A DNA stretch of 49,690 bases, taken from IMG/VR virus record IMGVR_UViG_3300030406_003868, positions 1 to 49,690 of that record; one strand, given 5' to 3'. Shown in pieces: positions 1 through 49,690 of the stretch. Both the position numbers and the translations under genes were made by a program. This DNA is from a virus. The stretch's first letter is position 1. Every line of letters starts with the position of its first letter. A model generated the notes under the pieces. The model did not search any database, was not told the DNA's origin, and was given only the letters and a program-made list of their open reading frames with translations.

Positions 1-192
1 AGAGCTGCTAAATCACAATTTACACAAGGAATGATAGGATTAGGAATGAATGCTTTAGCACCAGGCCTAGGTGGATTAATGGGTATGACAGGATTGCAAA
101 ATGCTCAAAATCCATATACTGGAGGAACAGGTGGATTTACTCCTTTTCAAGCTTTTAGATATGGATATTTACCAGAAAGGACATTTGAATGA
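1..192 (+). CDS. Small internal virion protein, C-terminal part only (second allele)
   Basis: The last 63 codons are present, open from base 1 and ending in TGA at 190-192. The peptide is nearly the same as the C-terminus of the complete protein at 48929-49609: both share RAAKSQFTQGM and end in FRYGYLPERTFE. It lacks 7 residues in the linker before that end (QNAQNPYTGGT here, a longer ESAANPYLPRDASG stretch there). It is therefore the same gene met again at the closure of the molecule. The composition (Gly, Met, Ala, Gln) and the position before the giant virion proteins suggest a small ejected or core protein. Its stop overlaps the next start as ATGA. Function is inferred from context only. 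Confidence 0.75.
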   Translation, partial: RAAKSQFTQGMIGLGMNALAPGLGGLMGMTGLQNAQNPYTGGTGGFTPFQAFRYGYLPERTFE

Positions 193-273
193 TTGGATTA
201 GCAACAGGACCAGGAGCTTTATTTGGATATTTAAATAATGCATTTAGTAGAGCTAATAATGCTACTCAAAGAA
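1..273. repeat. Terminal overlap, left copy
   Basis: This stretch matches 49397-49690 over its whole length, apart from scattered third-position changes (for example at 60, 65 and 66) and a 21-base (7-codon) gap near 97-132. Both copies keep the reading frames of the same two overlapping genes. The simplest reading is that the genome is circular or circularly permuted and the assembler reached the same locus twice from two strain variants. A real diverged terminal repeat is less likely, because the differences are almost all silent and the indel keeps the frame. Confidence 0.85.
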
Positions 274-950
274 TGTTTGATAACAGAGATACTTTAGAAG
301 ATCAAAGAATGAGAAGTATTGCTGGTGATCTTACTTTTGAACCTGCTACTATAACTCCATATGAAGTTGCTATAGATAATTCTAAAAATGTAACAGATGA
401 AGGTTTTGATATAAATGCAACTGTTCCAGTTGGTAGTAATAATAATGATACTGAATTAGGCAATGCTATGGCTGATTTTGCTTATGGTGTAGCTGGTAGA
501 GAAGAAGACAATCCATTTAATAATATTCCTGTTGCAACAGAAGATCAAGCAGAACCAATGACTGTTACAAGATATAGAGCTGAAGGCGGAGATATGCCTT
601 TAAATCCAACAGAGTATAGAGAAAGAATAGCTCAAAATTATTCTTCAACTTATGGCATACCTATAGGATTAGCTAGACAAAGAGTAGATGAGTCTGGTAT
701 TTTTACTAAAGGAAGATTTATGGATTCAGTAGAAAGACCTCAACTAGAATTATCAAATCAAATTGGTGAAATATTAAGAGATCAAACTTTTCAACAACCT
801 GATGAAATAGAAAATTTTATGATAAATTCTGGATTATTAAATTTAGCATTAAGAACAGGTCCTTATGGACAAAAATTAATACCACGTTACCCTCAATTTA
901 CTTTTGATTTAGGAAATGAGGATTATTCAAACATTATTTACGGAGAATAG
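189..950 (+). CDS. Putative internal virion protein, 253 aa
   Basis: The start ATG overlaps the upstream stop as ATGA, so it is translationally coupled. The N-terminal 25 residues are Gly/Ala/Leu-rich (LATGPGALFGYLNNAF), which could contact a membrane. The rest is acidic and polar with Asn/Asp-rich linkers. I recognise no domain. The gene is one of four consecutive + strand genes ending in the 2871-residue protein, the arrangement podoviruses use for core proteins ejected with the DNA. The first 28 codons are also present at 49606-49690 in the other allele. The role as an ejection protein is inferred from position; a tail or portal accessory protein is the alternative. Confidence 0.6.
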   Translation: MIGLATGPGALFGYLNNAFSRANNATQRMFDNRDTLEDQRMRSIAGDLTFEPATITPYEVAIDNSKNVTDEGFDINATVPVGSNNNDTELGNAMADFAYGVAGREEDNPFNNIPVATEDQAEPMTVTRYRAEGGDMPLNPTEYRERIAQNYSSTYGIPIGLARQRVDESGIFTKGRFMDSVERPQLELSNQIGEILRDQTFQQPDEIENFMINSGLLNLALRTGPYGQKLIPRYPQFTFDLGNEDYSNIIYGE

Positions 951-951
951 A

Positions 952-1815
952 ATGGCTTACGAAACAATAGCAAATATACCAATGATGAGTTCTTCACCTG
1001 AAGAAAGATTACTTTATAAACAATTAGAAGCTAGTGCTAAAAAGAAAAGAAATTTAGCTCTTATGCTAAAAGATTATAGAAAAAATCCTAGTAAGTATGG
1101 ACCTGATCAAAGATTGTTTTTAGAACAACAAGCAATGGAAGCTGGGTTACCTATGCCTGATACTAAAATTAATCCTTTAAAAGCAGTTGCAAAAGGAGGA
1201 GCTGCTGCATTGGATACTGCATTGTTTGGTTTGCTACCGAATGAATTATATACTCCATTAAATCAAGCTGAAAGAATAGCTACTGGTATAGGTGGTGTAG
1301 GAGGTGCTTTTGTTGGTGGTCCTGCAGCTTTGGGAAGGCTTGCTTTAAGAGGTGTGTCTGGGCTACCTAGAATAATGAGAGGTGGTTTAATGCAAGGTAT
1401 GGGACAAAGTGGATATAGAAATCTTGCTCAAAGAGGTGGTTTATTAAATATGCTTGGTGGTAGAGGTAGTAGAAATAATTTTATGAATAGAGAACGTATA
1501 CCTACAGTTACAGGAGAAGTTGTAAATCCAGGAGCAGCGTTAGCAGGTACTAGAGCAGCAGCGACTATGGGTCAAAGAGCTATTCCTGCATTAAAAGCAA
1601 GTGAAGTTAAATTGTTAAATAAAATGAGATCAGGAGTTGATTTAAGAGCAAGTGAATTAGAACAATTATCTAAATCTACAAATCCATTAATGCAACAATT
1701 ATTTAATCAAATAAGATTTCCACAAACAAGAGGACAATTAGGTGGATTATTAGGACAAGCTACTAGTGGAGGAAGAATGTTGCCTGCAGCAGGACAACAA
1801 GTATCCTTATTCTAA
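952..1815 (+). CDS. Putative internal virion protein, Gly-rich, 287 aa
   Basis: The chosen start is ATG 952, because GGAG lies 7 bases upstream (CGGAGAATAG). The longer open frame back to 916 overlaps the previous gene and lacks a better site. The N-terminal third is charged and helical (SPEERLLYKQLEASAKKKR). The middle has a long Gly/Ala stretch (about residues 100-150, with GIGGVGGAFVGGPAALG) that could insert in a membrane. The C-terminus is Gly/Gln-rich. No enzyme motif is seen. Position between the small core proteins and the giant protein suggests an ejected protein that helps DNA cross the envelope. That is an inference from context. Confidence 0.6.
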   Translation: MAYETIANIPMMSSSPEERLLYKQLEASAKKKRNLALMLKDYRKNPSKYGPDQRLFLEQQAMEAGLPMPDTKINPLKAVAKGGAAALDTALFGLLPNELYTPLNQAERIATGIGGVGGAFVGGPAALGRLALRGVSGLPRIMRGGLMQGMGQSGYRNLAQRGGLLNMLGGRGSRNNFMNRERIPTVTGEVVNPGAALAGTRAAATMGQRAIPALKASEVKLLNKMRSGVDLRASELEQLSKSTNPLMQQLFNQIRFPQTRGQLGGLLGQATSGGRMLPAAGQQVSLF

Positions 1816-1818
1816 TGA

Positions 1819-4800
1819 ATGAAAGATTATCAAAACCCAAGTGAAGATTATTCGTTTAAACCTGTATATACTGCAGATTTAACTAATCGTTTACTACAAA
1901 ACTACAAACAAAATCCTCAAAAATTTAATGATAATTTAGTTTCACAACTAGAGAGTCATGCTAAGCATTATAATATTAATTTTAATAGAGATGAGCAATA
2001 CGAAGACTTTGATCTGTTAAATACTGTAAAACAAGTTGGTACTGGTTTTGTATCAGGTTTTACTACTTTAAATTATGGTGAACCTCCAAAGAATCCTTAT
2101 GAAAATATAGCTAATAGTTTAGGACATTTATTAGGATTTGTAGGGTGGGTACCTGGAGCGTCTGCTAAAAGTGGTATAGCTGCAATGAGAGCATTAGCTT
2201 TATTAAAAAACAGGTCTCTTCCTATGTTAGTAGCTGGTAAATTAACTAAGCCTGCTAGTGAATTAGGCTCTAAAATGGTTTCTGCTGCAGTAGGTAAAAG
2301 AGGTGAAGCAGGTTCTTTAGCATCTAAATTATTATACAATGATACAGCAAGAGATGCTGTTGAAGGTGCATTTCATTTAGGAGCTGCATCTGCAGTATCA
2401 TCTTGGACTTATGGAGTTGATGCTATGGTAGATTCTGCTGTTCATGGTGGAATTGCAGGTGGTGCATTTAGAGGTATAGGTAATTTATTAAAGTCTCCTA
2501 TTCCTACTGAAAATAAACTAGCAGAAGATGCATTAGGTTCTATTGCTGGTGCTTTATTTCAAGGGTTACCTTCTACTATAAGAGGTGCTACTGCTCCTGA
2601 ACAAATATACGAATATTTATTAGGTGCATATTTTGGATTTAATGAATCACCTTCATCTAGAAGAACTGCTTTAAAATATAGATATGAAGAGTTAGGTAAA
2701 GAACCTACTCCTGATGCTATGGAAGCTAAGTTGCAAAAAGATTTAGCTACAAAAGATTGGTCTCCAGAAACTAAAACTGTAGTTGAAAAATATGCTAGAA
2801 TGACTACACAAAATTTACAATCAGATCCACAAGTACAAACTATGATGAGAGATTTGATAAAAACTTATGGAGAAGATCATCCTGACATTAAAAAGACTCT
2901 AGAAGAAGGTTTTAGAGCTAAAGAAGGTAGATACCCTACTGAGCAAGAATTAAAGCGTGAGGCTGAATTTTACAAGCAAGAAGAGTCTATTGAAACTAGA
3001 GTAGAAAAGATAGAAGAAAAAGCTAAAGAAGAAAATGTAGAAGCTAATGATCCAGGGATTTCTATTGATGTACCAGAATCTTTAAAAAGATGGTCTGATA
3101 CTAGATTAGATTATCTTTGGAAAAACGAACAAGGCATAGAAGATTTAAATACTAAAAAGGTTGTTGTAGAATCTTTAAATAAAAAGCTTGCTGATAAAGT
3201 TAAAAACAAAGACATGGATGTCAATGAAATGACTGAATGGTTAAAGCGAGAACTTAATTATAATGTAGATGATTTTCCTGAAGCTGGAGAAAGAAATTTT
3301 TTTAGAAATTATTTAAAAAGAAGAGTGCAAGAAAAGAATATACCTATTATGTCTCCTACTATTGAGTATGATACTAAACCTGTAGGAACTATAGGTCGGT
3401 TTCAAGTAGGAACAATATCTGGTATAAAGAATTATTCTGGTATAGAATTAACTGGTTTTAACCCTCAAAATGCTGCTGGTAACAGAAAATCTATTAAAGG
3501 TGAAATATACGATATAGAAAATGTATATAATGAATTAACTGGTAATAAAATAGATTTTGAAAATAACAAACAAAGACCTATAAGAAGAATAGATGATTTA
3601 GTTTGGACTGATGGAGGAGTTAAAAAACAAGGTAGTTTATTAAAGTATATGGATTTTGTTGAAAGAAGAAACTATGATACTTATAGAGAAATAGGCATTA
3701 AAGAAGTAGAAGCTAAAGATTTATCTAGAAAAGATGCTGAAGTAGAATACAATAGACTTGTTGGCACTATACATGAAGATATGAATACAAAAGGTTTTTA
3801 TGATTATAGTGGTAGAGGTGATCAAGACGTAATGAATTATGTTAGATTTCATCCTAATGCTAGTAAAAAGAAAAGTAAATCTATCGTAAATCAATATGCT
3901 ATAGCTAATAAAATACCTTTAAAGAAAATAGCAGAGGAAAGAAAAAGATATATAAATAATTACAAAGGTGAAATAAAAAATCCTGGTCAATTATTTGACA
4001 GGTCTTTTGCATCTAATATTCTTTATGAGTTATCTTTAAATGGTTTTGATCCTGTTAGAAAAAATTATGGAATTATTAAAGATTTAGCTAATAAAGGAGA
4101 TAGTTTTATTACTAATCCTATTGCATTTAACAAAAGACAGCAGATCAATTTAACAAATGCTGTACCTTTAGAAGCTGAATTTATAACTAATTCTGTTCCA
4201 GATGTAATTGATGGCAATTTAAAGACTATTATATTAAAAACTGTTGATGATTTGCCTAGTAATTTAAGAAAAAAGCCTTGGGAAAGAAACAATGTTGATT
4301 ATATAGAATCTGATGATGGTGGATCATTAACAAGAAGAGATGTTTTAAATGCATTTAATGCAGAACAAGGTCAATATTATGCTAACAATCCTTCTGGTCA
4401 TCATAAAAATTTTGCTGTATCAAGAGCTAAAGATCAAGGATTATTACTTGTAAAGCATGAATCTAAAGATGCTGGTACATTATTAAGTAAAGCTATGCAA
4501 GATTTAGGTATTCATCAAATGTATACTACTACTGGTGCTAAACAATATGGAACAAGAAAACCTGTATTCGCTGAGTTAGTAAATAATAAATTAGAATTTT
4601 TTGATTATGTGAATGGCAAAAAGACTCCTGTTGATTATAAAAATTATATGTTTGATGTGAATGCTAAAGATATACGAACAGTAATGTCTGAAACAGCTAG
4701 TGAATCTATGATAAAAGATAAAAGAATGATTAAGCAGCTACCTGCTAATTTATCTCCATTAAACAAAGGATTTACTCCAGAGATAGCTGAAAGCTGGTTT

Positions 4801-7800
4801 AACGATTATAATCTTAGAGGATTTAATGGAACATCAGAATACAATGCAAAATTAGATAAATATTTAACTACTAAAAACGAAAAAATGATTGACGATTTAG
4901 TATTTAATATGGAAAAAATAAGCACTCCTAAAGTGTTAGAAGTTATTAGTACGCCTGGCAATACTAAGTTGCAAGTTAGATTTTATGAAAAAATGTTAGA
5001 TATAGCTAAAGAATCTGATAGATTAGATTTACAAGGTGGTACTACTAGCGTAGAAAGATTTGCAGAAGCTACTAAAGATTTAAATGATTTTAGATCTGTT
5101 ACAGATAGAAATTTAAGATTAGCAGAAAACAATATAGCAGTTATACTTGCTAAGCCTAATAATAAATATAGAGAAACTGTTCTTAAAAAGTATCTTGTTC
5201 ACCAGATAACCAGACCTGTTGTTCCTAATTCTTTTAGTGGTAAGCTTGATATATTTGATTTAGAATTACAACAAAATCCTATAACAAAGCGATTGAATAC
5301 TGAAAAAGACGTTATACTTTTGCATGATGGTAATAAAAAGAAACCTATTAACTATGATGATTTACCTACTACTTATAAAGATGGATCTGTTATCGGGAAA
5401 GGTGTTCTTGATTTAATAAAAAGAAATAAAACTTTAGGTGAATTATGGGATTATAGAAATTCTGCAAATCCTAAAACTAAAGAAATTATAGATAATTTTG
5501 TAGAACAAATAGTAGTAAGAGTACCATTAGACTCAACATCTGGTGCTGTAGTATTAAAATTTAAAGGGTTTACAGGTAGACAAGGGTTTGGTGGAATTGT
5601 GCATTCAGAAGCTATGGGCAAACTTGGTGGTGCTGACTCTGATGGTGATAAATTTATTAGTTATATGAATGCTAAAAGTAAGTATAAAAAACTTATAAAA
5701 GAGAATGCTGATGAATTTGTTAGGTATTACAAGAAAAGTGAATATGATTCTGGTAAAATAAAAACAGAACTTACTGCAGAAGAATTTGCTAAAGTTAAAA
5801 ATAAAGACGATTATTACCCTGCTGTTATGGATAATAAAAGAAAACATAGAAGCAAATTTACTTTAACAAAAGAAGAAGTAGGTGGTCCTGATAGAACTGA
5901 TAGCGATTTAATACATAGTCCTTTACATAGAAGGGAAATATCTAATACAGCAGCAGAAGGTCGTAACTCTTTAGGTCCTGCTGTTGTTAATAAACAAAAT
6001 CTTATATCTGCTTATACTGATATGCCTAATACTATAGAATATAGTGCTGGAGGTCAAAATCCTAAATGGGAATTTACTATAAGTAAAAAGAATAGTCCTA
6101 AAGAAATAGCAGAAGCTAAAGAAATATTAAGAACATCTATTGCTATACCATCAGATCCATTAGATGAAATTGGTATAAAAAGAAGAGAAGCTTACTATTC
6201 TAGTATGTTTGATTCTTTATTTAAAGTAGATATTTATTTAAAAAATGGTAAGCCACAATCAACAAGACCAGAAAAAATTCCTAATTGGATTAAGTTTAAA
6301 GTTATATCTCCTTATTCTAAATTAAATTCTATTATATATGGTAAAAATTATATGACAGGTAAGCAATGGAATTATGCTGAATATAGAAATGGATTAGATG
6401 TAGCAAATCAAATGGGTATAGGCAACCAGTCTGCTATAGGTAAAATTGGAAAAGAATTAACCAAAGTTCATTTTAATGATGGTTTAAGAAAAAGAGTTAA
6501 TACTAATGAAGTTGTAGAAGCTTATAAAAAATACGATGCTAATCAAAAACAGTATTATGATGTAGCTAAAGCTATAGGTAGAGCTGGATTCCCTATAAGA
6601 TTAAACCCTGCTACTAATGATATATTTTTTAATCATCGTAATTTAGATGTTTTAAATAAAGACGGTAAATTATTTAAAGCTAAATATGAAAATAGTCAAA
6701 ATGAAGTTAAGTTTGGTGAAGAATTATTTTCTAATGATTTACATAATATGGCTGGATTCAATGCTTTTATTAAATACTGGAAAGATGTGCCTGGTGCCAA
6801 GTTAAAAGAAATGGGCAATAAAGTTAAAGAAATATCTGATAGGTCTTTAGAGTATAGATTAGATGCTGAAGATGCTATGATTTATAAAATTAAATTTAAC
6901 AATCAAGTTATGGAAGGAATAAATAAAAGAGTACTTGATAATTTAGAGGCTAAAGCTCAAGCTAAAAATGTACCATTTGAAATATTGTCTCAATCAACAA
7001 GAGAGAAAACAAGCTCTATGTATACACAAAGAGAAATAGATGCTGATATTGCTAAATACAAAGCAAAATTAAATGATACAGAAAAAATGGCATTTGATGG
7101 GCTATTGCTTAGTGGCTTTAAAACAGGTATGCATAATAAAGTAGATAGATTTTATGACCTTTTAAACAAAAGAAATATGCTAACAGATAAAGAACTTGTT
7201 GAATTTGAAAGTTTAAAAGACGATGTATATCATACGTCTGCTGGTAATTTAGGATTTGCTAGTAGATCAGTATCTGATGCTGCTATAAAAGAATTTTGGA
7301 GCGAATATAATAAATCTTTTGACAGCATGACAAAGCCAATGACTGAAGGTTTAAAATCAGAAATAGATGATGTTGCTAAAAACATTACTAAAACTGAAGT
7401 TGAAATTGACAAAGCAAAGCAAGAAGTAGATTTAAATGAAACATACGAATCTAAACTATCTAGGTTAAGAACTTTAGATAAAATACCAGGATTTAGAAGG
7501 TTATTTGAAAATGAAAAGCTAGGTAAAGTAAAGCTTACAAACGAAAATCAAAGACTATTAGATGAATTAAACCAAAATTTAGGAGAATATGGTAATAGTA
7601 TTGGCATAAAATTAGAAGGATTAATTAGAGATTTGTTTCAAAAAAGTCCTGATGCATTAACTATTGAAGAGGTTAGATCATTTAACGAGCTTTTAAAAAC
7701 TAGAAAAAGCGGTAAAAGTTTAGGCTGGTTACAAAGAAGATTTACTAAATGGATGAATGGAGATCCTAAACTTAATGGTTATTTTTACCATCAATTTCCT

Positions 7801-10434
7801 AGAACTGTAGATAAAGCGTGGCTAAAAAACGATATGCAATTAGTAGAGCGTATAGGTTGGTATTTTGAGCCAGGCAAGAAACTACCATCAGAAGGTATAA
7901 TATTTGAACCTAGTCATGTTATTGGTCAAAGTCAATTTGCTACTAGTAATTTAGGTGATATGGCTTCTGATGTTAAAAGACAAATAGAAAATAGAGTTAG
8001 AGATAATTTAAAATATTTAAACTCTATCAAAGAAGGTCCTGAATTGCACGAATTAGCCGTTTATATTAGAGAATTACCTGAAGGTATAAGACTTTATGAG
8101 GCTAAAGATTACGCCAGTGCTACTGCTTATGGTGTTAGGAATGGTAAATTAGAACCTAAAATATCTAAAAGAGTGCAAGAGCTTGGCAATAAAAAGTTTG
8201 CAATACTTGAAGGAGCTAAGCGTAAAGAAATGACTGGCTATGAAATTATAGATAAAATAAATAAGTTTTGGGATAAAGAATTATCTGATACATATAAAAA
8301 TTGGATCAAATCTAATGAAAAAGATATAGCTAATTTTGTATCTATGGAAAAAGATGGTAGAGAAAAAGCTGATGTAAATAAGTTTGTAGTATCTATTATG
8401 GATGCTATAAAAGAAAACAAGCCTGTACATGAAGCTATTAAAATAGGTGGAGATGGCATGAGAAGAATGTCTATCTTTACACAAATGCAGTTAGCTAGAA
8501 ATCCTGAAGCTAAAATTGCTTTATCTAAAAAGTTAAGCAGTACTGAAACTCCATATAGAAAATATTATTGGCCGCATAGAAATTATGATCCAGCTGTTAT
8601 AGAAAAAGTGTTAAAAGAACGAATGCAAAAGTTAAAAGAAACACCTTTAAACCAAGAAGCAGATAGAGAAGCTATTATTAATGAAGCAGCTAATTTAGCT
8701 TTTAGAATGAAAACTGTATCAGATGATTATAATTTAGATGTATATAAAGATTGGTCTTTGTTTGAACAAGTTTCTAGCAAAGTAAAAGAAAAATCTAAAG
8801 ACAAACTTAGATATGAAACAGCTAATATAAGATCTGGTCACACACAATCAAGAGATTTACATATATCTGGTTATGATAGAAGTCCTACAGCTGCTGAAAA
8901 TTATATAAAAAGCATAGTTGATTCTTATTATCAGAATGCTACACAAATTATTAATAGAAAAATTATAGATCAATTTGAATTGACTCATCTTAAAAAGTAT
9001 ACTAATAAAGATGGCTCCATAAAAGATAAAGATGGGTATGATAATATAAAAGCTTGGACTGATTTCTTTAAACTTTATGCAAATAGATCAATGGGTTATC
9101 CAGAAGCAATTCCAGATTATATTGCTAATAATCCTAAAATGAAAATTAAAGGCACTCCTTATCATTGGTTTGCCGATTCTACTGTTAAAAATAGGATAAA
9201 TAAAATAAGTGAAAAATTAGGGCTTAAAAAGAACGAATTACCTCCAGAGCTAGATGAGGCCCTTTCTTATAGAAAACTCCGTAATTGGACTAATATGGAA
9301 GCTAAATTCCAATTAGCTACGCTTCTTGCTCACCCTAAAACAGCTGTTGCTAATATTTTTGGTGGTAGCACTATGACAATACAATCTACTGGCATTAGAC
9401 ATTGGAATAAAGTAAGAGATATAGATTGGCTTAAAACTAATATTAATGAAACATTTACATCTAAGCAAAAAATATACGATTGGGTTGAAAGTTTAGGAGT
9501 TGTTGAAGAATTTTTAAGAAAAGAAATAGGTCTTACTGGAGCAGCTAGAAACAAAAAAGTATCTGATGGTTTAGAAAAGCTTATTAAAAAGATAAAAAAT
9601 GATCCTGAAGTTTCTGATAAAACATTAAAGAAAATCTGGAGAGAGTCTGGATTATCTGATAGTTTGTTTGAAAAAGGCGCTTATTTTATGAGAATTTCTG
9701 AAAGAAAATTAAGAAAAGATGCTTTTATGGCTCATTATTTACAAGCTGTAGATATATTTAAAGGTGCCATAACAGATCCTAAGCATCCATTTTTAATATG
9801 GTGGGCTAAACGAGGTGTAAAAGATACTCAATTTTTATATAATGCAGCTAGTAGACCTGCTTTTGCATCTAGTGCATTGGGTAAAGTTATGTCAAGATTT
9901 CAATTGTGGGCTGCTAATTCTGTAGCGTTTAGAAGAATGGTATATACTGAAGCTAAAGAAAGAGGATTTGCTAGAGGTACTCGTGAATATAAAAGACTAG
10001 AAAGAACTTTACAAATAGATATGATGTTATTTGCTTTGGCTAATACATTTGCTTATAGTTTGTTTGAAAATACTTTACCTGCTCCTTTAAACTGGTTCCA
10101 AGATTTATCAGATTGGATGTTTGGGGATGAGAAAGAGAGAGATAGAGCATTTTTTGGAGCTTATCCTTCTACCATAGCTCCATTGCAAATGGTTACTCCT
10201 CCAGCATTAAGATTATTGCCTCCTACTATAAAAGGTTTAGTAGACGATGATTGGGGAAGAATGTCTGAATATTATTTATGGACTATGATTCCATTTGGTA
10301 GGTTAGCTAGAGATGTTAAAATATCAGTAGAAAATCCTATGCAAATAGTTGAAAGAACTACAGGATTCCCTTATGTTAACTTACATAGATATTTAAAAGG
10401 GCAAAGAGATGAAACTCCTCCAGGCGAAGGATAA
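1819..10434 (+). CDS. Giant (2871 aa) internal virion protein with RNA-polymerase-like ADSDGD motif
   Basis: This is the largest gene, ending the late block. The N-terminal ~130 residues include hydrophobic, Gly-rich helices (LGHLLGFVGWVPGAS). Around residues 1240-1280 there is RVPLDSTSG, then GKLGGADSDGDKFISY with Asp 1273, 1275 and 1277. This matches in order and spacing the RVP/RxP element and DxDGD metal loop of the catalytic double-psi beta-barrel of cellular RNA polymerase beta-prime (NADFDGD) and of the single-chain YonO/crAss gp47 polymerases. TTGAKQYG (Lys 908) upstream could be the lysine-bearing barrel. The C-terminus (about 2650-2871) has hydrophobic helices and a proline-rich stretch typical of the ends of large phage polyvalent proteins. 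Known: crAss-like phages and N4 package a polymerase in a giant ejected protein. Inferred: this one may do the same. The alternative is a structural ejection protein with a chance motif. Virion location is fairly sure; polymerase activity is not. Confidence 0.65.
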   Translation: MKDYQNPSEDYSFKPVYTADLTNRLLQNYKQNPQKFNDNLVSQLESHAKHYNINFNRDEQYEDFDLLNTVKQVGTGFVSGFTTLNYGEPPKNPYENIANSLGHLLGFVGWVPGASAKSGIAAMRALALLKNRSLPMLVAGKLTKPASELGSKMVSAAVGKRGEAGSLASKLLYNDTARDAVEGAFHLGAASAVSSWTYGVDAMVDSAVHGGIAGGAFRGIGNLLKSPIPTENKLAEDALGSIAGALFQGLPSTIRGATAPEQIYEYLLGAYFGFNESPSSRRTALKYRYEELGKEPTPDAMEAKLQKDLATKDWSPETKTVVEKYARMTTQNLQSDPQVQTMMRDLIKTYGEDHPDIKKTLEEGFRAKEGRYPTEQELKREAEFYKQEESIETRVEKIEEKAKEENVEANDPGISIDVPESLKRWSDTRLDYLWKNEQGIEDLNTKKVVVESLNKKLADKVKNKDMDVNEMTEWLKRELNYNVDDFPEAGERNFFRNYLKRRVQEKNIPIMSPTIEYDTKPVGTIGRFQVGTISGIKNYSGIELTGFNPQNAAGNRKSIKGEIYDIENVYNELTGNKIDFENNKQRPIRRIDDLVWTDGGVKKQGSLLKYMDFVERRNYDTYREIGIKEVEAKDLSRKDAEVEYNRLVGTIHEDMNTKGFYDYSGRGDQDVMNYVRFHPNASKKKSKSIVNQYAIANKIPLKKIAEERKRYINNYKGEIKNPGQLFDRSFASNILYELSLNGFDPVRKNYGIIKDLANKGDSFITNPIAFNKRQQINLTNAVPLEAEFITNSVPDVIDGNLKTIILKTVDDLPSNLRKKPWERNNVDYIESDDGGSLTRRDVLNAFNAEQGQYYANNPSGHHKNFAVSRAKDQGLLLVKHESKDAGTLLSKAMQDLGIHQMYTTTGAKQYGTRKPVFAELVNNKLEFFDYVNGKKTPVDYKNYMFDVNAKDIRTVMSETASESMIKDKRMIKQLPANLSPLNKGFTPEIAESWFNDYNLRGFNGTSEYNAKLDKYLTTKNEKMIDDLVFNMEKISTPKVLEVISTPGNTKLQVRFYEKMLDIAKESDRLDLQGGTTSVERFAEATKDLNDFRSVTDRNLRLAENNIAVILAKPNNKYRETVLKKYLVHQITRPVVPNSFSGKLDIFDLELQQNPITKRLNTEKDVILLHDGNKKKPINYDDLPTTYKDGSVIGKGVLDLIKRNKTLGELWDYRNSANPKTKEIIDNFVEQIVVRVPLDSTSGAVVLKFKGFTGRQGFGGIVHSEAMGKLGGADSDGDKFISYMNAKSKYKKLIKENADEFVRYYKKSEYDSGKIKTELTAEEFAKVKNKDDYYPAVMDNKRKHRSKFTLTKEEVGGPDRTDSDLIHSPLHRREISNTAAEGRNSLGPAVVNKQNLISAYTDMPNTIEYSAGGQNPKWEFTISKKNSPKEIAEAKEILRTSIAIPSDPLDEIGIKRREAYYSSMFDSLFKVDIYLKNGKPQSTRPEKIPNWIKFKVISPYSKLNSIIYGKNYMTGKQWNYAEYRNGLDVANQMGIGNQSAIGKIGKELTKVHFNDGLRKRVNTNEVVEAYKKYDANQKQYYDVAKAIGRAGFPIRLNPATNDIFFNHRNLDVLNKDGKLFKAKYENSQNEVKFGEELFSNDLHNMAGFNAFIKYWKDVPGAKLKEMGNKVKEISDRSLEYRLDAEDAMIYKIKFNNQVMEGINKRVLDNLEAKAQAKNVPFEILSQSTREKTSSMYTQREIDADIAKYKAKLNDTEKMAFDGLLLSGFKTGMHNKVDRFYDLLNKRNMLTDKELVEFESLKDDVYHTSAGNLGFASRSVSDAAIKEFWSEYNKSFDSMTKPMTEGLKSEIDDVAKNITKTEVEIDKAKQEVDLNETYESKLSRLRTLDKIPGFRRLFENEKLGKVKLTNENQRLLDELNQNLGEYGNSIGIKLEGLIRDLFQKSPDALTIEEVRSFNELLKTRKSGKSLGWLQRRFTKWMNGDPKLNGYFYHQFPRTVDKAWLKNDMQLVERIGWYFEPGKKLPSEGIIFEPSHVIGQSQFATSNLGDMASDVKRQIENRVRDNLKYLNSIKEGPELHELAVYIRELPEGIRLYEAKDYASATAYGVRNGKLEPKISKRVQELGNKKFAILEGAKRKEMTGYEIIDKINKFWDKELSDTYKNWIKSNEKDIANFVSMEKDGREKADVNKFVVSIMDAIKENKPVHEAIKIGGDGMRRMSIFTQMQLARNPEAKIALSKKLSSTETPYRKYYWPHRNYDPAVIEKVLKERMQKLKETPLNQEADREAIINEAANLAFRMKTVSDDYNLDVYKDWSLFEQVSSKVKEKSKDKLRYETANIRSGHTQSRDLHISGYDRSPTAAENYIKSIVDSYYQNATQIINRKIIDQFELTHLKKYTNKDGSIKDKDGYDNIKAWTDFFKLYANRSMGYPEAIPDYIANNPKMKIKGTPYHWFADSTVKNRINKISEKLGLKKNELPPELDEALSYRKLRNWTNMEAKFQLATLLAHPKTAVANIFGGSTMTIQSTGIRHWNKVRDIDWLKTNINETFTSKQKIYDWVESLGVVEEFLRKEIGLTGAARNKKVSDGLEKLIKKIKNDPEVSDKTLKKIWRESGLSDSLFEKGAYFMRISERKLRKDAFMAHYLQAVDIFKGAITDPKHPFLIWWAKRGVKDTQFLYNAASRPAFASSALGKVMSRFQLWAANSVAFRRMVYTEAKERGFARGTREYKRLERTLQIDMMLFALANTFAYSLFENTLPAPLNWFQDLSDWMFGDEKERDRAFFGAYPSTIAPLQMVTPPALRLLPPTIKGLVDDDWGRMSEYYLWTMIPFGRLARDVKISVENPMQIVERTTGFPYVNLHRYLKGQRDETPPGEG

Positions 10435-10447
10435 AACCTGAAGGAGT
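10414..10447. terminator. Hairpin at the convergent end of the two blocks
   Basis: ACTCCTCCAGG (10414-10424) and CCTGAAGGAGT (10437-10447) pair over 11 positions with one mismatch around a 12-base loop that contains the late-block stop codon. It sits exactly where the + strand late block meets the - strand early block, so it may stop transcription from both sides. There is no good U tract on either strand, so it is a weak intrinsic terminator at best. Confidence 0.4.
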
Positions 10448-10455
10448 ATATAGGT

Positions 10456-10548
10456 TTACTTACCTATTAACATCTCAACTATTTCCTTAAACTTTTCTAA
10501 ATCAGTTTTAGGTTTTTTTCTTGGTCTACCACGTTTTCTTTTTTTCAT
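10456..10548 (-). CDS. AT-hook microprotein, 30 aa
   Basis: The sequence begins MKKRKRGRPRKKPK, a textbook AT-hook (GRP core flanked by basic residues) that binds the minor groove of AT-rich DNA. A short amphipathic helix follows (LEKFKEIVEMLIGK). Its ATG overlaps the stop of the upstream gene as TGATG, a typical coupled start, which supports translation. It is the last gene of the early block. It could compact or mark the AT-rich phage DNA, or act on the host nucleoid. A second GRP-type microprotein is at 41693-41770 in the late block. The motif is clear; the role is inferred. Confidence 0.7.
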   Translation of the reverse strand: MKKRKRGRPRKKPKTDLEKFKEIVEMLIGK

Positions 10549-10967
10549 CAGATTCCCCACTTACTAAACGCTTTTAACATAACCTTTTTTAATTTATATG
10601 GATCACACCATCTTTTTGATGACATATGAGCCATCCAATCATAACGTTCTTCCCTTGTTAAACAAGTTCTTTTATCTATATGATAAAATTCATGTCCTTT
10701 AGGATTGTAAAATACAATGTAATTTCCTTTTACATCCATAGTTATACCATCTGTAGGAAGTTTCATATTTATTAATTCATTTCCTGATATAACTTTAAAG
10801 CTTTTTTCTGCTTCCAAAACATTCTCCTTTCTATATTTGTTGAAATGTTCTACTGCTTTTTTACTAGCCCATTCTGGATTAGTATCTGGTTGATTAATTA
10901 AAATTTCTAATATTGATTCTGCATTAGAAATTCTATCTATTAATTTATCTATTAACTCATTTGACAT
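10548..10967 (-). CDS. Hypothetical early protein, 139 aa
   Basis: A good ribosome site (AAAGGAGACCAG) precedes the ATG at 10967. The N-terminal half is acidic and helical and contains an Asn-Pro-Glu-Trp segment. The C-terminal half is more basic, with aromatic and cysteine residues (KGHEFYHIDKRTCLTREER, SSKRWCDPYK). I recognise no family. It follows the radical SAM gene by 10 bases and is coupled to the AT-hook gene downstream, so it belongs to the end of the early operon. It is probably a soluble cytoplasmic protein; nothing further can be said from sequence alone. Confidence 0.65.
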   Translation of the reverse strand: MSNELIDKLIDRISNAESILEILINQPDTNPEWASKKAVEHFNKYRKENVLEAEKSFKVISGNELINMKLPTDGITMDVKGNYIVFYNPKGHEFYHIDKRTCLTREERYDWMAHMSSKRWCDPYKLKKVMLKAFSKWGI

Positions 10968-10977
10968 CTGGTCTCCT

Positions 10978-11838
10978 TTAAAATATATACCTTATTTCTT
11001 GCCAAGGTATTTGTTTATTATGATTTTCTAAGAATTTATTTATATACATACGTTTTGCTTGGTATCTATATCTAATATTTACACCACCATATTGTGATAT
11101 TTTTCTTTCTTGTAATCTAGGTTCCCATAAAAAGCCTTCTCCTTTAACATTGTGTATTATGTTATATTCATGCATTTTCTCATTATGTGTTAAAAATATG
11201 CATTCTGCTTTTACATAAGGCTTTATGCTTGGGTCTACTATTTTATCTACTAATTTAAATAAATCTCTATAATCTTCTTTATGATTGTCATACATTATTA
11301 TTGGAGAATAATTTATATGCACATCATATCCAGCTTCATAGAAATCATTTATTGCTTTTATTCTATCTACAATTTTACTTGTACCAGGCTCTAATTTGTC
11401 TGATAATGATTGTGGCATAAGACTAAATCTTATTCTAATCTTTCTGTTAGGATCATAATTTAACAAATCTTTGTTTACATATTTTGTAGCAGCTGTACCC
11501 ATAGCTTTTTCGTGGTATTTAAAGTAATCAAATATTAAATACCAATTATGGTAATCAGCATGCAATACAAAATCTTCGTTACAACTAAAATCATATGTAT
11601 AATACTCTTCATGTGTTTGATTAGGCTCTTTAGGCCAAGACAATCCTTCACAATGTTTTTCTATAGCTATTAATAAATCTTCAGGGTTTTTAGCTATTGT
11701 TAACCCAGAAGGTAAATGTCTTCTCATATAGCAATAAGAGCATTTATACATACATCCAAAGCCAAAACTTGGCGTTATATAATCACTGCTTCTACCAGAT
11801 TCTCTGATAATCATAGCCTTTCTATTTACATATCTCAT
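10978..11838 (-). CDS. Radical SAM protein, spore photoproduct lyase-like
   Basis: The start is set at ATG 11838: AAGGA lies about 8 bases upstream and the ATG overlaps the previous stop as TAATG. The frame is open 19 codons further up but would overlap the neighbour. Residues 29-36 hold CMYKCSYC, the CxxxCxxC that binds the 4Fe-4S cluster and S-adenosylmethionine. FGFGC before it and CYMRRH after it match the spore photoproduct lyase (SplB) branch. Length (286 aa) fits a catalytic core without the longer N-terminus of bacterial SplB. Known members reverse UV-made thymine lesions with a 5'-deoxyadenosyl radical. In a phage this could protect or modify DNA, or act on tRNA. Family is fairly sure, substrate unknown. 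Confidence 0.8.
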   Translation of the reverse strand: MRYVNRKAMIIRESGRSSDYITPSFGFGCMYKCSYCYMRRHLPSGLTIAKNPEDLLIAIEKHCEGLSWPKEPNQTHEEYYTYDFSCNEDFVLHADYHNWYLIFDYFKYHEKAMGTAATKYVNKDLLNYDPNRKIRIRFSLMPQSLSDKLEPGTSKIVDRIKAINDFYEAGYDVHINYSPIIMYDNHKEDYRDLFKLVDKIVDPSIKPYVKAECIFLTHNEKMHEYNIIHNVKGEGFLWEPRLQERKISQYGGVNIRYRYQAKRMYINKFLENHNKQIPWQEIRYIF

Positions 11839-12035
11839 TATTTTATCCTTTTTGTTTTTGACCAATTTTTTTTGCCTGTCTCTCTTTGAGCGCATTTTTC
11901 ACAAATAATTAGGTCGGTTTTGTAATCTTTAGGGTATAAATTTTTAAACAATAATACATATTGATAGGCATGTTTTCCTGTGTATTTACTACAAGTATCA
12001 CATTGTTTATTTATATATCCTAAATATTTTATCAT
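11838..12035 (-). CDS. Zinc-finger-like microprotein, 65 aa
   Basis: Two cysteine pairs, CDTC near residue 12 and CEKC near residue 48, are spaced as in a small zinc ribbon. The C-terminus is basic (RETGKKNWSKTKRIK). There is no clear ribosome site, and the gene starts only 8 bases after a GC-rich structured element (12044-12123), which might control its translation. Its stop overlaps the radical SAM start by one base, so the two are probably made together; it may be a partner or regulator of that enzyme. Specific function is unknown. Confidence 0.6.
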   Translation of the reverse strand: MIKYLGYINKQCDTCSKYTGKHAYQYVLLFKNLYPKDYKTDLIICEKCAQRETGKKNWSKTKRIK

Positions 12036-12043
12036 TTAATTAT

Positions 12044-12123
12044 AAAGCAGGCAGCTTATTGAAAGTGTGCGAATGCACTTGTGTAGCGTTCATTCAAGGC
12101 GATAAAAGGAGCGTGCCTGCTTT
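12044..12123 (-). ncRNA. Candidate structured RNA, stem-closed and GC-rich
   Basis: A perfect 10-bp inverted repeat (AAAGCAGGCA at 12044-12053, TGCCTGCTTT at 12114-12123) encloses 60 bases. Inside is a smaller hairpin, GTGC-ATTC-GCAC on the - strand. G+C is about 46% against about 30% around it, a usual mark of structured RNA in AT-rich genomes. No open frame with a ribosome site fits. It is not a tRNA: no T-loop GTTCRA and no cloverleaf. It lies between two early - strand genes, with similar elements at 19674-20213. Class and function are unknown. Confidence 0.45.
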
Positions 12124-12127
12124 AATT

Positions 12128-12334
12128 TTAATAATCGTACTTTATATGATTGTTAATCAAAAAGTTTCTAATCCACCAACATCTACCATTGTCAGATGCC
12201 ATATCAGCCATCTTTAATAATCTTTGATGTGTAGTGTATTTATGGTAAGGTTTAGTATATATATACGGCTTTCTTTCTTTATGAATCTTTACTCCGCTTT
12301 TAGCCACCTTACTCATTTTGGTTAATGTTATCAT
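12128..12334 (-). CDS. Hypothetical basic early protein, 68 aa
   Basis: The ATG at 12334 overlaps the HNH gene stop as ATGA, and AAGGAG lies about 10 bases upstream, so it is coupled. The product is basic and rich in Tyr, Lys and His (KERKPYIYTKPYHKYTT), with a Trp-Trp pair near the middle and no cysteine pairs for zinc binding. No family is recognised. The charge would fit a nucleic-acid-binding accessory protein of the early region, but this is only a guess from composition. Confidence 0.55.
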   Translation of the reverse strand: MITLTKMSKVAKSGVKIHKERKPYIYTKPYHKYTTHQRLLKMADMASDNGRCWWIRNFLINNHIKYDY

Positions 12335-12789
12335 TTATAATTGTCTCCTTTCGATAACTTTCTTAATATATATTTCTGCATTTCTTTTGGTTGACGTTTT
12401 ATCCATTTTAATAATCGTTTAAAATCTTTATCAGATAAGTTTCCTTTTCTAGTATTACATCTTCTACATATTAATTGAAGATTGTCTGGAGTGCTATCCC
12501 CACCGTGTGAAATAGGGTGTATATGATCACAAACAATATTAGACACTGTAAGAGTAACGTTACAATAGCAACAATTTTTGCCATAAGATTTATGTAAAAT
12601 CTCTCTAATTTGTTCCAAAGTAATTTTAAATACGGTATCATAATCTCTGCTCCTTCTTTTTAATGATGTTCTAAGATTGGAAGATTTTTTCATTATTTTA
12701 TGGAAAATTCTTTTCCAGTGATTCTTATGCAATCGCATTAGCTTACGTTTGAATCGACTTTCCCAGTATTTTGTTATTTTATTAGCCAT
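12331..12789 (-). CDS. HNH endonuclease
   Basis: A basic N-terminal 60 residues is followed by a compact HNH domain: NCCYC (Cys73, Cys76), DHIHPIS (Asp88, His89), then N103 and ICRRCN (Cys108, Cys111, Asn112). The four cysteines would bind structural zinc and the His/Asn set the catalytic metal; HNH enzymes cut DNA. It is free-standing, not inside an intron or another gene, so it may be a homing nuclease, an early host-DNA nuclease or a packaging helper. The usual packaging HNH sits next to the terminase, but this one is in the early block. The start has no clear Shine-Dalgarno site and follows a long hairpin, so control by that structure is possible. Confidence 0.85.
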   Translation of the reverse strand: MANKITKYWESRFKRKLMRLHKNHWKRIFHKIMKKSSNLRTSLKRRSRDYDTVFKITLEQIREILHKSYGKNCCYCNVTLTVSNIVCDHIHPISHGGDSTPDNLQLICRRCNTRKGNLSDKDFKRLLKWIKRQPKEMQKYILRKLSKGDNYK

Positions 12790-12795
12790 ATTTAA

Positions 12796-12830
12796 AGACA
12801 GAGGAAGGTACGCTGTGCCTCCCTCTATCT
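12796..12830 (-). terminator. Long hairpin before the HNH gene (terminator or attenuator)
   Basis: A 16-position stem (12796-12811 with 12815-12830) has two mismatches and one G-U pair around a three-base loop. On the - strand it is followed by TTTAAAT and then the HNH ATG. It could be a weak terminator between the 64-residue gene and HNH, an attenuator, or a shield on the HNH start, which has no visible ribosome site of its own. Confidence 0.5.
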
Positions 12831-12878
12831 AAAAATTACACAATAACTATCTATATATACAAGATATATTAATGTATT

Positions 12879-13073
12879 CTAAGATTCGGCATATGTAGTA
12901 TATACCTTTACTTTATCGTACTTACTAAAAGTTATAGTAAATCCAAAATTAAATAAAGTTATATTCATCATTATGAAAGAACCATTATCGTCTGATGATT
13001 TCATAATACCAAATATTAGTTTTTTGAAAAAGGTTAGTTCTATTGAGTTATTACTTTTATTTATTTTTATCAA
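12879..13073 (-). CDS. Hypothetical protein, 64 aa, TTG start
   Basis: The frame begins with TTG at 13073, overlapping the TGA of the Gp157-like gene, and has no ATG until residue 24. A coupled non-ATG start is the best fit. The product alternates hydrophobic and polar residues (ITLFNFGFTITFSKYDKVK), suggesting a small beta-sheet protein, and ends TTYAES. No motif is recognised. About 50 bases of spacer and a long hairpin separate it from the HNH gene, so it may close a transcription unit. Confidence 0.55.
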   Translation of the reverse strand: MIKINKSNNSIELTFFKKLIFGIMKSSDDNGSFIMMNITLFNFGFTITFSKYDKVKVYTTYAES

Positions 13074-13603
13074 CTTCTTCTTACCCTTTCTACAAGAGAT
13101 ATTTTAAGACCAGGTATTTCTTTCCCTTGTTTATGTGCTTCAATGGCATCTTTTCGAGCTAACTTTCTATCAATATCTTCAACCATTTTGATTTTTAAGT
13201 AGTCTTTTGGACATTCTATTTCATTAACATCTACAGGTCCATATGTTTCATATAGTTTATATTTAGCTGTATTTGTTTCGAATACACCATCCTTTCCTAC
13301 TTCTTTAATTACGACAGGTAGTATGTAATTATTAAAATACTTTTTAGCATTTTCTATAGCTTTTTTTCGTTTTCTTAATCGTGTTATTTCCTTTGATATC
13401 AGATCTTCTTCAGCTTTTACTAATGCTAATTTTTTATCCATTTCCATTACTACTATATCTACTTTATCTATTTTTTGTCGTATTTCTTTTTTTATTTCCT
13501 GTAACGCTAAATCACATTCTCTCCTTTCTTCTACTGATTCAGCGTACTCTCTTTTAATTTCTATGTCAATATGCTTACCTACAAGATCTTTTGTAGTTGC
13601 CAT
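13070..13603 (-). CDS. Siphovirus Gp157-like protein
   Basis: The 177 residues are mostly a long charged coiled coil (residues about 10-110, many Glu/Lys/Arg heptads). A short C-terminal beta region follows with PKDYLKIK and a final basic tail after GKEIPGLKISLVER. That layout, and the PxxYL ... KxGxxxPG pattern, match the Gp157 family found beside single-strand annealing and replication genes in many phages. The molecular role is not firmly known. Its ATG overlaps the stop of the Arc-like gene by one base (TAATG). Its position among primase-helicase, SSB and Sak4-like genes supports a replication or recombination accessory role. Confidence 0.7.
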   Translation of the reverse strand: MATTKDLVGKHIDIEIKREYAESVEERRECDLALQEIKKEIRQKIDKVDIVVMEMDKKLALVKAEEDLISKEITRLRKRKKAIENAKKYFNNYILPVVIKEVGKDGVFETNTAKYKLYETYGPVDVNEIECPKDYLKIKMVEDIDRKLARKDAIEAHKQGKEIPGLKISLVERVRRS

Positions 13604-13779
13604 TATGACGCTCCATTCATATGATTATTATAAGCTTCATCTTCTATTATAGCTGTTAAAATATCATATTTAACTTGGCTTTTTATAGACCTCATTTGAT
13701 TTTTAGCTCTTTCTTTAATAATCATATACTCATCTTCTGTAAATGATATATTTACATTATGCTGTTTGTTGTTTGGCAT
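13603..13779 (-). CDS. Arc-type ribbon-helix-helix regulator, 58 aa
   Basis: A strong AAGGAG lies 5-6 bases before the ATG at 13779, which is inside the last codons of the primase-helicase gene (23-base overlap). The sequence has a short beta strand (HNVNISFTEDEY) followed by two helices (KERAKNQMRS and VKYDILTAIIEDEA), the ribbon-helix-helix pattern of Arc/CopG/MetJ repressors. Such dimers bind operator DNA with the paired beta strands. It may repress the early promoters, for example at the inverted repeat 21795-21812, but that target is a guess. It is the only DNA-binding regulator of this kind seen in the window. Confidence 0.7.
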   Translation of the reverse strand: MPNNKQHNVNISFTEDEYMIIKERAKNQMRSIKSQVKYDILTAIIEDEAYNNHMNGAS

Positions 13780-15562
13780 TTACTCTCCTTAATCTAAATG
13801 ACGGTGTCCATTCAAGTTCTATATCTTCAAATAAATCACCATCGCTATTTTTATACATACTAACTTTCTTAATCTTTGAATCAGATTGACCATTTATACC
13901 GATAACTTTTCTTGATGCATTTTCTATAGCACCTGAACCTTTACCAGCATATAAATCAAGAACTTTGTTACGAGAATAATCTCTTGCTACTTGAGATATT
14001 TGTATAACTATTATATCCATGTTAACAGCCATGCTACTTAATGAATGCGAAATATATCTAATTTGTTCGTATTCACCTTTGTATGCTACTGGTGTTTGCA
14101 TTAAATCTATATAGTCTATTACAACACATTTAGGCTGTATTTCTCTAACTTTGTCTCTTACTTGATCTATTGTAGGTGATATGGTTTGTATAACTAAATG
14201 ATCTAACTTATCTTTGTTTCGCTCATACGTTGTATCAAAAGATTTGTTAACTTCCCATTTAGATTTACCTGATACAATTTGCATATTACGTCTATGCATA
14301 TACCAATCTGACAACTCTAACGATAAAAATAATGTAGGCATTGTAGGGCCATCTATTTCATCTGTCATAGTATTATAACCTAATGCTATATTTTGCGCTA
14401 AAGTTGTTTTATTTGCACCTGTTGGTCCAAAAATTGTAACTAACTCGCCAGGATATATATTTAAATCTTTGTCGTGTATACCTAATGTATGACCAAGATT
14501 AAATGTTTTACCTGTAAAGTCTGTTGTCAATCTTTTAACTAATTCACCTTGCAACTCTTCTGCTGATTTTATATCCACAAGATAATCCTTCCTTTTAAAA
14601 TATATGCATTTAGTATGACATACTTCTTTTAGCAAGGAATCGTTGCATCCATAACAATATTGTCCTCTATAAACAGATTCTACTTGTTGTAGTATTTTTT
14701 CTTCTTCAAGACTATTATTGTTCCATTCTAGCAGTGCTGCTTTTGTTGCTTTTGAGGGTATGCCATTACGTCTAAAATGACTAGCTATTCTAAGCAAAGT
14801 ATTATGTCTGGTGCCTTGTTGTGGTCCTCTTTTATACAAAGTTTGTACACAAGGTACAACCGTATTTGGTTCTCTAACTTGTGATAACTCTCTTGTTGAA
14901 GGAACTGATTTTTGAATGTATTTTTTAAGTTCACCATTAGCTTCTAAAGCGCCATATTGAAAATCATTTCTAGGAGTTTCTGCTAACTTATGTATATCTT
15001 TATAAGACAATTGCATTAATTCTGCTATTGTAATAGGTATTTTATACATTCCTGTTTTATGATTTATTGTATGTGCAACTCTATAAATAGATGATCTCAT
15101 ATATACTGCAGGATCACATACACCATTCAAAACACCTTTCATTGTGTTTTTAACTATATAGGGCAAGTCTTTTGAATTATCAAAATCAAATAAATCTTCT
15201 GATAATAATATATGATAACCACTACCACTAAAGAATGGTTGCATAGCATAATCAGGTACATCATAATCTGTCATAAGTGTATTGCATACATCTATAGCAT
15301 TTCTTAATGTCTGATCGTGACTATTGTCTTGTTTATCAATATCAACAAGTAAATGTCCTATGTATCTTGTTCCAAAATAATCTTTTATACTACCTATCTT
15401 TCTCATATGTGTATAAACTTCTTTATCATATAGATAATGTGAACGATACAAAGCTCTATTTTCTTGTTTTGCTTGCTCTAATACATTAGGCAATTGAGTT
15501 AAAGGTATGAGCGTCCCCCTTGACGAGGGATGCCCATACGCTATTTCAATTAACTTTTCCAC
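13757..15562 (-). CDS. Primase-helicase (AEP primase fused to DnaB/RecA-fold helicase)
   Basis: The 601 residues hold, in order, an archaeo-eukaryotic-type primase domain, a linker, and a RecA-fold helicase. The primase has metal pair VDID (Asp74, Asp76) and the SGSGYH motif at 112-117. The linker has a CxxC-x8-CxxxC set (303, 306, 315, 319) that could bind zinc or iron-sulfur. The helicase has a P-loop at 379-387 (GPTGANKTT) and a Walker B VVIDYIDLM at about 475-485. The P-loop has Asn where Gly normally precedes the Lys, an unusual change; the rest of the fold looks intact. It should prime and unwind at the phage fork. It overlaps the SSB-like gene at the start and the Arc-like gene at the end. 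With no phage polymerase seen, it would have to recruit the host enzyme. Confidence 0.85.
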   Translation of the reverse strand: MEKLIEIAYGHPSSRGTLIPLTQLPNVLEQAKQENRALYRSHYLYDKEVYTHMRKIGSIKDYFGTRYIGHLLVDIDKQDNSHDQTLRNAIDVCNTLMTDYDVPDYAMQPFFSGSGYHILLSEDLFDFDNSKDLPYIVKNTMKGVLNGVCDPAVYMRSSIYRVAHTINHKTGMYKIPITIAELMQLSYKDIHKLAETPRNDFQYGALEANGELKKYIQKSVPSTRELSQVREPNTVVPCVQTLYKRGPQQGTRHNTLLRIASHFRRNGIPSKATKAALLEWNNNSLEEEKILQQVESVYRGQYCYGCNDSLLKEVCHTKCIYFKRKDYLVDIKSAEELQGELVKRLTTDFTGKTFNLGHTLGIHDKDLNIYPGELVTIFGPTGANKTTLAQNIALGYNTMTDEIDGPTMPTLFLSLELSDWYMHRRNMQIVSGKSKWEVNKSFDTTYERNKDKLDHLVIQTISPTIDQVRDKVREIQPKCVVIDYIDLMQTPVAYKGEYEQIRYISHSLSSMAVNMDIIVIQISQVARDYSRNKVLDLYAGKGSGAIENASRKVIGINGQSDSKIKKVSMYKNSDGDLFEDIELEWTPSFRLRRVNAKQQTA

Positions 15563-16200
15563 TATAGTTGATTAACTACGCTTCCTTCAACATTATTTGG
15601 AGTTCCTGTTTGCACTTTATCTGCTCCCATAACACCATTAACTTGATCTGGACTAGCTTCTTTAATAAAGTTATTTTTCTTTAAATACTCTATTCTATCT
15701 TTTATAAAAGCCATTCCTTCATTCGTGTTTCTTTGAATGTAATGATGTATTTTTGTGTAGATTTGAGCTTGATTAGGTTGCTTTGGTGCTTCTCTGTAAA
15801 TATAACCTAATAAGTTCATTTCAGGATCATCAATAGGTCCAGGCGATAATTTATCATTTAATACTTCGCCTATATTATTGATTATGTTGCCATCTGCATC
15901 TTCAAATTGACCTTTAGCATTGACACCACCATCAAATCCTATAATATCAAATACATGATACATTCTTTTTAAGAAACTTGATTCTTTTAATGTTCCATCT
16001 AACTCTTTATCAAAAGAACCAGCAAGATACATTGTTCTTGGGTATTGACTACCTTCTATCTTCATTTCAAATGCAAGATATAAATCAGCCCATTCATAGT
16101 TATCAGTTTTATCTGTAACTGAATGAATACCCATTTGTTTGTATCCTAACCAATCACCACTACTACTACTATCTTTTGCTTCTGGTTTAAATAAAGCCAT
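15562..16200 (-). CDS. Putative single-stranded DNA-binding protein
   Basis: The 212 residues start with a Ser-rich segment, followed by beta-rich sequence (NYEWADLYLAFEMKIEG, RTMYLAGSFDKE) like the OB-type SSBs of many phages, and an extended polar tail ending SVVNQL. It lies four bases after the Sak4-like ATPase stop and shares one base with the primase-helicase start, the normal phage order of ATPase, SSB, primase-helicase. That order is the main support, because no sharp motif defines the family. It should coat ssDNA during replication and recombination. Confidence in the gene is high, in the function moderate. Confidence 0.65.
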   Translation of the reverse strand: MALFKPEAKDSSSSGDWLGYKQMGIHSVTDKTDNYEWADLYLAFEMKIEGSQYPRTMYLAGSFDKELDGTLKESSFLKRMYHVFDIIGFDGGVNAKGQFEDADGNIINNIGEVLNDKLSPGPIDDPEMNLLGYIYREAPKQPNQAQIYTKIHHYIQRNTNEGMAFIKDRIEYLKKNNFIKEASPDQVNGVMGADKVQTGTPNNVEGSVVNQL

Positions 16201-16203
16201 ATT

Positions 16204-17064
16204 TTACTTCTCCTTGTATTTAGTTATTTCGTTTACTATTTCTTTATAGTCAAAAGGTAAATCTTTTTGAGCTAATGGTTTTAACCTACTACCGACAGTT
16301 CTTTCGTCATATGATTTAAATGATATCATATAATTATCAGAATCTTTTTCTACAGTAGTATAACCTATAACATCTGCTTTAGCAGTTAAACTATAAGCAA
16401 GTCCTCTAGGTAGTTCTGGTGATAACTGAGCTTTTCCGTCTGTTATCGTAGTAGTTTTGCTATGACTAATAAGAACTAGGTTACCACCTACTTTCTTCAT
16501 TAGTTTTTGCAATCTTACTATTATGTCTAGATTATTTCGTCTAGCCATCCCCCAATCTGTACCCCATTGGCCTTGACCCATAGCGTCTATTTCTAGCTCT
16601 TTGATTACTTTCTGTTCTATCCATTTGTTTATTTGATCAATTGTATCTACTACAACTGTATCATAAGGTAATTCATTCCACTTTGTTTCTAACCATTGTA
16701 GAATTTCTCCAAAAGAATATACTTCCATTGGTTTACCTTTGTTTTCACCACTTCTATAATAGTAACCTCTTTTATCAGGTGGTGTAACAACATATTGTGG
16801 TTGCCCATTCTTCAATACTTGTTTACCATCTTTTGTTAAAGGTTCTATTGGTTGATTTAAATCAGTAACTGTAACGGTGTTTGCACCTTCTACAAAATCA
16901 CTGCCTAAATCAGTATCTATTAAAAGAACTCCATCACTACCTTTTGGACTCCACTTGGATGCTTGTGTTGTTTTGCCAGTCTTTGGCTGGCCTATTATAT
17001 ACCAAGTTATACCTCCAGGTAATGCTTTCCAATCGTTCTTTACCTTATTTACTTTAATATCCAT
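16204..17064 (-). CDS. Sak4-like RecA-fold ATPase
   Basis: A P-loop GQPKTGKT is at residues 25-32, a Walker B VVVDTIDQI lies near the middle, and a later LVLISHSKT strand ends with a polar residue, the pattern of the RecA-fold 'AAA_24' ATPases that include phage Sak4 recombinases. The length (286 aa) suits this group. Known members promote single-strand annealing with their own SSB, which is encoded immediately downstream here. The ATG at 17064 is preceded by AGGAG. It could also serve as a helicase loader, but the SSB neighbour favours recombination. Confidence 0.75.
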   Translation of the reverse strand: MDIKVNKVKNDWKALPGGITWYIIGQPKTGKTTQASKWSPKGSDGVLLIDTDLGSDFVEGANTVTVTDLNQPIEPLTKDGKQVLKNGQPQYVVTPPDKRGYYYRSGENKGKPMEVYSFGEILQWLETKWNELPYDTVVVDTIDQINKWIEQKVIKELEIDAMGQGQWGTDWGMARRNNLDIIVRLQKLMKKVGGNLVLISHSKTTTITDGKAQLSPELPRGLAYSLTAKADVIGYTTVEKDSDNYMISFKSYDERTVGSRLKPLAQKDLPFDYKEIVNEITKYKEK

Positions 17065-17184
17065 AATACTCCTGTAATTATTATTTTAGGTTTATTTTAG
17101 GGACAGCAATCCCCTTATTGTAATACTTTTTGGGGATAAACTGATGTTAATATACAAATAAAATAGTATATTATCCTAATTGTA
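17065..17184 (-). other. Intergenic spacer with a small stem
   Basis: This 120-base gap is larger than usual in the early block. It holds a 6-bp inverted repeat (ATCCCC 17109-17114, GGGGAT 17132-17137) around 17 bases, and an AT-rich part near 17150-17184 that might contain a promoter for the ATPase-SSB-primase group. I found no convincing -35/-10 pair. Nothing else is seen. Confidence 0.25.
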
Positions 17185-17775
17185 TTATTTAATTTTTTCA
17201 TAAATATGAGTTATGTTATTGCTGTTATCGTAACATTTTAAACAATCTATACAAGATCCAAAACAGTTAGTTTTATCATCTTGTTTGCTTTGAACAATAA
17301 ATATTTTGTCAAAATGTTTTGGTAACTTACTATTTCCGTCTACATCTTCTTCTGAATAAACAAGGATTAAGTTTTTTGGTTTTCCTGTAGCTTTAATTGC
17401 TTTCCAGGCTAATGTTTTCCTTTTTGTCCATAATGCAAATGTAGTTTTAGGTGCAAGTCTGCATATTTTGAATAAATTAATAGTATGATTAAGGTTAATT
17501 AGTTCTCCGTGTGCAGAAAATCTTACATATAAAGCATTTGGTGGCTTTGGTAAGTATTCTGATGGGTGAACTTTTTTGCTTAAAAATTCTCCATACTTTC
17601 TAAATGCTGGATCAGCAGTTTTTCTAAAAGTTTTAAGCATGTTAATACTATAACAACTTCCGCAAATACTACCAGGTTTTTTACTCATAGCTTTGCAGAA
17701 GCTGTTATTTAGTGGAGATGTATTTAAGCCAGGGATACCTTTCAATTTACCTGTCATTATACTATATTTTACCAT
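17185..17775 (-). CDS. GP88-like cysteine-rich protein, 196 aa
   Basis: AAGGAG precedes the ATG at 17775. The N-terminus has a conserved-looking NSFCKAM and SICGSCYS, and the C-terminus has NCFGSCIDCLKCYD, giving six or more cysteines placed for metal or iron-sulfur binding. The middle (ALYVRFSAHGEL, FALWTKRK) recalls the phage 'gene product 88' family, which looks like a small barrel with Cys ligands and has no settled function. A radical SAM-like role has been suggested by the cysteine pattern, but I see no standard CxxxCxxC here. It is an early gene, transcribed just before the ATPase. Confidence 0.55.
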   Translation of the reverse strand: MVKYSIMTGKLKGIPGLNTSPLNNSFCKAMSKKPGSICGSCYSINMLKTFRKTADPAFRKYGEFLSKKVHPSEYLPKPPNALYVRFSAHGELINLNHTINLFKICRLAPKTTFALWTKRKTLAWKAIKATGKPKNLILVYSEEDVDGNSKLPKHFDKIFIVQSKQDDKTNCFGSCIDCLKCYDNSNNITHIYEKIK

Positions 17776-17784
17776 AGCATCTCC

Positions 17785-18144
17785 TTAATGAATTGTAAAG
17801 CCTCCTGAATCTCTACAAAAGTCTATAAAATCTAATAGATTGTCTACTGTAAGAGGGTAATTTTTATCAAAACCTTCTTCTTTAGCTCTTCTTTTTTCAT
17901 AAATAACTATATCAGCAGTTATTTCATCTATTTTATCTAATAGTCTTGTATAGATTTTGCTAGCTTTTTTTGCACTTATAGCATAGCCATCATTCCATTC
18001 GCCAGCTTTTATGTCTTCTTCGTCTAATATATCAGAGCAATGTACAGTAATTAGTTTCCATAATGGTCTCCAATACCATACATTGTTTCTAAAATAATGA
18101 CCTTTTTCTGTTTGTGGATCTAATCCATATATATCAAAACCCAT
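17785..18144 (-). CDS. Conserved phage hypothetical protein, 119 aa
   Basis: The opening MGFDIYGLDPQTEKGHYFRN, followed by two Trp-rich turns (VWYWRPLW), is a pattern I know from small early proteins in many unrelated phages; no function has been assigned. The remainder is helical and acidic. The ATG shares one base with the upstream stop, and the gene runs 10 bases ahead of the GP88-like gene. It is probably a soluble cytoplasmic protein. The recognition is from memory of the N-terminal pattern only. Confidence 0.6.
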   Translation of the reverse strand: MGFDIYGLDPQTEKGHYFRNNVWYWRPLWKLITVHCSDILDEEDIKAGEWNDGYAISAKKASKIYTRLLDKIDEITADIVIYEKRRAKEEGFDKNYPLTVDNLLDFIDFCRDSGGFTIH

Positions 18145-18383
18145 TATGCTTTTCTCCTTATTATGTCATCGAGTTCTCTTAATGATTCAATAATACATTC
18201 AACATTAGCTTTTGCATTTTCTAGTTCAGCTTCTGCACTTTCTATAGAAGCTCTAGTATCTGCAACACTATTATCTATTATTGATTCTATATCATCAGTA
18301 AAATCTAATAGCTCTGTTTTATGGTAAGCTTCTAGATTCTTTATTGTTTGTTTAAGAACAATTATATCTTTTTCTAATGGCAT
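18144..18383 (-). CDS. Small coiled-coil protein, 79 aa
   Basis: The product is nearly all charged helix (ESAEAELENAKANVECIIES) with heptad-like Leu/Ile spacing, ending RRKA, and has no catalytic motif. It is coupled to the next gene by a one-base overlap and starts one base after the previous gene stops. It probably dimerises or binds a partner encoded nearby, such as the 172-residue coiled-coil protein upstream. Function is unknown. Confidence 0.55.
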   Translation of the reverse strand: MPLEKDIIVLKQTIKNLEAYHKTELLDFTDDIESIIDNSVADTRASIESAEAELENAKANVECIIESLRELDDIIRRKA

Positions 18384-18384
18384 G

Positions 18385-18903
18385 TTAAGCTCCTAACAAT
18401 GGTACATCAGCACCTTTTAGTATTTTATTAACTTCTGACATTAAACCATCAAGCTCAGCTACTCCATGCAATTTATCACAAGCAGCTCTCTTCTTTTCTT
18501 CTAACTCTTTAATCATTTTACCTGATTTAGTTTCAGTTTCTTGAGCAAGAGCTGTTTGACTACAAACATATCTAAATGCCTTGTCTATATCACTATGAGA
18601 AGAGCCAGTATATATTGATGGCACTCCAGAGTCATATTTTCTTTTGCCTAAGTTATTTAAAAGCTCATCATAAACAGCTATTAAGCCTTGAGATAATAAA
18701 TCATGTCGCTCTTTGACTTTCTTGTATTGAGCTAATGATTTATCTACTTTAAGAGTTTTTAAATATCTCTTGTATTCTGCTTCAGATAGTTTTTGAACAT
18801 CTGATGCTCTTTGTTGTTTAAGTACAGCTATCTTTTCATCAATAGCATCTTCTATTCTTTTAACAAAGTATTTTCTTTGTTGTACACTTATTTTATTTGC
18901 CAC
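18385..18903 (-). CDS. Coiled-coil hypothetical protein, 172 aa
   Basis: The product is long, basic and acidic alternating helix (EDAIDEKIAVLKQQRASD, AEYKRYLKTLKVDKS), interrupted around residues 85-110 by a Gly/Ser-rich loop (SGVPSIYTGSSH) and followed by another helix with two cysteines. The ATG at 18903 has AAGGAG upstream. No family is recognised. It sits in a tight run of small early genes and may form a complex with the 79-residue neighbour. Lysine-rich helices would allow nucleic acid binding, but nothing proves it. Confidence 0.55.
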   Translation of the reverse strand: MANKISVQQRKYFVKRIEDAIDEKIAVLKQQRASDVQKLSEAEYKRYLKTLKVDKSLAQYKKVKERHDLLSQGLIAVYDELLNNLGKRKYDSGVPSIYTGSSHSDIDKAFRYVCSQTALAQETETKSGKMIKELEEKKRAACDKLHGVAELDGLMSEVNKILKGADVPLLGA

Positions 18904-18919
18904 TTTATTCTCCTTTATT

Positions 18920-19168
18920 TTATAAAACTGGTAATACTTCTTCAGTTTTGCTTGTTAAACATGTTAATACTCCACCATCATTACCCTCATCATCACATTG
19001 AGCAATAACTCTGGTACCATTATCTAAAAAGAATGTAATTGGTTTTTTATGCCAACCATACACATCACACTCTTCTTGTTCCATATATTCTACTTTGACT
19101 ATTTGCCTACCAAGTAAAACATTTTCTGCTAATTTAGTCCATTTTTTGGTTAACTGTTTATTTGTCAT
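18920..19168 (-). CDS. Hypothetical early protein, 82 aa
   Basis: It starts MTNKQLTKKWTKLAENV behind a strong AAGGAG site and overlaps the end of the upstream 48-residue gene by 11 bases. A helical N-terminus is followed by a beta-rich part (ITFFLDNGTRVIAQCDDEGNDGG) that looks like a small sheet domain. No catalytic or metal-binding set is seen. The overlap with both neighbours argues that it is translated. Function is unknown. Confidence 0.55.
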   Translation of the reverse strand: MTNKQLTKKWTKLAENVLLGRQIVKVEYMEQEECDVYGWHKKPITFFLDNGTRVIAQCDDEGNDGGVLTCLTSKTEEVLPVL

Positions 19169-19304
19169 GCTTTCTCCTTATGAGTTTGTATTTACCTATG
19201 TATAAATTTTCTTCTATATTAGCCATTTTTTCACATTGATCTAATTCACCATCTTGCCACAAATCTTCATCAGGTACTTCTTCCCAATTATTAAACTTTG
19301 ACAT
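19158..19304 (-). CDS. Acidic microprotein, 48 aa
   Basis: A clear AAAAGGAG site 6 bases before ATG 19304 and overlaps with both neighbours (14 bases up, 11 bases down) support a real gene. The N-terminal half is very acidic (NNWEEVPDEDLWQDGEL) and the end is basic (KLIRRKHDK). It has one cysteine and no domain. Small acidic early proteins of phages often mimic DNA or block host enzymes; that is possible here but not shown. Confidence 0.55.
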   Translation of the reverse strand: MSKFNNWEEVPDEDLWQDGELDQCEKMANIEENLYIGKYKLIRRKHDK

Positions 19305-19545
19305 TTTCTTCTCCTTTTGGATTTTTATGAAATAATATATAGTTTTTAGCTAATGTATTCCATACTATCATAAATGCTGTACCTACATAAAACTGATGTT
19401 TTTTAGGCAATGCATTTGTAATCATATCAACATATTCTTGTGCTTCTGCAAGAGTATTTCTTGATGAAAACAGATTATGTTCTTGAATATCTACATAAGG
19501 TAGTTCTTTAACTACTTTCATTAATTTATCTCTATCTTTACTCAT
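19291..19545 (-). CDS. Hypothetical early protein, 84 aa
   Basis: It starts at ATG 19545 behind AAGGAG and overlaps the stop of the upstream membrane peptide by 4 bases. The N-terminal part is charged helix (DRDKLMKVVKELPYVDIQ). A central hydrophobic stretch (YVGTAFMIVWNTLAKNYILF) could be a buried helix or a weak membrane segment, and the tail is polar. I recognise no family. It is part of the same compact run of tiny early genes. Confidence 0.55.
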   Translation of the reverse strand: MSKDRDKLMKVVKELPYVDIQEHNLFSSRNTLAEAQEYVDMITNALPKKHQFYVGTAFMIVWNTLAKNYILFHKNPKGEENVKV

Positions 19546-19658
19546 TTTATCTCCTTGTGGATGATTGTGTACACTATAAATACAACGATAGCTAAATGCA
19601 TCATTGATTCTGTTGTACTGGTTATTAAATAAATATATTCATATAGTTTATCACTCAT
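19542..19658 (-). CDS. Single-pass membrane peptide, 38 aa
   Basis: ATG 19658 has AGGAG 6 bases upstream and the stop overlaps the next ATG. Residues about 20-33 (MHLAIVVFIVYTII) form one membrane helix, ending in a basic-acidic tail (HKEIK). It begins 15 bases after the end of the structured element at 19674-19805, whose closing stem lies only 3 bases from the ribosome site, so RNA folding could control it. The role may be membrane anchoring or host interference; unknown. Confidence 0.5.
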   Translation of the reverse strand: MSDKLYEYIYLITSTTESMMHLAIVVFIVYTIIHKEIK

Positions 19659-19673
19659 TTTTTCTCCTAGTTA

Positions 19674-19805
19674 TTATGAGAGCCTCACATATTCCTTTGC
19701 CAAGGCATCATCTACGAATCAGTTTGGACTTATTTACCCCTTCAGCAACTTCTGGTTTTTACACCTCTGTATCTGGAAGGGAGGACCAGTTATTGGCTCT
19801 CATAA
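19674..19805 (-). ncRNA. Candidate structured RNA element 1
   Basis: A perfect 11-bp inverted repeat (TTATGAGAGCC 19674-19684, GGCTCTCATAA 19795-19805) encloses 110 bases that are clearly more GC-rich than the flanks. A weaker inner pair, CTGGT with ACCAG, can form on the - strand. Together with the next two elements it fills a 320-base stretch without a convincing gene. In one - strand frame the sequence reads like short protein pieces broken by TAA and TGA, so a decayed gene is an alternative. Confidence 0.45.
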
Positions 19806-19810
19806 ATTAC

Positions 19811-19880
19811 AGAGCAGGGCATACTGGCGTATTCATGTATGCTATTTAAAGAGAGCTACTCTTCCTTGCCACTCTGCTCT
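19811..19880 (-). ncRNA. Candidate structured RNA element 2 (three-way fold)
   Basis: A closing stem AGAGCAG/CTGCTCT (19811-19817 with 19874-19880) encloses two smaller stems, GCATAC/GTATGC (19819-19824 with 19837-19842) and AAGAG/CTCTT (19849-19853 with 19859-19863). G+C is about 46%. The 70-base size and 7-bp closing stem are tRNA-like, but there is no T-loop or recognisable anticodon arm on either strand, so it is not called a tRNA. Confidence 0.45.
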
Positions 19881-19893
19881 TTTGTACAAATTA

Positions 19894-19985
19894 TTGAGAC
19901 TACATTTGTCAAGCCTGGCATAGCCTTTTCTATCTTGATTAACATATACAGTCTGGTATAACGCCACCTAAAGAGGTAGTCTCAA
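19894..19985 (-). ncRNA. Candidate structured RNA element 3
   Basis: A perfect 10-bp inverted repeat (TTGAGACTAC 19894-19903, GTAGTCTCAA 19976-19985) encloses 72 bases holding short self-complementary pieces (GGCTATGCC on the - strand). It begins 7 bases past the stop of the zinc-ribbon gene on the - strand. A 29-codon frame on the - strand runs through it into element 2, but it lacks a ribosome site. Confidence 0.45.
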
Positions 19986-19991
19986 ATTATA

Positions 19992-20108
19992 TTATGCTCC
20001 TCGTGCAATGACTTGTGTCTTGCATCTTTTGCATATAAATTTCCTTCTAAACAATTTTATTCCCCAATACTTCCTACATTTACATCTGATATGTTTATCT
20101 ATATCCAT
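19992..20108 (-). CDS. Zinc-ribbon microprotein, 38 aa
   Basis: AAGGAG is 6 bases before ATG 20108. The product has two cysteine pairs, CKC near residue 9 and CKRC near residue 26, separated by a very basic stretch (KYWGIKLFRRKF), and ends VIARGA. This is a minimal zinc ribbon with nucleic-acid-binding charge. It lies between structured elements 3 and 4, so it could be a partner of those RNAs, although no evidence links them except position. The start and site are good, the function unknown. Confidence 0.6.
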   Translation of the reverse strand: MDIDKHIRCKCRKYWGIKLFRRKFICKRCKTQVIARGA

Positions 20109-20128
20109 CTATACTCCTTAAAATTTAT

Positions 20129-20213
20129 CCCTGCCATAGTCTTTGTGTCAGAAAGATAATATCTATCACCAACTTTATCCAAAAAGCTCATGATTCTATT
20201 TACTATGGCAGGG
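20129..20213 (-). ncRNA. Candidate structured RNA element 4
   Basis: A perfect 12-bp inverted repeat (CCCTGCCATAGT 20129-20140, ACTATGGCAGGG 20202-20213) encloses 61 bases. It is the longest perfect stem of the set and lies 9 bases before the ribosome site of the zinc-ribbon gene. The right arm continues as GCAGGGCA, a word also present in element 2. A 30-codon frame inside has no ribosome site. Confidence 0.5.
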
Positions 20214-20280
20214 CACTTACCATATTAACTCACCAGCATTTGTTATCACTCTCGTGTTGTCCTTCTGTCTATTGTTAATT

Positions 20281-20427
20281 TTATTTCCAGTTTGGATCTT
20301 GATCTTGCACTTGCGATGCTAACCATTCTAACTCTTCCATATCATCACAATAACATTTAGTGCTATTACAAGTTCTACATTTTAATACTATTTTCATTTC
20401 TTTAAAATATTCCCATACTTTACTCAT
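20281..20427 (-). CDS. Cysteine-rich microprotein, 48 aa
   Basis: ATG 20427 overlaps the upstream stop as ATGA. A basic helix (WEYFKEMKIVLK) leads into CRTCN and KCYC, four cysteines close enough for one zinc site. An acidic tail (DDMEELEWLASQVQDQD) follows. This is a zinc-knuckle-like protein with split charge, one of three such microproteins in the early block. It may bind a nucleic acid or a host protein; unknown. The coupling to the upstream gene is the main evidence for translation. Confidence 0.55.
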   Translation of the reverse strand: MSKVWEYFKEMKIVLKCRTCNSTKCYCDDMEELEWLASQVQDQDPNWK

Positions 20428-20738
20428 GGCGACATATATCCTAATGATTCAATAGTATCTTTTTGTGCTTCCTGGCGTTTCTTCCATCTTTTACCTCGTG
20501 TTTCAGGATACATCTCTTGACACTTACGACTTGAACGCCTAATATTAGCAAGCGTAGATAATTTCTTTTCTTTCTTTAAAAGATAATAACTAGCTACTGA
20601 TATGTTTTTAAAAGGTTTATCTCTATAACTTTCATATTCTTGCTTATGCACTAAATATTCTAATGTATCATAGCAATCAGCTGCTTTTGGATACTTTAGT
20701 ATAATTGCTTTAACTTTATCTATTACTTTAACTTTCAT
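20424..20738 (-). CDS. Hypothetical basic early protein, 104 aa
   Basis: It starts MKVKVIDKVKAIILKYPKAAD behind AGGAG. Two helices are followed by a segment with LSTLANIRRSSRKCQEMYPE, a pattern seen in small phage proteins with a helix-turn-helix-like fold, where the Arg/Ser-rich helix would read DNA. The C-terminus is basic then neutral. It probably acts on DNA, for example as an early regulator or replication accessory, but I cannot name the family with certainty. Confidence 0.6.
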   Translation of the reverse strand: MKVKVIDKVKAIILKYPKAADCYDTLEYLVHKQEYESYRDKPFKNISVASYYLLKKEKKLSTLANIRRSSRKCQEMYPETRGKRWKKRQEAQKDTIESLGYMSP

Positions 20739-20746
20739 TATAACTC

Positions 20747-20815
20747 CTATAAATAATTTGGTAGCAACACTACAATCATTGCTAACAAGGTTAATATTAT
20801 TAAATCACTTAACAT
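20747..20815 (-). CDS. Membrane peptide, 22 aa
   Basis: A GGAAA site precedes ATG 20815. The whole product is one hydrophobic helix (LIILTLLAMIVVLLP). It overlaps the end of the upstream gene, and its stop lies within the ribosome site of the downstream gene (TATAGGAG), a layout often used for coupling. It could be a real membrane peptide or just a translated linker. Evidence is modest. Confidence 0.35.
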   Translation of the reverse strand: MLSDLIILTLLAMIVVLLPNYL

Positions 20816-21044
20816 ATTCGTATTTCCTATGAAATGCTATTGCTTCTGCATCTGTATTAAATAACTCTACTTTGCCTTTTCTTTTATAATAATAATCATC
20901 TAAAAACTCACTTGTTGTAAGATTAGATGCCATATATATCATATTCTGCTTTTCTTTGTTAAAGTTATTTAATCTTTTACCATCACGCCACCCATCCTTA
21001 AAGCTGTAGATGGCGTTTGCTAATACTTTACCTATTATTTTCAT
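20805..21044 (-). CDS. Hypothetical early protein, 79 aa
   Basis: The ATG at 21044 shares a base with the upstream stop and has AGGAG before it. The sequence is mixed charge with an N-terminal FKDGWRDGKRLNNFN stretch and a tail rich in Lys and Tyr. No domain is recognised. It belongs to the first long run of early genes behind the terminator at 21374-21406. Confidence 0.5.
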   Translation of the reverse strand: MKIIGKVLANAIYSFKDGWRDGKRLNNFNKEKQNMIYMASNLTTSEFLDDYYYKRKGKVELFNTDAEAIAFHRKYEYVK

Positions 21045-21340
21045 TATAATACTCCTGTTTTTAATTTAATAAATTGCATAAGAGACATATTACGCGCATC
21101 ATATTTCTGAACGCGTCTTAATGTATCTTGTACTTCTAATAACCGCTTAAATCTTTCTTTACGAGCATTATCCATTTGAATGATAGCTTTCTTATGTATT
21201 GGTAATGCTTCAAAAATCTTTAACATTTCATTGCCTAAAAACTCTTTACCAAGTTCTTCGCCTGTGTTTACGTTTGATAGCTCTGCTAACTTTGCAAAAC
21301 TTGCTAATACTGAATTAATATATTGTTGTACTTTATCCAT
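21044..21340 (-). CDS. Hypothetical early protein, 98 aa
   Basis: It has a good AGGAG before ATG 21340. Two helical halves (VQQYINSVLASFAKLAELS, and a Lys/Arg-rich C-terminal half with ERFKRLLEVQDTLRR) suggest an all-helical protein. There is no catalytic motif. It is the first gene after the tandem hairpins that follow the leading early gene, so its transcription depends on read-through or on a promoter in the short gap, which I could not identify. Confidence 0.5.
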   Translation of the reverse strand: MDKVQQYINSVLASFAKLAELSNVNTGEELGKEFLGNEMLKIFEALPIHKKAIIQMDNARKERFKRLLEVQDTLRRVQKYDARNMSLMQFIKLKTGVL

Positions 21341-21373
21341 AACTTTCTCCTAATATTGTGTGTGTAAAATGTA

Positions 21374-21406
21374 TAAAAAGGTGAGCTAAACATTGTTAAC
21401 CCACCT
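21374..21406 (-). terminator. Rho-independent terminator after the leading early gene
   Basis: On the - strand an 11-bp stem with two G-U pairs (AGGTGGGTTAA pairing with TTAGCTCACCT) is followed directly by TTTTTAT. This is a standard intrinsic terminator. It would separate the strongly placed first early gene (21447-21761) from the rest of the early operon, giving high expression of the first gene and attenuated read-through. Confidence 0.75.
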
Positions 21407-21423
21407 AATTATGTGTGTAATAA

Positions 21424-21441
21424 AGGAACATTGCTGTTCCT
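21424..21441 (-). other. GNRA hairpin just past a stop codon
   Basis: AGGAACA and TGTTCCT pair over 7 bp around the - strand loop GCAA, a stable GNRA tetraloop, five bases past the stop of the leading early gene. It is followed by TTATT and then the terminator above. It may protect the 3' end of the message or act as a first, weaker stop. Confidence 0.55.
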
Positions 21442-21446
21442 CTATG

Positions 21447-21761
21447 CTACTCGCTGAAGAGTGCTTTAACATCATCAACAGTTACCGAGGATGTGTACTT
21501 GCTCTCTGCAACGAAGATACCTGCTTTATGCACTTGAGTGGAAGCACCTGTAACATCAGGTTGGCTCCAAACAACAGGTTTGTAGTTGCAATAAAGTCCA
21601 CAACGTCTTGCCTCTGCTTGAAGAGTATCAAGATGCTGTTGAGAGTCAACACCTGTAGCGTCCTTTGACTCTAACTTGAACCATTTATTCTTTGGGTCGG
21701 GACTGAGTTTTGCAACCTGAAGACCCAAAGATTCAAAAAGCTTGATAAATTTATCCATCAT
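21447..21761 (-). CDS. First early gene, 104 aa, GC-rich
   Basis: The start is set at ATG 21761 because AAGGAG lies 5-6 bases upstream. The open frame to 21860 would include the region that holds the site. The N-terminal 15 residues are helical (MDKFIKLFESLGLQVAK), and the rest alternates polar and hydrophobic, ending VTVDDVKALFSE. I recognise no family. G+C is about 46%, far above the genome, with third-position C and G favoured, so it either came from another source or is codon-adapted for strong early expression. It has its own terminator. Position and isolation suggest an immediate-early host-takeover protein (inference). Confidence 0.65.
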   Translation of the reverse strand: MMDKFIKLFESLGLQVAKLSPDPKNKWFKLESKDATGVDSQQHLDTLQAEARRCGLYCNYKPVVWSQPDVTGASTQVHKAGIFVAESKYTSSVTVDDVKALFSE

Positions 21762-21794
21762 TTTTCTCCTTATATAAATTTTGAAAGGTTTTTG

Positions 21795-21812
21795 TTTGAC
21801 ATTGTTGTCAAA
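21795..21812. promoter_or_regulatory. Inverted repeat, possible operator
   Basis: TTTGACA and TGTCAAA form a perfect 7-bp inverted repeat with 4 bases between, 34 bases upstream of the first early ATG. Each arm contains TTGACA or its complement, so it could be an operator overlapping a -35 element on the - strand. The ribbon-helix-helix protein at 13603-13779 is a possible ligand (inference). Confidence 0.4.
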
Positions 21813-21970
21813 AATAGCAGGGGCGAGATGATAGTTGTACTCTACACGATTGAATTTCAACAGTTACCCAAGGGTGGCTCCCTAAAATTCAAGCGGGTAG
21901 GTAAGTAATGTATTGCTCACTCACATTCTACGGCAATTTTTTTGAAATTTTATTTTTTTTAGATTTTGAC

Positions 21971-21998
21971 TTGATTCTAACCGCAAAAATCCTGTAAA
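21971..21998 (+). promoter_or_regulatory. Possible sigma-70 type promoter for the late block
   Basis: TTGATT (21971-21976), 16 bases, then TGTAAA (21993-21998), preceded by an AT-rich tract. Both hexamers differ from consensus and the spacer is one base short, so this is only a candidate. It reads toward the terminase genes. Confidence 0.3.
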
Positions 21999-22011
21999 TT
22001 TTTACCACTAT

Positions 22012-22110
22012 AAATTGCTTATGAGAATGGCAATACTAAATTGCTTTACAATAAACAGCAGATCTGCAAATAAGCAACTGCTAGTTACAATTGATAGTAG
22101 CAATTGCTAG
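22012..22110. repeat. Cluster of AATTGC-type repeats and palindromes
   Basis: AAATTGCTT occurs at 22012-22020 and 22038-22046. AGCAACTGCTAG (22073-22084) and AGCAATTGCTAG (22099-22110) are near-identical direct repeats, and the second contains the 10-bp palindrome AGCAATTGCT. GCAGATCTGC (22058-22067) is another perfect palindrome, and TTGCTTAT (22015-22022) pairs with ATAAGCAA (22070-22077). Such iteration directly before the small terminase gene suggests a terminase (pac) or origin-protein binding site. Confidence 0.5.
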
Positions 22111-22153
22111 AGGCAGTATTATAGAGGTCGGGAAATGCGCAAAAAAGAGTGTT

Positions 22154-22951
22154 ATGTATACGATAACCATTAATCACAGGGATAAACCTGTAACCTACAA
22201 TATATTAACATCGGCTGAAGCTATACAAGAGAACATAGCTTTTAAATACTGGAGAGAAGCAGACTCTGGTGACTATGCTGTGTCTGATGACGATGTAGTA
22301 TCCAAACTAATAAAACGTACATCATACAAAAACGGTTCAACCTACTTTAGATTCCCCTGGGGGTACTGTATTTGCAAAGATGTAAATAAAAGTTTTAAAT
22401 TATTTGCTGAAAATAGACAGACTAAACATACATTCACTGGTAAGCCTTGGCTAAAAGTCCATAAAAAGCAGTTATTAGGCGATATGTCAATGGTATATGC
22501 TATGACTCGTGACAAGGAAAAGACTATTGAGATGGTACATGGTAAAGATGTATCTGATAGCAATAAGAGAAAATATAGAAGGTGGATGAAATCGGAGGTA
22601 TTTACCGATATGGTAAGAGAGGAAACAGAAAAGCTCCTTAAAAAACATGATCTAGATGAAGATTATACTATGGACTTAATGAAAAGTGCCATAAAGATTG
22701 CAAAAGAAAAGAAAGATGTGTCAAACCTATTGCGAGTAGTGGAGAATCTTCAGAATTTACATGGTATGAATGAAAAAGTAGTAACCAAAACCACAGAATC
22801 TCTGGAGGCAGTGCAAACTAGAAAAATGTTGGAGTCACTTGAAGAAGAAGAAAAGAGACTTATGGTTACTCAGACTGTTGAGGAGACAAGTAATGGGCTA
22901 TCAAAGGGTACAATATCGCAAGGCAAAGAAGTCGAAGACAAAAAAGACTAA
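22154..22951 (+). CDS. Putative terminase small subunit
   Basis: The start at ATG 22154 is preferred; the frame is open to a TTG at 22091, but that extension runs through the repeat cluster. The 265 residues begin with a beta-rich part (YTITINHRDKPVTYNI), followed by a positively charged helical region (SNKRKYRRWMKSEVF) and a long coiled coil at about 170-240, with an acidic tail. A helical DNA-binding and oligomerising layout immediately before the large terminase is what small terminases look like, although no sharp motif proves it. It would recognise the phage DNA, perhaps the repeats just upstream, and load the motor. Confidence 0.65.
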   Translation: MYTITINHRDKPVTYNILTSAEAIQENIAFKYWREADSGDYAVSDDDVVSKLIKRTSYKNGSTYFRFPWGYCICKDVNKSFKLFAENRQTKHTFTGKPWLKVHKKQLLGDMSMVYAMTRDKEKTIEMVHGKDVSDSNKRKYRRWMKSEVFTDMVREETEKLLKKHDLDEDYTMDLMKSAIKIAKEKKDVSNLLRVVENLQNLHGMNEKVVTKTTESLEAVQTRKMLESLEEEEKRLMVTQTVEETSNGLSKGTISQGKEVEDKKD

Positions 22952-23003
22952 TAAAAAGATAAAGCAGCCAAAGGAGAAGTATGGACCTACCAGAGACTGG
23001 TGA
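22893..23003 (+). CDS. Possible very basic microprotein, 36 aa, overlapping both terminase genes
   Basis: GAGGAG lies 7 bases before ATG 22893, a better site than many real genes here have. The product is mostly Lys/Arg (YRKAKKSKTKKTNKKIKQPK) and ends YGPTRDW. It overlaps the end of the small subunit and the first 23 bases of the large subunit in another frame. It resembles the other tiny basic proteins at 41693-42194. It may instead be a chance frame in A-rich sequence. Confidence 0.4.
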   Translation: MGYQRVQYRKAKKSKTKKTNKKIKQPKEKYGPTRDW

Positions 23004-24483
23004 TTATGAAGCTTACTACTCTAAATTAGAAGCTTTAAAGAAGTTACGAAAGAATATGGCGCTATTTGGAAAAGTATGTTTTCCAACTGCCTTCCAAAAA
23101 GCCACCCCTCCGTTTCACAGCAATATATATCACGCTTTAGCGGATAGAACAACAAAAAGAGTGTTAGTTGCAGCCCCTCGTGGAACGGCTAAATCTACTG
23201 TAAGTACACTTGTTCTTCCGCTATATGAAGCAGCTTTTAAGTCTGATAAAGAAGATAAATTCATTGTAATAATATCAGAGTCACAAGCTCAGTCTATAAA
23301 CTTTTTATCTCGTATTAAATATCATTTAACACATTCACAAAACTTTAAACGTATGTTTGCAGACTACGGACCTACTACAGCTAAGAGATGGACTAATACA
23401 GATATTGTCCTGGCTAATGGTACTCGTATAGTAGCAGTTGGTACAGGTCAAAGGGTTAGAGGTTTTATTGAAGGCGATACTCGTCCTACATTAATAGTAG
23501 TAGACGATTTTGAATCAGAACATAATGCATTAACTTTTGAAGCTAGAAAGAAAAATAGGGACTGGATGACTGAAGCTGTTATTCCATCATTAGCAGATCA
23601 TGGAAGACTAGTTATGATAGGTACAGTTATATCAGAAGATTGTTTTTTATATTGGGCTAAAGATTCACCAGCTTGGCATACACTCTGGTATTCTATAATA
23701 GATGACGAAGGAGAGAGCATATGGCCCGAAAGATTTCCGATTTCACGGGTAAATGAAATAAAAACAGAGTATGGATCTGTTGGAAACCTAACTGGATTTT
23801 ATCAAGAATATATGAATATAGCTCAGGCACCTGATGATGCTCCTTTTAAACCAGCGTATATTAAGACTTATGACATGAGTTATAAAAGAGAAAATAGTGA
23901 AAATTTTTTAGAAAAAAAGAATGGAGATTTAATACCAATAGATATTTATTGTGGCATTGATCCAGCATCTAGTTTAAACATTAGAGCAGACTTTTTTGTT
24001 ATAGCAACAATAGGTGTAGATAAAGATAATAATAAGTATATAATAGATATATTTAGAAAAAGAATAGATCCTGCAGAACAACCTGATAAGATTATTTCTA
24101 TTTATAAAAAATATAAACCTAGAAGGGTTAAGATAGAAACTGTTGCATATCAAGAAGCATTAAGAAGTTCTGTTAGAAAGCAAATGAACGACCAAGGATT
24201 GTTTATACCTGGACTCGAAAAAGGTGTAAAGCCTAGGACTCGTAAGTCTGAAAGATTAATATCATTAGTTCCTATGTTTGCTAAGGGAGAGTTCTTTTTT
24301 AGAAAAGAAGATACAATAGCACAAGAAGAATTTTTAAGTTATCCAAGAGGAAAGAATGATGATATTATGGATGCTGTCTGGACTGCTTTGTATAATCATA
24401 AACCTTGCAGACGTAGTAGTTTACAAAATCTAAAGGGAAAAATAAAGAAGAAAATCAAAAAACTTGATTGGATGACAATGTAG
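22981..24483 (+). CDS. terL: Terminase large subunit
   Basis: AAGGAG precedes the ATG. The 500 residues have the two-domain motor layout. The ATPase has a P-loop at 65-73 (APRGTAKST, with Ala before the Lys as in several terminases) and Walker B LIVVDDFE at 171-178. An RNase H-like nuclease follows, with Asp327 (GIDPAS), Glu386 (KIETVAY) and Asp460/461/464 (DDIMDAV). The enzyme pumps DNA into the prohead and cuts it. The length is usual. Headful or site-specific packaging cannot be told from the protein, but the mismatched genome ends fit a circularly permuted headful packager. Confidence 0.95.
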   Translation: MDLPETGDYEAYYSKLEALKKLRKNMALFGKVCFPTAFQKATPPFHSNIYHALADRTTKRVLVAAPRGTAKSTVSTLVLPLYEAAFKSDKEDKFIVIISESQAQSINFLSRIKYHLTHSQNFKRMFADYGPTTAKRWTNTDIVLANGTRIVAVGTGQRVRGFIEGDTRPTLIVVDDFESEHNALTFEARKKNRDWMTEAVIPSLADHGRLVMIGTVISEDCFLYWAKDSPAWHTLWYSIIDDEGESIWPERFPISRVNEIKTEYGSVGNLTGFYQEYMNIAQAPDDAPFKPAYIKTYDMSYKRENSENFLEKKNGDLIPIDIYCGIDPASSLNIRADFFVIATIGVDKDNNKYIIDIFRKRIDPAEQPDKIISIYKKYKPRRVKIETVAYQEALRSSVRKQMNDQGLFIPGLEKGVKPRTRKSERLISLVPMFAKGEFFFRKEDTIAQEEFLSYPRGKNDDIMDAVWTALYNHKPCRRSSLQNLKGKIKKKIKKLDWMTM

Positions 24484-24508
24484 AATAACCTTATATTAGC
24501 TACCAAAT

Positions 24509-26596
24509 ATGAATAAAAATAAAAATAATAAAGAATTAGTTGACGAAACTCACCACCTTTTTGATTTATATAGTCAGAAAAGAAGGACTTGGGCTGATCA
24601 CGCTCAAGAAGACAAGGAGTTTAGATTAGGTAAGCAGTGGTCTTTAGAGCAAAAAAATACTTTAGAAGCTAGAGGTCAAGCACCTGTAGTTGTAAATAGA
24701 ATACATCCTGCTGTAGAGACTGCAAAAGCTTTGCTTACTGCAAATAGACCTGGATTTAGAGTGTCTCCTAGAGAGGATTCTGATAACAAGGTAGCACAAG
24801 TATTTAATTCTTTATTAGAGTATTGCTGGCAAATATCAAGTGGAGAAACAGCTTTAAGGCAAGTTGTAGATGATTATTATGTTTGTGGAGTAGGATATAT
24901 GCTTGTATATCAAGATCCATTAAAAGATGATGGTAAAGGTGAGGTCTGCTTTAAAGATATAGATCCTTTAGATGTATATGTAGATCCTAACTCAAGAGAT
25001 AGATTGTATGATGATGCTGAATCTATTATTATATCTCGTTTGTTTACAAGAGAACAAGCTAAAGGTATGTATCCTATGTATAAAAAGGCTATACAAAATG
25101 CTGCATCTAATCAAAGAAGCGATACTCCAGTAACAACAAGAGATGATAATGATCAAACATCTTGGCCAGAACAAGTAATGACTAGAGAAGATACCGATTA
25201 TATTAGAGGATATGAAAGGTATATGAAGATTATAGTAGACAAATTCAGAATATTCGAAACTTTTTCAGGTAAAGAATATTTATTTAATGAAATGGAATTT
25301 GAATCTTATATTCAAAGGCCAGTGTGGATTGTCAATAATCAACCAATCTTTAGACAGGAGGTAATCGAAAAGCTCTCTAGTCAAGGGATGATGCCACAAG
25401 AATCTAGCGTACCAGAACTTATTGAGCTAGGTGTTATTCAAATGGTAAAAGTGCAGGTAGAAAGAGTAAAACAATGTATAATTATGGGAGACAAATATTT
25501 ATACTCTAGAGAACTACCTACAGAGCATTATCCCTTGGTGCCGTTTATGAACTTACACACAAGAACTCCGTATCCTATGAGTGATGTAAGGCTTGTTAAA
25601 AATTTACAAGAATATATAAATAAAATCAGATCTTTAATTATTGCACATGCTACAACATCAACAAATGCAAAAGTATTAATACCTGAAGGATCTGTTGATA
25701 TGAAAGAATTTGAAGAGAAATGGGCTCAACCTGGAGTTGGTATAGCTGTTGACTTTTCTGAAGGGCAACCTGTTACTGTACAACCTAGTCCATTACCAAA
25801 TGAATTGTATAAAAATGAGGCTGATGCCAAGCAAGACATAGATCATCAATTAGGTTTATACGAACTTATGATGGGTAATGCTGGTGCTGCTCCTCAAACA
25901 TATAAAGCTACAGTAGCAATTGATGAGTTTGGTCAAAGAAAAATTAAATCTAAACAAGCTGATATAGAAGGTGGCTTAAGAAGAATAGCAGAAGTAGCTA
26001 TACCTATGATGCAACAATTATATAAAACAGAAAAGATTTTTAGAATTGCTAATCCTAATAATACGACTAGTAAATATATAATAAATAAAAGAATGGTAGA
26101 TGATAAAACTGGTGAAGTTAGTAAGTTTAATGATATTACCGTTGGTAAGTATGATGTTGTTGTTGTTACAGGATCAACATTGCCTACAAACAGATATGCT
26201 CAATTAGAATTATATATGGATGCATACAAAAATGGTGTTATAGATAGGCAAGAAGTATTAAAGAAAACAGAAGTCTTTGATATGGAAGGTGTTATGCAAA
26301 GAACTGATGCTATAGGTAGAATGGAAGCTCAGATCAAACAACAACAAGAAGAATTGAAAAAGCTTCGAGGCGACTTGCAAACTAGAGATAGAGAAGCAGT
26401 TGCTCTTCGTAAGAAAGTCGAAGTTGAGAAATTTAAATCAAATCTTGATAAAGTGACTAATAAAGCACAAGCATCAGGAACTGTATTTGAAAAACGATTA
26501 AATGATACGATTTCTAATATTAATAAAGAAATCAAAACGGACTCTACCTCTAAAAAAGAGCAGTCCAAAAATAAAGGAGTAAGTGATGGAGAATAA
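24509..26596 (+). CDS. Portal protein (P22-like family)
   Basis: The 695 residues begin with a helical, charged part (FDLYSQKRRTWADHAQED). The typical core follows with DDYYVCGVGYMLVYQ, DIDPLDVYVDPNSRD and, later, a conserved stretch on Gly/Asn-rich sequence. The C-terminal 150 residues form a coiled coil (IKQQQEELKKLRGDLQ), the barrel seen in P22-type portals. The ring forms the DNA gate at the head vertex. The start lacks a clear ribosome site but follows the terminase stop by 25 bases. A 11-base overlap with the scaffold gene suggests coupled synthesis. Confidence 0.9.
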   Translation: MNKNKNNKELVDETHHLFDLYSQKRRTWADHAQEDKEFRLGKQWSLEQKNTLEARGQAPVVVNRIHPAVETAKALLTANRPGFRVSPREDSDNKVAQVFNSLLEYCWQISSGETALRQVVDDYYVCGVGYMLVYQDPLKDDGKGEVCFKDIDPLDVYVDPNSRDRLYDDAESIIISRLFTREQAKGMYPMYKKAIQNAASNQRSDTPVTTRDDNDQTSWPEQVMTREDTDYIRGYERYMKIIVDKFRIFETFSGKEYLFNEMEFESYIQRPVWIVNNQPIFRQEVIEKLSSQGMMPQESSVPELIELGVIQMVKVQVERVKQCIIMGDKYLYSRELPTEHYPLVPFMNLHTRTPYPMSDVRLVKNLQEYINKIRSLIIAHATTSTNAKVLIPEGSVDMKEFEEKWAQPGVGIAVDFSEGQPVTVQPSPLPNELYKNEADAKQDIDHQLGLYELMMGNAGAAPQTYKATVAIDEFGQRKIKSKQADIEGGLRRIAEVAIPMMQQLYKTEKIFRIANPNNTTSKYIINKRMVDDKTGEVSKFNDITVGKYDVVVVTGSTLPTNRYAQLELYMDAYKNGVIDRQEVLKKTEVFDMEGVMQRTDAIGRMEAQIKQQQEELKKLRGDLQTRDREAVALRKKVEVEKFKSNLDKVTNKAQASGTVFEKRLNDTISNINKEIKTDSTSKKEQSKNKGVSDGE

Positions 26597-27557
26597 TATG
26601 GATACCCAGAATGCAAATCCTGGCCCCGTAAATGCTGCATTTGAATCCCCAGTAAGCCAAGGTCAAGTAGAGCAACCTCAACAGGAGGCTCCTTCTTTAA
26701 GTCCAGCAGATGCTTTTGGTCAGCCAGAGCAACCAGCTATTCAAGGAGGACAACCCGTACAACCTGTAGAGCCTCAACAAAACCAGGAGGTGGCACCTCC
26801 AGTAGATAATGATAAGGTCCGATATGAATATTGGCAGTCTCAAGCGTCTAAAGCACAAAATCAATTAAAGGAATTTGAGCAAATAGCTCCACTTGTGGAA
26901 TATATAAAACAAAATCCTTATGTGATTCAAAATGTGCAACAAGCACAGCAACAAGCTACAGAAGCTCCTAAAGAAGATAGTCTTCCAGAAGCTCCTGTTA
27001 GGCCTGAAAAGCCGCGCAATTTTAGTCGTGAAGAGGCTATGTCAGACTCATCTAGCGAATCAGCTAAATATATGGATGACATGGATGATTGGAGAGATAA
27101 GACTAACGAATACAACAGGTTATTTACTGAACATCAAACTAAAAAAATTCAAGATAATTTCGAAGCTATACAGCAGAAAGAAATGCAAGCAGAACAAGTA
27201 AGAATACAACAAGCTGCTCAAGCAGAACAGTCTGCAGAGATACAGAAATATGCTATTGCGAATTTTGGTGCAGATGAACAAACGGCTGCTGAATTTGTAA
27301 AAGAAATGTCTTCTCCTGAATCCGTATCTATGAATAATTTGTGGCAATTGTTTATGATGAAAAAAGGAATGAATCAGCCTGTAGGACAAACTCCTGTAGC
27401 TGAACCATCACCTCAGTTTCAACAAACACAAGCTGCACAGCAGATTCCTAGCCCAATGGGTGTGATGCCAGCCGCCACTACTGCCAACCAAAGTAGTGAT
27501 GCAGATTCTATTATGGACAATTTAATAGACGGTTGGAAAGCAAAGAACCCGTTTTAG
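26586..27557 (+). CDS. Scaffold protein
   Basis: Start ATG 26586 is chosen: AAAGGAG is 6 bases upstream, whereas the in-frame GTG at 26583 is too close. The N-terminal 100 residues are Gln/Pro-rich and disordered (QNQEVAPPVDNDKVR), followed by a long Glu/Lys coiled coil (about 100-210) and a C-terminal basic/hydrophobic segment. This is the standard composition of a scaffold placed between portal and capsid genes: extended, helical, removable. It guides capsid assembly and is expected to be lost or digested before packaging. Confidence 0.85.
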   Translation: MENNMDTQNANPGPVNAAFESPVSQGQVEQPQQEAPSLSPADAFGQPEQPAIQGGQPVQPVEPQQNQEVAPPVDNDKVRYEYWQSQASKAQNQLKEFEQIAPLVEYIKQNPYVIQNVQQAQQQATEAPKEDSLPEAPVRPEKPRNFSREEAMSDSSSESAKYMDDMDDWRDKTNEYNRLFTEHQTKKIQDNFEAIQQKEMQAEQVRIQQAAQAEQSAEIQKYAIANFGADEQTAAEFVKEMSSPESVSMNNLWQLFMMKKGMNQPVGQTPVAEPSPQFQQTQAAQQIPSPMGVMPAATTANQSSDADSIMDNLIDGWKAKNPF

Positions 27558-27571
27558 GGTAAGGAGGCCAA

Positions 27572-28915
27572 ATGGCTAATTTTACATCTATAAGCGCAAA
27601 TAAACAAGGTTCTGGGGTAGATTTAGACAACACAAGACGAATATTTAATTTCGGTGATCGTGTTGCTGAACTTGCTCCTCAACAAAGCCCGTTTTTTGTG
27701 TATTTAAACAAGGTTGCTAAGAAACCTACAGACGATCCAGTTTTTAAATTCTTAGAACAAAGACATCAATGGCAAAGAAGAAATTTTACTGTTGCTGCTA
27801 ATGCAAATATGACAGCTGCTGCGGCAGGTGTTGCGCTTTCTCAAGACTTAGTATTATCTTGTGGATACAATCAGGCTGGAGAAATCCAAGCTAATTGCGC
27901 TCCTAGATTTATTAAGGGCGGTCAAGTAATTGCTGTTCAATTTGATCAAGGTGTTAAAAGAATACAAATAGCTGAAGATGCAGTATTAGATTCAGGACTT
28001 GCTATTAGTGGTACTGATGGAACTAATGGTACATTAACTATTACTGCTGCTAAAATGAAAGCGATTGATGCTATAGCTAGTAACGATGACATATCTGCTG
28101 ATGCTAAAGGTCAAGTAATTGGTAGTGCATGGGGTGAAGGTACAAAAGCTCCTGCTGGTTGGGAAGACATCATGACAGATAAAGAAGGCTATTGCCAAAT
28201 CTTTAAAACTGCAATGAATCTTTTTTCAAACACTGCTAGAGCAACTTCTTATCGTGGCATAGCTGATGAGTATAATAGAATCTGGAGCGGTAAGCTTATG
28301 GAGCATAAAATGGATATGGAACAAGCATTTTTGTTTGGTTTAGGTAAACCTGGTATAGGCGGAACTGAAGCTACTACTAGATATACACATGGTATTGTTC
28401 CTTATACAGAAACTAATGGTAAAGTTTTTAACTTTAGTTATGCTTCATCTGGTTATGATGCTTTCTTAGATGCAATGGAAGATTTCTTTGCACCTGAAGG
28501 TGGAAATTCTGGAGCTAAATTAGTATTAGCTTCAAGAAAAGTGATTACTTACTTAAATAAATTAGGTAGTGGTAGTTTCTTGAATAATTCAGTTGGTTCC
28601 AGTCAATATAAGTTAGACGTTGCTAGTATCCCTGGACAATTTGGTCATACAGTAACAAAAGTAAGCACTATTTTTGGTGATTTGCATTTTGTTCCTGAGC
28701 CATTAATGAGAGGTCCTTGGGAAAATTATTGTGTAGCTGTTGATTTAAAAAATGTTGCATATAGACCATTAGTTGGTAATGGTATAAATCGTGACACTTT
28801 TGTTGAAACAAATATACAAGCTAATGACGAAGATGGCAGAAGAGACCAAGTAATTACTGAAGCAGGGCTTGAGATTTCATTACCTGAAACTCACGCTGTG
28901 ATGAAGTTTAGTTAG
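27572..28915 (+). CDS. Major capsid protein
   Basis: GTAAGGAGGCC gives a strong ribosome site. The N-terminal DLDNTRRIFNFGDRVAEL and PVFKFLEQRHQWQRRNF resemble, from memory, the SU10-type major capsid proteins (DUF5309 group), an HK97-fold family of podoviruses. A Gly/Thr-rich insert near 140-160 (ISGTDGTNGTLTIT) could be a surface domain. The end (RRDQVITEAGLEISLPETHAV) is the conserved C-terminal strand. About 400 copies would build the head. It follows the scaffold directly. Confidence 0.9.
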   Translation: MANFTSISANKQGSGVDLDNTRRIFNFGDRVAELAPQQSPFFVYLNKVAKKPTDDPVFKFLEQRHQWQRRNFTVAANANMTAAAAGVALSQDLVLSCGYNQAGEIQANCAPRFIKGGQVIAVQFDQGVKRIQIAEDAVLDSGLAISGTDGTNGTLTITAAKMKAIDAIASNDDISADAKGQVIGSAWGEGTKAPAGWEDIMTDKEGYCQIFKTAMNLFSNTARATSYRGIADEYNRIWSGKLMEHKMDMEQAFLFGLGKPGIGGTEATTRYTHGIVPYTETNGKVFNFSYASSGYDAFLDAMEDFFAPEGGNSGAKLVLASRKVITYLNKLGSGSFLNNSVGSSQYKLDVASIPGQFGHTVTKVSTIFGDLHFVPEPLMRGPWENYCVAVDLKNVAYRPLVGNGINRDTFVETNIQANDEDGRRDQVITEAGLEISLPETHAVMKFS

Positions 28916-28925
28916 GAGGTAAATT

Positions 28926-29399
28926 ATGGCATTTGCATACGCTAAACAAGATGGTTATATAAAAGCAACAGAAACTATAACAATAGCTAGTGGGGCAGGT
29001 GATACTGCAGGTAGTTCGCTTCCTTGCACTGGCGCTCGTATTGTTTTAGCTCAAATGGATGAGGTGACTCATTTAGAAGGGAAATTACAATATACTATGG
29101 ATTCTGGGCAAGATGTGACTGTTGGTGGTGTAGGTGCAGATCCTTCCTCAGCTTTATCTTCTAGTACTATGACTTGGTATGATGCCAAGCAAACAGAAGG
29201 AAATGCTGAAACTGCTGGCGCAGGAGACGATATTTTAGAAGCATATTTTGTGCCTAAAAATGCACAATATGTTAGAGTATTGTATACTGCAGGTGGTAGT
29301 TATGGTGGAGGTTCTGAAGCTACTGAAATATGGCTTGATGGAGTTAAGTCTGATTTAGGCTTAGTAATGACTAATGGTATAGGCATTGATCCATCTTAA
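28926..29399 (+). CDS. Putative head decoration or head-associated protein, 157 aa
   Basis: TAGGAGG precedes the ATG 10 bases after the capsid stop, so it should be made in similar amounts. The product is small, Gly/Ala/Thr-rich and beta-dominated (GAGDTAGSSLPCTGARI), with an acidic middle and an aromatic C-terminal half. I see no motif. A high-copy outer or cementing head protein is the usual gene at this place. A strong hairpin follows the stop, perhaps limiting read-through into the next genes. Confidence 0.6.
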   Translation: MAFAYAKQDGYIKATETITIASGAGDTAGSSLPCTGARIVLAQMDEVTHLEGKLQYTMDSGQDVTVGGVGADPSSALSSSTMTWYDAKQTEGNAETAGAGDDILEAYFVPKNAQYVRVLYTAGGSYGGGSEATEIWLDGVKSDLGLVMTNGIGIDPS

Positions 29400-29408
29400 C
29401 AATAAACC

Positions 29409-29438
29409 GATACAGGGGGGCTTCGGCCTCCCTATATC
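29409..29438 (+). terminator. Strong cUUCGg hairpin after the capsid genes
   Basis: A 13-position stem with one mismatch and one G-U pair closes the loop C(UUCG)G, the most stable RNA tetraloop. There is no U tract after it. It lies right after the capsid and head protein genes, so it probably stabilises the 3' end of that message or partly attenuates downstream genes rather than acting as a full terminator. Confidence 0.6.
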
Positions 29439-29454
29439 ATAACTGGAGATAAAT

Positions 29455-29835
29455 ATGGCTAATACAGTAACAGATTGGAATATAGGTGAACGTAGTGTTA
29501 CTTTTAATTTAGATACTGCAGCTGAAATAGAAACAAAAGAGCTTCCTACACAAATTCATAGTGATTTTACTTTAGTAATAAATGTTTCTGGAGCAGATAC
29601 TTCATCTGAAACTGTCACTTGGAAAATATTAATTAGCTATGATGGAGGTGATACTCATATAACTGCAGCTAGTGCATCAGGAGCAACATATCATAATATT
29701 CCATTGAAATATGTGTATGATTATGATGATTTAGGTCCTGTTCCAAATTTAAAACTAGCACTTACTCCTTCTGGAACATCATCAGGTGAAATAAAATGCC
29801 AGATATTTGAACATGCTGGTAGAAGGAGATTTTAA
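29455..29835 (+). CDS. Structural protein, 126 aa (paralogue A)
   Basis: The product is a small all-beta protein with HSDFTLVINVSG, LISYDGGDTHI and PNLKLALTPSG. The same three elements, in the same order, are in the next gene (HCDWTLWVNTT, VHVSYDGGTTYHI, KFKIGLDPSA), so the two arose by duplication. A beta-sandwich like this is common in head decoration or connector-ring proteins. It is preceded by the strong hairpin and a GGAG ribosome site. The exact place in the virion is unknown. Confidence 0.65.
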   Translation: MANTVTDWNIGERSVTFNLDTAAEIETKELPTQIHSDFTLVINVSGADTSSETVTWKILISYDGGDTHITAASASGATYHNIPLKYVYDYDDLGPVPNLKLALTPSGTSSGEIKCQIFEHAGRRRF

Positions 29836-30246
29836 ATGGCTATTGCAAGAAAAAGATGGGGTGGACTTGCAAATACTAATTATGGTGAAACTTTTCTTCA
29901 ATGGACAGATCAAACCCATGCAGAAGATGTAACAGAAGTTTTTCCAGAAGATATTCATTGCGATTGGACTTTATGGGTAAATACAACAAGCAATGATTGG
30001 GCTAATGCTCTTTCTAATATTGTTCTTAATGTACATGTAAGTTATGATGGAGGAACAACTTACCATATAATGAAAACAGAAACAATAGCAAGTGGAGGTA
30101 TAAAAGGTAAACCTTATAGATTTAAATATAGATTTAATAGTGATGGAGTAGTTCCTAAATTTAAAATAGGATTAGATCCTAGCGCTGCTCTTAACACCTC
30201 AGGAATAGGATATGAAAGAATTTATTTAAGGTTAATGAAACACTAA
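29836..30246 (+). CDS. Structural protein, 136 aa (paralogue B)
   Basis: It begins one base after paralogue A ends and shares its SYDGG and PxFKIGLDP elements (see that entry). It adds an N-terminal basic tail (AIARKRWGGLANTNYGE) and ends RLMKH. Divergence between the copies is large, so they may occupy different sites, for example two rings or two decoration layers. Its stop overlaps the next ATG by one base. Function is inferred from position among head and connector genes. Confidence 0.65.
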   Translation: MAIARKRWGGLANTNYGETFLQWTDQTHAEDVTEVFPEDIHCDWTLWVNTTSNDWANALSNIVLNVHVSYDGGTTYHIMKTETIASGGIKGKPYRFKYRFNSDGVVPKFKIGLDPSAALNTSGIGYERIYLRLMKH

Positions 30247-30332
30247 TGGCTACTGTAACATCAAATAATATAGGAACGCCTTGGAATGGAGTAAAGCCTG
30301 ATACTAGAAGAAAACATGGGAAGAAAAAATAA
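30246..30332 (+). CDS. Basic microprotein, 28 aa
   Basis: ATG 30246 overlaps the previous stop (TAATG) and its own TAA overlaps the next ATG, so it is coupled on both sides. It starts polar (TSNNIGTPWNG) and ends strongly basic (DTRRKHGKKK). It could be a DNA-neutralising head peptide or a short linker gene. The double coupling argues for translation; nothing else is known. Confidence 0.5.
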   Translation: MATVTSNNIGTPWNGVKPDTRRKHGKKK

Positions 30333-30964
30333 TGTCTATATTAAATAGAGTACAAGATTTAGTAGGAGAAGCAACATCATTTTCTGATGAAAATGCTTCT
30401 TATAATTCAGCTATTAATGAAGTAATTGATTTTACTCCTATTGATATTCTTATTAAAGATGCTAGCTTACATCAAATGACTACTAATACTTGGACATCTG
30501 GTGGAGATAAGAAAATTTTAAAAGTATTGCGAAGAGATGGTGATTCAGGAAGTATGGTTCCTGCTACTGAAATATCTCGTGAAGAATGGGATTTGCATCA
30601 TAATACAGATTCTATATATTATAGAAGTTCTTTTACTCCAAAATTTTCTTTATTTTCTGATGGAACTAATACTAAATTAATGGTAACGCCACCGCCTACT
30701 GGAACACAAGGAGCTGATGTATATTATTTATCGTACAATCCAGGAACATTAAGTAGCGATTCTGCAGTTCCAAGGGTAAGTGCTAGCTTAGAACAAGCTA
30801 TTGTTTTAAAAACAGCTATTAATATATTAGCTAATAAAATATCTGATGCAGTACAAGACGAAGAAGATTCTGAAATATTGCAGTTATTACAAGCTCAAAG
30901 CGCTAATTTGCAATCTTTATATCAAGTTGAAATGAGCAGAATAACAGGAGAAAAAACAGAATGA
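30332..30964 (+). CDS. Putative head-tail adaptor protein, 210 aa
   Basis: It has mixed alpha/beta sequence with a central Thr/Ser-rich beta part (TPKFSLFSDGTNTKLMVTP) and a helical, Leu/Gln-rich C-terminus (LLQAQSANLQSLYQVEM), a layout usual for connector proteins placed between capsid and tail genes. I recognise no signature motif. It ends with an ATGA overlap into the next gene. Adaptor or head completion is the most likely role from gene order. Confidence 0.55.
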   Translation: MSILNRVQDLVGEATSFSDENASYNSAINEVIDFTPIDILIKDASLHQMTTNTWTSGGDKKILKVLRRDGDSGSMVPATEISREEWDLHHNTDSIYYRSSFTPKFSLFSDGTNTKLMVTPPPTGTQGADVYYLSYNPGTLSSDSAVPRVSASLEQAIVLKTAINILANKISDAVQDEEDSEILQLLQAQSANLQSLYQVEMSRITGEKTE

Positions 30965-31254
30965 AGATTAGACAAGTTTTAGAATTAGTGCAACAACATC
31001 ATCCTGATGTGGGTGAGGTTGAATTATTAAAATATATTAATCAAGCAATGGATACATTTGCTGAAGAAACTAAAATAGTAGAAGAGTCTTTTACTACAAC
31101 TACAGTTGCCAATCAAAGATATTATGATATAGATCAAGAATTACCAGGTATATTAGAAATAGATAGAGTTACTTTAACAGATGCTGATGGTAGAGGATTT
31201 CAAATACCAAGACTACTAGAAATACCTGAAGAAGAAGATAAGGATTTAATCTAA
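30961..31254 (+). CDS. Putative connector/head completion protein, 97 aa
   Basis: It opens with a helical, acidic part (IRQVLELVQQHHPDVGEVE, QAMDTFAEET) followed by a beta part (TVANQRYYDIDQEL) and a charged end. Such short proteins with an N-terminal helix hairpin and a strand-rich C-terminus are common adaptor or stopper proteins of podoviruses. Overlaps both neighbours by 4 and 1 bases. The function rests on gene order. Confidence 0.55.
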   Translation: MKIRQVLELVQQHHPDVGEVELLKYINQAMDTFAEETKIVEESFTTTTVANQRYYDIDQELPGILEIDRVTLTDADGRGFQIPRLLEIPEEEDKDLI

Positions 31255-31646
31255 TGGCTTTAAAAAAGAAATATGCTTATTATATAGATAGAGGTAAGTT
31301 TGCTCTTGTAGAGTATGGAGGAATTGGAAATAGTTCTGATGATGCTACTAGTTGGCAAAGTATATCTACTAGTGGTAAAACTATAAGATTATTTACAAAA
31401 GGATTAGCAGCTCCTATTACAACTGCTTCTGACAAAGCAACAGAATTAACAACTGCTATACCTGCACGATATCATCAGGCTATAGTAAGTTTAGCTATAA
31501 GTTATTTATATTTAAGACCAGACAAAACAAATGCTGAAATGTATGCTTTACATAAACGTGAATATATGGATATGCTCAAAAGAGCTAAAAGATGGAAAAA
31601 AATGGGAAGACGTACAACAGGTGTTATTAAGCCAGTGGATTTTTAG
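31254..31646 (+). CDS. Putative connector/tail-end protein, 130 aa
   Basis: The start overlaps the previous stop by one base. N-terminal beta sequence (YAYYIDRGKFALVEYGG) is followed by helices ending very basic (YMDMLKRAKRWKKMGRRTT). Directly before the long fibre gene, it probably completes the head-tail interface or anchors the fibre. No motif is recognised. Confidence 0.55.
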   Translation: MALKKKYAYYIDRGKFALVEYGGIGNSSDDATSWQSISTSGKTIRLFTKGLAAPITTASDKATELTTAIPARYHQAIVSLAISYLYLRPDKTNAEMYALHKREYMDMLKRAKRWKKMGRRTTGVIKPVDF

Positions 31647-34600
31647 ATGGCTTGGACAGGTGATAATGTAGCAATAGATACAAATTTTCTTCAAGATGTA
31701 GTTATTACTGGAAGTCTTACAGTTGATACTAAAATAAAATTAGATGAAGATACTTTAACAACTGCTACAAATATACCTTTAATAATTAAAACAGATCGTC
31801 TTGTTGTAAAACCTTATGGAGATTCAACTCCTAATCACAATTCTTTAGAAGTACAAAAACATGACGGCACTACTGTATTTAGTGTAAATCCTAAAACATC
31901 TAGTATAAATGTAAATGGAACTTTTAATTCAGGTGCTATTGGGATAGCTGCTCTTGATTTAGATAATATTGATATAGATGGTAATATAATTAAAATTGAT
32001 TCAGCTGGTAGAAGTGATGCTGGAATTGATAATAGAGTTCAAATAGAGCAGTTATTAGTTAAAATAGGATCTGATCAAGCTGATTTATTTACAGTTCAAG
32101 ATTCTTCTGGTGCAAATGTAATTAACGTAGATACAACTGCAAGTCCTAATTTAGTTTCAGTAGATGGGTTACTTTCAACTGGATCAAGAACTAATTTAGG
32201 GCATGGAACTAACAATGCTGAGGTTCATGTAGGGGCAAGTCAAAAAGCATATATAGGTGTTGGTACACAAGCAGACTATAGTTCTAATTTTACTAATCAA
32301 GCAGCTGTAGTAATAAATACAGTAGGGTTGCAAGGAACAGGAAGTAATGAATTATTAATTAGAAATCATTTAGATGATGCTTATGCAAGTTTAAAAGGAA
32401 GCACTATACAAGCTATAAGTAATTTTAGATTACAAGGCACAGGAGCTTATATATCAGGAAATAATAATACTGATATAGATTTTCAAACAAATGACAATAC
32501 AACAAAATTAAGATTTGAAACAGATACAGGTTTTTTAGGAATAGGTACTACAACTCCTGGAGCAGCATTGCATGCAATAGGTACTAATGCAGGTATATTT
32601 GAGCAAACAGCTGCAGCTAATTGTATAGTAACTATACAAGCAGGTTCAACTAAAGATGCAATATTAAAATTTAAAGCCGATGGAGGTTCAGCTAGTGCAG
32701 ATATAACAAATATCTTTCAAGAAGATGGCGTAGGGCTCCATGTAAAAACTACCAATGGTACTGTAGATGCAATGACTATATTGTCTGCTGGAAGTATTGG
32801 TATAGGAGAAACTTCTCCTGATAAATTGCTTCATTTAAAAGGTGATGATGTAGATGGTTCTTTATTAAAAGTTGAAGGTAATTCTTCTTATGGTGGAACT
32901 ATAGAGTATCATAGAGGTGGAAGTTATCATTGGAGAGCAGGTGTAGGTGGCTCAGGTTCAACTAATTCAAATATTCCTTCTAGTAATTTTGGGATTGAAG
33001 ATGCAGCAGGTAGCGATACTTTAAGATTTTCAATAGGTCATTCTAATGGCTTGATAAGTTTAAATAGAACTGGAAATAAAGAAGTTGCAAGATTTACAAG
33101 TACAAGCATTACAGGGTCAAGAATAACTATTCAAAGTGATTCAGGGTTGTCTTCTTCGGTTGGAGAAAGAGATGGGCATCTTGTATTGCAAGATACTAAT
33201 GCAAGAAGAGTAGCTATAGGGTTTGATCAGCCTGATACATTATTTCATATGTCAGGTGCTGACCCTTATATGACATTTACTAATACAGCTAGTGAAGATA
33301 CTACAGGAGGTAGAGAATCTAAATTAATATTTGAAGGTACTACAGCTGCAGGTGGAACTACATACGATGCTCAACAACATCATTTAGCTGAAATTAAAGT
33401 ATCTCATAGTGGTAGTGAAAATGACAAAAAAGGTAAAATACAATTTGAAGTTAATGATGGTGATGATAGCAATGGAAGTTTACAAACAGCATTAACAATA
33501 AATTCCGATTCAAATGTTATAGCAGGAGGCAATGTATCTGTAGGAAGTACAGTAGGAGTAAGATTAGGTTTTAACAAATACAATACAGATGCTGTTGGTT
33601 TGTTTGGGCATCCTGATGGAGTTGCTAGTGGTTCTGATGGTAATCTTTGGATATCACCTAGAAATATAAATCCTGGAAATACTGCTTATATAATGGTAGG
33701 TCAAAGAAGCTCTACTGATGATAATGAAAAAGGCAATATTGTAATAAGAGCAGGTAATGAAGGTTCTGGTAATGCTGACCCTTCAGCAAAAATGCAAGGG
33801 AATATAGATATTAATTCTAGTGCACATTCAGGCAGAATATATATTAAAGGAGATACAGGATTTGTAGGTATTGGTCATAATGCTCCTGATACTAAGTTTC
33901 ATATTGAGGATAGTTCACCTCCTCATTTTACTATGGCTAATTCTACGGCAGGAGATTCTGATGGAGATAGAGAATCTAAAATAGTTTTTGAAGGAAAAAG
34001 CTCAGGAAATGTTTTAGCTCATATGGCTGAAATGAAAGTTGTCCATGATGGAACAAGTAATGACAGCAAAGGAAGATTAGAATTTAGAATTAATGATGGT
34101 AATGATTCTAATGGCAGTTTAACACATATAATGTCTATGATTTCTGAAAGTGGTAGCAATCCTAGAATAGGTATGGGAACAACAACTCCTGAATATCAAT
34201 TAGATATTTCAGGTAACCCTAATAATGCAGCTACAGTTATAAGAGTAAAAAGTAACGATTCTTCTGATGCTAGAATTTCTTTTGCAGGAGCTGATGGAGT
34301 ATTAAATACTGCTGTAGGTGTTAATGGTAACTCTTATGATTTAGAAATGTTAACTAAAAAAGATATTAATTTTTATACTAATAGTGACATGGATGATGGT
34401 AGTCCTACTAATATAAGAGCAAAAATTGATATGCATGGAGATTTTTTAATTGGAGATATAGCTAATAATAGTCCTGATGCTGCTCTTAGAGTACAAACTT
34501 CTAATACTTCAGTTAATTCTCCATTTGCAGCTGATAATGATAATACTAATTCTTATACAAATAACTATAATTTATCTTTGTATAATCATGGTAGTTCAGG

Positions 34601-37358
34601 TAGTAGTGCTAATGAATTTGAACAATATTCTACGTTGGCTTTTAATCCAAATAATTATGGCACAGATAATACTCATACTAGATTAACAGGTTTAATAGCA
34701 GCTAGGACTATAAGTAGAGCTCAAGGTACAGGGGAGTTAATGTTTGGAGTTTGTTCAAGCACAGGGGCATCTTCTCCAACTCATAAAATTACTATTAGTA
34801 ATAGTGGAATAGCTCTATATAATAAAAAACTTCCTAATACTGATGGTAATGTAGCTACTTTATCTAATGATGGAGCAAAAGGTAATAGTATTTCTTTTTA
34901 TGGTATAAATAGAGGTAGCTCTGACCATACTACAATGTCAGCTTATCAAAATGATGTTATAGACAATACAAATGGCTCTAATGCAGGTATGTATAGGCAA
35001 GGCTATTTAAAAATGTCCCATTCAGGTACAGCTAGAGATAAAAGAGGTAAGTTTGAAGGATATTTAGGCACAGGTACTGCTTGGAACTCTCATGAAGCTA
35101 CATTTACTAAAAGATTTATATATGTACCTACTGCTTCAACAGGTGATGGCATTTTAAGTACATTTTTAGGAGTATCTGCTGGAGAAGGAGACCCTGACTA
35201 TAGTGTAGCTATAGGTTATGAAACATTAAAAGATCATTCAACTTCAGCTCAATCTGTAGCTATTGGCTACAAATCAGCTAGAACTCTTGCTGATGGACAA
35301 AGAAATATATCTATAGGTTATGAAACTATGGCAACTGCAGGAGCATCAAGCACTACAACTGACAATGTAGCTATTGGAGCTTCAGCTTTATTAAATTTAG
35401 ATGGTGGTGACGACAATATAGCAATAGGGTCTTATGCAGGTTTATACAATGTAGCAGCTTTAAAAAATATTTATATAGGTAGTGAAGCAGGAAAGAATAT
35501 TAAAGGAACTACAGGTTTAAATACAGCTATTGGCTATAGAGCTATGTATAATGGTAGTTCTACTTATGATAATAATATAGCACATAATAATGTAGCTATA
35601 GGTGCATATTCAATGGCTAGCGAAGCTCAAGATTTTACTTCTAAATACAATGTTCTTGCAGGAGTGTATGCAGGTACAAATATGACAACTGCTGATAATT
35701 GCACTCTTATAGGTTATCAATCAGGCTACAATTTAACAACAGCAAATTATAATACATTTATAGGTAATGCATCAGGACTACACAATACAACAGGTACTTA
35801 TAACACATTTATAGGTGCTTCTACAGCAAGTTCAAGTGCAAATCCATTAACAGGAAATAATAATTTATTAGTAGGGTATGCATCAGGTTATGATTTAGAA
35901 GGAGGTTCTACAGAAAATACTTTTGTAGGTGCTTATTCAGGAAAAAGTACTCAAGTAGCTATAAAAAATGTAGCAATAGGGTATCAATCATTGGAATATG
36001 CAATTTCTTCAGATAGAAATGTAGTTGTAGGAATGCAATGTTTTAATAATCATGGCAAAGCAAATGGTCAAGCTGATGGTAGTACATTTGATAGTATTGG
36101 TGGAAATGTAGGAATGGGCTATAGAACAGGATATAATAATGTTAGAGGTATTAGAAATACATTTATAGGGTACGAAAGTGGTTATAATATAGATGGTGAT
36201 TATAATGTAGCTTTGGGTTCTTATGCATTAAGAAATGGTGACTCGGCAGTTTTTACTGATAATACTGCAGATAATAATATTGCTGTTGGACATTATTGTA
36301 TGGGCAATAGAGCTGCTAGTGATGTAGAAGATTTTACAGGTAGTCATAATGTAGGGATGGGTTCTTATGCTTTAAGTAAAATAATGACAGGATTAAAAAA
36401 TGTTGCAATAGGACATCATGCAGGCGAACAAATAATTGAAGGTAACTATAATGTTTGTATTGGAAATGAAGCAGGAACAGATATACTTGGTGGAGATAAT
36501 AATATAGCTATAGGTAATCATGCTTTAACTGAAGCTGTAGGTGATACAGGTAATGTAGCTATAGGGCAAAATTCTTTTTATTTTTTAGATGATGGTAGTA
36601 GTGATGGGTCTACAACAGTTACTTATAATGTAGGTGTAGGAGATGGATCAGGAAAACAAGTCTCTACTGGTACACAATGTACTTTTATAGGTGCTTTTGC
36701 AGGTGCAGGAGAAGGTAATTCTAGTAATCGTCTTACAGGAAGCAAACATGCATGTTTGGGTTATAAAGCAGGAAAACTTATTCAAGGAGCATCTGAAGGA
36801 AATACTTTAATAGGATGGGAAGCAGGCGATGGAATTACAACAGGAAGTGATAATGTTGGAGTAGGAAGAGCTACAGCATTTGACGTAGATGCTGATAATC
36901 AAATATGTATAGGGTATCAAGCAACAACAAGTGCTGCTAATAGTGTTAAAATAGGTAATGCATCTATAGCAAATGCTAATATTCAAGTAGACTGGACAAT
37001 AGATTCTGATAGAAGAATTAAAAAAGATATAGAAGATAATACTTTAGGATTAGCTTTTATAAATGATTTAAAGCCTAAAAAATACAAAAAATTACATCCT
37101 GCTGATTGGGATGAAGCAATACGAGAAAAAAGATATGAAGATGGCACTAGGGATGAGTTTGATGACAAAAAAGTTTGGGATGGATTAATTGCACAAGAAG
37201 TAAAAGAAGCAATTGAAAAAAGTGGCACATCTTTTAGTGGATGGTCAGTTGATGCAAATGGTAAACAAGGAATACAATATTCAGCATTAGTTATACCTCT
37301 TATTAATGCAGTACAAGAATTATCAAAAGAGGTCGAAAGGTTAAAAAATGAATTATAG
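31647..37358 (+). CDS. Large tail fibre/adhesin with S74 self-cleaving chaperone, 1903 aa
   Basis: The N-terminal ~80 residues (DTNFLQDVVITGSLTVDT) attach to the tail. Then several copies of a GIGTTTPGAALH-like module and two copies of a ~90-residue block (about 33240-33530 and 33895-34175) follow. Residues about 1180-1770 are some 25 repeats of an N-x-[AV]-x-G motif (NVAIGYQSL, TFIGYESG), a YadA-head-type trimeric beta-roll. At 1787-1788 the Ser-Asp of an S74 intramolecular chaperone begins (SDRRIKKD); known members cut before that Ser after helping the fibre trimerise, so the last 117 residues should be released. The protein binds the host surface. The start has no separate promoter. Confidence 0.9.
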   Translation: MAWTGDNVAIDTNFLQDVVITGSLTVDTKIKLDEDTLTTATNIPLIIKTDRLVVKPYGDSTPNHNSLEVQKHDGTTVFSVNPKTSSINVNGTFNSGAIGIAALDLDNIDIDGNIIKIDSAGRSDAGIDNRVQIEQLLVKIGSDQADLFTVQDSSGANVINVDTTASPNLVSVDGLLSTGSRTNLGHGTNNAEVHVGASQKAYIGVGTQADYSSNFTNQAAVVINTVGLQGTGSNELLIRNHLDDAYASLKGSTIQAISNFRLQGTGAYISGNNNTDIDFQTNDNTTKLRFETDTGFLGIGTTTPGAALHAIGTNAGIFEQTAAANCIVTIQAGSTKDAILKFKADGGSASADITNIFQEDGVGLHVKTTNGTVDAMTILSAGSIGIGETSPDKLLHLKGDDVDGSLLKVEGNSSYGGTIEYHRGGSYHWRAGVGGSGSTNSNIPSSNFGIEDAAGSDTLRFSIGHSNGLISLNRTGNKEVARFTSTSITGSRITIQSDSGLSSSVGERDGHLVLQDTNARRVAIGFDQPDTLFHMSGADPYMTFTNTASEDTTGGRESKLIFEGTTAAGGTTYDAQQHHLAEIKVSHSGSENDKKGKIQFEVNDGDDSNGSLQTALTINSDSNVIAGGNVSVGSTVGVRLGFNKYNTDAVGLFGHPDGVASGSDGNLWISPRNINPGNTAYIMVGQRSSTDDNEKGNIVIRAGNEGSGNADPSAKMQGNIDINSSAHSGRIYIKGDTGFVGIGHNAPDTKFHIEDSSPPHFTMANSTAGDSDGDRESKIVFEGKSSGNVLAHMAEMKVVHDGTSNDSKGRLEFRINDGNDSNGSLTHIMSMISESGSNPRIGMGTTTPEYQLDISGNPNNAATVIRVKSNDSSDARISFAGADGVLNTAVGVNGNSYDLEMLTKKDINFYTNSDMDDGSPTNIRAKIDMHGDFLIGDIANNSPDAALRVQTSNTSVNSPFAADNDNTNSYTNNYNLSLYNHGSSGSSANEFEQYSTLAFNPNNYGTDNTHTRLTGLIAARTISRAQGTGELMFGVCSSTGASSPTHKITISNSGIALYNKKLPNTDGNVATLSNDGAKGNSISFYGINRGSSDHTTMSAYQNDVIDNTNGSNAGMYRQGYLKMSHSGTARDKRGKFEGYLGTGTAWNSHEATFTKRFIYVPTASTGDGILSTFLGVSAGEGDPDYSVAIGYETLKDHSTSAQSVAIGYKSARTLADGQRNISIGYETMATAGASSTTTDNVAIGASALLNLDGGDDNIAIGSYAGLYNVAALKNIYIGSEAGKNIKGTTGLNTAIGYRAMYNGSSTYDNNIAHNNVAIGAYSMASEAQDFTSKYNVLAGVYAGTNMTTADNCTLIGYQSGYNLTTANYNTFIGNASGLHNTTGTYNTFIGASTASSSANPLTGNNNLLVGYASGYDLEGGSTENTFVGAYSGKSTQVAIKNVAIGYQSLEYAISSDRNVVVGMQCFNNHGKANGQADGSTFDSIGGNVGMGYRTGYNNVRGIRNTFIGYESGYNIDGDYNVALGSYALRNGDSAVFTDNTADNNIAVGHYCMGNRAASDVEDFTGSHNVGMGSYALSKIMTGLKNVAIGHHAGEQIIEGNYNVCIGNEAGTDILGGDNNIAIGNHALTEAVGDTGNVAIGQNSFYFLDDGSSDGSTTVTYNVGVGDGSGKQVSTGTQCTFIGAFAGAGEGNSSNRLTGSKHACLGYKAGKLIQGASEGNTLIGWEAGDGITTGSDNVGVGRATAFDVDADNQICIGYQATTSAANSVKIGNASIANANIQVDWTIDSDRRIKKDIEDNTLGLAFINDLKPKKYKKLHPADWDEAIREKRYEDGTRDEFDDKKVWDGLIAQEVKEAIEKSGTSFSGWSVDANGKQGIQYSALVIPLINAVQELSKEVERLKNEL

Positions 37359-37659
37359 TACATATAAAACAATGAAAGCAGCATCTAAATCTTCAGTTTC
37401 CAAAGAAAAGAAGGTAACAGTTCCTGAATTAAAAGATTCTGATGGTAATGTTGTTCAAGCTAAAGAAGAAATTGATGTTATATATTTAGTTGAAAAAAGA
37501 TACAATCCTTCAACAGGAGAAGAAATGTCAGATAGTAAGATTGAATTAGATATAGATCATTTAAAAACTGATAAAGCATCATTAGAATCAGATAAAGCAT
37601 CTTTAGAGTCAACTATTGAAAATTTAACTCAATTAATAACAGACGTAGAAGCATTATAA
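37348..37659 (+). CDS. Small coiled-coil protein, 103 aa
   Basis: The start overlaps the fibre stop by 11 bases and uses an AAAGG site. The first half is beta-like with a proline-rich turn (VPELKDSDGNVVQAKEE); the second half is a coiled coil with two near-identical repeats (DKASLESDKASLEST). It may be a fibre-associated chaperone or a trimer-forming tip. No enzyme motif is seen. Confidence 0.55.
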   Translation: MNYSTYKTMKAASKSSVSKEKKVTVPELKDSDGNVVQAKEEIDVIYLVEKRYNPSTGEEMSDSKIELDIDHLKTDKASLESDKASLESTIENLTQLITDVEAL

Positions 37660-37673
37660 AAAAAGGAAAGGTA

Positions 37674-37898
37674 ATGACTAAAATAAAAACAACAAAAGAA
37701 CCTTCTGTTAATGAAATGACAGAGCAATTAAATAAAGTAACAGCTCAATATGAAGAGTCTGTTAAACAAGCTAACTATTATTCAGAAATAGCTAAAAGAT
37801 GTTTGGGAGCAATTGAAGTTCTTCAAAATCTATTAGGTGTAGAAGAAGAAAAAGTTGAAGAAGCTAAAGAAACCAAGGAAGAGGAGTCTGATGCCTAA
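37674..37898 (+). CDS. Small coiled-coil protein, 74 aa
   Basis: A strong AAGGAAAGG site precedes the ATG. The product is nearly all acidic helix (QANYYSEIAKRCLGAIEV), ending in a very acidic tail (EEEKVEEAKETKEEESDA). It overlaps the endolysin start by 8 bases, so it may tune that gene's translation. Function is unknown; fibre-accessory or lysis-accessory roles are possible by position. Confidence 0.5.
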   Translation: MTKIKTTKEPSVNEMTEQLNKVTAQYEESVKQANYYSEIAKRCLGAIEVLQNLLGVEEEKVEEAKETKEEESDA

Positions 37899-38283
37899 GT
37901 TTGGTAAAAGTTCAAAAAAAAGATTAGCAACTTGCGATCAAAAATTACAGGATGTAATGAATGAAGTTATTAAATATGTGGATTGCTCAATTCTCGAAGG
38001 GCATAGAAGTCAAGAAAGACAAGATAAACTTTTTGAAGAAGGCAAAACTAAAGTCAAGTACCCAAATGGTCGTCATAATGCTAATCCATCTAGGGCTGTG
38101 GACGTTACTCCTTATCCTGTTGATTGGAATGACAGGGAGCGCCAAACTCTTTTTGCAGGGTTTGTAATAGGAATAGCTAAAGGCATGGGTGTTAATCTTC
38201 GTTGGGGTGGGGATTGGGATATGGATTTTGATGTTCAAGATAATAAGTTTGATGATTTCCCACATTTCGAGATTAAAGAATAA
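37891..38283 (+). CDS. Endolysin, peptidase M15 type
   Basis: ATG 37891 has GAGGAG 4-5 bases upstream. The longer open frame from 37855 lacks a good site. The 130 residues contain the M15 (VanY/D-Ala carboxypeptidase-like) zinc set: His62 in RHNANPSRAVDVTPY with Asp71, and His125 in FPHFEI, plus RWGGDWD. This domain cleaves peptide bonds in bacterial cell wall and serves as endolysin in T5 and many others. There is no signal peptide, so it would need a holin to leave the cell; the neighbouring membrane genes fit that need. Confidence 0.85.
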   Translation: MPKFGKSSKKRLATCDQKLQDVMNEVIKYVDCSILEGHRSQERQDKLFEEGKTKVKYPNGRHNANPSRAVDVTPYPVDWNDRERQTLFAGFVIGIAKGMGVNLRWGGDWDMDFDVQDNKFDDFPHFEIKE

Positions 38284-38397
38284 TTTTGTATTCAAAAACA
38301 GCTACATATATGGAAATTCCTATTTTTTGTAGCACAAATAAACTTTGGAATACAGAAAAAAAAGCTATAAGAGTTGTTTTTATTAGAAAGAGTAAAA

Positions 38398-38634
38398 ATG
38401 CCAATAACAAATGAGAAAATATATAACGAATTGCAGTATATCAAAGGTAAAATACATGCTGAAGAGAAACATGCTAAAGAACACAGAGAATGGGAAATAA
38501 GTATGGTATCTGATATAAAAGAAAATCTTTCTGAAATGAACAATAGAGTTAATTCTGCTGAGAATGCTATAAATTGGTTCAAAGGAATAGGAGCAACTCT
38601 TATATTTTTAATAGGATGGCTTTTTAAAAAATGA
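38398..38634 (+). CDS. Membrane-anchored coiled-coil protein, possible holin/XhlA-like
   Basis: Start at ATG 38398, since AAAGAG lies 5 bases upstream; the longer frame from 38374 has no site. A charged helix (ITNEKIYNELQYIKGKIHAE, MNNRVNSAENA) leads to one C-terminal membrane helix (GIGATLIFLIGWLF) and a Lys-Lys end. This is the shape of XhlA-type lysis accessory proteins. It follows the endolysin by about 110 bases that hold no clear gene, and overlaps the next start. A role in lysis is likely but not certain. Confidence 0.65.
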   Translation: MPITNEKIYNELQYIKGKIHAEEKHAKEHREWEISMVSDIKENLSEMNNRVNSAENAINWFKGIGATLIFLIGWLFKK

Positions 38635-38957
38635 AAAAAAGACAAGTTATGTATTGGAGAGAACCTCCAGAAGACGAAACAAATACAAGTTTTGTAGAAG
38701 ATTTAGGAATAACTTGTAAAAAAATATTTAGAAAAATCCCTAATGAATGTAGTTATTGCGGTAAAAGTCACATTGCAGGTATTGAAATTTATGGAGCTGG
38801 AAGAGGAGTCACATTATGGTTATGCGAAGATTGCGAGGGATTATTATTAAGGTACTCTAAAAGTACCACAGAAAAGAGATTGTTAAAAGCATCTCAAGTC
38901 TACACACATCCAGGACATTGGAATCATTCTATGGAGGATAAAGTAGACCTTAACTAG
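38631..38957 (+). CDS. Zinc-ribbon protein, 108 aa
   Basis: Two cysteine pairs, CSYCGK near residue 41 and CEDCEG near residue 65, with a Gly-rich turn between, form a typical zinc ribbon. Basic and acidic flanks lack any catalytic motif. It overlaps the previous stop by 4 bases. It lies among lysis and late genes, so it might be a late regulator, for example a transcription or anti-host factor, or a structural clamp. Unknown. Confidence 0.6.
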   Translation: MKKRQVMYWREPPEDETNTSFVEDLGITCKKIFRKIPNECSYCGKSHIAGIEIYGAGRGVTLWLCEDCEGLLLRYSKSTTEKRLLKASQVYTHPGHWNHSMEDKVDLN

Positions 38958-38965
38958 GAGTATAT

Positions 38966-39757
38966 ATGTTTGGAAGAAAAAAGAGGACTCCTGTAAAAAG
39001 AGTAATTGTCACACCAGACAAACACTTTCCTTTACATGATCAGCCTTCTATAAATGTTCTTTGTAAATCTATTGAATTAATTAAGCCAGACGCTTATGTT
39101 GATTTAGGTGACGTTGGAGAATGGAGCGAATTTAGTGCTTGGAAATACAAAAGAAAAAAGAAACCTCCTTTAGAACATATAGTTCCTTTATTAGATACAG
39201 ATGTAAAAGATGTAAATAAAGGTATGGATCAGATAGATGAAGCTTTAGATAAAGCTAATTGTACTGAAAAATATTTTACAGAAGGCAATCATGATAACTG
39301 GCTCAATATGTTCGTAGATGAATACCCTTATTTAGGCCAATATACGTTTAAAAAAGCTGTAAAGCTAAAAGATAGGGGTTACACCTATTATCCTATGGGT
39401 AAGAAGCTTAAAATGGGCAAATTGTATTTTTATCATGGAAATCAATTTGGAGGGCAATATCATACTGCTAATCATTTAAGAAAACTTGGTGTAAATGTAA
39501 TGTATGGTCATTGGCATGATTTACAACAAATGAGTGTAACACATATAGATGGTCCTAAGTCAGCTTGGTCAATAGGTTGTTTAAAGGATATGTCTGATGA
39601 AGCTAATGAATGGCTACAAAACAGAACTACTAATTGGGCTCATGCATTTGCTATAGTAGATTTTTATCATGGCGGGTTGTTTACCGTGCATATCGTGCAA
39701 ATAATAAATGGAAAAACTAGTTTATGGGGAGAAATAATAAATGGCAGATCTAAGTAA
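38966..39757 (+). CDS. Calcineurin-like metallophosphoesterase
   Basis: The 263 residues carry the full motif set: Asp18-x-His20 (TPDKHFPLHD), Gly48-Asp49 (VDLGDVGEWS), Asn108-His109-Asp110 (EGNHDNW), His157 (FYHGNQFG) and Gly181-His182-x-His184 (GHWHD). This di-metal site hydrolyses phosphoesters. Phage members act on DNA, nucleotides or host signalling molecules; the substrate cannot be read from sequence. It lies between lysis genes in the late block, unusual for a replication nuclease, so a role in DNA delivery, defence evasion or host nucleotide turnover is open. Confidence 0.85.
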   Translation: MFGRKKRTPVKRVIVTPDKHFPLHDQPSINVLCKSIELIKPDAYVDLGDVGEWSEFSAWKYKRKKKPPLEHIVPLLDTDVKDVNKGMDQIDEALDKANCTEKYFTEGNHDNWLNMFVDEYPYLGQYTFKKAVKLKDRGYTYYPMGKKLKMGKLYFYHGNQFGGQYHTANHLRKLGVNVMYGHWHDLQQMSVTHIDGPKSAWSIGCLKDMSDEANEWLQNRTTNWAHAFAIVDFYHGGLFTVHIVQIINGKTSLWGEIINGRSK

Positions 39758-40196
39758 AGAAGAAATATTAAAAAAGAAAAAAGAGAGAGCAGCAGCTAAA
39801 AGACTGATGATAGATAAGCTTAGGTTTTGGGTTGGTGTATTTTCTGTACCTACTATACTTATTATGGCTTGTATGCTTATAGCAGCAGCCTATTATTTAG
39901 GTGAATCACAATTAGCTGTAGTAACTGGTCTTATTTCGACCATAACGATAGGTTTAATCAATGTTCTCAATGGCATGGTAGTACCACCTGCACCAGAGGA
40001 TCCATTGGCTGTAGTAGCTAAAGATTTAGTACATCATTTACAAGATCAGGCTAATAAAGATATGGAAGTATCTATGGATAGAAATAAAATTAAAATTGGG
40101 GGGAATGGTGTAAAAATGGAGTCTACTACTCCTGAAGACCCAATATGGGGTGACGATCCTCCTTTAACAAAGAAAAAAAGGACAAAGAAAAAATAA
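39741..40196 (+). CDS. Two-helix membrane protein, 151 aa, holin candidate
   Basis: The start lies in the end of the phosphoesterase gene (17-base overlap). A basic N-terminus (KKKKERAAAKR) precedes two membrane helices (FWVGVFSVPTILIMACMLIA and AVVTGLISTITIGLINVL) and a long polar tail ending in Lys-rich KKKRTKKK. Two helices with a charged tail is a holin-like topology, and an endolysin is nearby; the phage has at least two other small membrane proteins, so the true holin is not fixed. A tail-anchored envelope protein is the alternative. Confidence 0.6.
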   Translation: MADLSKEEILKKKKERAAAKRLMIDKLRFWVGVFSVPTILIMACMLIAAAYYLGESQLAVVTGLISTITIGLINVLNGMVVPPAPEDPLAVVAKDLVHHLQDQANKDMEVSMDRNKIKIGGNGVKMESTTPEDPIWGDDPPLTKKKRTKKK

Positions 40197-41018
40197 ATGG
40201 AAAACATGTATAATTACAATAAAGCAGTAAAGGCAATGAGAGATTTTTTTCAAAAAGAAAAAGGTTTTATAGAAGTACCTGCTCAAAGCAGACAATCTAT
40301 ATTAGCAGCTTGCGAAGATCCTGCTACAATAACAAAATATGAATTTAATGGTGTTGAATGGCCGTTGCCACAAACAGGGCAAATGTGGCTAGAAATAGAA
40401 CTGTTAAAAAATCCTGATGTCAAAGGAGTATTTTGTGTAACAACAAGCTATAGAAATGAACCAAATCCTGTAGAAGGAAGACATGATAAAATATTTCCTA
40501 TGTTTGAATTTGAATCTCATGGAAATATAAATGATATGATAGCTTTAGAAAAAGAACTGCTTATACATTTAGGTTTTGGTTTGGGACATGAATTAATTAC
40601 ATATGATGAAGCTTGTAAAAAATATGGTACAATGGAATTAGGTTATGAAGAAGAAGAAGCTTTGTGCAAAGACTTTACACCTTGTACTTTTTTAACACAT
40701 TTTCCATTAAGAACAGATCCATTTTGGAATATGAAACATGTTGGTACTGGAATATATAGTAAGGTAGATGTAATTATGCATGGAATGGAAACTATAGGAT
40801 CTGCTGAAAGAGCTACAGATATACAAGAAATGAAAGATCAATTTCATAATATATCTAAAGGAGAGTACGCTAAAATTTTATACAATCATTTTGGTAAAGA
40901 AAGAGTAAATAAAGAGTTAGAAGAATATTTAGCTTTAGACATGTTTGAAAGGTTTGGTGGTGGAATAGGAGTTACTAGAATGGTATCTGCTATGAAAGCT
41001 GCTAAAATATTGGAGTAA
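40197..41018 (+). CDS. Class II aminoacyl-tRNA synthetase-like enzyme (AspRS/AsnRS/AsnA type)
   Basis: The 273 residues contain only a catalytic core, no anticodon-binding domain. Motif 1 is near 23-28 (GFIEVP), then LPQTGQ (57-62), motif 2 with Arg86-x-Glu88 and FEFE at 103-106 (SYRNEP ... RHDKIFPMFEFE), a GSAER loop (201-205) and motif 3 with Arg261 (GGGIGVTR). This order matches class IIb AspRS/AsnRS cores and their paralogue AsnA. All ATP-contact residues seem present, so it should make an aminoacyl-adenylate. Without a tRNA-binding domain it may ligate amino acid to another molecule (asparagine, protein, nucleotide). It is in the late block between membrane genes. Family is fairly sure, product unknown. 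Confidence 0.75.
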   Translation: MENMYNYNKAVKAMRDFFQKEKGFIEVPAQSRQSILAACEDPATITKYEFNGVEWPLPQTGQMWLEIELLKNPDVKGVFCVTTSYRNEPNPVEGRHDKIFPMFEFESHGNINDMIALEKELLIHLGFGLGHELITYDEACKKYGTMELGYEEEEALCKDFTPCTFLTHFPLRTDPFWNMKHVGTGIYSKVDVIMHGMETIGSAERATDIQEMKDQFHNISKGEYAKILYNHFGKERVNKELEEYLALDMFERFGGGIGVTRMVSAMKAAKILE

Positions 41019-41022
41019 TAAT

Positions 41023-41253
41023 ATGTTATTTATAGGATGGATTGCAATAGTTACTTGTACAGTTGGTATAGGAGAGTATTATAACTGTAAATACCCAAGA
41101 GTAGAAGAAGGTTATAGTAGTGAAGGATTCTTTTGTAATTGGGAAGATAGAGATTTTTATAAAGAGAATGGTAAGTGGTTGCTTACTCCTATAGATTCTA
41201 CAGATAATTGCTTTGAAGAAAAGTGGAGAGAAAAATACTGGGAGAATAAATAA
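41023..41253 (+). CDS. Membrane-anchored or secreted protein, 76 aa
   Basis: It starts 4 bases after the synthetase-like gene stop. A 16-residue N-terminal hydrophobic helix (LFIGWIAIVTCTVGIG) acts as signal anchor. The rest is polar with three more cysteines (two as disulfide-capable in the exterior part), rich in Glu/Trp, suggesting a periplasmic domain. It may be an imported lysis, spanin-like or superinfection protein; unknown. Confidence 0.5.
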   Translation: MLFIGWIAIVTCTVGIGEYYNCKYPRVEEGYSSEGFFCNWEDRDFYKENGKWLLTPIDSTDNCFEEKWREKYWENK

Positions 41254-41363
41254 TGGATTTTTTAATAGCATTTGTAAAATCTATTTTTATATCTATACCT
41301 ATAATGATAATATGGGTAGCTGTTAAAATTAAATGGAATGAGTGGAGAGAAAGCGAAAAATGA
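41253..41363 (+). CDS. Membrane peptide, 36 aa
   Basis: ATG 41253 overlaps the previous stop (TAATG). One membrane helix (KSIFISIPIMIIWVAVKI) is followed by a charged tail (KWNEWRESEK). It belongs to a run of three tiny membrane proteins in the late block next to lysis genes, suggesting envelope action at lysis or infection. Evidence is coupling and composition. Confidence 0.5.
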   Translation: MDFLIAFVKSIFISIPIMIIWVAVKIKWNEWRESEK

Positions 41364-41508
41364 ATTGCATGAAGAATTAATTATTATAATTTTAGCTATA
41401 TTCTTACATTACGCTATAGAATATGGTAGTAGTTTAGGTGATTATAGTTGCCCAAGCTATTGTGAAGTAAAACATGAACACATAATAAAAAAAGGAGAAG
41501 TTGAATGA
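41338..41508 (+). CDS. Membrane peptide with cysteines, 56 aa
   Basis: ATG 41338 lies inside the previous gene (26-base overlap, another frame) with only a weak GGA site. A charged start (SGEKAKNELHEE) leads to a membrane helix (LIIIILAIFLHYAI) and a tail with two cysteines (YSCPSYCEV). The overlapping arrangement of two membrane frames is like embedded Rz/Rz1 spanin genes, although no lipobox is seen. Its stop overlaps the next ATG. Confidence is limited by the weak start. Confidence 0.45.
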   Translation: MSGEKAKNELHEELIIIILAIFLHYAIEYGSSLGDYSCPSYCEVKHEHIIKKGEVE

Positions 41509-41681
41509 TTGGATCAATGGTAATACAAATGTTAAAAGAAAAAAAAGAAAGCATTTGTACAGAGCTAAATGATATGATTAATATACCATTAGTAAGCGAA
41601 AAAAAAGAACAAGCTTGTATAGAGTCTGTTTTTGATGCTTTTATGGATGTACTAGAAAAAGTTTTAACTAAAGAAAAATAA
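41505..41681 (+). CDS. Small helical protein, 58 aa
   Basis: AAGGAG is 7 bases before ATG 41505, and the ATG overlaps the preceding stop. The product is helical and acidic-basic alternating (MLKEKKESICTELNDM, FDAFMDVLEKVLTKEK) with two cysteines and no membrane helix. No family is recognised. Confidence 0.55.
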   Translation: MIGSMVIQMLKEKKESICTELNDMINIPLVSEKKEQACIESVFDAFMDVLEKVLTKEK

Positions 41682-41692
41682 GGAGAAATAAT

Positions 41693-41770
41693 ATGCCAAT
41701 GGGTAAAGGAACATACGGAAAAAAAAGAGGAAGACCACCTAAAAAGAAAAAAGGGATGAAAAAGAAGTAG
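41693..41770 (+). CDS. AT-hook microprotein, 25 aa
   Basis: AAGGAG lies 8 bases before ATG 41693. The product reads KGTYGKKRGRPPKKKKGM: an AT-hook GRP core in a Lys-rich peptide. It is the late-block counterpart of the AT-hook peptide at 10456-10548. Such peptides bind AT-rich DNA; in the late phase they might neutralise or condense DNA in the head. The motif is clear, the role inferred. Confidence 0.6.
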   Translation: MPMGKGTYGKKRGRPPKKKKGMKKK

Positions 41771-41771
41771 T

Positions 41772-42056
41772 ATGGCTAAGAAAGATCCAAAATTAGTTAG
41801 AGCTGGAGTAAGTGGGTACAATAAGCCTAAAAAAACGCCTGGACATCCAACTAAATCTCATATAGTAGTTGCTAAAGTAGGCAATAAAACTAAAACAATT
41901 AGATTTGGTCAGCAAGGGGTAAAAGGTGCTGGCAAAAACCCTAAATCAGCTAAACAAAAAGCAAGAAAAAAAAGTTATTATGCTAGACATAATGCGCAAG
42001 ATTCTAAACCTAGTAAGTTTAGTGCGCGTTATTGGAGTCATAAAACTAAATGGTAG
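41772..42056 (+). CDS. Small basic phage protein, possibly DUF5872-like, 94 aa
   Basis: It starts MAKKDPKLVRAGVSGYNKPKK and has KTPGHPTKSHIVVAK, GNKTKTIRFGQQGVKG and SAKQKARKKSYYARH, ending ARYWSHKTKW. From memory this matches a widespread family of unknown-function late phage proteins (I believe DUF5872). It is very basic and likely binds DNA inside the head or during packaging. It starts 1 base after the AT-hook gene. The family call is from pattern memory only. Confidence 0.6.
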   Translation: MAKKDPKLVRAGVSGYNKPKKTPGHPTKSHIVVAKVGNKTKTIRFGQQGVKGAGKNPKSAKQKARKKSYYARHNAQDSKPSKFSARYWSHKTKW

Positions 42057-42068
42057 TAAGGAGATACT

Positions 42069-42194
42069 ATGGCTAAGAAAGTAAGTTGGTTGTGGGGAGG
42101 CAAACGATATAGTGGAACTTTAATAAGAGAAACTAAAACACATAAGTTTGCTAGAACTCACAATGGCAAAATTAAAAAAATAAAGAAAAAATAA
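42069..42194 (+). CDS. Basic microprotein, 41 aa
   Basis: TAAGGAG is 6 bases before ATG 42069, and the TAA overlaps the next ATG. The N-terminal part has a Trp-rich beta piece (KKVSWLWGGKRYSGTL), the rest is basic and ends KIKKIKKK. It continues the run of DNA-binding-type peptides (41693-42194). A role in DNA condensation or as a head plug is plausible; nothing proves it. Confidence 0.55.
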   Translation: MAKKVSWLWGGKRYSGTLIRETKTHKFARTHNGKIKKIKKK

Positions 42195-45100
42195 TGCCTA
42201 AAAAACTACATGAAATAAAAGGTTTTTTTGCAGGTACTGTTAGTAACCCGTCTGAAACTGATGTGCCAGAAGACTCAAATGTTAGTAGTTTAGATGTTGA
42301 CAATCATTTATCTACAGGCTCTATAAAAGGTAGATATGGTGATAAAAGTTATGATGCAGGAGGGTACACTACCAATAATCATGTAAGCGAAATATTTACT
42401 ATTACAGCAGGTTCTGCTAACACTAGTCATGCTTTACATAATAAATTTTTTGGTATTAGCTCTCCTCATAACGATTATTTATTTTATTATAATTCAGGTG
42501 GCGCACCAGATCCTGTAATTTTTCCTCAAACCAGATCACTTGAAACCGATGATGGTATTATAAAAATACAAGTTGATATAGCAAATAATGATACTACAAC
42601 TTCAATAGCTACAAAAACAAAGAATGCAATTCATGCTTTAAGTGAATTTACTGCTGATTCTAATTTAAATGTTGTAACAGTAACTCAAGCTTTAAAAGGA
42701 ATAGTTGATGCTCCAAATCCTCATAATAGTGGTTTTACAATAGTAATTACTACGCCTGGTTCTTTGTATAACATAGAAACAAAAACATCTATATTTATAA
42801 AAAATAATGATGAGCACAATTTATTTTACGTTGATAATAAAACTAATAAGTTAAATAGAATAGAAGATTTTTATAACAAAAATAGTAATCAAGAGTTAAA
42901 AAAAGGTAATAATATATCAAGATCAGAATTAAGTTTAGCTAAAAGCAGTAAAATAATTACAGCAGGAAGAGGTATAGATTTACAGCCAAAAACATTTGGT
43001 TATTTAAACAATGATAGTTTGCAAGGGAGTAGAGGAGATTATTTTGAATCTGATGCTCAATTAAAAGCTCCTGATGGAATCAATCCTTTTGGTAGATTTA
43101 CTAGAATTATAAAAGTTTCTAATGATGACACTGGTTTGTATGGTTATGTTAAAGGTCAACCATATATATGGAGAATTAAATTTGATCATGCAAATGCAGG
43201 GACATTAGCTTCTGCATATCCAAGTGCTAGATTAAGCTTTAATGTAGATCATATGTGCAATTGTGTTTCTGTTAGTGCAAGTGATAGTTATGTATGGGTT
43301 TATAATGGACCTGGAGATGATCCTAATTCACTTGAATATAATGCATTTTCAAATAAGAATTATAATGATCCTGAAACAGAAGATAATCCAGGAAGATTTT
43401 ATAAATTAAAAGTTAATGATGATAGTTCTCCTGTTGATTGGGAATCTTCTCCTCCAGTATTAAGTGCTTTAAAAGAAGTAAATATAGCATTTGAAACAAA
43501 TAAAGCAATGGATTGGACTCATGATACAGGTCAAAATAATTATTCTGGAAAAGCTAGATTAGGCGATATGATGGAAACTGGTAATCATACAAAAGGAATT
43601 TTATGGTTTTTATTAGTTCCAGTAAATCCTGAAGGTAATTCTTTTACACAATGGTTTAGATTTTTAAGAGCAAATTGGGTAGCAAATCAAAATATTGCTG
43701 GTGGAGCAGATAATGCAGATAATGATGGTTATAATTCTCCAGATAGCGGTGCTAAATTTAATTCAAATAGTATTCCAAGATGGTTATATGCTGCTAGTGG
43801 AACAGAAGCAATAGATGAAGCAGGTGGAGTAGAAACTATAACTTTTAATGATAAAACACCACAACATATGGGTTTATTAGAAACTCGATCAAATAATTAT
43901 TATTATCCACCAGGCAGTCAGCTTGTTTATGGCAATGCAGGAGCGTCTGATGGATTTACAGGGTGGGCATTTAATGATGGAAATTATTCTAATACTGGAA
44001 ATGGTATGCAGTATTTATATCATTTTCATTACAGAGAATCAGACCAACAATATGTTCAAACACTATTTGACGCTGGTGATGCAACAAATGGAACAGTTTA
44101 TAATATTGCAAGAAATATTGGAATGATTTGTAGTCATGATTTTTCTGGATATACAGGAGATAATTGTGGTACTAATGATAGAAGAGCTAGTACAAATGGA
44201 GCAGGTGATGCAAACGCTGGAAATTCAATAACTGCAAATATATGTCCTTTAGAGTTTTCATTGGTAAATTTGTCTGCTGATTATGGGATAGATGAAGATG
44301 GTACTAATGCAAATGCAGTAGTAGGATGCATGGCTAAATATAATACAGCTGGAGAAGGCATTTGGCTAATTAATAGAATAGATTCTAAAGCTATAGTAGC
44401 AGGTGGATCAGAGTTGTGGGGTGGATTAATATGTGATACTGTAGATAACAATTCAGGAACTTATGAAGAAGGCTCTGCTAGTGATGAGTATAGAGTTAAT
44501 GTTGCTGGTAAAACTGTAATGTATGTTTGCAGTTATTTAGGTAATGAAGGTGCTATGCATATGAATGATACAGATGGATGGACAGATGCTGCTGGAGGAG
44601 GTATTCCAGCTGGACTAGGCAGTGATACTGATTTTGCAAGCGATGCTCATAAAGTATCTACAATGACATCTGATACACCAGATACTGTATTAAGGCAGGC
44701 TAGGCTTTTTAATAATGATGATTTTAACACTATATCTCCATTAGATTTTCATGGTGTATCTATGGTACGAAAAGTTGGCACAGATTCACAAGCAAATACT
44801 GATAATGCTTCTAGTAAAGAATCTACTTTTTTTGTTTTATATAAAAAATATCAAGTTCATGGAGATGATAATCTTGAATATTTTACAGAATTATTAGCTT
44901 TTGATGCAAGAGTTTGTAGTAATAACAAAGGGACTGCTGCATCAGGAGATGTTGATGCAAATATATTTGAAGGAATTGCTACTTTTAATCAATCGTCATA
45001 CAAAATATCATTTGATGGAGATGGTGATTCTGATTTAGCAGGTTCAACATCTGTACATAATCCAAGAATGCAAGATCCTACTTTTGTTGTAGAAGAGTAT

Positions 45101-46690
45101 AATAGTAGTTCTCTTGCTAACACAACCGCTTTGCACACTAGAACAGCAGATACTAGATTAGTATTTTTTGATAAATCAGCAGGTATGTCTTTAAAAGTTA
45201 TGGATTTAGTTACAGATGAATATTTAATTAATTCAACGACTCCTGTTCCTCAAGATGCAAACAATGCTAATGAAAATTATACTTTTATAAATTTTGGTCA
45301 AACTTTAACAGATTTTGGTTTTGGAGGATCTAATTCTATTATATCAAGCTTTACTCCGTCAGCACATAGTCAAAGCAAAAGCAATTTTATATACAATACT
45401 AGTTATTATTATAAAGTTTCTTTTCTTTATGATGGCTACCAAGAAAGTCCTTTAACAAGAGCTCCTTGGGTTTTTACAGCAAGCACATATGATAGTTCTA
45501 ATTATGTAGATGAAACTGATAATTATGAACAATTAGAATTAGCATTAAAATTATCAAATTTATCTCCTAGAATTTCTCATATAAATATATATAGAACAGA
45601 TGATCCTAATAAATTGTATAGATTAATAACATCAATACCATTGGATTCTACTTGGATAGAAGATGATAATGAAGTGTTTAGAAAAACATATATAGATATT
45701 GGAAATAGTGGAGCTAGTTATGAAGCTATTAATAATATGCCACAAGATTTAAGAAATACACAACCTAATTACACTATATCCGAAGTTTTTGAAGGTTCTT
45801 TATTTATTGCAAATTGTTATCATTCAAATGTAGTTGATGGATCTACATATGTTTTTAAATCTCAACCTGGAAATTTTAATCAATTTAACTGGTCTCAAGA
45901 CTTTTTAAAGCTTCCAAATATTCCAACTGCAATGAAATCTTACTTAGGAAGATTGTATATTTGGGATGAAAATAATATGTATGTAGTTAATTCTAATTTA
46001 ATAATAGAAGATACATACGAAGGCATAGGATGCTTAAATTCTAAATCAGTAGTATCTTGTGATGCAGGTATGTGTTTTGCTGATTCTAATAATATTTATT
46101 TACAAACACAAGGATATCCTCAAATAATATCAAATCCAATAGCTACTGCAGGAGACAATACAGGATATCAAGATTTATTAAATACAGCTACATTTGATCC
46201 AAAAATTTATTATATGTCTAAAATTACATCTTTTGTAATTATAGTAAATTCTTCATTTGCCTGGCTTTATAATGTTAGTTCTAAAAGATGGGATAGATGG
46301 TCTGTTTCTAATATACAGTCTGGTATTTTAGGAAAAGACAATGAATTGATTTTATCAGAAACTAATGGTAAATTTGTTAATTTAGCTTGTAATTCTTCTA
46401 GTAGGAAAAATTATACTTGGAAAAGTAAAAAGTTAACTATGGGATCTGATAGCCAAGATAAATTTTTTAAAAAAACAAGAGTAACAGGTACTAATGCTAA
46501 TGTTATAGATACAACAGCTACATCCAAAGGATCGCTTAGTCCTACTTATGCAAACGATACTGATAATGCTGAATATACACACCCAACAGGCGCTACTAGA
46601 AAAGGTAAATGGATACAATATACTATTAATAATGAATCAAATGAAATTGATTCTATTGCGACTATATATAGAGACAGGAATGTTAAATAA
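42194..46690 (+). CDS. Large tail protein, probable nozzle/stabilisation protein, 1498 aa
   Basis: The start IKGFFAGTVSNPSETDVPED and the pattern VDNHLSTGSIKGRYGDKSY recall the N-terminus of podovirus tail nozzle proteins, where the first residues describe a 'defined by nodes' sheet. The C-terminal third has propeller-like segments (KSYLGRLYIWDENNMYVV, SFAWLYNVSSKRWDRW). A long polar central part rich in Asn/Asp/Gly is likely the outer insertion. It is translationally coupled to the peptide upstream. It probably forms part of the tail tube tip; the exact place is inferred. Confidence 0.65.
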   Translation: MPKKLHEIKGFFAGTVSNPSETDVPEDSNVSSLDVDNHLSTGSIKGRYGDKSYDAGGYTTNNHVSEIFTITAGSANTSHALHNKFFGISSPHNDYLFYYNSGGAPDPVIFPQTRSLETDDGIIKIQVDIANNDTTTSIATKTKNAIHALSEFTADSNLNVVTVTQALKGIVDAPNPHNSGFTIVITTPGSLYNIETKTSIFIKNNDEHNLFYVDNKTNKLNRIEDFYNKNSNQELKKGNNISRSELSLAKSSKIITAGRGIDLQPKTFGYLNNDSLQGSRGDYFESDAQLKAPDGINPFGRFTRIIKVSNDDTGLYGYVKGQPYIWRIKFDHANAGTLASAYPSARLSFNVDHMCNCVSVSASDSYVWVYNGPGDDPNSLEYNAFSNKNYNDPETEDNPGRFYKLKVNDDSSPVDWESSPPVLSALKEVNIAFETNKAMDWTHDTGQNNYSGKARLGDMMETGNHTKGILWFLLVPVNPEGNSFTQWFRFLRANWVANQNIAGGADNADNDGYNSPDSGAKFNSNSIPRWLYAASGTEAIDEAGGVETITFNDKTPQHMGLLETRSNNYYYPPGSQLVYGNAGASDGFTGWAFNDGNYSNTGNGMQYLYHFHYRESDQQYVQTLFDAGDATNGTVYNIARNIGMICSHDFSGYTGDNCGTNDRRASTNGAGDANAGNSITANICPLEFSLVNLSADYGIDEDGTNANAVVGCMAKYNTAGEGIWLINRIDSKAIVAGGSELWGGLICDTVDNNSGTYEEGSASDEYRVNVAGKTVMYVCSYLGNEGAMHMNDTDGWTDAAGGGIPAGLGSDTDFASDAHKVSTMTSDTPDTVLRQARLFNNDDFNTISPLDFHGVSMVRKVGTDSQANTDNASSKESTFFVLYKKYQVHGDDNLEYFTELLAFDARVCSNNKGTAASGDVDANIFEGIATFNQSSYKISFDGDGDSDLAGSTSVHNPRMQDPTFVVEEYNSSSLANTTALHTRTADTRLVFFDKSAGMSLKVMDLVTDEYLINSTTPVPQDANNANENYTFINFGQTLTDFGFGGSNSIISSFTPSAHSQSKSNFIYNTSYYYKVSFLYDGYQESPLTRAPWVFTASTYDSSNYVDETDNYEQLELALKLSNLSPRISHINIYRTDDPNKLYRLITSIPLDSTWIEDDNEVFRKTYIDIGNSGASYEAINNMPQDLRNTQPNYTISEVFEGSLFIANCYHSNVVDGSTYVFKSQPGNFNQFNWSQDFLKLPNIPTAMKSYLGRLYIWDENNMYVVNSNLIIEDTYEGIGCLNSKSVVSCDAGMCFADSNNIYLQTQGYPQIISNPIATAGDNTGYQDLLNTATFDPKIYYMSKITSFVIIVNSSFAWLYNVSSKRWDRWSVSNIQSGILGKDNELILSETNGKFVNLACNSSSRKNYTWKSKKLTMGSDSQDKFFKKTRVTGTNANVIDTTATSKGSLSPTYANDTDNAEYTHPTGATRKGKWIQYTINNESNEIDSIATIYRDRNVK

Positions 46691-48729
46691 TGGCAATATC
46701 AACAAAAAGAACTCCTAATGTAGGAGATTTAAATCGTGCAGTAAAAAAGATTTATGATGATATAAATGACATTATTAATTCTGTAAATAGAGAAGTAAGT
46801 TTATCTAATCCTATTGGAGGAAAACCAGGCGATATTAGAGTAATAAAAGATTCATCTTCAAAAATAAATACAACAAAACATAAATTAGAATTTAGATCTG
46901 ATGAAGGATGGGATAAAGTTATAACTATGCCAAGAAATCCTGATAAAAATGCTATGATAGCTTACAATACAGAATCAGAAACATTTGAATGGGTTAATAT
47001 AGATGATGCATTAGATATTAGTATGTCTAGTCCTGGCAAAGCAACTTTATCGTCAACATCAAATGCTTTATCTAAATATAGGCAAGCGTATAGCGTTATG
47101 GGGGCTGGGAATAATTATGCTAATGGATTGCTTCTTGCTGGATCTGAAACTCATAACTCTCATTTTTTAAGAAAAGATGGTACATGGGCTCCAATACCTT
47201 CTGCTAGTTTTCCAACTGGAGATAGTGGTAACGCTGCTATATATGATAATAGTGGAGTGCCTACTTTAAAAGATGGTATAACTCAAGCAGAAATGCAAAT
47301 AGCTATAGGTGGTGTTTATACTGATACTAATACAAACCAATTAACAACATTTAATATCGGTGTAGATACTAATACTAATGCTACTACTATTGCTCATGGA
47401 GAAACTTTAACTTTGACAGGTGGTACTGGCATTTCGACAGAAACAACAGCAGATGGTACTGTGACATTTACTAATACAGTAACTAATACGGATGTTAATG
47501 TAAGTGTAGGTAATTTAGAAACAAGACTAGGTGAAATTGATACAAGTATAACTATAGGCAATTCTAGTAGTATAAATACGACTATATCAGGAGATTTAAC
47601 AGTTAGTGGTAATGATATAAATTTTCCTTCTACAGCTCATAGTACTATATCTGTAAATCCAGCGACAAATCTTGATACAGAAGGATATAGATTGTTTATA
47701 GGAGCTGGTCAAGGTACAGGAACAGCTAAAGGTGGTAGTATATATCTTAGAACTTCATTAGCAGGAGGGTCGTCTAATTCTACAGCTAATGCATATACAA
47801 ATATATTAGGAGTTCATGGAACAGGAGATATAGGTGCTAGAGCTACAAGTAAATTATTTTTTGACAATGTTCTTGGATCTGCTGGTGGAGGTCATACTTA
47901 TATACAAGAATCTGCTAATGATGTGTTGGATATATATGTTGGTGGAGATCAAATGCTTACGTTAGATGAATCTAATAGTAGAGTAAATACAGCTTTTGAT
48001 GTAAATCTTACAACACAAAATGCTATAGTGTTTAATACTTACGATAATAATGATAAAATATATGGCGATGGTACTGATTTAGTTTTTATGAAAGATGATA
48101 GTGATGTTATATTTTTAAAAGACAATGAACTAAGAAGCGATTTGCCTATTAAAGTTAAAGAACAAGCAAGTGCTATATCTGATACTTCTTCATATGGTCA
48201 AATTTGGGTTAAAAATGATACCCCAAACAATTTATATTTTACTAATGATGCAGGAAATGATGTTCAAATTACTAATGGTTCTAATTTAGCAGGTGGTGGT
48301 TCATCTAGTAATTATTATTGGGTTCTTAATGCAGGTTTTAATTATGGTTATGCAGGAGGTACAAAAGTATATATGCCTTTAAATGGATATATAATTGAAA
48401 GTAGTGGTTCAGCAGCAAGAAATGAATATCAAGTAGTTGTAATGCCACACGATGGATATTTAAGCAAAATAATAGTAAGAAGCGAAGAGGCTTGCGGCTC
48501 TTCTGTAGTTGGATTACATAAATCTTCAAACGGTACAGAGATTCCAAATGTCACAGCATCAAACTCAGTTACTGTAGATATGGCTGTTGATGATACTGCT
48601 TATACTTTTACATTTGGAGAGTCTGCAACAGTATCAGGTGGTGATGCAGTAGCTATATCTTTTGACCCAACAAATGATGCTAATGACACCGTAATGACTA
48701 TCGTTTTTGTATTAGATGGAAGTACATAA
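46690..48729 (+). CDS. Tail fibre/adhesin, 679 aa
   Basis: It overlaps the previous stop by one base. A helical N-terminus (NRAVKKIYDDINDIINSVN) likely joins the tail. Then repeated Asn/Thr-rich beta segments follow, with HFLRKDGTWAPIP (a motif of many phage fibres) and Gly/Ser/Thr-rich strands, ending in a beta domain (VVMPHDGYLSKIIVRSEEACG). It has no S74 chaperone, unlike the 1903-residue fibre, so it folds without self-cleavage. It probably gives a second receptor contact. Confidence 0.75.
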   Translation: MAISTKRTPNVGDLNRAVKKIYDDINDIINSVNREVSLSNPIGGKPGDIRVIKDSSSKINTTKHKLEFRSDEGWDKVITMPRNPDKNAMIAYNTESETFEWVNIDDALDISMSSPGKATLSSTSNALSKYRQAYSVMGAGNNYANGLLLAGSETHNSHFLRKDGTWAPIPSASFPTGDSGNAAIYDNSGVPTLKDGITQAEMQIAIGGVYTDTNTNQLTTFNIGVDTNTNATTIAHGETLTLTGGTGISTETTADGTVTFTNTVTNTDVNVSVGNLETRLGEIDTSITIGNSSSINTTISGDLTVSGNDINFPSTAHSTISVNPATNLDTEGYRLFIGAGQGTGTAKGGSIYLRTSLAGGSSNSTANAYTNILGVHGTGDIGARATSKLFFDNVLGSAGGGHTYIQESANDVLDIYVGGDQMLTLDESNSRVNTAFDVNLTTQNAIVFNTYDNNDKIYGDGTDLVFMKDDSDVIFLKDNELRSDLPIKVKEQASAISDTSSYGQIWVKNDTPNNLYFTNDAGNDVQITNGSNLAGGGSSSNYYWVLNAGFNYGYAGGTKVYMPLNGYIIESSGSAARNEYQVVVMPHDGYLSKIIVRSEEACGSSVVGLHKSSNGTEIPNVTASNSVTVDMAVDDTAYTFTFGESATVSGGDAVAISFDPTNDANDTVMTIVFVLDGST

Positions 48730-48824
48730 TGATAGAAAGAACAAAATGTATGGTATGTCAAGAGCCAGTATGGGTAATGAATTGTTATTATCAATGTAAA
48801 AATTGTGGATTTGAGGCACATTGA
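48729..48824 (+). CDS. Zinc-ribbon microprotein, 31 aa, with in-frame extension past TGA
   Basis: ATG 48729 overlaps the fibre stop (TAATG). The product has two CxxC pairs (KCMVCQ, QCKNCG) 13 residues apart, a minimal zinc ribbon. After the TGA at 48822-48824 the same frame stays open for 18 codons to TAA 48879-48881 and reads like protein (EESDNSQVDYLKNPIVDK), so read-through or a recent nonsense change is possible. Either form is short; the role is unknown. Confidence 0.6.
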   Translation: MIERTKCMVCQEPVWVMNCYYQCKNCGFEAH

Positions 48825-48928
48825 GAAGAGTCTGATAATAGTCAGGTAGATTATTTAAAAAATCCTATTGTAGATAAATAAAAAGTTTTAGTAAGTTCCG
48901 AGGTGAACTATGAAAGAAAAGAGGTTTT

Positions 48929-49609
48929 ATGAGTAGACTTTCAAAATGGATAGATAAAAATGTATTAGGCATTAGAAACGCTAATGAAGTAGCAGATACT
49001 ACTAGAAATATGATGCTTAATAACCCTATGTTACAAACATTTGAAGACAGATCAAATGAATTGTACGATATGGATTCTGATTTTTATCAAAAAGGTAGAA
49101 GCTTCTTTTCTGACATGTATGGTAATCAAGGATTAGATCAATTAGCTACTCAAAATAATGCTATGAATAGATTAAATGCAAGAGGTGGAATAGCCCCTGG
49201 TATTGGATTTGCACAATCACAACAAGCTTTAAATGCTATTAATCAAAATGTTGCAAATCAAACAGGTAGAAGTATGATGGATATGTGGAGACAAGGACAG
49301 CAGTTAGCCCAAGGTTATGGTAATCAAGCATCTGGTATTTATAATAATGCAAATCAGATGTCTACTCAACAATATTTAGCGCAAGATGCTGCTAATAGAG
49401 CTGCTAAATCACAATTTACACAAGGAATGATAGGATTAGGAATGAATGCTTTAGCGCCAGGTTTAGGTGGATTAATGGGTATGACAGGATTGGAAAGTGC
49501 TGCAAATCCATATTTACCAAGAGATGCATCAGGCAATATGCAAACAGGTGGATTTACGCCTTTTCAAGCTTTTAGATATGGATATTTACCAGAAAGGACA
49601 TTTGAATGA
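48929..49609 (+). CDS. Small internal virion protein, 226 aa (complete copy)
   Basis: AGAGG lies 4-5 bases before ATG 48929. The protein has an acidic start, long Gln/Asn/Ala-rich repeats (GYGNQASGIYNNANQM) and a hydrophobic Gly/Met stretch (MIGLGMNALAPGLGGLMGM), ending FRYGYLPERTFE. A slender, low-complexity, partly hydrophobic protein before the other ejection-type genes suggests a core or ejected virion protein. The same gene's tail is at 1-192 in a shorter allele. The function is inferred from position and composition. Confidence 0.7.
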   Translation: MSRLSKWIDKNVLGIRNANEVADTTRNMMLNNPMLQTFEDRSNELYDMDSDFYQKGRSFFSDMYGNQGLDQLATQNNAMNRLNARGGIAPGIGFAQSQQALNAINQNVANQTGRSMMDMWRQGQQLAQGYGNQASGIYNNANQMSTQQYLAQDAANRAAKSQFTQGMIGLGMNALAPGLGGLMGMTGLESAANPYLPRDASGNMQTGGFTPFQAFRYGYLPERTFE

Positions 49610-49690
49610 TCGGATTAGCAACAGGGCCAGGAGCTTTATTTGGATATTTAAATAATGCATTTAGTAGAGCTAATAATGCTACTCAAAGAA
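49397..49690. repeat. Terminal overlap, right copy
   Basis: This is the counterpart of 1-273 with a 21-base insertion (7 codons) and a few synonymous changes. It ends inside the gene that begins at 49606, exactly where the left copy continues. Unit length would be about 49396 bases. Confidence 0.85.
49606..49690 (+). CDS. Putative internal virion protein, N-terminal part only (second allele)
   Basis: The first 28 codons of the gene at 189-950 (same start MIGLATGPGALFGYLNN), cut off by the window end. The ATG overlaps the preceding stop as ATGA, just as at 189. It differs only by silent changes. It is not a separate gene but the same one reached again at the closure point. Confidence 0.8.
   Translation, partial: MIGLATGPGALFGYLNNAFSRANNATQR

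Follow-up and report, generated by a model that had tools for sequence, protein, structure and literature searches.

The giant gene and its genomic setting

The window analysed here is a stretch of viral DNA of 49,690 nucleotides (IMG/VR record IMGVR_UViG_3300030406_003868). It carries an intact open reading frame on the plus strand, with an ATG at 1819 and a stop codon ending at 10434, which encodes a giant protein with a predicted RNA polymerase core (Table 1). The late strand of the window runs from TerL, portal and capsid through tail and spike genes to genes for proteins of 1498, 679 and 226 residues, and it continues across the contig ends with genes for proteins of 253 and 299 residues and the polymerase gene. 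If the genome is circularly permuted, the virion-type series goes on at 189-950 and 916-1815. Early-type genes for an HNH endonuclease, a Gam-like protein, a primase-helicase and a Sak4-like protein run the other way, on the minus strand, from about 21.9 down to 10.5 kb.

Table 1. Features of the giant-protein gene and its late-strand neighbours (window coordinates)
Feature	Position	Strand	Basis or remark
Giant-protein gene with predicted RNA polymerase, 2871 aa	1819..10434	+	last gene on the structural-gene strand
Conserved N-terminal segment rich in small residues and glycine, residues ~182-272	2362..2634	+	conservation profile
Predicted RNA polymerase core (single chain, two barrels), residues 560-1555	3496..6483	+	AF2, Foldseek, VIA, profile match
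Lys772-Arg773, invariant KR pair	4132..4137	+	aligned with gp66 K893-R894
Strand-rich region, putative first (beta-like) barrel, residues 861-954	4399..4680	+	strand pattern of the model; gp66 alignment
Lys879, invariant lysine of the first barrel region	4453..4455	+	37/37
Lys908 (in TTGAKQYG), predicted active-site lysine	4540..4542	+	conservation; alignment with gp66 Lys1065
Predicted second (beta-prime-like) barrel region with active site, residues 1230-1305	5506..5733	+	
RVPLDSTSG, residues 1234-1242	5518..5544	+	counterpart of gp66 R1322-x-P1324...S1330
DSDGD (Asp1273/1275/1277), predicted catalytic metal-binding triad	5635..5649	+	conservation, gp66 alignment
Helix pair with conserved GR..LG, residues 1368-1401, bridge-helix candidate	5920..6021	+	secondary structure of the model; assignment inferred
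Trigger-loop candidate: helix-loop-helix that includes conserved SDP(M/L)DE, residues 1427-1467	6097..6219	+	assignment inferred
Helical C-terminal half, residues 1690-2871, possible ejection-protein part	6886..10431	+	AF2 pLDDT 73
Large virion-type genes upstream, same strand (1498, 679, 226 aa)	42194..49609	+	

An earlier note, made from the nucleotide sequence, had picked out RVPLDSTSG, Asp1273, Asp1275 and Asp1277 (located at GKLGGADSDGDKF) and Lys908 as possible active-site elements of an RNA polymerase, and the translation places all of these residues at the positions given there. Taken alone, a DxDGD string is weak evidence, because about 0.05 occurrences are expected per shuffled protein of the same composition and two further long open reading frames in the window also carry D-x-D-G-D; it is the conservation of the string across homologues that raises it above chance.

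The 20 genomes that we checked, of about 48-56 kb, belong to a single lineage whose polymerase evolves fast. TerL of the relatives is 65-70% identical to that of the window, except in one close genome (G007, 96%) and one distant genome (G003, 38%); for the capsid protein, identities are mostly 50-68%. Identity between the polymerases of relatives is about 27-30%, far below the values for TerL or capsid. The contigs begin at differing points of the gene order, and in one of them the capsid gene is split over the contig ends, as expected of complete genomes opened at arbitrary places. Each genome contains one copy of the two-barrel polymerase. TerL, portal and capsid of the window belong to phrog_38, phrog_156 and phrog_1328, and those of the crAss-like phage phi14:2 to phrog_6681, phrog_6547 and phrog_11589. 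No PHROG was common to the TerL, portal and MCP of the two phages at the thresholds used, and by this test the lineage is therefore not crassviral. Weak similarity links its portal to those of short-tailed phages, KPP25 and BcepMigl among them.

Several other genes of these genomes gave recognizable matches. The window encodes a tail-spike-type protein of 1903 residues with a C-terminal Peptidase_S74 intramolecular chaperone domain (31647-37358, plus strand), as well as a spore photoproduct lyase-like radical SAM protein (10978-11895, minus strand; PF20903, E 8e-22) that is kept in several relatives, with 63-94% identity in the best four. The protein encoded at 40197-41018 (plus strand) is about 50-56% identical to the annotated tRNA ligase of Prochlorococcus phages P-SSM2, P-SSM5 and P-SSM7, and it is 78% identical to a gene in L043 that has a different location in the genome. 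Two TerL matches contain one in-frame stop each (G010:C1:20727-22223, TAG; G019:C1:29616-31118, TAA), for which readthrough, an effect of the match end or an assembly error are options.

Conserved residues and predicted fold

The giant protein gave no match in Pfam, PHROGs, PDB sequences or 50,697 annotated phage records, and a search of genome contigs for its relatives returned none. Other family members used as queries against the annotated phage records found no relative either, tblastn against these records misses the family, and the family profiles A1, A2 and A3 gave nothing significant against PDB sequences. Among cultured phages, PHROGs and Pfam families we found no match to the giant-polymerase family, nor a description of it in a literature search that mainly covered sources outside subscription journals. 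The members found so far are all metagenomic.

A first motif-blind scan of IMG/VR yielded seven loci, and the pattern R[VT]P....SG...L.F.GF...GADxDGD was present in all four independent homologues that span the motif region. By a profile scan, at least 222 related stretches in IMG/VR encode the family. The pattern of that scan included the active-site motif, which biases conservation among its 222 stretches, and we therefore repeated the search with the C-terminal 472 residues only. This second motif-blind set comprises 38 sufficiently long homologues; some of its loci lie on contigs already present in the first set, so that the two overlap. Asp1273, Asp1275 and Asp1277 are each conserved in 38 of 38 homologues of the second set, as are Arg1234, Pro1236 and Gln973, and Lys908 and Lys879 are found in all 37 ungapped rows and Arg773 in 37 of 37. 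Substitution of Gly1276 by alanine (DxDAD) occurs in 4/38 homologues, all of which retain the three aspartates. DxD(G/A)D is thus kept in every homologue that reaches the region, in line with the conservation that the earlier note would expect of its ADSDGD motif.

Two individual members deserve mention. At L060 (7142-17152) DxDAD replaces DxDGD with the three aspartates retained. One A1 member has a cpYpsA SLOG domain (PF12694, E 1.5e-25) inside the polymerase region; judging from its extra length, this member is probably L004 (1385-5236), whose polymerase match falls in two pieces (G002).

We then turned to the structure predicted for the region around the motif. The AlphaFold2 model of residues 560-1640, built from 60 sequences, has a mean pLDDT of 89 and a pTM of 0.87. 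Foldseek against the PDB ranked the virion-packaged RNAP of phi14:2 first (E 3.2e-9), followed by P74-26 gp62 and then P23-45 gp64. In VIA, the highest Z values belonged to QDE-1 (18.3 over 559 residues) and maize RDR2 (17.2); phi14:2 gp66 scored 12.4 (667 residues), gp64 12.2, the virion RNAP gp96 10.2 and the largest subunits of cellular Pol I/II about 9. The strongest matches in BFVD were unnamed proteins and, after these, proteins of uncultured crAss-like phages. Because the confidence of the model and the Foldseek and VIA matches agree, a double-barrel polymerase core in residues ~560-1555 is established at the level of prediction, which is the outcome that the earlier note had anticipated for this part of the protein.

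Lys908 precedes Asp1273-1277, which puts the barrel bearing the lysine first and that bearing DxDxD second, the topology of the barrels being taken from the fold matches. In such an arrangement the first barrel would contribute Lys908 and the second the three aspartates, which would hold the catalytic magnesium. The bridge-helix and trigger-loop candidates downstream are assigned by order only; the SDP(M/L)DE region of the latter is aligned with NAKDP of gp66.

Relation to known polymerases

Two-barrel virion RNA polymerases are known from crAss-like phages, from the Thermus phage P23-45 group and, as multisubunit enzymes, from jumbo phages. We compared a family profile of 60 sequences with a profile of 81 crAss-like polymerases using hhalign and obtained a match over 920 collinear columns with a probability of 97.5% and an E value of 3e-11; decoys with reversed profiles reached at most 0.1%. 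An HMM search that used the A2 profile missed gp66 in the phi14:2 genome, whereas the more sensitive profile-profile comparison succeeded. In the resulting alignment DSDGD falls on D1361/D1363/D1365 of gp66, RVP..S on RIP..S (R1322, P1324, S1330) and the GAK of Lys908 on the GVK of Lys1065.

The residues that are invariant in the giant-protein family coincide with those invariant among the crAss-like polymerases. In the latter, R1322, P1324 and Gln1116 are each present in 81/81 sequences and Lys1065 in 79/81, and the KR pair (K893, R894) and the aspartates are invariant or nearly so. Lys908, tentatively named as a lysine element on first inspection, is therefore backed by its conservation within the family as well as by its alignment with Lys1065.

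The RNAP of crAss-like phages is described as a virion component in a passage of PMC7886860 that cites Drobysheva et al. With gp66 (PDB 6vr4) and crAssphage gp47 the giant protein has in common a single-chain two-barrel polymerase that lies inside a giant protein and is encoded beside structural genes, together with the invariant elements KR, TDA/DG, GxK, Q, RxP..S and DxDxD. The active site reads GGADxD(G/A)D in the giant-protein family and GSDFDIDK in the crAss-like family (signature G(S/A)DFDIDK), which makes the former related to, but outside, the latter. Further differences from gp66 are the C-terminal half of about 1200 residues and the N-terminal part, both without detectable relatives, and the genomes themselves measure about 48-56 kb compared with about 100 kb for crAss-like phages. 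Altogether, the comparison supports the view that the giant protein is a crAss-type two-barrel polymerase with an active-site signature and flanks of its own, from an uncultured phage lineage that stands apart.

Other polymerases are more remote. The single-chain two-barrel fold is also found in gp96 (PDB 8h2m, 8h2n) and gp64 (a non-virion RNAP, PDB 8f72) of P23-45. Of these, gp96 is a virion RNAP that forms one chain with the tape measure protein, a further case of a polymerase inside a giant virion protein; it differs from the giant protein described here in this fusion, which occurs in a long-tailed phage, and in having no clamp (PMC10770324). The RNA interference polymerases of the QDE-1/RDR type have the best VIA Z values, yet they are cellular enzymes with another role, and only 9-11% of the structurally aligned residues are identical. 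The SPbeta phage protein YonO is likewise single-chain with D-x-D-G-D in its active site, but it is a protein of 839 residues that is not part of a giant one. The family profile did not reach YonO, gp96 or gp64, the latter two compared as single sequences. Of the relatives that had been proposed for a profile-profile search, the crAss-like enzymes were thus recovered and YonO was not.

A T7-type polymerase (PF00940) was found neither in the window nor in seven relatives, and the T7 control was detected with E 9.9e-110, which agrees with the remark of the earlier note that no such gene is visible elsewhere in the window. With the crAss-like polymerase as the sole detectable sequence-profile relative and PF00940 absent, the guess in the earlier note of a crAss gp47-type enzyme, and not one of the N4 or T7 type, holds.

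Flanking regions, probable packaging and proposed early transcription

About 1900 extra residues flank the polymerase core and most likely serve packaging and ejection. The conserved N-terminal segment (residues ~182-272) is possibly membrane- or virion-related; hydropathy showed no strong peak across it in the window protein. In the C-terminal half, where residues ~2400-2860 are the best conserved, a Foldseek search with the predicted model gave no significant match. VIA aligned this half with the T7 core protein gp16 (241 residues, Z 5.9) and with the core protein of phage E1004 (198 residues, Z 5.5), both below the level of evidence, and its remaining matches were short helical stretches. 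T7-type core proteins account for the longest structural alignments, without sequence support: compared with T7 gp16 profiles (78-sequence alignment), the C-terminal half scored at or slightly above shuffled and reversed controls. Neither the N-terminal nor the C-terminal part showed a relation to phi14:2 gp65, gp67, gp68, gp71 or the flanks of gp66. It is tempting to speculate that, in a large lineage of uncultured and probably short-tailed phages, a crAss-type virion RNAP has been joined with a T7 gp16-like core protein, an idea that we regard as rather doubtful. If it were true, the protein that helps the DNA across the envelope would also carry the polymerase that transcribes the incoming DNA.

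The absence of clear early promoters had been offered as a sign of an injected polymerase. Sigma70-like sites are rarer in the early arm than in shuffles (52 compared with 71.5, sd 7.6), which is compatible with missing promoters; the argument drawn from this for an injected polymerase stays unconfirmed. No 8- or 10-mer stood clearly above shuffles in the early-arm gaps of the window, and comparison of those of ten genomes revealed no repeated motif shared among them. In a single early arm, L300 of G010, overlapping 10-mers from AATCAGCCCC to AGCCCCTTCT occur in three gaps, and three intergenic gaps there hold, above shuffles, a GC-rich word with CAGCCCCTT that might be a promoter or a regulatory site.

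We consider it very likely that the giant protein is a virion-packaged, ejected, single-chain two-barrel DNA-dependent RNA polymerase of the gp66/gp47 type. Packaging and ejection are suggested by gene position, orientation and precedent, and packaging is favoured because the polymerase gene stands at the end of the late strand, where it would be made together with the structural proteins. A two-barrel polymerase that, in the manner of P23-45 gp64 or YonO, stays outside the virion and is made in the cell to transcribe middle or late genes would fit the catalytic core equally, since the core itself is silent on virion or non-virion use and the VIA scores of gp64 and gp66 are about equal. We nevertheless judge this improbable: the gene is co-oriented with TerL in 20/20 genomes and closes the structural block of the window, in contrast to gp64, which belongs to the pre-early genes (PMC10770324); the core is surrounded by the long flanks, with the highest conservation at the C terminus; and the sequence profiles tie the giant protein to the crAss-like enzyme, which is packaged, but not to gp64 or YonO.

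It is less probable still that the giant protein is a relic, i.e., a structural or ejection protein with an inactive polymerase domain. Fast divergence (~27-30% identity, against 65-70% for TerL) and the few members with DxDAD would be in keeping with such a loss of function. In contrast, the three aspartates, both lysines, R-x-P and KR stay invariant in a domain whose other parts fall to 25-30% identity, and invariant catalytic residues amid a diverged domain are the pattern of an active enzyme. N4 injects its polymerase within a giant protein of similar size, yet an N4-like or T7-like virion RNA polymerase has almost no likelihood here, given the two-barrel fold (Foldseek, VIA) and the absence of PF00940 from the genomes tested, in a search that did detect the T7 control.

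A virion-packaged polymerase of the gp66/gp47 type would be produced late, as the structural proteins are, then be packaged, and be ejected into the cell along with the DNA that enters first. There it may transcribe the leftward early gene arm (10.5-21.9 kb), after which, if the crAss-like and P23-45 enzymes are a guide, host RNA polymerase would take over the later genes; both the catalytic activity of the protein and its choice of transcribed genes are predictions. Such an enzyme would add a distinct, widely sampled lineage to the two-barrel virion polymerases. The crAss-like enzyme would gain a relative that profiles can detect, in a lineage whose structural genes are different; this relative may serve as an outgroup for the fast-evolving crAss-like enzymes, and a construct of about 1000 residues would be directly testable. 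The family also suggests that host-independent early transcription may be commoner among uncultured phages than annotation shows.
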